A stretch of DNA of 22,795 bases from a virus. Below are positions 1 to 22,795 of the stretch, piece after piece. A model generated the notes under the pieces. That model saw only the letters and a program-made list of their open reading frames with translations. It had not been told where the DNA came from and did not search any database. Within the stretch, counting starts at the first letter, position 1. Each line of letters begins with the position of its first letter. A program made the position numbers and the translations under genes. The stretch covers positions 1 to 22,795 of the IMG/VR virus record IMGVR_UViG_3300025809_000133. The stretch is one strand, 5' to 3'.

Positions 1-135
1 ATCAATAACATAATGATACCCAATGTCTGACCAGCCTCTTTTTAAATGCCAATCTCTAATAGTATCTACGCTTATATCTTGGCCTTCTCTAGTAGCCGAG
101 CAGTGTATTATAATTTTTTTTATAGTGCGATCCAT
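1..135 (-). CDS. N-acetylmuramoyl-L-alanine amidase endolysin, T7-lysozyme-like (N-terminal part, cut by window edge)
   Basis: This reading frame opens at an ATG (complement of 133-135) and runs off the left edge after 45 codons. The protein begins MDRTIKKIIIHCSATREGQ and reaches GYHYVI near residues 39-44. The block IIIHCSAT, then a short helix with RDWH and GW, then GYH is the N-terminal signature of the Amidase_2 family, and it matches the arrangement in T7 lysozyme. By that comparison His11 is the first zinc ligand and Tyr40 the active-site tyrosine; the remaining ligands would lie outside the window. The enzyme would cut the bond between muramic acid and L-alanine in peptidoglycan at the end of infection. 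No signal peptide is present, so it should need a holin or similar partner, and none is visible here. The in-frame TAA just upstream (145-147) fixes this ATG as the first possible start after it. It is the last gene of the late block in this window. Confidence 0.87.
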   Translation of the reverse strand, partial: MDRTIKKIIIHCSATREGQDISVDTIRDWHLKRGWSDIGYHYVID

Positions 136-144
136 AGTATTATG

Positions 145-261
145 TTATGTAATAGTTTTGTTAAAATAATCCCGCACTTGCTGGCGGATGTTTAGTGCAA
201 TTGACTTTAAATTTTCTAAGCGCTCTATAGCAGGCTCGTTACCGAGTTCTGATATCTTCAT
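145..261 (-). CDS. Small 38-residue protein of unknown function between the giant virion protein and the endolysin
   Basis: A short ORF begins MKISELGNEPAIERLEN and ends NKTIT before a TAA at 145-147. Its ATG follows the stop codon of the 2835-residue gene by two bases, and the amidase ATG follows its own stop by nine bases. That tight spacing is the main argument that it is a real gene. The sequence is amphipathic and mixed-charge, probably one or two helices, with no transmembrane segment, so it is not a classical holin despite lying next to the endolysin. It is in the same frame as the amidase, separated from it by a single TAA and three sense codons. It could be a small lysis-associated or regulatory peptide, or a decayed N-terminal extension of the endolysin. 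I do not recognise the family. Confidence 0.5.
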   Translation of the reverse strand: MKISELGNEPAIERLENLKSIALNIRQQVRDYFNKTIT

Positions 262-263
262 AA

Positions 264-3200
264 TTAAAAGTCTGATGCGTCTTTAAACTGCGTTGATTTT
301 TTACTCTTAGCGCGCGTTTCTTTCGCTTTTTCTACACCAGCCGCTTTACGTTTAGCCTTAGCTGCTTCTTTAATAGCTTCACCTTCTTCGTCTTTAACAC
401 CAACGTCCCAGGTTTTCCAGCCTAAGCCCAATGCTATACGCTGCCATGCTTTGTTACGTGTATCGAATGCTTCAGCTACTGACGTAAGCTCGTCAACAAC
501 GCGGTCAAGTGGTAAGTTAATCGATGCTGATAATACATTACCTAGTATAGACCAGTTGGGTCCTAAGTTTAATTTGCCATCCGCTGTAACTGCCCACCCG
601 CGCGCTTCAATCTCATCTCTGTCAAACTTCTTAGTTTGGATAGCGCTGTAAAGTTTACGAGCTTTAGAGCCGATAGGCGGAGATATACCTAGTGCTGCAA
701 GAATCGTGTAGGTATGGTCGGCCATAAATCCTTTTTCTTCTTGCTTCTCGTATTCTTTAATAAGGTTTTTAACCGTAGAGAATACTGCGCCGTACACACC
801 AGAACCTTTAAGTAGCGTATCTAACATGCTGTTAAGTACTCTAGCTATCTTTTGTTCCTCTTTAGCGTTTTTCTTTTCTAATTCAGCATTGCTTAGTGTT
901 TCGTCTTCATCGTCATCAAATCCTGGTAGCATCGCGAATAAAGCACTTTGCAAAGCAGAGAAGATAAAGTTTTGTATCGCACCGTAGTAAGCAATCTTAC
1001 TAACATTCTCTTTCCAGTCCCCGCGTCCATTAGCCAAATCTAAGGCAGCCTTTTTCATTAAACGTGTGTACTGCAAGGGTGTGTTCTGAAACGCGAATAC
1101 GAGGCGTCCTAACGTGCTTCTTTGTACTTGTGACACCATTGATGGGTCTGACGACTGCTGCGCTTCATCAGATTTCTTAGCGAAGTCGATAAACGCTTGC
1201 TCTTCCGCTTGCTTTTGTGATTGCCCTTCTTTAACGTATTTGTTAACACGGTTACGGTAGAACGTAGCACCACCAGTTGCAATAGCCATACTATCCGCAA
1301 TCTGTGTTGGCGTAAAACCAATCTGCAACAGGTATGCTAAGATAGCTTGTGGGCTGTTCTTACTTTTGTTCGCTAAACTAGCAATCTCATCAGAACTTAC
1401 ATCTTGTTTCAGTCCACCGCGACGCTCTTTAAGTTTGTCTGAGTTGAATATCATAACCCAGTCAGCCCAGTATTGCTTTTGATTAGCGAAGGCTGCACCA
1501 GCTTTTAATATGTTGTTATCTGACCAGTTGATAAAGTTAGTGAACGATAGCATCTGTAACAATGCTGAACGACGGTTGAAGAACATAATCGCTCCGGTAG
1601 AACCGTTAATCCAGTTCAACCATGCGTTAACTTGCTTGTTGCCCCCTGCGTTACGGTTGGTACCGTTCTTCATAGAGTACAATGCATCTTCAATAGCATC
1701 ACGGTGTGGCTTACCGTATAGTGCTTCAATCTTATTTAGGTTATCTTCACTAAATATAACGTCTGCATTTCCAATAAACTCTTCCAAATACTTTTTACGA
1801 CCAACCTTCTCTGTCATACTGTTAAGGTCAGACAATAATGTGCCTGCTTGCCAGTAATCGCCAGGTTCCATCCATTGGTCTCTACGAGCAACAACTAACA
1901 TTGCTTCACCGAATTCAACTAACTCAGGAAACGCTTTAATAGCATCGTCAAGAAGCTTAGCGTCTTTCTGTGATAAACCAGGAACGTTAATACCTGCTTT
2001 CTTCCATAAGTAAGCACGAAGCGCTTGATCGTACGTGAAACCACTCTTGTTGATTTCTTTATTAAGTAATCTGTATTGCTGTGGGAAAGCTTTGACTGCT
2101 TGTTTAAAGTCACGCTTAATCTGTTGGCGTATACCATCAATTGCAGCTACACCTTTAGCGTACGGCGTCATAAGCTTTTCCTCAAGCCATTTCATATCAG
2201 CTTCACCTTGCTTGCCTTTACCGGCGAAAGCGTAGTTAACTAAGCCGCGGAAATCTTCAACGTTAGGTGCTACAAATAGTTTGAATTTACCTTTGTTTGC
2301 ACCACGCATCTGCGCTTGTACCTTAGAGAATGTTTTAAATGATTCTACACCGGTTTTGCGTTCAAGTATGTTATTAAATTCATTGCTTAATTCATCTTTA
2401 GTTGCCTTAGAGAATTTAGCTAATTGAACCTTGCTTTTTGCATCTATAGTTTTCAATGCTTCTTTAACAGCTTTTACATTCTTTAATGCATCGTCTGCAA
2501 AGTAAAAATCATTGTAGCCTTGCTCAAATTTCTCTAGCATCCAGTCAGCCTTAGCCTTAGGTGCACCGTTAGCTAAACCTGTTATATTCTCTAAAGGTAT
2601 GTTTAAACCTAAACCTTTTAAGAATTTATGTATCGGTAAAGCTGCATCTTGAGGTCTAGCTGTTAATACAAACATGTCCCGTCTTCCAGGGCTTTCGTTT
2701 ATAAATTTAGCGAGTTCAAACAACGGACCTTTTTTACCATCTACTACCTTGTTGAATTCAGAGAAATCAAATACAGCACCGGCTGCTTCAAGTTCTTCAG
2801 AGCGCTTCGCAAATTCAGTAGCATTAAGCTTACCGGTTTTGCCATCAGGCATTGTGTAAAGAACATTAGAGTTAGACCGTGCTAATGTATCGTCAAAGTC
2901 AAACACTCTAGCTTTTCTAGGTGCAGCCTTTTCGTCAAGTCTTTTTATGTTTGCTTTGGCTGCCGCTAATTCTTTTTGGTTAACGGATTTACTGAATTTG
3001 ATAGAGCTCTCAATGGCAGCGCTTCTTCTCTCTATCATTTCTTTAGCCGGCATACCATCAATAGTGAATACGCTGTTAGCTCTGCTACCTAGTAATAGTA
3101 TACGCTTATCTTTGTACGGATTGTTTTTCCCAAAGAAATCTACAGCATCTAATGCGTCTTTATTCTCCATCCATTGATCGTGAAATCTTAATTCTTCACG

Positions 3201-6200
3201 AAGCTTAGATGAAAACTCAGAGTCACTAATGGTCTCGTCAAATATAAGCTCTAGTATGTTAAAGCTTGTAGTCGCATTGTCAGCTAGGTGCTCTCCTTTT
3301 GGGTGACCAATGGCATCTTTGGTTACTGTAGCGTAAGTTAAGGAGGTAAGCCCTCTAAAACCAGCTTTTAAATTTGTTTGAATTTGCATTAATTCAACAA
3401 TGGTTTCTGGCTTTATTTTACCTTCTTTATATAACGATCGTACAGTCTCTACTATGTGTTGATAAGCTAGCTTATTAGCTTCGCTAGCTGCTGCAATTTC
3501 TTCAGAATACTCAGCAAGTTTTTCTAGCTTTTGAGATACAGGCATTTCTTTATTTAGAATGTTTCTAAATATTTTACCCATAATGCCCATAGAGGAATTA
3601 AATATTCTAATATTTTCAGGCATTAATCCAGCTGGCAAATCCTTAGCCGCACCTACGTTTTCTATGCTATCCTTTAAGCTCTTGTAGTCACCAGGTTTAC
3701 CCGTGTCTTTTTTAACATCAGCGCCGTCTAAAATACGATAGTGAATACCAAATATTTCAGAGCCAATTGCTTTTACAATATCTGAACCTAGTGCTTTAGC
3801 TAAAGCCAGTACATCTTTAGCGTAAGCATCTTTTCGTTCTTTCGGAGATTCTTTACTTAGTGCTTTTTTAGTATTAGCTTTTACACTAGCGGGTATTACC
3901 TTAGATTTTTGAACTAACTGCTGAAAAGCTAACAGCCTCTCGTCTAATATTAATCCAGACTCATTAGCTTCTAATAGCCATTTTCCAACACCTTCTATGT
4001 CCTTATACTCCTCATTGTACGGTTCCATTAATACACCGTTATCGCCGACTACAGTATCAAAACCTTCTTTTTGTACAGTCTTCCAAAGCTCTCTAGCTCT
4101 CTTAACATTATTTTTGTCTGTTAAGTTAAAAGTTTTAGAGAACTTAACATTACCTCGCTCAATATCTCTTTGGGTCTCTACTATATAGTTTTCACGTAGC
4201 TCTACTCCGAGTAAATCTTGGCGCATTTCAAAAGCTTCTCTAATATCACTATTAGGGTCCTGTAGTGCTTCGTTGATAATATCAAATGAAAGCTCCTCTG
4301 CAATAGCTTTAGCTAACGATTCTTTACGACCGCGTATAGGCGCTCCTGTCTCGTCTAAAATGTTAGATAAGTAATCAGCATCAGATAATCTAGTTGATGC
4401 GTTAGGTAGCCTTCTAACTAGCTCTGCGCCTGAAGTGCGACCCGCACTGTCCGTAGAAACACTTTCACGGTCAATTTTCTTACCTTTCCAGTCACTAGTC
4501 CACACGCCGTCTACTTTTTTCTGAATAGCGTTAGGCATAGCCGTCATCAAATACGTGGTAGTCATGTTCTGCAGGATAGCAGCTTTGTTACGTAGTAAGA
4601 ATTTACGGAGCTCCCCGTCTTTCTTACCACCCATTGCTTTCTTTAAGTCAATGTCGGCTTGCTTACCCATGGCCTTACGCAGTTCTGCAATGTAAGGCTT
4701 TACGGTTACGTTTTTAGAAACAGGCGCATCCATGCGTGTTTTCATAACCCTCACAGTGGACTTAACCTTTTCCTTAACGTTGTCTATAACCTCAGCGTCT
4801 AGGATTCTGCGCTCTAGTAAAGTTTTGTATTTAGGCTTATCCTCTTTAACAGCCGCTTCTTCCTGTACCGCCATTCCTTTAGCGGTATCGATGTCTTTCT
4901 TAATACCACCAGTCGCAGCTGACTCAATACCTAATCTAGAAGCTAGGTTGTTTGATCTTAAGAACGCTCTGTTAACAAGGAACTTCTCAATGTCTTGCTT
5001 GCCTTCTTTAAATTCTTCAAATGCTAAAGCTTCAATCTCAGTTCTTAAAGAGTTCTGGAAATCATCACGAGATACGTTATTACGCTGCTCTGGTGCAATA
5101 GGATCGTACAATGCTTTAGTACGATTGGTAACAATCTTACCGATTAAAGGGCTTAGTTGCTCTCTAATCTTAGCTTCTAAGCGTTGTTGTACCGCGTCCG
5201 CTTGTACTTCTACGCCAAATTTCTCTGCTACTTTCTTAGCTTCTTCAATTCTAGCTGCACGCTTAGATAGCATGTCTATAACAGAAGCATCTTGTTCCGG
5301 TGTTAAAGTTTTTGATTCTTTAAAGCTAGCTTCGTCTTCAGGCGGCATCATTCTGCTCGTTGCACCGCTTTCAAACTTACTTATAGCGTGAGACACAAAT
5401 TGCATTGCATCAGAGTAATTGTCTATTTTAAAATAAGGAGCAGCGTCCTCGTTAGCTACCTTAAGTAAACCGTTAAGCATAGACTTAATCTGCCAGACTG
5501 ATTGGTATGAGCTTTTACGCAGTACGCCGGCGGAGGTCAAATCGATGAGCATAGTTAACAGCTCTTCAGAGTCTATCTTCCCTTCGTTATCAGCTTTGTA
5601 GTCATTAACAAGTTGCTGAGCTGCGTTGTAAATATTATCAGGAATCCAACCACCGTCTTTGCCTCTTTCAATTTCGTCTAAAATGCCTTTAACCATACCT
5701 TGCCCAATACCCACTAAACCTTTCTTAGTGACTATACCGGCTGATCGTATTTCTTGATGGCCGAATTCGTGCATTGGTCCATTGGCGGCAAACAATCCAG
5801 CTACGCTCCCTCTTTCTGTTATTGATTTTTCAGAATTTGCTGTAAATACGATAGTCTTCCCGTTTACATAAACAGCATTGCTGCCATCAGAAAGCCCTCG
5901 TTCTATATCGGCTAATTCTGCTTCTGTAAAATCAGCTTTATTTAAGTCGTCTAAGCTATTAGCTTCAAAGTACTTGTCACCGCCTATGCTGCGTGCCAGT
6001 GCTCTTGAATAATTAAATTGCTTAAGCTGTAACACAGCCTCCGCTCCGTTCTGCGCAGATTTAGTTTTTTCAGCTATTATTGTTTCGCTCTTACCTAAAA
6101 GCCCTTCTCTAATAGCTACCTGCTCCGATATAGATTGCTTTATAGCTTCCAGCTCGGTATTAGTAGCGTCAGTTCGTGTTGCTGAACTACCCATTAAATC

Positions 6201-8771
6201 TCCGGCTTCTTGCTGCAGACGGTAGATTTCCATATCCGCGTCTACAATAGCCTGAAGGTCTTCTTGTTCTAAATCGTTAAGCTTAGACAATATGTTAACG
6301 TCTTCACGCAGCAGATCCTTTAGCATGTTATCTTTAGTCTGCTGTAGCTTACGCAACTCTCTCATTTGCTCAGGACCTTTGCCTGATGCGATAATCTCTG
6401 TTATTCTGTCGTTAATACCGTAAATACCCGCTACTTTTTCAGATATAATCTTGTTCTCAGCTTTAGTAGCGAAAGTTTGCTTAACAGTATTAACAAGACC
6501 GTGTCCAGCTGATTTACCGTTAATAACAAAACTAGTAATTGCCACCTGTCTTAAGAATTCAGCATCAATACCCTCCATCCAATGCGTGTTAAACCCTAAA
6601 GATTTATCCACGTAATTGCTGCCTATCTGAGTAAGGCTCTCTTCAACCTCTTCAACGGCCACACCGCGCACGGTACCTTTAACTATACCGGTAAGCGCTG
6701 CTGCCCATCTAGCCTGAGTAGGCTTTAGATATTTTCTAAAATTTCTGTAACCTACAGCTTTACTGTATTGAGTAAACTTTTGGAATTGGTTTATAGAACC
6801 TACTCTTTCTGCTGCAGTAGCTATAAGAGCGTTCATGCTAGCCGCGTATGCTTTCTCTAAGGTAGTTAAACCCAGTAGGTTTTCGTTGTACTCTTGCTCT
6901 TGTTGTAGTAAAGCTAATTTTTCAGGCTGCAATCCTGATGCTTCTAAAGACTCAATTTCCAATGCGATCTGAGCATTTCTTTTTTCAGCTGTTTTAATAC
7001 CTTCCTCGGTCTGCATTAAATAGCCACCGCCTTCTGCCACAGCGAAAGCAACCATTGTTTGTCTAGCCGCTACTTTTTGATATCCCTTAGCTATAACGGA
7101 TTTTTCCGCATTAGTAAGAACTTTTTTGCTTTTAGATATCGTGCTCTTAGTGAGTCTGTTGGCTCTTGCCGCGGGCACAAATAAAGCTGCGAATGTTGGT
7201 ATACCGCTTATAATACCGTTCCATACGTAATCACCCAGCGCGTTTTCTTCTTTAGCTTCTTCGTATGTTCTTTTGTAAGGCAGGTTTTGGCGTCTTTCAG
7301 ATAAACTACCTGCGTAGTCAGACAAGAACACCTCAGCATCGTCCAGCATTTGCAATATATCCGTAGGGTCCGTATTACCTAAAGCTGTAGGTTCGTCGCC
7401 TAGTAATTCTTTTGCACCTTGAACAGTTAACTTACCCAGTGCTGATGCACTGCCTACAAAAAACTCTTCCAACCCAAGCGCTATTGCATTCAAGTCGGAA
7501 TAATTTTTACCTAAGGACTCCATCATTATACTAGTATCTGATAAATCTGTAATCCTTGTGCTTATCTTTTTTTCTTCTTGTAGTAGCCTTTCGCTAGTGT
7601 TTATAATTTTATCATACGTACCTGTTAACCATGCGCTTTCTTCGGATTCAAACAAGTTCCCGTACTCTTCTAATAAACCATTGTAAGAATCTAATGATTT
7701 ATTGTAGTCTTCAATTTTTTGATTAAAATTATCAACAAACTCCCGCGAAGGCGCTGTCGCGAATTTAGGTATCAGCGGCTGCACAGGAAGTGTTTCTTCA
7801 GCTTTTTTTATAGCTGCTGATAGTTCGTCAGCTTTAGCTGCAAAAGCGTTGTTACGCGCCTCCCATTCAGATGTAACAGCGTCTAGTGCTTGTGCTTCTT
7901 TGTTTAACTCTTGGCTTTCTTGTTTTAACTGCTTAAACTTACCTTCTAAAATAGTACCCGGGTCTATATCGCCCATAACACCGCTTTTAGCTTTAACAGC
8001 ACCAGAAGCCATGGGATCGTATTTACCAGCAGCACTAGCAATACTATATTCTAAATTAAACTCTTCATCTCTAGACCCCTCTTTTAAAAGCACTTTCTTT
8101 TCTCCCGGGCTTAAAGCATCTATGAATAAATCAGAAAACCTTTGCTTTTCAGAGTTAACACCTAATGACACTTCGTCTTCTGTAGCCCAAGTAAGGTTAA
8201 AACCTTTTTCTAACTGTTCTTTTGTGAAAGTTAACGGTGTATTCGGGTCTTTTGGGTCAAGGCCTAGGTTTTCTAATAGTGCAATGATCTCCGGGTCATC
8301 TGCTAAAAGCGGATTAGTACCCACAGTAGGCATATCAGTTGCTAATCTTTGCGATGAAGGTACAAGTCCTTTTTCATCTTCTATAGCACTTTTGTAAGAA
8401 GCAGGCACAAAAACCCCGTCCATTTCAGTGTAACCAAAATGCACTGCGCTTATCGCAGCTTTTGAAGAACGAGGCGTAATTTCCTTAAGTTTCTTATTGT
8501 ACTTTTGTGGTAAAGTAGCAGGCTCCTTGCTATCTTCAATAGCTAACTCAACCCCTGGTAACCCCAATGAAATAGCTTCCGCACTGGAAACCCCAGCGGG
8601 TAGCGGTTGCGGTCCTGCCGGTGGGGTTCCCTTCGGACCGTTGGTCTTTCCCTCTTCTTCGATGTATTCCCAACCGTTTTGCTCTGCTAAAGTTTTAACG
8701 TCGGAACCAAACTCTAAAGCGAAATCTTCGGCTTCTTGGTTAGATAGTTTTTTGTCGCCTACAACGTACAT
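264..8771 (-). CDS. Giant polyvalent virion protein with zincin metallopeptidase and HAD phosphohydrolase domains
   Basis: This is a 2835-residue protein filling over a third of the window. Residues 1-110 are a proline/glycine-rich leader, followed by long helical, glutamate/lysine-rich stretches. Hydrophobic segments lie near 517-537 and 2595-2620. At 1001-1005 it has HEFGH, a zincin HExxH zinc motif, with IDSEELL near 1066-1072 as a candidate third ligand. A separate HAD-type domain covers roughly 1950-2130: DFDDT (1958-1962, nucleophile aspartate and general acid/base), LTAR (2036-2039) and a DD pair (2093-2094). A block around 1347-1520 containing WKGKKIDRE and RTSGAEL looks conserved, but its function is unknown to me. 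The C-terminal third carries FAFQNTPLQYTRLM near 2558-2571, which resembles the end regions of large T7-gp16-like or polyvalent phage proteins. Its place after the tail genes suggests packaging in the virion and ejection into the host. The domain calls are strong; the ejection role is inferred. The ATG follows a 21-base A/T-rich gap. Confidence 0.8.
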   Translation of the reverse strand: MYVVGDKKLSNQEAEDFALEFGSDVKTLAEQNGWEYIEEEGKTNGPKGTPPAGPQPLPAGVSSAEAISLGLPGVELAIEDSKEPATLPQKYNKKLKEITPRSSKAAISAVHFGYTEMDGVFVPASYKSAIEDEKGLVPSSQRLATDMPTVGTNPLLADDPEIIALLENLGLDPKDPNTPLTFTKEQLEKGFNLTWATEDEVSLGVNSEKQRFSDLFIDALSPGEKKVLLKEGSRDEEFNLEYSIASAAGKYDPMASGAVKAKSGVMGDIDPGTILEGKFKQLKQESQELNKEAQALDAVTSEWEARNNAFAAKADELSAAIKKAEETLPVQPLIPKFATAPSREFVDNFNQKIEDYNKSLDSYNGLLEEYGNLFESEESAWLTGTYDKIINTSERLLQEEKKISTRITDLSDTSIMMESLGKNYSDLNAIALGLEEFFVGSASALGKLTVQGAKELLGDEPTALGNTDPTDILQMLDDAEVFLSDYAGSLSERRQNLPYKRTYEEAKEENALGDYVWNGIISGIPTFAALFVPAARANRLTKSTISKSKKVLTNAEKSVIAKGYQKVAARQTMVAFAVAEGGGYLMQTEEGIKTAEKRNAQIALEIESLEASGLQPEKLALLQQEQEYNENLLGLTTLEKAYAASMNALIATAAERVGSINQFQKFTQYSKAVGYRNFRKYLKPTQARWAAALTGIVKGTVRGVAVEEVEESLTQIGSNYVDKSLGFNTHWMEGIDAEFLRQVAITSFVINGKSAGHGLVNTVKQTFATKAENKIISEKVAGIYGINDRITEIIASGKGPEQMRELRKLQQTKDNMLKDLLREDVNILSKLNDLEQEDLQAIVDADMEIYRLQQEAGDLMGSSATRTDATNTELEAIKQSISEQVAIREGLLGKSETIIAEKTKSAQNGAEAVLQLKQFNYSRALARSIGGDKYFEANSLDDLNKADFTEAELADIERGLSDGSNAVYVNGKTIVFTANSEKSITERGSVAGLFAANGPMHEFGHQEIRSAGIVTKKGLVGIGQGMVKGILDEIERGKDGGWIPDNIYNAAQQLVNDYKADNEGKIDSEELLTMLIDLTSAGVLRKSSYQSVWQIKSMLNGLLKVANEDAAPYFKIDNYSDAMQFVSHAISKFESGATSRMMPPEDEASFKESKTLTPEQDASVIDMLSKRAARIEEAKKVAEKFGVEVQADAVQQRLEAKIREQLSPLIGKIVTNRTKALYDPIAPEQRNNVSRDDFQNSLRTEIEALAFEEFKEGKQDIEKFLVNRAFLRSNNLASRLGIESAATGGIKKDIDTAKGMAVQEEAAVKEDKPKYKTLLERRILDAEVIDNVKEKVKSTVRVMKTRMDAPVSKNVTVKPYIAELRKAMGKQADIDLKKAMGGKKDGELRKFLLRNKAAILQNMTTTYLMTAMPNAIQKKVDGVWTSDWKGKKIDRESVSTDSAGRTSGAELVRRLPNASTRLSDADYLSNILDETGAPIRGRKESLAKAIAEELSFDIINEALQDPNSDIREAFEMRQDLLGVELRENYIVETQRDIERGNVKFSKTFNLTDKNNVKRARELWKTVQKEGFDTVVGDNGVLMEPYNEEYKDIEGVGKWLLEANESGLILDERLLAFQQLVQKSKVIPASVKANTKKALSKESPKERKDAYAKDVLALAKALGSDIVKAIGSEIFGIHYRILDGADVKKDTGKPGDYKSLKDSIENVGAAKDLPAGLMPENIRIFNSSMGIMGKIFRNILNKEMPVSQKLEKLAEYSEEIAAASEANKLAYQHIVETVRSLYKEGKIKPETIVELMQIQTNLKAGFRGLTSLTYATVTKDAIGHPKGEHLADNATTSFNILELIFDETISDSEFSSKLREELRFHDQWMENKDALDAVDFFGKNNPYKDKRILLLGSRANSVFTIDGMPAKEMIERRSAAIESSIKFSKSVNQKELAAAKANIKRLDEKAAPRKARVFDFDDTLARSNSNVLYTMPDGKTGKLNATEFAKRSEELEAAGAVFDFSEFNKVVDGKKGPLFELAKFINESPGRRDMFVLTARPQDAALPIHKFLKGLGLNIPLENITGLANGAPKAKADWMLEKFEQGYNDFYFADDALKNVKAVKEALKTIDAKSKVQLAKFSKATKDELSNEFNNILERKTGVESFKTFSKVQAQMRGANKGKFKLFVAPNVEDFRGLVNYAFAGKGKQGEADMKWLEEKLMTPYAKGVAAIDGIRQQIKRDFKQAVKAFPQQYRLLNKEINKSGFTYDQALRAYLWKKAGINVPGLSQKDAKLLDDAIKAFPELVEFGEAMLVVARRDQWMEPGDYWQAGTLLSDLNSMTEKVGRKKYLEEFIGNADVIFSEDNLNKIEALYGKPHRDAIEDALYSMKNGTNRNAGGNKQVNAWLNWINGSTGAIMFFNRRSALLQMLSFTNFINWSDNNILKAGAAFANQKQYWADWVMIFNSDKLKERRGGLKQDVSSDEIASLANKSKNSPQAILAYLLQIGFTPTQIADSMAIATGGATFYRNRVNKYVKEGQSQKQAEEQAFIDFAKKSDEAQQSSDPSMVSQVQRSTLGRLVFAFQNTPLQYTRLMKKAALDLANGRGDWKENVSKIAYYGAIQNFIFSALQSALFAMLPGFDDDEDETLSNAELEKKNAKEEQKIARVLNSMLDTLLKGSGVYGAVFSTVKNLIKEYEKQEEKGFMADHTYTILAALGISPPIGSKARKLYSAIQTKKFDRDEIEARGWAVTADGKLNLGPNWSILGNVLSASINLPLDRVVDELTSVAEAFDTRNKAWQRIALGLGWKTWDVGVKDEEGEAIKEAAKAKRKAAGVEKAKETRAKSKKSTQFKDASDF

Positions 8772-8792
8772 TGGCTATTTTATTTTATATTA

Positions 8793-10013
8793 TTATTTGT
8801 AGAATATAGTAGGATTAGCAACCATAAGGTCTTCTAAAGTGTTGTAAAGCGCTTTATCCATAGATTTAGAGTTTAAGTACTTCCATTTATTCTCTTTAGT
8901 ATCCCACTTAACTTTAATTTGGTCCGGGTTGTTTTTATCTCCAAATTTAAACGTTTCGGTAATGTCAGCTGGTGGGCGGGCGCTAGGACCTGCTGATAAT
9001 ATTTCTTTCTCTAAGGCTTGCATATCACTTACTGTTGCCGCGAGCTGAGGGCGAACAACATTGGTTTGCGTAGCGCTTGCCGCTGGTGAATCTTTCTTAG
9101 CTACTCCGTATATAGCGTTAACAGTGGCTTCTACCGCTTGGTCAATTGCTACTTGTGGGTTTTCCCTGTCTAACACTATATTTGCGAACCCTGTATTTAA
9201 TGATTTAAAATATTGCTGTGAAAGCAATACCTCCAACCTATCAACACCCTCTTCACCGCTGAAATACCCTTCAGCTGTGCTTCTGATATTTTCTTTTTTA
9301 GTTGTAGCTTTATTAAGTTCAGTTGCGGTCATTTTAGAAACTTTATCGGTCTCAGAACCAGCCCACTCCATAAAGCCCTTGCCTATATCAGTAGTATATG
9401 GCAACGATATGTCGACTAATCTTGTACCGTCGTCAAACACAATTTCGCCTTCTTTTACGCTCCAGTTAGAAGTCATTAACCGGTTAGCGTTTTCTATGTT
9501 TTTAATGTTACCCTCTACAGCAGCGAGGTTGCCGCTATTCTTAAGAGCCGCGTATTCTTTTCTAGCTTCTTGAAGCAAAGACAATTGGTTGTGAAAAGAA
9601 ACAGCATTGCTTTCAGCCTCTTCACCCATAAATCTAGCTTGCTTTATAGCCTCGGGATCGCTAACTGAGTATCCTTTCTCTAGTAAAGTTTTGCCTTCGC
9701 TTAAAGCGCCCTTTTGTGCGGTAAGGTATTCAGTAGCATGCTGCATATCTTCGGTTGTTAAACCACCGGTTTCGCCCTTAATAACAGAATTAACGCCTTT
9801 GACAACGTATTCTCGCATGTACTTGTCGCCCTCTTTTAAAATGTCTTTTGCTCTTTTTTCCGCTGCCTGTTGTTGTTTAAGCATGCGGTTCATTTCAGCT
9901 TGGTTACGAGCCATAGCTTTATCATAACCTGCTCCAAACGCAGCGCCCATATTGACACCGCTTTGAGCTTCAGCTAGTTGTCTAGCACCTTGTATTAATG
10001 TAGCGTCTGCCAT
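8793..10013 (-). CDS. Probable internal virion/ejection protein, 406 residues
   Basis: I do not recognise a named family. The protein starts MADATLIQGARQLAEAQ. The first 80 residues are strongly helical, with a basic, glutamine-rich run (MLKQQQAAEKRAKDILKE) that should form a coiled coil. The middle continues as mixed helices. A linker rich in serine and proline near residue 340 (SAGPSARPPADI) leads to a small C-terminal segment with alternating hydrophobic residues (IKVKWDTKENKWKYL) that looks like a short beta unit. There is no signal peptide or clear transmembrane helix. Its ATG lies one base after the stop of the 205-residue gene, so the two are almost certainly translationally linked. 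Placed between a small alanine/glutamine-rich protein and a giant one, it occupies the position of the second of three ejected core proteins, as gp15 does in T7-like phages. That parallel is positional only. It could instead be a tail or cargo component. Confidence 0.6.
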   Translation of the reverse strand: MADATLIQGARQLAEAQSGVNMGAAFGAGYDKAMARNQAEMNRMLKQQQAAEKRAKDILKEGDKYMREYVVKGVNSVIKGETGGLTTEDMQHATEYLTAQKGALSEGKTLLEKGYSVSDPEAIKQARFMGEEAESNAVSFHNQLSLLQEARKEYAALKNSGNLAAVEGNIKNIENANRLMTSNWSVKEGEIVFDDGTRLVDISLPYTTDIGKGFMEWAGSETDKVSKMTATELNKATTKKENIRSTAEGYFSGEEGVDRLEVLLSQQYFKSLNTGFANIVLDRENPQVAIDQAVEATVNAIYGVAKKDSPAASATQTNVVRPQLAATVSDMQALEKEILSAGPSARPPADITETFKFGDKNNPDQIKVKWDTKENKWKYLNSKSMDKALYNTLEDLMVANPTIFYK

Positions 10014-10014
10014 G

Positions 10015-10632
10015 TTAACTGTATTTACTTGGGTCAGCTATTATTGGCGCTACACCGCCGGCTATCTCACCTAGCGCTCCTGCTCTGGCTGCTTGTGCCA
10101 TATTTATAGACTGGTACGCGCCTGCTAATTCAGCTTGCGACATACCCAGCTGAGTACCAAGCATATTGCCTTCCATCTGTCTAGATGTAAGTTCTCCCTG
10201 TCTTTCCATTTGCTCAATAGACATTGCCCCGCGAGCTTTCATCCCTTGTATATTGGATTCTTGTAAACCTAACTGAGCAGCTATTTGCTGTGACCCTTGA
10301 GCCTGTTGGTTTGCTAGCATTTGAGAAAACGCTGCAATACCAGAGCTACCGGCTGAAGCTCTACCTGACCCCATTATATCAGCTAGATTCTGTGATTGGG
10401 ATTGCTGCTGAAATTGTGCAGCTGCTTGATTTACAGTAAGGTCCTCATACGGGTTTTCCATATTAGCGAACACATTACTAAAATCTTGAGAGGTATAGTC
10501 AGCCATTGCTGTGTCGTAAGCACTCTGTGCTGTATCCCTACGCTGTAGTCTTTTTTGCCCACCTATAAAGGACGCTCCAAATTCTGCCGCAGGACCCGCA
10601 GCCGCGGCTAGCACTGCTGTTAATAGTGACAT
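10015..10632 (-). CDS. Small alanine/glutamine-rich internal virion protein, 205 residues (T7 gp14-like by position and composition)
   Basis: The protein opens with a hydrophobic, alanine-rich segment (LLTAVLAAAAGPAAEFGASF, residues 3-22) that could insert in a membrane or pack against other core proteins. After a short basic stretch (GGQKRLQRRD) come glutamine-rich helices (QAAAQFQQQSQSQNLADIMG) and a long run rich in A, Q, M, G and S with several short glycine-containing breaks. Length and composition match the smallest ejected protein of short-tailed phages, such as T7 gp14 (about 196 residues). Those proteins leave the head with the DNA and help form a channel across the envelope. The gene follows the large tail protein after 31 A/T-rich bases and is coupled to the 406-residue gene. 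Composition bias makes homology uncertain, so the role is an inference. Confidence 0.6.
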   Translation of the reverse strand: MSLLTAVLAAAAGPAAEFGASFIGGQKRLQRRDTAQSAYDTAMADYTSQDFSNVFANMENPYEDLTVNQAAAQFQQQSQSQNLADIMGSGRASAGSSGIAAFSQMLANQQAQGSQQIAAQLGLQESNIQGMKARGAMSIEQMERQGELTSRQMEGNMLGTQLGMSQAELAGAYQSINMAQAARAGALGEIAGGVAPIIADPSKYS

Positions 10633-10663
10633 ATTAAATTAGTTTATAAATTATTATTACGTA

Positions 10664-13600
10664 TTATTCGCTGCTTATAAAGGCTTCAGAGTTAACAGCA
10701 AAGAGTTCCTTCTTGCTACTATTGGTATTTGTAAGTACTATATTTGCGTAGTAACCTACAATCCCTGATTTGTTTATAACACCATCTTTAGCAAACAACA
10801 CAAAGTCTCCAATTACTGGAGGGTTAATCGTTATAGCTGGCGTTGTGACTGTGATTGTCTTGTTCAGTCTATCAATAACTGCACATTCACCCATTTGGTT
10901 TAATGTGCCGTCGTGGTAGTATACAATATCACCAACCTGCAAAGATACATTGATAGCACCAACCATAGTTAAGGTATACGATGTACCGTTGTGTGGTGGA
11001 TTAGTAGCTAGATTAGACAACCCTTGCACAGAGAACTCTGATGTATCGATGTTACTTAAGGTGGTAGCTTCTCCTTTAATAAAGTTAAAGTACAAACCTT
11101 CTTTCTGTTTCCAAGTATCTATTACTCCTTCTTGGCTGTTTGTTGTAATCGATGCTGTCCAACCGTCATCACCTTCGTAAGATAGGGTCTTAAAGTTTTT
11201 AATGCTCGATGGTCCGTCATTGATAATAGTTGTGACAGTTGTGTCGTTTTGTACGCCATAGAAGTTCGCTCTGTTGGTATCATCTGAATGCTCGTACAAT
11301 TCCCCACCGTTGAATGTGTAGTACTCAGTGTTTAAAGAAATTGCAAACTCAGGGGCGTATGTTAAACGAGTTGTCCAACCGTCAACACTTTCCTGGAAAG
11401 ATAATTGTTTGTTATCAATACGTACATTGTATGTACCTGTATCTTCATCATACGAGCCAATTAGAGGCTGCGCGGCGGCTTTTAATTCCTGATTAAAGTA
11501 GTAAGACATGTTCTTGTCAGAGATGACTGTAATGCCGTCATTTGACAATCTAATAACTGCTCCTCTAGCTTTATCAGTGTAGTAAGCTCTAAACCCGAAA
11601 GACGCAAAAGACTCTGGATTTTTAGAGATGCCAAACTCACCAGCGAAAGGTATGGTCTGTCCTAATACGTTTCTTGACGCTGTGATATTAGGATTACCAT
11701 CCGCTTCAAATAAAGCATCTTTATCAGCGAGTATACGTAAAGACTTGTCTTCACATAGAGTGACCAAGTTAGTGTCTCTAGCATGTAACTTCTGAATTGA
11801 ACCGTAAGATGGGTCAATGTCTTTAGTAATATCCTCAGCTATTAAAAATTGGTTAGTATTGTTAATACCAGACGTAGAGTTAAATATACCACTGAATATT
11901 AAACCGTTAGCTCTTCTCTCCTCTCTATATGGCTCTTCTATAGTAGAACTTACTCTTACACCCTTGCCTATTGTCGGTGCGTTAAAGTCGTCTCTGATAC
12001 GATCTGATTCTACACCGTTGCCGAACGAGTAGCAGTTTGACCAGCTAAGAGTTTGCACTGCGTTAATGTTAGATTTGTCTATTGGCTCAGTAGCTTCGTA
12101 GTATAAATCTAGGTCCGCTAGCTCATCAGGTTCTGTTTCAAAAATAGCAGGGTTAGAAGAAGAAATGCTTGTTGACTCCCCCTTAAATCTGGTCTTCAAA
12201 ACGGTTATATCAAAAGGTTTTTCTATAGCTGGGTCTTTATCAGTATAAGGCCTATCTAAAGTTATTGTTTTTGTCTGGCTTTCTCCAGTTCCAGGGGATA
12301 CCCTAGTGTCTGTTTGCGTAACAACATCAATTATTTTGTAGGGCTTTTCGCTTTTATCGCCGTTTATAAAAACAAATTCTAAATATGTTCCGCCCGCTAG
12401 TTTGTCCCAAAATATTTTTTCTTGTGAAGTAAACCAAGGCGTTGCACTAGTATCCGCTGCTGAAATGTAAAAAGTATCGCTGTTTAAAGTTAACCCGTCT
12501 CCTGGGTTTGATGCAACGTGTATGTCGTCCCACGCAAAGCTAGGGCTGGTAACGACATTTGGCATTTGATCGTAAAGCACCGCTTCAGTTTTGTCCGTAA
12601 CTAAACTAGGCGATGTGTCTGCAAAAGCTTCTTTTATATTTTGCTCTAAAGAGCCATTACTCTTAATCTTAGTAAAAAATCTACCTACAAAATCAGGGGA
12701 CTGATTTATTTCGTTATGATAAAGCACAGCTGTTATTCTTTCACCCGTTGCTAATTGGGTTAACCATAAGTCGCTGCTTTTAATACCTTCCACTAAAGTA
12801 CAACTAAAGTAAGAATATAAAACAGCAGAAATTTCTACTTCATCGCCAGTGGGTCCACCACTAACTATTTCGTAAATATTAGAACCACCTGTAGCGTTTT
12901 CGCTAAAAAATTGTATAAAACATTTTTTATTGAACCCTTCGAAAAAGTTTTCGTTTCTATCTTTTGTTGGCGCTAAAAAATTAATTTGTTCGCTACCTAT
13001 TACAAAAGGGTCTGTAATAGGAGAACCGCCCCTAAATACTTTTACCCTACCTACTACTGTTTTTAAGTATTTTATATAATCAGGAGCCTCGTTCTCTATA
13101 GATAACACTTTGTACTTGTTATTTATAGTAACAGGGTTGTCGTTGTCGTGTTCTTTCTTTAAAGTTAGGTATTGCCCTTCTTTAATCTTATTTCTCTCTG
13201 ATGAAGGAAAAGATAACCAAACACCACCGTCTTCAGCATCGTAATATCTATCCAATGCGATATTATAGTACGCTGCACTAGGGTCTTTTACGTAGTATTT
13301 AAACTTGTCTACCCACGATGGCGGAGTAAAGGTATTTAGCTTAGCGCGCAAGGAATTTACCTTAGGGGAGTTTCTACCGTCCAAAGTAATAGAACCTGTA
13401 TTAGAAGTGAATACTGGCGTTTCGCGGCCGTAGTCGTCTATAAAGCTTACCCCAATTTGGTAGTCTCTGTTTGTTTTTACCGAGGCTAAACCTCTCTTTA
13501 CATTAGGGTGCGTAGCGTTTGCTTGGCTAGCCACGATATCAATGCTACTGTTCTCTATCGTGTAGTTCTGCTCATAGTTAGCATATATCACGCGATTACC

Positions 13601-14911
13601 TATAACTTCTTGTGCTTTAGCTTTTTTAGGCACCGCGTCAAATAGCCTAAGTAATTGTACGCTTTCAATAACTCTACCTAAAGATTTAGAAGTTAATGTT
13701 AAAGAAAGTACAGGCTGAATAGGTTCTGAAAAATCGTATTTAAAAGAATGAATAAGGTATACGTTGTTAGAGTCTGAGCCCTTGTACAACACCTCTACCT
13801 CGTCAACATCTTTTGGTGTTGTTTGAAAACCAGATATGTCTATTTTCCTAATAACACTTTCCATTCCAATGTTATTACCGTCGCGGCTAAGGTACTCGAA
13901 ATCACCGGGTACAAAAGCAGCATTGGAAAAAGTTGCGTAAGGAGAGTACTCGCCGTTGGAGTATTTATATCTGTATGAAAATCTAGGGAAATCGTTTTTA
14001 AATATAGGTTCGCCTTCTACTAATAAAAGTTCCCAGTCCAACGCTAAGTTGGGCACATCAGCGGATATGCTAGTTATAAGGATGTCTACATCACTAGCAC
14101 TAGTATAGGTATCAATCTCCCCAGTAACTTCAAACTCATCTCTAGAGTTATCTTCGTTTGTTATATACGCGGTCATTGAAAACGTAGTGTCCGCTATTCC
14201 ACTCCACGATATAGCTTGGTCAAGACTAATGTTTACTATATTGCCAGTTACTTCACCAAAGAAATTATGCGTAACACCTACAGGGTCAATACCTGTACCT
14301 GGCCCGCTATATATCGACGGCGACGCCACAACTGTGAGTACTTCTTGTGGTGCTTTCTTAATAACAGTTACGTCCGAACCAATAAAGTCTCTGCCGTAAA
14401 CCTGCGTGTGCACGCTAATTATATTACTCCCCTGGTCAGATCCAGCTTTAAACGTATCGATGTTTATAACACGTGGCTCGTTTAAGTCATCGGTCCAGAA
14501 CAGCTGGTTCTCTAATATATTAACACCAGTAATTAGATTACTAGTGCTAAAGTTTAATACGTTGTTTATATCTACCAATACTGGAGCGACAATGCCTGTA
14601 GCTTGGTCAAACTCTAATATAGCGTCGGCTTCATCGCTAGTTAAGAACCAATACAGTTTATTGTTGGAAGTATCTCTAACGGCACCGATGGTTGTTGCAT
14701 TCGTTAGATCGAAGTTAGGAGCCCAGTCTCCTGTACCTTCGAAGTTCTTTAATACATTGCCTAATACATTTTCAACAGCCCCAACATCAGAACCCTCAGA
14801 TGTGCTCACCTGGATATTTTGACCATCGCGATATTCACCTTTAGGTACAAGGCGTTCATCGAGATCCTTGTTCATTCTACCGCGAACAAAGTTTTGTGTT
14901 AACTTAGGCAT
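10664..14911 (-). CDS. Large tail protein, crAss-like 'stabilisation'/muzzle type, 1415 residues
   Basis: The N-terminus carries the family signature FVRGRMNKDLDERLVPKGEY, followed by RDGQNIQVSTSEGSDVGAVE and NVLGN. I associate this with the large 'tail stabilisation' proteins of crAss-like and marine podoviruses. A second recognisable block lies near residues 1090-1145: GISKNPESFASFGFRAYYT, then RGAVIRLSNDGITVIS. The rest is predominantly beta-strand, with many T/S/D/N turns and no transmembrane helix. In crAss-like virions the equivalent protein forms the distal part of the short tail, the muzzle, attached through ring proteins to the portal. The gene lies three bases after the 305-residue ring-type gene and before the likely ejection proteins, which fits tail assembly order. 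The long middle region could carry receptor-contacting surfaces, but no specific adhesin domain is visible. Confidence is high for a tail structural protein and moderate for the muzzle assignment. Confidence 0.75.
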   Translation of the reverse strand: MPKLTQNFVRGRMNKDLDERLVPKGEYRDGQNIQVSTSEGSDVGAVENVLGNVLKNFEGTGDWAPNFDLTNATTIGAVRDTSNNKLYWFLTSDEADAILEFDQATGIVAPVLVDINNVLNFSTSNLITGVNILENQLFWTDDLNEPRVINIDTFKAGSDQGSNIISVHTQVYGRDFIGSDVTVIKKAPQEVLTVVASPSIYSGPGTGIDPVGVTHNFFGEVTGNIVNISLDQAISWSGIADTTFSMTAYITNEDNSRDEFEVTGEIDTYTSASDVDILITSISADVPNLALDWELLLVEGEPIFKNDFPRFSYRYKYSNGEYSPYATFSNAAFVPGDFEYLSRDGNNIGMESVIRKIDISGFQTTPKDVDEVEVLYKGSDSNNVYLIHSFKYDFSEPIQPVLSLTLTSKSLGRVIESVQLLRLFDAVPKKAKAQEVIGNRVIYANYEQNYTIENSSIDIVASQANATHPNVKRGLASVKTNRDYQIGVSFIDDYGRETPVFTSNTGSITLDGRNSPKVNSLRAKLNTFTPPSWVDKFKYYVKDPSAAYYNIALDRYYDAEDGGVWLSFPSSERNKIKEGQYLTLKKEHDNDNPVTINNKYKVLSIENEAPDYIKYLKTVVGRVKVFRGGSPITDPFVIGSEQINFLAPTKDRNENFFEGFNKKCFIQFFSENATGGSNIYEIVSGGPTGDEVEISAVLYSYFSCTLVEGIKSSDLWLTQLATGERITAVLYHNEINQSPDFVGRFFTKIKSNGSLEQNIKEAFADTSPSLVTDKTEAVLYDQMPNVVTSPSFAWDDIHVASNPGDGLTLNSDTFYISAADTSATPWFTSQEKIFWDKLAGGTYLEFVFINGDKSEKPYKIIDVVTQTDTRVSPGTGESQTKTITLDRPYTDKDPAIEKPFDITVLKTRFKGESTSISSSNPAIFETEPDELADLDLYYEATEPIDKSNINAVQTLSWSNCYSFGNGVESDRIRDDFNAPTIGKGVRVSSTIEEPYREERRANGLIFSGIFNSTSGINNTNQFLIAEDITKDIDPSYGSIQKLHARDTNLVTLCEDKSLRILADKDALFEADGNPNITASRNVLGQTIPFAGEFGISKNPESFASFGFRAYYTDKARGAVIRLSNDGITVISDKNMSYYFNQELKAAAQPLIGSYDEDTGTYNVRIDNKQLSFQESVDGWTTRLTYAPEFAISLNTEYYTFNGGELYEHSDDTNRANFYGVQNDTTVTTIINDGPSSIKNFKTLSYEGDDGWTASITTNSQEGVIDTWKQKEGLYFNFIKGEATTLSNIDTSEFSVQGLSNLATNPPHNGTSYTLTMVGAINVSLQVGDIVYYHDGTLNQMGECAVIDRLNKTITVTTPAITINPPVIGDFVLFAKDGVINKSGIVGYYANIVLTNTNSSKKELFAVNSEAFISSE

Positions 14912-14914
14912 ATA

Positions 14915-15832
14915 TTAGTGCTTAATCCATTTAGATTGATTTCTCATAACTTGTGCTAACTCCGCTATTTTCAGGTTAGACAAACGTAGCTTAGCATTAC
15001 GCTTTGCCGCTGCCATTTCTTTTTTAAAGCGGGCAACTTGGTATTCTGGAGTGTTTGCTCTTGTAGCTAGAACAGCGTGAGCAATGTATTTGTAGATAGC
15101 TTCTTCAGCTAGTTTATGTACTCGCATTTCTGCGTCTGTGCCTAACCCGTCGCTGATGTACTTGAGTGTTACAATCTGTTCAACTAAGTTTGAGCTAAAG
15201 TGTACAATGCCTTTTAGTTTGTCAATGTAGAAAACACCGTTAGACTGCGCTTGCTCAGGGTTGATACCATAGCGTCCACCGTAGCGGTATAAGTTAAACA
15301 ACTCACTATCGGTTAGATTGTTTGGGTTATTAGAATTGTTTACTTGCGTTGTATCGCCTGATTTAAAGCGTGACAATGTAATAGACTCGTCAGATTCAAT
15401 AATCTCACCAGTGTTATCAAACGTGTATTCAAAATTTGAATCCTGCGTTATAGCCATTGGGTTACTTGTATCTCTAGTAGGATACAGTATTCTTTCAATA
15501 CCCGCGCTATCAGTGTAAGAAAACTTTACGTAGTTAACATAATCCTGCGGTAGGATCATATTTAGCGTAGGGCCTATTTCTATCTCCTGTGCTTTCTCAG
15601 AAGGTAATGTATCAAAGCTAAACTCTTGAATAGCGCGCTTTGCATGGAACATTACATCTGTTCGCTTAATTTTACTGATGATTTTATCTTCACCAACATA
15701 AGCAATTATAAAATTAGTTATAATGTCATCGAGGCTGGTGAATTGATAGTCACCGTAGTTTTCGTCACCGCTGTTCCAAACGCCGTCAGCGCCTTCGTAG
15801 TACAGCTCATTAGTTTGATTTATTAGCCCCAT
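14915..15832 (-). CDS. Ring/tail-adaptor type structural protein, 305 residues
   Basis: The N-terminus is acidic and tyrosine-rich (MGLINQTNELYYEGADG), then helical blocks such as TSLDDIITNFIIAYVGED and TDVMFHAKRAIQEFSFDTL lead into a beta-rich centre (EIGPTLNMILPQDYVNYVKF). After a variable middle, a helix-rich C-terminus (RVHKLAEEAIYKYIAHAVLA, then VARFKKEMAAAKRNAKLRLS) ends in a basic tail. Helical ends around a central beta domain with an 'LPQDYVNY' turn is the layout I associate with the ring or head-to-tail adaptor proteins of crAss-like phages, which stack below the portal. The gene starts right after the TAATAA region ending the 229-residue gene and is followed by the muzzle-type gene after three bases. 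It could equally be the tail-tube (gp11/gp4-like) component. The structural role is well supported by context; the exact ring is not. Confidence 0.62.
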   Translation of the reverse strand: MGLINQTNELYYEGADGVWNSGDENYGDYQFTSLDDIITNFIIAYVGEDKIISKIKRTDVMFHAKRAIQEFSFDTLPSEKAQEIEIGPTLNMILPQDYVNYVKFSYTDSAGIERILYPTRDTSNPMAITQDSNFEYTFDNTGEIIESDESITLSRFKSGDTTQVNNSNNPNNLTDSELFNLYRYGGRYGINPEQAQSNGVFYIDKLKGIVHFSSNLVEQIVTLKYISDGLGTDAEMRVHKLAEEAIYKYIAHAVLATRANTPEYQVARFKKEMAAAKRNAKLRLSNLKIAELAQVMRNQSKWIKH

Positions 15833-15835
15833 TTA

Positions 15836-16525
15836 TTATGCTTTTTCTTGTTGTATCTTTTGAGATTCCATCTGGTTACCAATTTGGTACACGCTTGGGT
15901 CTTTGATTGCTATACCTGCGAGCTCTAGAATCTTGTATACAAGTTCCGTTTCTTCAGATGGATGCAGTTCGAAGTCTACTGAATTACCAGCATTGTTAAC
16001 TAAACTACCGTTTATAAGTGTACCTGCCCATTCTACCGTTGCGGGTCTCTTAATATAGTTACATGTTACACCAGTTTCTAACGGTGCAGCGCCGTGCACT
16101 TTATAGCCAGTTGTATTAGCTATAAAAACAGGACGTTCGTTACTAGGTTTTGTTAACGGTGATTTATTAATGTATAAGAACTCATTTTGGTTAATGCGTT
16201 CTACTTCGTTATTATTATAAATAATAGTACCGATCCTGTACAAATTAGCAGGAGCGGTCCATAATCCTGAGCCAGCATGCGTCATAGCAGCTGTGACCTC
16301 GAAGATGTTTATTTTTTCGTTAAGGAGGTTGAGCATATCAGAGTACTCGGTATCGTTACCGTGAATACGACCGAACTGGTTGATGTCGTAAAAGTATTGC
16401 TCGAAGATATCTAGCTGCGCTTGATTGGCAAATAGATTGAACTCTTGAGGCGTAACATATCCTCTTTGTTCTTTATTGAGTATGGCTAATACCCGTTGAT
16501 AAACAGTGTCTACGCTTACGCTCAT
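15836..16525 (-). CDS. Ring/tail-collar type structural protein, 229 residues
   Basis: The protein begins MSVSVDTVYQRVLAILNKEQ, followed by RGYVTPQEFNLFANQAQLDI and FEQYFYDINQF. I recall this N-terminal block (VY..VL...NKEQRGY.TP.EFN.FA..AQ) from small structural proteins encoded between capsid and tail genes in crAss-like and marine flavophage genomes. The middle is beta-rich (FEVTAAMTHAGSGLWTAPAN, then LYRIGTIIYNNNEVERIN). The C-terminal part has an acidic-to-helical region (FELHPSEETELVYKILELAG) and a glutamine-rich end. That C-terminal block, with a conserved HPSEETELVYKIL-like helix, is typical of head-completion or ring subunits that bind the portal. It precedes the 305-residue gene by three bases and follows a 58-base spacer with a stem-loop. 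No enzymatic motif is visible. The likely role is connecting portal and tail. Confidence 0.62.
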   Translation of the reverse strand: MSVSVDTVYQRVLAILNKEQRGYVTPQEFNLFANQAQLDIFEQYFYDINQFGRIHGNDTEYSDMLNLLNEKINIFEVTAAMTHAGSGLWTAPANLYRIGTIIYNNNEVERINQNEFLYINKSPLTKPSNERPVFIANTTGYKVHGAAPLETGVTCNYIKRPATVEWAGTLINGSLVNNAGNSVDFELHPSEETELVYKILELAGIAIKDPSVYQIGNQMESQKIQQEKA

Positions 16526-16543
16526 AATGTTTTTGTGTTATTA

Positions 16544-16576
16544 AAGTGGTACGTGCAGAATTTGCACATACCACTT
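16544..16576 (-). other. RNA stem-loop between the 284-residue gene and the 229-residue gene
   Basis: A 14-base arm (16544-16557) pairs with 16563-16576 around the 5-base loop 16558-16562. On the plus strand there is one C/A mismatch (16552 with 16568); in the minus-strand transcript this becomes a G-U wobble, so the RNA stem is unbroken. It begins seven bases after the TAA of the 284-residue gene. Downstream in the transcript there is no uridine run, only UAAUAACAC followed by an A-rich stretch before the next ATG, so a standard intrinsic terminator is unlikely. Processing, mRNA stabilisation or partial attenuation are possible roles. Confidence 0.72.
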
Positions 16577-16583
16577 ATGACTG

Positions 16584-17438
16584 TTATAGTCGTTTTTCAA
16601 TTGTGTTCAACACTTCCATACCTTCATCAGTTTTGAAGTATGCAGCAAGTGCTGAATAAGGGTGTTCATCAAAAGGAACGGTCATAAGCTTACGACCAGT
16701 AGCTCCATAAGAGAACGTTCTGTTATCCCCTGATAGCTGTAGTAAACCAGCTTCAGTAGCTTTAATTCCGATGTTACGTAAATGTACATTCTCGTCATTC
16801 GCTAGCTCTATGAACAAATCAGGATTATTACGGGCAAACACAAGCAAGTCGCGTTTAAGCTCCTTAGAACTCATCTTAGATACCTCAGATCCGAATTCTG
16901 CGCGTAAGATTGCTTCAGCTTCGTCAATATCCATAGCCGTGGCCATGTTCATCGCTTCTAGCTCCATCTCAATGTTGTCTACTTCCCATTCAGCAATAGC
17001 ATCAGGCATGTATTCTTTAATCTTACCTTGCAGTGTTAGCGGGTGGTACAACGAAAGGAATCTTTGTAATGCCACTTGTTCTTTAGGTACAAACAGTTTA
17101 CCGCCTTCAAATATAATGCGGCCTAAAGTAGCTGTTCCTTCTTGCTCGTCTACGAAACAAGAATTTTGGTTTGTAGCATAGCGTAATTCGCGCTGGTAAC
17201 CTTTTTCTTTGTCGAACCAGAGCAAAGGCTGCTTAGCCGTGTGCATTGTAGGTATTGACCAAACTATAGGAGTTTTATTACCGGTCATTTCGTACAAACG
17301 GTCTTTAGATTCCCAAATAGGTTTTTTAGGTAGTGGAGGCATTTCTGTTGGTGCTTCAAATGACACTTTTGGTGCCTCTACTGTAGTTTCTTTTTGAACC
17401 GGAGCTTTCTTAGCCACGGGTTTTTTAGCTGTCGCCAT
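16584..17438 (-). CDS. Conserved structural-module protein of unknown function, 284 residues
   Basis: The first 25 residues are lysine, alanine and proline rich (MATAKKPVAKKAPVQKETTV), a disordered basic tail that could touch DNA or the inner capsid face. The following acidic/proline stretch (EAPTEMPPLPKKPIWESKD) leads to a folded part with aromatic-rich strands (TPIVWSIPTMHTAKQPLLWF). A helical acidic region follows (AEWEVDNIEMELEAMNMATA, then MDIDEAEAILRAEFG). The C-terminal third (LRNIGIKATEAGLLQLSGDN) is followed by a compact domain ending in KTDEGMEVLNTIEKRL. I do not recognise a named family. Its position between major capsid and ring genes, and its own pair of flanking stem-loops, suggest a virion or assembly protein made in an amount different from the capsid protein. 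It could be a head-completion protein or minor capsid component. No catalytic motif is apparent. Confidence 0.6.
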   Translation of the reverse strand: MATAKKPVAKKAPVQKETTVEAPKVSFEAPTEMPPLPKKPIWESKDRLYEMTGNKTPIVWSIPTMHTAKQPLLWFDKEKGYQRELRYATNQNSCFVDEQEGTATLGRIIFEGGKLFVPKEQVALQRFLSLYHPLTLQGKIKEYMPDAIAEWEVDNIEMELEAMNMATAMDIDEAEAILRAEFGSEVSKMSSKELKRDLLVFARNNPDLFIELANDENVHLRNIGIKATEAGLLQLSGDNRTFSYGATGRKLMTVPFDEHPYSALAAYFKTDEGMEVLNTIEKRL

Positions 17439-17458
17439 AATATAATATAATTAAATAA

Positions 17459-17495
17459 GGGTAATAATTACCCCCGCCACAAGGACGAGGGTAAT
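17459..17495 (-). terminator. Stem-loop with competing arm after the major capsid gene (possible attenuator/terminator)
   Basis: Arms 17467-17478 and 17484-17495 form a 12-pair stem with a 5-base loop (17479-17483). Two C/A mismatches on the plus strand become G-U wobbles in the minus-strand RNA, so the RNA stem is complete and GC-rich in its middle. It starts 15 bases after the capsid TAA. A second copy of GGGTAAT at 17459-17465 (plus strand) can pair with the same ATTACCC (17467-17473), giving a mutually exclusive smaller hairpin. The sequence after the stem has only short uridine runs (UUAUUUAAUU), so termination would be partial at best. A terminator just after the capsid gene has a parallel in T7, where T-phi follows gene 10. 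Confidence 0.6.
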
Positions 17496-17510
17496 ATTAA
17501 AAATTAATGA

Positions 17511-18905
17511 TTAAACTGTTTTCAACAATACGAAGTTGTTAGCAGCTTGAACACAAAGTGCACGCTCAGACAAGAAGTGAACGTTCATTGCATCTTCGTC
17601 ACTAGTGTAGTTGCCGCCAACTGAACCAGTAACCCAAGACTTCATGCGACGATCATCAACCTCGTTAGCGCGGTAACGCACGTGCAAGAATGGACGAGCA
17701 ATGTTCTTACCTAGAGTTTCATCGTAAACTGTAGAAGTACCAGCAGGAACAATTGTACCTTCGATGTCTCCAATAAGACCACGAGTAGTTGCATCATTCA
17801 AGTATTTCCAGTCAGTTTTGTAGAAGTCGTAAGAACCACGACGGAATCCAGAGAATCCTAAGTTCAACGCCATATCCTCAGAGTTGTCGAATACCCCGTA
17901 AGAAGTACCGCCGGTTCCGTAAGAATTTTGAGCAGCAAGCATGTTGTCAATCTGTAAAGACTTAGCGCGGTTCAAGAACATCATGTTCTCTTCAATTGCA
18001 CCTTGCTTATCAAGTTGAGCCAACAATGCATCGAACTCATCAAGACCGTTAGCAGCGTCAAAGACTGTGCCAGTGTAAACCATACCGCGTGTTTCGATAG
18101 CTTCGAACATACCTTCAGTACCTTCTACAGTAGTAGCACCAGCTCCACCTTTCTTCTCAGCTTCAACCATTGCCATTTCCAAGTAGTCTTCGAAGCGTAG
18201 ACGAGACTCGTGCTCAGACTTCAAGTACCATAAGTAACCAGAAGTACCAGCTTCAGAAGTAACTTCAATCCAACCAATTTGAGCTACGTCAGAACCAGCA
18301 ACGCTGTACTTATCACGTAGGATGATTGGCTTGTTAGAGTAGCGCTCGAAAGAAGCGTCACGAGAAAGCCCGATGTTTTCAGAACCTTTAGCGTACTCAG
18401 AACCGAATACGAAAGCAGAAAGACCTGTAGCAGCAAGAGCAGACAAATCAGCAGCGCCGTAAACCTGTACTTTAACAACTGCACCAACTGCAGCGGTAGA
18501 AACACGTACTTTAGCAACGTTGTTAGCAGCGTCAGCTACAACCAATGTCATACCTACAGCCAACAAAGCAGCTTCTGCAGCATCACCGAAAGTTAAAGAA
18601 ACCTCTGTAGCTGTAGCAGTCTGAGAGCTAGCGACAGATTTGAAAGCCAAGTGCAAACGACCTTGTTCTGTCCAAATAACTTGGTCAGAAGCCATAGGCA
18701 TTTCTGCACTAACCATACGCAAGAAGCCGCCTACAGTACGCTTACCGTAACGCTCAACTTCTTTTTCGTAGATCTCAGGGAGATACTGTTGAGACCACTG
18801 CTTGAAAGCTGGGTCTGTAAAATTAATGTAATTTGATGCGTCCGGTGTTTTAGTAGGACGCGGAGTTAGAGGTGCTGGATACGCACCACCTGAAAAAGTT
18901 CCCAT
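17511..18905 (-). CDS. Major capsid protein, crAss-like HK97-fold type
   Basis: The 464-residue protein carries a long recognisable block near the N-terminus: YLPEIYEKEVERYGKRTVGG (41-60), then FLRMVSAEMPMASDQVIWTE (61-80) and QGRLHLAF. I know this FLRMV.AEMPMASDQVIW.EQGRLH pattern from capsid proteins of crAss-like phages. Residues about 90-175 are a small-residue-rich, strand-forming insert (A, V, G, T), which may be an added surface domain. Residues 230-255 (SEHESRLRFEDYLEMAMVEA) fit the long spine-type helix of the fold, and the C-terminal part contains the P/A-domain-like strands (RPFLHVRYRANEVDDRRMKS). The gene sits between the probable scaffold and the first hairpin, as expected. The leader upstream of the ATG is A-rich, which suits strong initiation in Bacteroidota. 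Codons look biased toward GGT, CGT and AAC, as expected for the most abundant product, though I did not count them. Confidence 0.92.
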   Translation of the reverse strand: MGTFSGGAYPAPLTPRPTKTPDASNYINFTDPAFKQWSQQYLPEIYEKEVERYGKRTVGGFLRMVSAEMPMASDQVIWTEQGRLHLAFKSVASSQTATATEVSLTFGDAAEAALLAVGMTLVVADAANNVAKVRVSTAAVGAVVKVQVYGAADLSALAATGLSAFVFGSEYAKGSENIGLSRDASFERYSNKPIILRDKYSVAGSDVAQIGWIEVTSEAGTSGYLWYLKSEHESRLRFEDYLEMAMVEAEKKGGAGATTVEGTEGMFEAIETRGMVYTGTVFDAANGLDEFDALLAQLDKQGAIEENMMFLNRAKSLQIDNMLAAQNSYGTGGTSYGVFDNSEDMALNLGFSGFRRGSYDFYKTDWKYLNDATTRGLIGDIEGTIVPAGTSTVYDETLGKNIARPFLHVRYRANEVDDRRMKSWVTGSVGGNYTSDEDAMNVHFLSERALCVQAANNFVLLKTV

Positions 18906-18928
18906 TGTTGTAAATTTTTAATGGATTA
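18906..18928 (-). promoter_or_regulatory. Shine-Dalgarno-less A/T-rich leader of the major capsid gene
   Basis: In the transcript the 23 bases between the scaffold stop and capsid ATG read as an A/T-rich leader ending in TTTACAACA before ATG. There is no GGAGG-like element, while adenines sit at -1, -3 and -4. Bacteroidota ribosomes largely ignore Shine-Dalgarno pairing and favour A-rich, unstructured leaders, so this looks like the initiation signal that must drive the highest output in the block. The other starts here (for example before 20086, 17438 and 10632) have comparable A/T leaders. Confidence 0.35.
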
Positions 18929-20086
18929 TTATTTTCTAAATTTAACCTTAAGTTTAGAAGAGCTTTGTCCACTGTCAAGTGCGCGTATTTTCCACCCGTT
19001 AGATGCCGTTACTTCTTCGTGAACCCCTCTCGGGCTCATATTAACGTTCTTCGTGCGTGCCATACTATCCTTTACTGCATCAGCTTTACCTTGCTCGTAA
19101 AAGTGTTGTGCAACTTGATCAGCATTCATAGCTGTGAACAGCGATTTATGATAACCCTTAGCGTCCTTCATTTCCCCCTTTTCATTCAAGAACTTCTTGA
19201 TAAAGTTGTTAATGTCACTTTGAGTTTCTTTAACCTGGCTAGTATCCTTAACTTTAAAGCGGTATTTCTTGTCTCCAACAGAATAATCGAAACCTTCGAA
19301 TTTTTCGTTGAACACTCTAGCGCTTTCTTGTTTAAATTTACTAGCTTGTTGTTCAGCAACCATTGCTGCTTCTTCACTTTCTTTATTATAACGATTGAAA
19401 AACTCAACCGCTTTTTGCTGTTCTGGATTCAATTTTGAACCCATCTTAATTTCATCGTAGTATTTAGACTTTAAACCGTCTAAGTGGTTTTTCGCTTTCG
19501 CTAGTGCTTCTTTGCGCTCTAGCTTCTTCATGCGAATTTCACGCTCGTCATCGAGGTCTTCGTCGTAAGAAAACTTATCGCTTAATAAGAAGTCAATGTC
19601 TTCTTTGTCGTAATGAGAGTATACCGCCTCATAGTACTCGCGAAGTAGTTGGTCTTCATTTAACGATGCATAGTCCGTATTGAGCTTTACATAGTCTTCT
19701 AAAGAACCACCTGTCTCACTCATAAAGTCTACAACTTTTTGAATGTTTTCCGGTAATTCTACACCTGTTACAGCCGATTCAGCAATTGCTTCGGCAACCT
19801 CTTCTTGTAACTCGTCTGTTGCTTCTTCAACCTCTTCGTCTGTAATTTCTTGTAATGCAGACTCTTCTTCTTCTACTGGTTCTTCAGCCTGAACGGGCTC
19901 TTCTTCTCTGGCAGGTTCTGGAGCTGCATCTTCGACGTCTTGCTCTGTAACTCCTTCGCTAACTTCGGGTTCGTCTTGTACAGGAACCTCATCTGGGCTT
20001 TGCTCTTGAACGGCATTTGCGCTAAAGTCTAGTTTAACAGTACCATCATCATCGATGCTAGTAACTGGCATATTTTCTTCACTCAT
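18929..20086 (-). CDS. Probable capsid scaffold protein, 385 residues, acidic N-terminal half and basic C-terminus
   Basis: The N-terminal ~110 residues are extremely acidic and proline-containing, with runs such as EVPVQDEPEVSEGVTEQDVE and EEPVQAEEPVEEEESALQEI. A helical, coiled-coil-like middle follows (KLERKEALAKAKNHLDGLKS, then YNKESEEAAMVAEQQASKFK). The protein ends in a short basic stretch, SSSKLKVKFRK. Acidic, coiled-coil proteins with a positively charged C-terminus encoded between portal and major capsid genes are the usual form of phage scaffolds; the basic end binds the capsid protein and the rest fills the procapsid. No protease domain is visible, so release rather than autocleavage would be expected. 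The gene lies 33 bases downstream of the portal stop and 23 bases upstream of the capsid start. It could instead be a portal-associated cargo protein. The family is not identified by sequence motif. Confidence 0.6.
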   Translation of the reverse strand: MSEENMPVTSIDDDGTVKLDFSANAVQEQSPDEVPVQDEPEVSEGVTEQDVEDAAPEPAREEEPVQAEEPVEEEESALQEITDEEVEEATDELQEEVAEAIAESAVTGVELPENIQKVVDFMSETGGSLEDYVKLNTDYASLNEDQLLREYYEAVYSHYDKEDIDFLLSDKFSYDEDLDDEREIRMKKLERKEALAKAKNHLDGLKSKYYDEIKMGSKLNPEQQKAVEFFNRYNKESEEAAMVAEQQASKFKQESARVFNEKFEGFDYSVGDKKYRFKVKDTSQVKETQSDINNFIKKFLNEKGEMKDAKGYHKSLFTAMNADQVAQHFYEQGKADAVKDSMARTKNVNMSPRGVHEEVTASNGWKIRALDSGQSSSKLKVKFRK

Positions 20087-20119
20087 GATAAGATATTATA
20101 TAATTATATGTAGTTATTA

Positions 20120-22543
20120 TTACTTAGGTTCAAAGGTACCTAAACCGAAACCACCGCCAAGTATATCATTTCCAGAGGATTCGAAATTCTTTGGTGCGGA
20201 ATCGTTCTTTCTTTGGTCAATCAACTCGCTTTGTTGTGTGGCTTGCATTTTGGTTCTTTCGTCTTTGCGGTCTTCTTTTTGCGCTTCTTTGGTCTTCTGT
20301 CCCTCTACTTCTATACCTTTAAGTTGCATGTTGTACTGGAACTCAAGAGCCATAAGCTGTTTCTTAAGCTCAACCTCTTGTTGCATTTTCTGCTGGTCAA
20401 GCTGTGCTTTCATCTGCTCGAGCTGCGCTTTGGTTTGGAACAACGCTTGGTCTTTCTGTACCTCAGCTTGTGCTGCTACTTGTTGTGCTTGCGCATTTGC
20501 TTGTGCCTGTGCTTGGATGTTCTGCTGTTGCATCATCTGATCGCGCTCAAGCTTCTTCTTACGGCGTAGCTTTAACAATTGGTTAGCTAGCTTTAAGTTC
20601 TTAACTTCACGAATATCAATAGCATCCTCTAAATCAATCAACCCAGCAGATAGTGCAGTTTGAATGTTGTTTTCCAGCATGCCCTTCTCTTCGTCATCTG
20701 GTGACAACTCAAGCATAATACCGAAGTCGTGCAAATGCAGGTCTTTAAGTTCATCTAATGTAGCGACGTTAAATCCACCAATCTTTTGTATGAATGCATC
20801 ACGTGCTGGACTGTACTCTAGTATATCAGATATTCTAAGTGATAGACCTTCTGCTACATCAGCTGTTAAAAACAATCCTGCATCTAAGATGTGGCGTGTA
20901 GCTGTGTTTGAATTTGCAGCTGCCATCTTCTGTACACCAACTAATGCTCTTGAATCGGGTGTTGAACCGTCGCGAGCTTCATTAAGCCCTGTAACGTCAC
21001 GAATCATCTGCAAGTAGTAATTATACGTCTGGATTAAAGTTTGTAGCTTCTGGCCGCCCGCACCCGTCTGTAGCGGCTGAATAGGTACTTTACCAGGGTT
21101 CATATCACCCTCTTGCGTAAATGACCTACCAATAACAGAACCTGTTTGGAAGAACATGTTTAATGCTTCTTGCGGGTTGTAGTTTGTGCCATTACCTAAA
21201 TCAATTTCAGCAAGACCATCAGCATCCATATAAACGCCGTCCGGCATCATCTTTGCTAATACTTGCTGCATCTTTAAGTGTGTAAGCTGAACCATATCCG
21301 CAAAGCCAGTACAACGGCTTACAATAGATTCAATACGACCTCTGTACATTCTTGGCGCTACAATACTGTAATTCATCTTTACTTTATTGTAATCACTCTT
21401 AGGGCGCATCATGTTTTCAGCGATGCCCCATTCAAGCAGTATGCTTGTCCCCAACACCATTGCGCCTTCGTAAAGCACCTCTAGCGAACGCGATGCTTTA
21501 GCAAACCCTTCAGCATCAGCAGGTGGGTTAAACTGGTCGTCACGTAGTATCACCTTTTCAGAACCTGTAGCTGTCTCTTTAATCTTGTACACTTCGTTCA
21601 TGTACGTCTTATAATTAAAGTACAATACCTGCACGGTGTTTGAATCGTAGTAGTCGTCGTTAATACTAGTTCTACTCCAACCAGCGCTTTGGTTCTGAGA
21701 GCCGCTGCCCTTTATCTTGTCTAAATCTTCTTGTGTCAGCAATGGGTATTGCTTCTTAACTTCGCTTATAGGTATGGTCTTTACTTCACCAACATAATAA
21801 ATATCTTCGAAGTACGGTGACTCTGTATAAGAATACACTAGATTAGCAGGGTCAACATAATCAACTAAAACACCTTCTGATTCAGAGAAAGTGTTTTTAA
21901 CAGCGCCAATACCAATGGTTGTTAAATCGTGGTATACGCGTCTTTTGATTAAATCGTATTTGTTACCGTCTAATAATGTATTTATCGCAACCTCTTCAGC
22001 AATTTCAATACCTTGCTTGTAGCTAAGCTGCATGTGTAACTCAAGCTCTTCTTTAGATTCAGGTAACGCTGCAGGATCGTTTTCGTACAAGTTAATACCG
22101 AATGCTTCAGCTGCATAGTCGTTAAGCTCTTTGGTTTGCATGTCTCTAATAATAGAGTCCATATACGCAGTGCGCTTTTCAACACCGTAAGGGTCTTGCG
22201 AGTAAGCTTTAATATCAAACGCTCTGTCTGCAATACCGTTTACAACAATATCAACAAATTTAGAAAGAATAGGTACCGGCTTCCAATCAAGGTTGAGGTA
22301 AGATAAATCACCGTTTATAGAAAGCTCGTCTTTGTATTTTTGTATAGGCTGTTCACCACGTGCGTATAACCGTAAACCGTGAAAGCTGTCTTGATTGCTG
22401 CGGAATCTTGTGCCTCCTTGGTTGCCATCGAACCACTCGTTTTGAATAGCCCGACCTACCTGCAAGCCGTAATCAGGGGACATTTTCTCCTGGTCACTAG
22501 CCACTTGGCTCGGAAAAAAGTTACTTGCAACTGAGTTAGCCAT
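20120..22543 (-). CDS. Portal protein, crAss-like type with glutamine-rich coiled-coil C-terminal extension
   Basis: The 807-residue protein begins with a disordered serine-rich start, then RFRSNQDSFHGLRLYARGEQ, a conserved N-terminal block in large podovirus portals. Further on, LVDYVDPANLVYSYTESPYF and EDIYYVGEVKTIPISEVKKQ (about residues 225-265) form the clip/wing-side signature. The stem-to-crown region has IRDVTGLNEARDGSTPDSRA and LVGVQKMAAANSNTATRHIL (about 510-550). I recognise these from crAss-like and marine podovirus portals. From about residue 665 the protein becomes a long coiled coil with AQAQANAQAQQVAAQAEVQK and LEQMKAQLDQQKMQQEVELK, ending in a glycine-rich tip. The dodecameric portal forms the DNA entry and exit channel at one vertex; the extension would project into the head as a barrel. 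The gene follows the terminase stop by four bases, a standard packaging arrangement. Confidence 0.9.
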   Translation of the reverse strand: MANSVASNFFPSQVASDQEKMSPDYGLQVGRAIQNEWFDGNQGGTRFRSNQDSFHGLRLYARGEQPIQKYKDELSINGDLSYLNLDWKPVPILSKFVDIVVNGIADRAFDIKAYSQDPYGVEKRTAYMDSIIRDMQTKELNDYAAEAFGINLYENDPAALPESKEELELHMQLSYKQGIEIAEEVAINTLLDGNKYDLIKRRVYHDLTTIGIGAVKNTFSESEGVLVDYVDPANLVYSYTESPYFEDIYYVGEVKTIPISEVKKQYPLLTQEDLDKIKGSGSQNQSAGWSRTSINDDYYDSNTVQVLYFNYKTYMNEVYKIKETATGSEKVILRDDQFNPPADAEGFAKASRSLEVLYEGAMVLGTSILLEWGIAENMMRPKSDYNKVKMNYSIVAPRMYRGRIESIVSRCTGFADMVQLTHLKMQQVLAKMMPDGVYMDADGLAEIDLGNGTNYNPQEALNMFFQTGSVIGRSFTQEGDMNPGKVPIQPLQTGAGGQKLQTLIQTYNYYLQMIRDVTGLNEARDGSTPDSRALVGVQKMAAANSNTATRHILDAGLFLTADVAEGLSLRISDILEYSPARDAFIQKIGGFNVATLDELKDLHLHDFGIMLELSPDDEEKGMLENNIQTALSAGLIDLEDAIDIREVKNLKLANQLLKLRRKKKLERDQMMQQQNIQAQAQANAQAQQVAAQAEVQKDQALFQTKAQLEQMKAQLDQQKMQQEVELKKQLMALEFQYNMQLKGIEVEGQKTKEAQKEDRKDERTKMQATQQSELIDQRKNDSAPKNFESSGNDILGGGFGLGTFEPK

Positions 22544-22547
22544 ATTG

Positions 22548-22795
22548 TTATTTTATTATTTTTGAAGTGTTACCGTCTTGACTGTATTTAGCAATCCTTA
22601 GGTTTAGTTTTGTTTTTTGTTGTTCTCCGATCGGTCGATATAAGTCTTTATGACAAGCCATAATTGCGAGACCTGAGCTGATAGAAGCATCGTGCTTTGT
22701 ACGATTGTTTATATCAAACTTAGACCAGTCATTAAGTGTATCGTTAAAATACATTGCGCCGTACTCGCCTTCACTAAGCATACCAACGTGTTCGT
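22548..22795 (-). CDS. Terminase large subunit, C-terminal end (partial, cut by window edge)
   Basis: The reading frame is open to the right edge and ends at TAA (22548-22550). The visible 82 or so codons contain KFDINNRTKHDASISSGLAI, a segment I associate with the end of the RNase H-like nuclease domain of phage large terminases: an aspartate in an NRTK(H/Y)DASISSGLA context followed by a hydrophobic helix (MAC). That aspartate could be the third metal-binding residue, by analogy with other terminases. The internal ATG near 22781 is not a real start, because the frame continues upstream without a stop. The tail (LRIAKYSQDGNTSKIIK) is basic and may contact the portal. Terminase next to portal is the usual order, which supports the call. 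The ATPase domain and the gene start lie outside the window. Confidence 0.75.
   Translation of the reverse strand, partial: EHVGMLSEGEYGAMYFNDTLNDWSKFDINNRTKHDASISSGLAIMACHKDLYRPIGEQQKTKLNLRIAKYSQDGNTSKIIK

Follow-up and report, generated by a model that had tools for sequence, protein, structure and literature searches.

Metallopeptidase (MPTase) domains of polyvalent proteins carry the HExxH motif on one helix and a glutamate on a later helix, and 12 MPTase clades were described in the 2017 polyvalent set, with partial coverage in Pfam (Iyer et al. 2017, PMC5512222). In the same paper autoproteolysis of polyvalent proteins was proposed, P1 DdrB was reported to be processed, and the N4 virion RNA polymerase, in which an HExxH domain is also present, was described as packaged uncut; its main text names neither a phosphatase nor a haloacid-dehalogenase domain. 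Self-cutting of polyvalent proteins has long been suspected, and the literature searched gave neither a cleavage signal nor any description of a motif at their domain junctions. In crAss001 the virion module ends with genes for large virion cargo proteins, gp45-gp50, whose ejection through a tail was proposed (PMC10172136).

The window analyzed here is the whole stretch of 22,795 nucleotides of DNA of a marine bacterial virus, taken from the IMG/VR record IMGVR_UViG_3300025809_000133. The last gene of its minus-strand virion module encodes a giant protein (Table 1). An earlier note on this DNA had described the gene as a single frame of 2835 residues with the motifs HEFGH (residues 1001-1005), DFDDT (1958-1962), LTAR (2036-2039) and DD (2093-2094), and both the frame and the motif positions are exact. 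The hydrophobic segments reported in the same place were confirmed for one stretch, which marginally passes a 19-residue hydropathy test, while the others fail it; the remainder of the protein, described as helical, is largely so in the two regions that were modeled. The combination of a metallopeptidase and a HAD phosphohydrolase in one giant, at the position of the ejected proteins in a podovirus-type virion module, is supported. The pair is, however, shared well beyond this phage, as the standard layout across a large family.

Table 1. Positions of the annotated features in the window (residue numbers refer to the giant protein).
Feature	Position	Strand	Basis or remark
Portal protein	20120..22543	minus	phrog_6547, E 3e-164
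Probable major capsid protein	17511..18905	minus	phrog_13704; Calle_1 homologue annotated structural/major capsid protein
Further virion genes (229, 305, 1415, 205, 406 aa), capsid-to-giant interval	8793..16525	minus	gene order as in phi18:3, phi38:1, elemo
Giant virion-module protein gene	264..8771	minus	2835 aa, 313.8 kDa predicted; one uninterrupted 2835-codon frame
N-terminal region, residues 1-870, probable virion/ejection part	6162..8771	minus	homology to phi18:3 gp123, phi38:1 gp101, elemo phages
Marginal hydrophobic segment, residues 516-534	7170..7226	minus	mean hydropathy 1.41
Zincin-like metallopeptidase domain, residues ~909-1080	5532..6047	minus	AlphaFold model pLDDT 82; polyvalent MPTase fold description
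HEFGH zinc/catalytic motif, residues 1001-1005	5757..5771	minus	H, E, H invariant in 74 sequences
E1070, proposed third zinc ligand on later helix	5562..5564	minus	invariant in 74 sequences; helix in model
Junction motif 1, VKFSKT (1542-1547)	4131..4148	minus	kept in L005 as VKFSKS
Junction motif 2, IKFSKS (1924-1929), N-terminal side of HAD	2985..3002	minus	
HAD phosphohydrolase domain, residues 1947-2119	2415..2933	minus	motif conservation, model, PHROG matches
Junction motif 3, AKFSKA (2118-2123), HAD/C-terminal domain linker	2403..2420	minus	
Conserved helical C-terminal domain, residues 2130-2835	267..2384	minus	43-55% identity across relatives; BFVD fold matches

The portal protein gave 87 matches and the capsid protein 85 (E<=1e-5), every one of them to a flavophage-type podovirus, namely Flavobacterium elemo phages and Cellulophaga, Tenacibaculum and Maribacter phages. 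Judged by these sequences, the lineage is Pervagoviridae/Pachyviridae/Elemovirus-like. The assignment to a likely crAss type, made in the earlier note, had to be abandoned, and membership in Crassvirales was rejected on sequence, since all portal and capsid relatives at that threshold are podoviruses of the flavophage type. In the interval between the portal and capsid genes (18929-20086) an acidic protein of 385 residues is encoded, with a scaffold-like position and composition.

Relatives of the giant were collected in two steps. The first IMG/VR scan gave 18, and a second scan of viral contigs with the C-terminal alignment gave 179 matching stretches, of which 80 were kept; the family is thus large, with this number of stretches in one viral-contig scan. 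The comparison set consists of 79 distinct full-length giants from marine viral contigs, with a mean length of 2670 residues. The contigs are mostly incomplete, and the same portal family was found in each of 20 longer ones from giant-bearing relatives. A tblastn search with the whole giant against 50,697 phage records returned zero matches, so that at tblastn sensitivity the half with the HAD and C-terminal domains is carried by no phage among those records. The family of giants is real and well conserved, and its members are virion proteins of the polyvalent type.

Exactly one HExxH motif is present in 75 of the 79 full-length giants, against 0.005 expected per shuffled protein, and the sole invariant columns in the peptidase alignment (74 sequences) are H1001, E1002, H1005 and E1070. 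Otherwise the peptidases are highly divergent, with 11-32% identity to that of the window. The predicted structure comprises an N-terminal helix (909-933), three strands (934-937, 966-969 and 972-976), the HExxH helix (998-1010) and a later helix (1068-1080) with E1070; in the model, these are the elements of the zincin core of the MPTases as defined by Iyer et al. (2017). The domain can be described, from its alignment and model, as a minimal gluzincin-type metallopeptidase, because HExxH and E1070 are invariant and the modeled layout is that of the published polyvalent MPTases. A fold search of the PDB with the 301-residue peptidase model gave nothing significant, and the peptidase and HAD profiles found no useful match among PDB sequences. 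In Pfam, the giant and the peptidase alignment had only weak, unrelated matches, and the described polyvalent domains were absent; with 12 MPTase clades partially covered by Pfam, the missing match limits the assignment to a clade and not the general kind of the domain. At the aligned site, four giants (L006, L011, L020 and L022, about two lineages) have HDxxH, with the catalytic Glu replaced by Asp. The same four are also without clear upstream junction motifs, a possible link that rests on about two lineages and is given no weight here.

The residues of the four HAD motifs (DxD, T/S, K and DD) are conserved without exception: the nucleophile D1958, the acid D1960, T2037 of motif II, K2074 of motif III and D2093 and D2094 of motif IV are each found in 67 of 67 sequences. 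The HAD model matched human phosphoserine phosphatase and other HADs with a Foldseek probability of 1.00 and a weak E-value of 0.065, the latter owing to a query length of 896 residues. Structure prediction, proposed in the earlier note as a check, placed the HAD motifs within a HAD fold and HExxH within the published MPTase layout. The profile of PHROG 415 ('polynucleotide kinase'), which we take to be the T4 Pnkp-type HAD phosphatase, matched the HAD weakly in 10 of 16 members (best E-value 1.5e-6). Several relatives carry a P-loop kinase of the zeta-toxin/AAA_33 type inside the HAD, splitting the domain after its first motif (residues 1449-1827 in L015, 1558-1717 in L085, 1880-2033 in L097 and 1683-1843 in L099); the window giant is without the kinase. 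It is plausible from these sequence matches that the HAD is a nucleic-acid-end or nucleotide phosphatase, because of the weak PHROG kinase link and the P-loop kinases inserted in the HADs of relatives.

The N-terminal region was matched by profile to phi18:3 gp123 (E 2e-33), phi38:1 gp101 (4e-44) and proteins of elemo phages (3e-40). The homology with the N-terminal region of the long giants covers the first ~570 residues of gp123, whose gene has the same position and which is annotated as structural with the record note 'experimental MS/MS proteomics'. Because of this homology to an MS/MS-annotated protein in the same position, a virion/ejection role is probable for the N-terminal part, and the remainder would be cargo varying among the lineages. 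Two further proteins share this region. One (L001:741-12320, MW202828) is a homologue of the N-terminal part, 3859 residues long, with two HEFGH motifs (1615 and 2500) and without FSKS, annotated as 'reticulocyte binding/rhoptry protein'. The other, of Maribacter phage Panino (L002:6229-11718), is a protein of 1829 residues in the position of the giant with the N-terminal virion region in common (E 5e-14); its annotation, 'tRNA methyltransferase', may be doubtful. At the other end, the modeled fold of the C-terminal domain resembles the C-terminal parts of proteins annotated in BFVD as large polyvalent or ART-PolyVal proteins.

The modules of the giants are separated by a short repeated peptide. 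FSKS/KFSK is the over-represented exact 4-mer that recurs within single giants, and its strict form [VI]xFS[KR][SA] was seen 68 times in the giants against 1.3 expected (51-fold), while 341 further ORFs on these contigs hold 4 copies with 0.8 expected. The motif was first noticed in part of the giants and then held in the remaining 62, with 40 copies against 1.1 expected. It is not universal, as 36 of the 79 giants have no strict copy. In the window giant, FSK2120-2122 (residues 181-183 of the model) lies in the linker joining the HAD to the C-terminal domain, where pLDDT is below 50. When giants are aligned with one another by BLAST, the alignments tend to end at the motif: with the HAD and C-terminal borders left out, the ends within 15 residues of a site come to 8.5, against 2.5 expected and a maximum of 6.1 in 1000 random draws. 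In the nearest relative of the window giant (L005), the HAD is absent exactly between two FSK copies, which are 24 residues apart. A mobile module of ~410-530 residues that starts with IKFSKSHR precedes the HAD in two giants (L009 and L096) and follows it in two others (L019 and L085). In L019 (residues 1878-2291) and its A6 relatives, the start IKFSKSHR is invariant and a WCL motif is conserved when the FS-type members are aligned; Pfam gave no confident match for this module.

In a sister clade, FSK at the C-terminal junction is replaced by xLAS[KET]. The nine proteins of the LAS type have LAS[KETRN] upstream 10 times against 1.3 expected, with FSKS at 1 site, whereas in the 73 proteins of the FS type FSKS occurs 58 times (1.3 expected) and LAS 9 times (11 expected). 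The exchange also concerns the mobile module. Its copies in the FS-type proteins L019/L085 share 61-72% identity with those in L118/L120/L121, which are of the LAS type, yet the first junction is IKFSKS in the former and G[VI]LAS in the latter. Between the same two sets of proteins the C-terminal domains are merely 42-47% identical, and the peptidases have no BLAST match to one another. The LAS group is separate in both the peptidase and the C-terminal trees, and common descent thus accounts for part of the co-variation of the motif. Since the junction of a module takes on the motif used by the protein that receives it, a common reader is implied, and we infer that a conserved peptide at the domain borders is read by such a factor.

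The clustering of alignment breaks at the motif would also be expected if the repeats were DNA recombination seams for module swapping and the peptide itself had no role. The serine of the motif is encoded by both codon families in about equal numbers (AGY 45, TCN 38), with K and R mixed at the next position, which argues for selection on the peptide and not for a DNA repeat, and LAS replaces the motif around a homologous module in the sister clade. A seam at the DNA level is largely refuted by this codon use and junction recoding, and we regard it as highly improbable.

Another explanation is that the metallopeptidase acts after entry as an effector against host defence or regulatory proteins, alongside the HAD, with no cutting in cis, and that the junctions are inert linkers. 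Host proteins were proposed as targets of polyvalent MPTases (PMC5512222), and the divergence of the peptidases is what would be expected of arms-race enzymes. However, neither the joint recoding of junctions when modules move between clades nor the enrichment in copy number is expected of inert linkers, and this explanation appears improbable.

The junction peptide could, on the other hand, be read and stay uncut, as a docking or packaging signal: FSKS and LAS tags would bind the same partner (for example the C-terminal domain, the portal or an inner virion protein) and order the modules for threading through the tail. A short, exposed, multi-copy and clade-switching motif would result from any common reader, and the N4 virion RNA polymerase provides an example of packaging without cleavage. 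However, some modules are without the motif, no partner site was identified, and cutting is the simpler role in a chain that also contains a peptidase whose catalytic residues are invariant. We consider a docking signal rather unlikely, if the strongest of the alternatives.

The reading that we prefer, with a probability of roughly 0.55, is that the giant is a packaged modular polyvalent protein, in which the junctions are recognition signals most likely cut by its own peptidase or by a co-inherited phage factor. The N-terminal part common to the flavophage lineage would hold the giant in the virion and probably carry it out via the tail; it would be followed by the zincin-like metallopeptidase, by cargo that includes a HAD with a complete catalytic set, and by the helical C-terminal domain. 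The short exposed peptide between the modules ([VI]xFS[KR][SA], or xLAS[KET] in the sister clade) would be the signal at which the giant is cut, freeing the modules in the virion or in the host. The simplest reader of the junctions would be a protease, and one is present in the chain. Cuts after FSK in the window giant would give fragments of ~170, 42.7, 21.5 (the HAD) and 79.7 kDa, and the substrates of the HAD may be phosphorylated nucleic-acid ends or nucleotides. The cutting into domains suggested in the earlier note thus gains the evidence of a repeated junction peptide, from which we infer the cleavage itself. No S78 prohead protease was found in the 20 contigs, in a search that detected its positive control; the positive control of the S77 search went undetected, and with contigs that are mostly incomplete another protease may be missed. 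More tentatively, at somewhat short of an even chance, the family may follow an RNA-virus-like polyprotein strategy in the virion of a dsDNA phage, with clade-specific cleavage signals that co-evolve with the peptidase and with recoded modules released as effectors.

A repeated, clade-switching junction peptide together with an intact metallopeptidase allows cut sites to be predicted exactly, along with the sizes of the fragments, and makes the hypothesis of self-processing directly testable. The peptide also offers a means of parsing domains in unannotated giant phage proteins. If the more tentative polyprotein reading is true, a newly acquired module is set free as an effector of its own after its junction has been recoded. 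The giants may be a natural system in which several proteins are delivered to bacteria from one chain.

In comparison with known systems, phi18:3 gp123 and phi38:1 gp101 share with the giant the gene position and the homologous N-terminal ~600 residues, but they are without HExxH, the HAD, the junction motif and the C-terminal domain. The crAss001 proteins gp45-gp50 are, like the window giant, large proteins from the end of the virion module, but no sequence link to them was found. For the HAD, the likeness to PHROG 415 is a weak profile match, and a kinase is present only in some relatives, as the P-loop insertion. The polyvalent MPTase proteins, such as P1 DdrB and N4 vRNAP, are giant multidomain phage proteins with the same MPTase layout as the window giant. 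They combine several distinct effector domains per chain, here the peptidase and the HAD, with further modules in the relatives; the window giant differs from them in having no Pfam polyvalent domain by sequence, and the likeness of its C-terminal domain is at the fold level. Polyvalent proteins bearing an MPTase were already known, and what is new here is that the modules are bounded by a multi-copy, clade-specific peptide.
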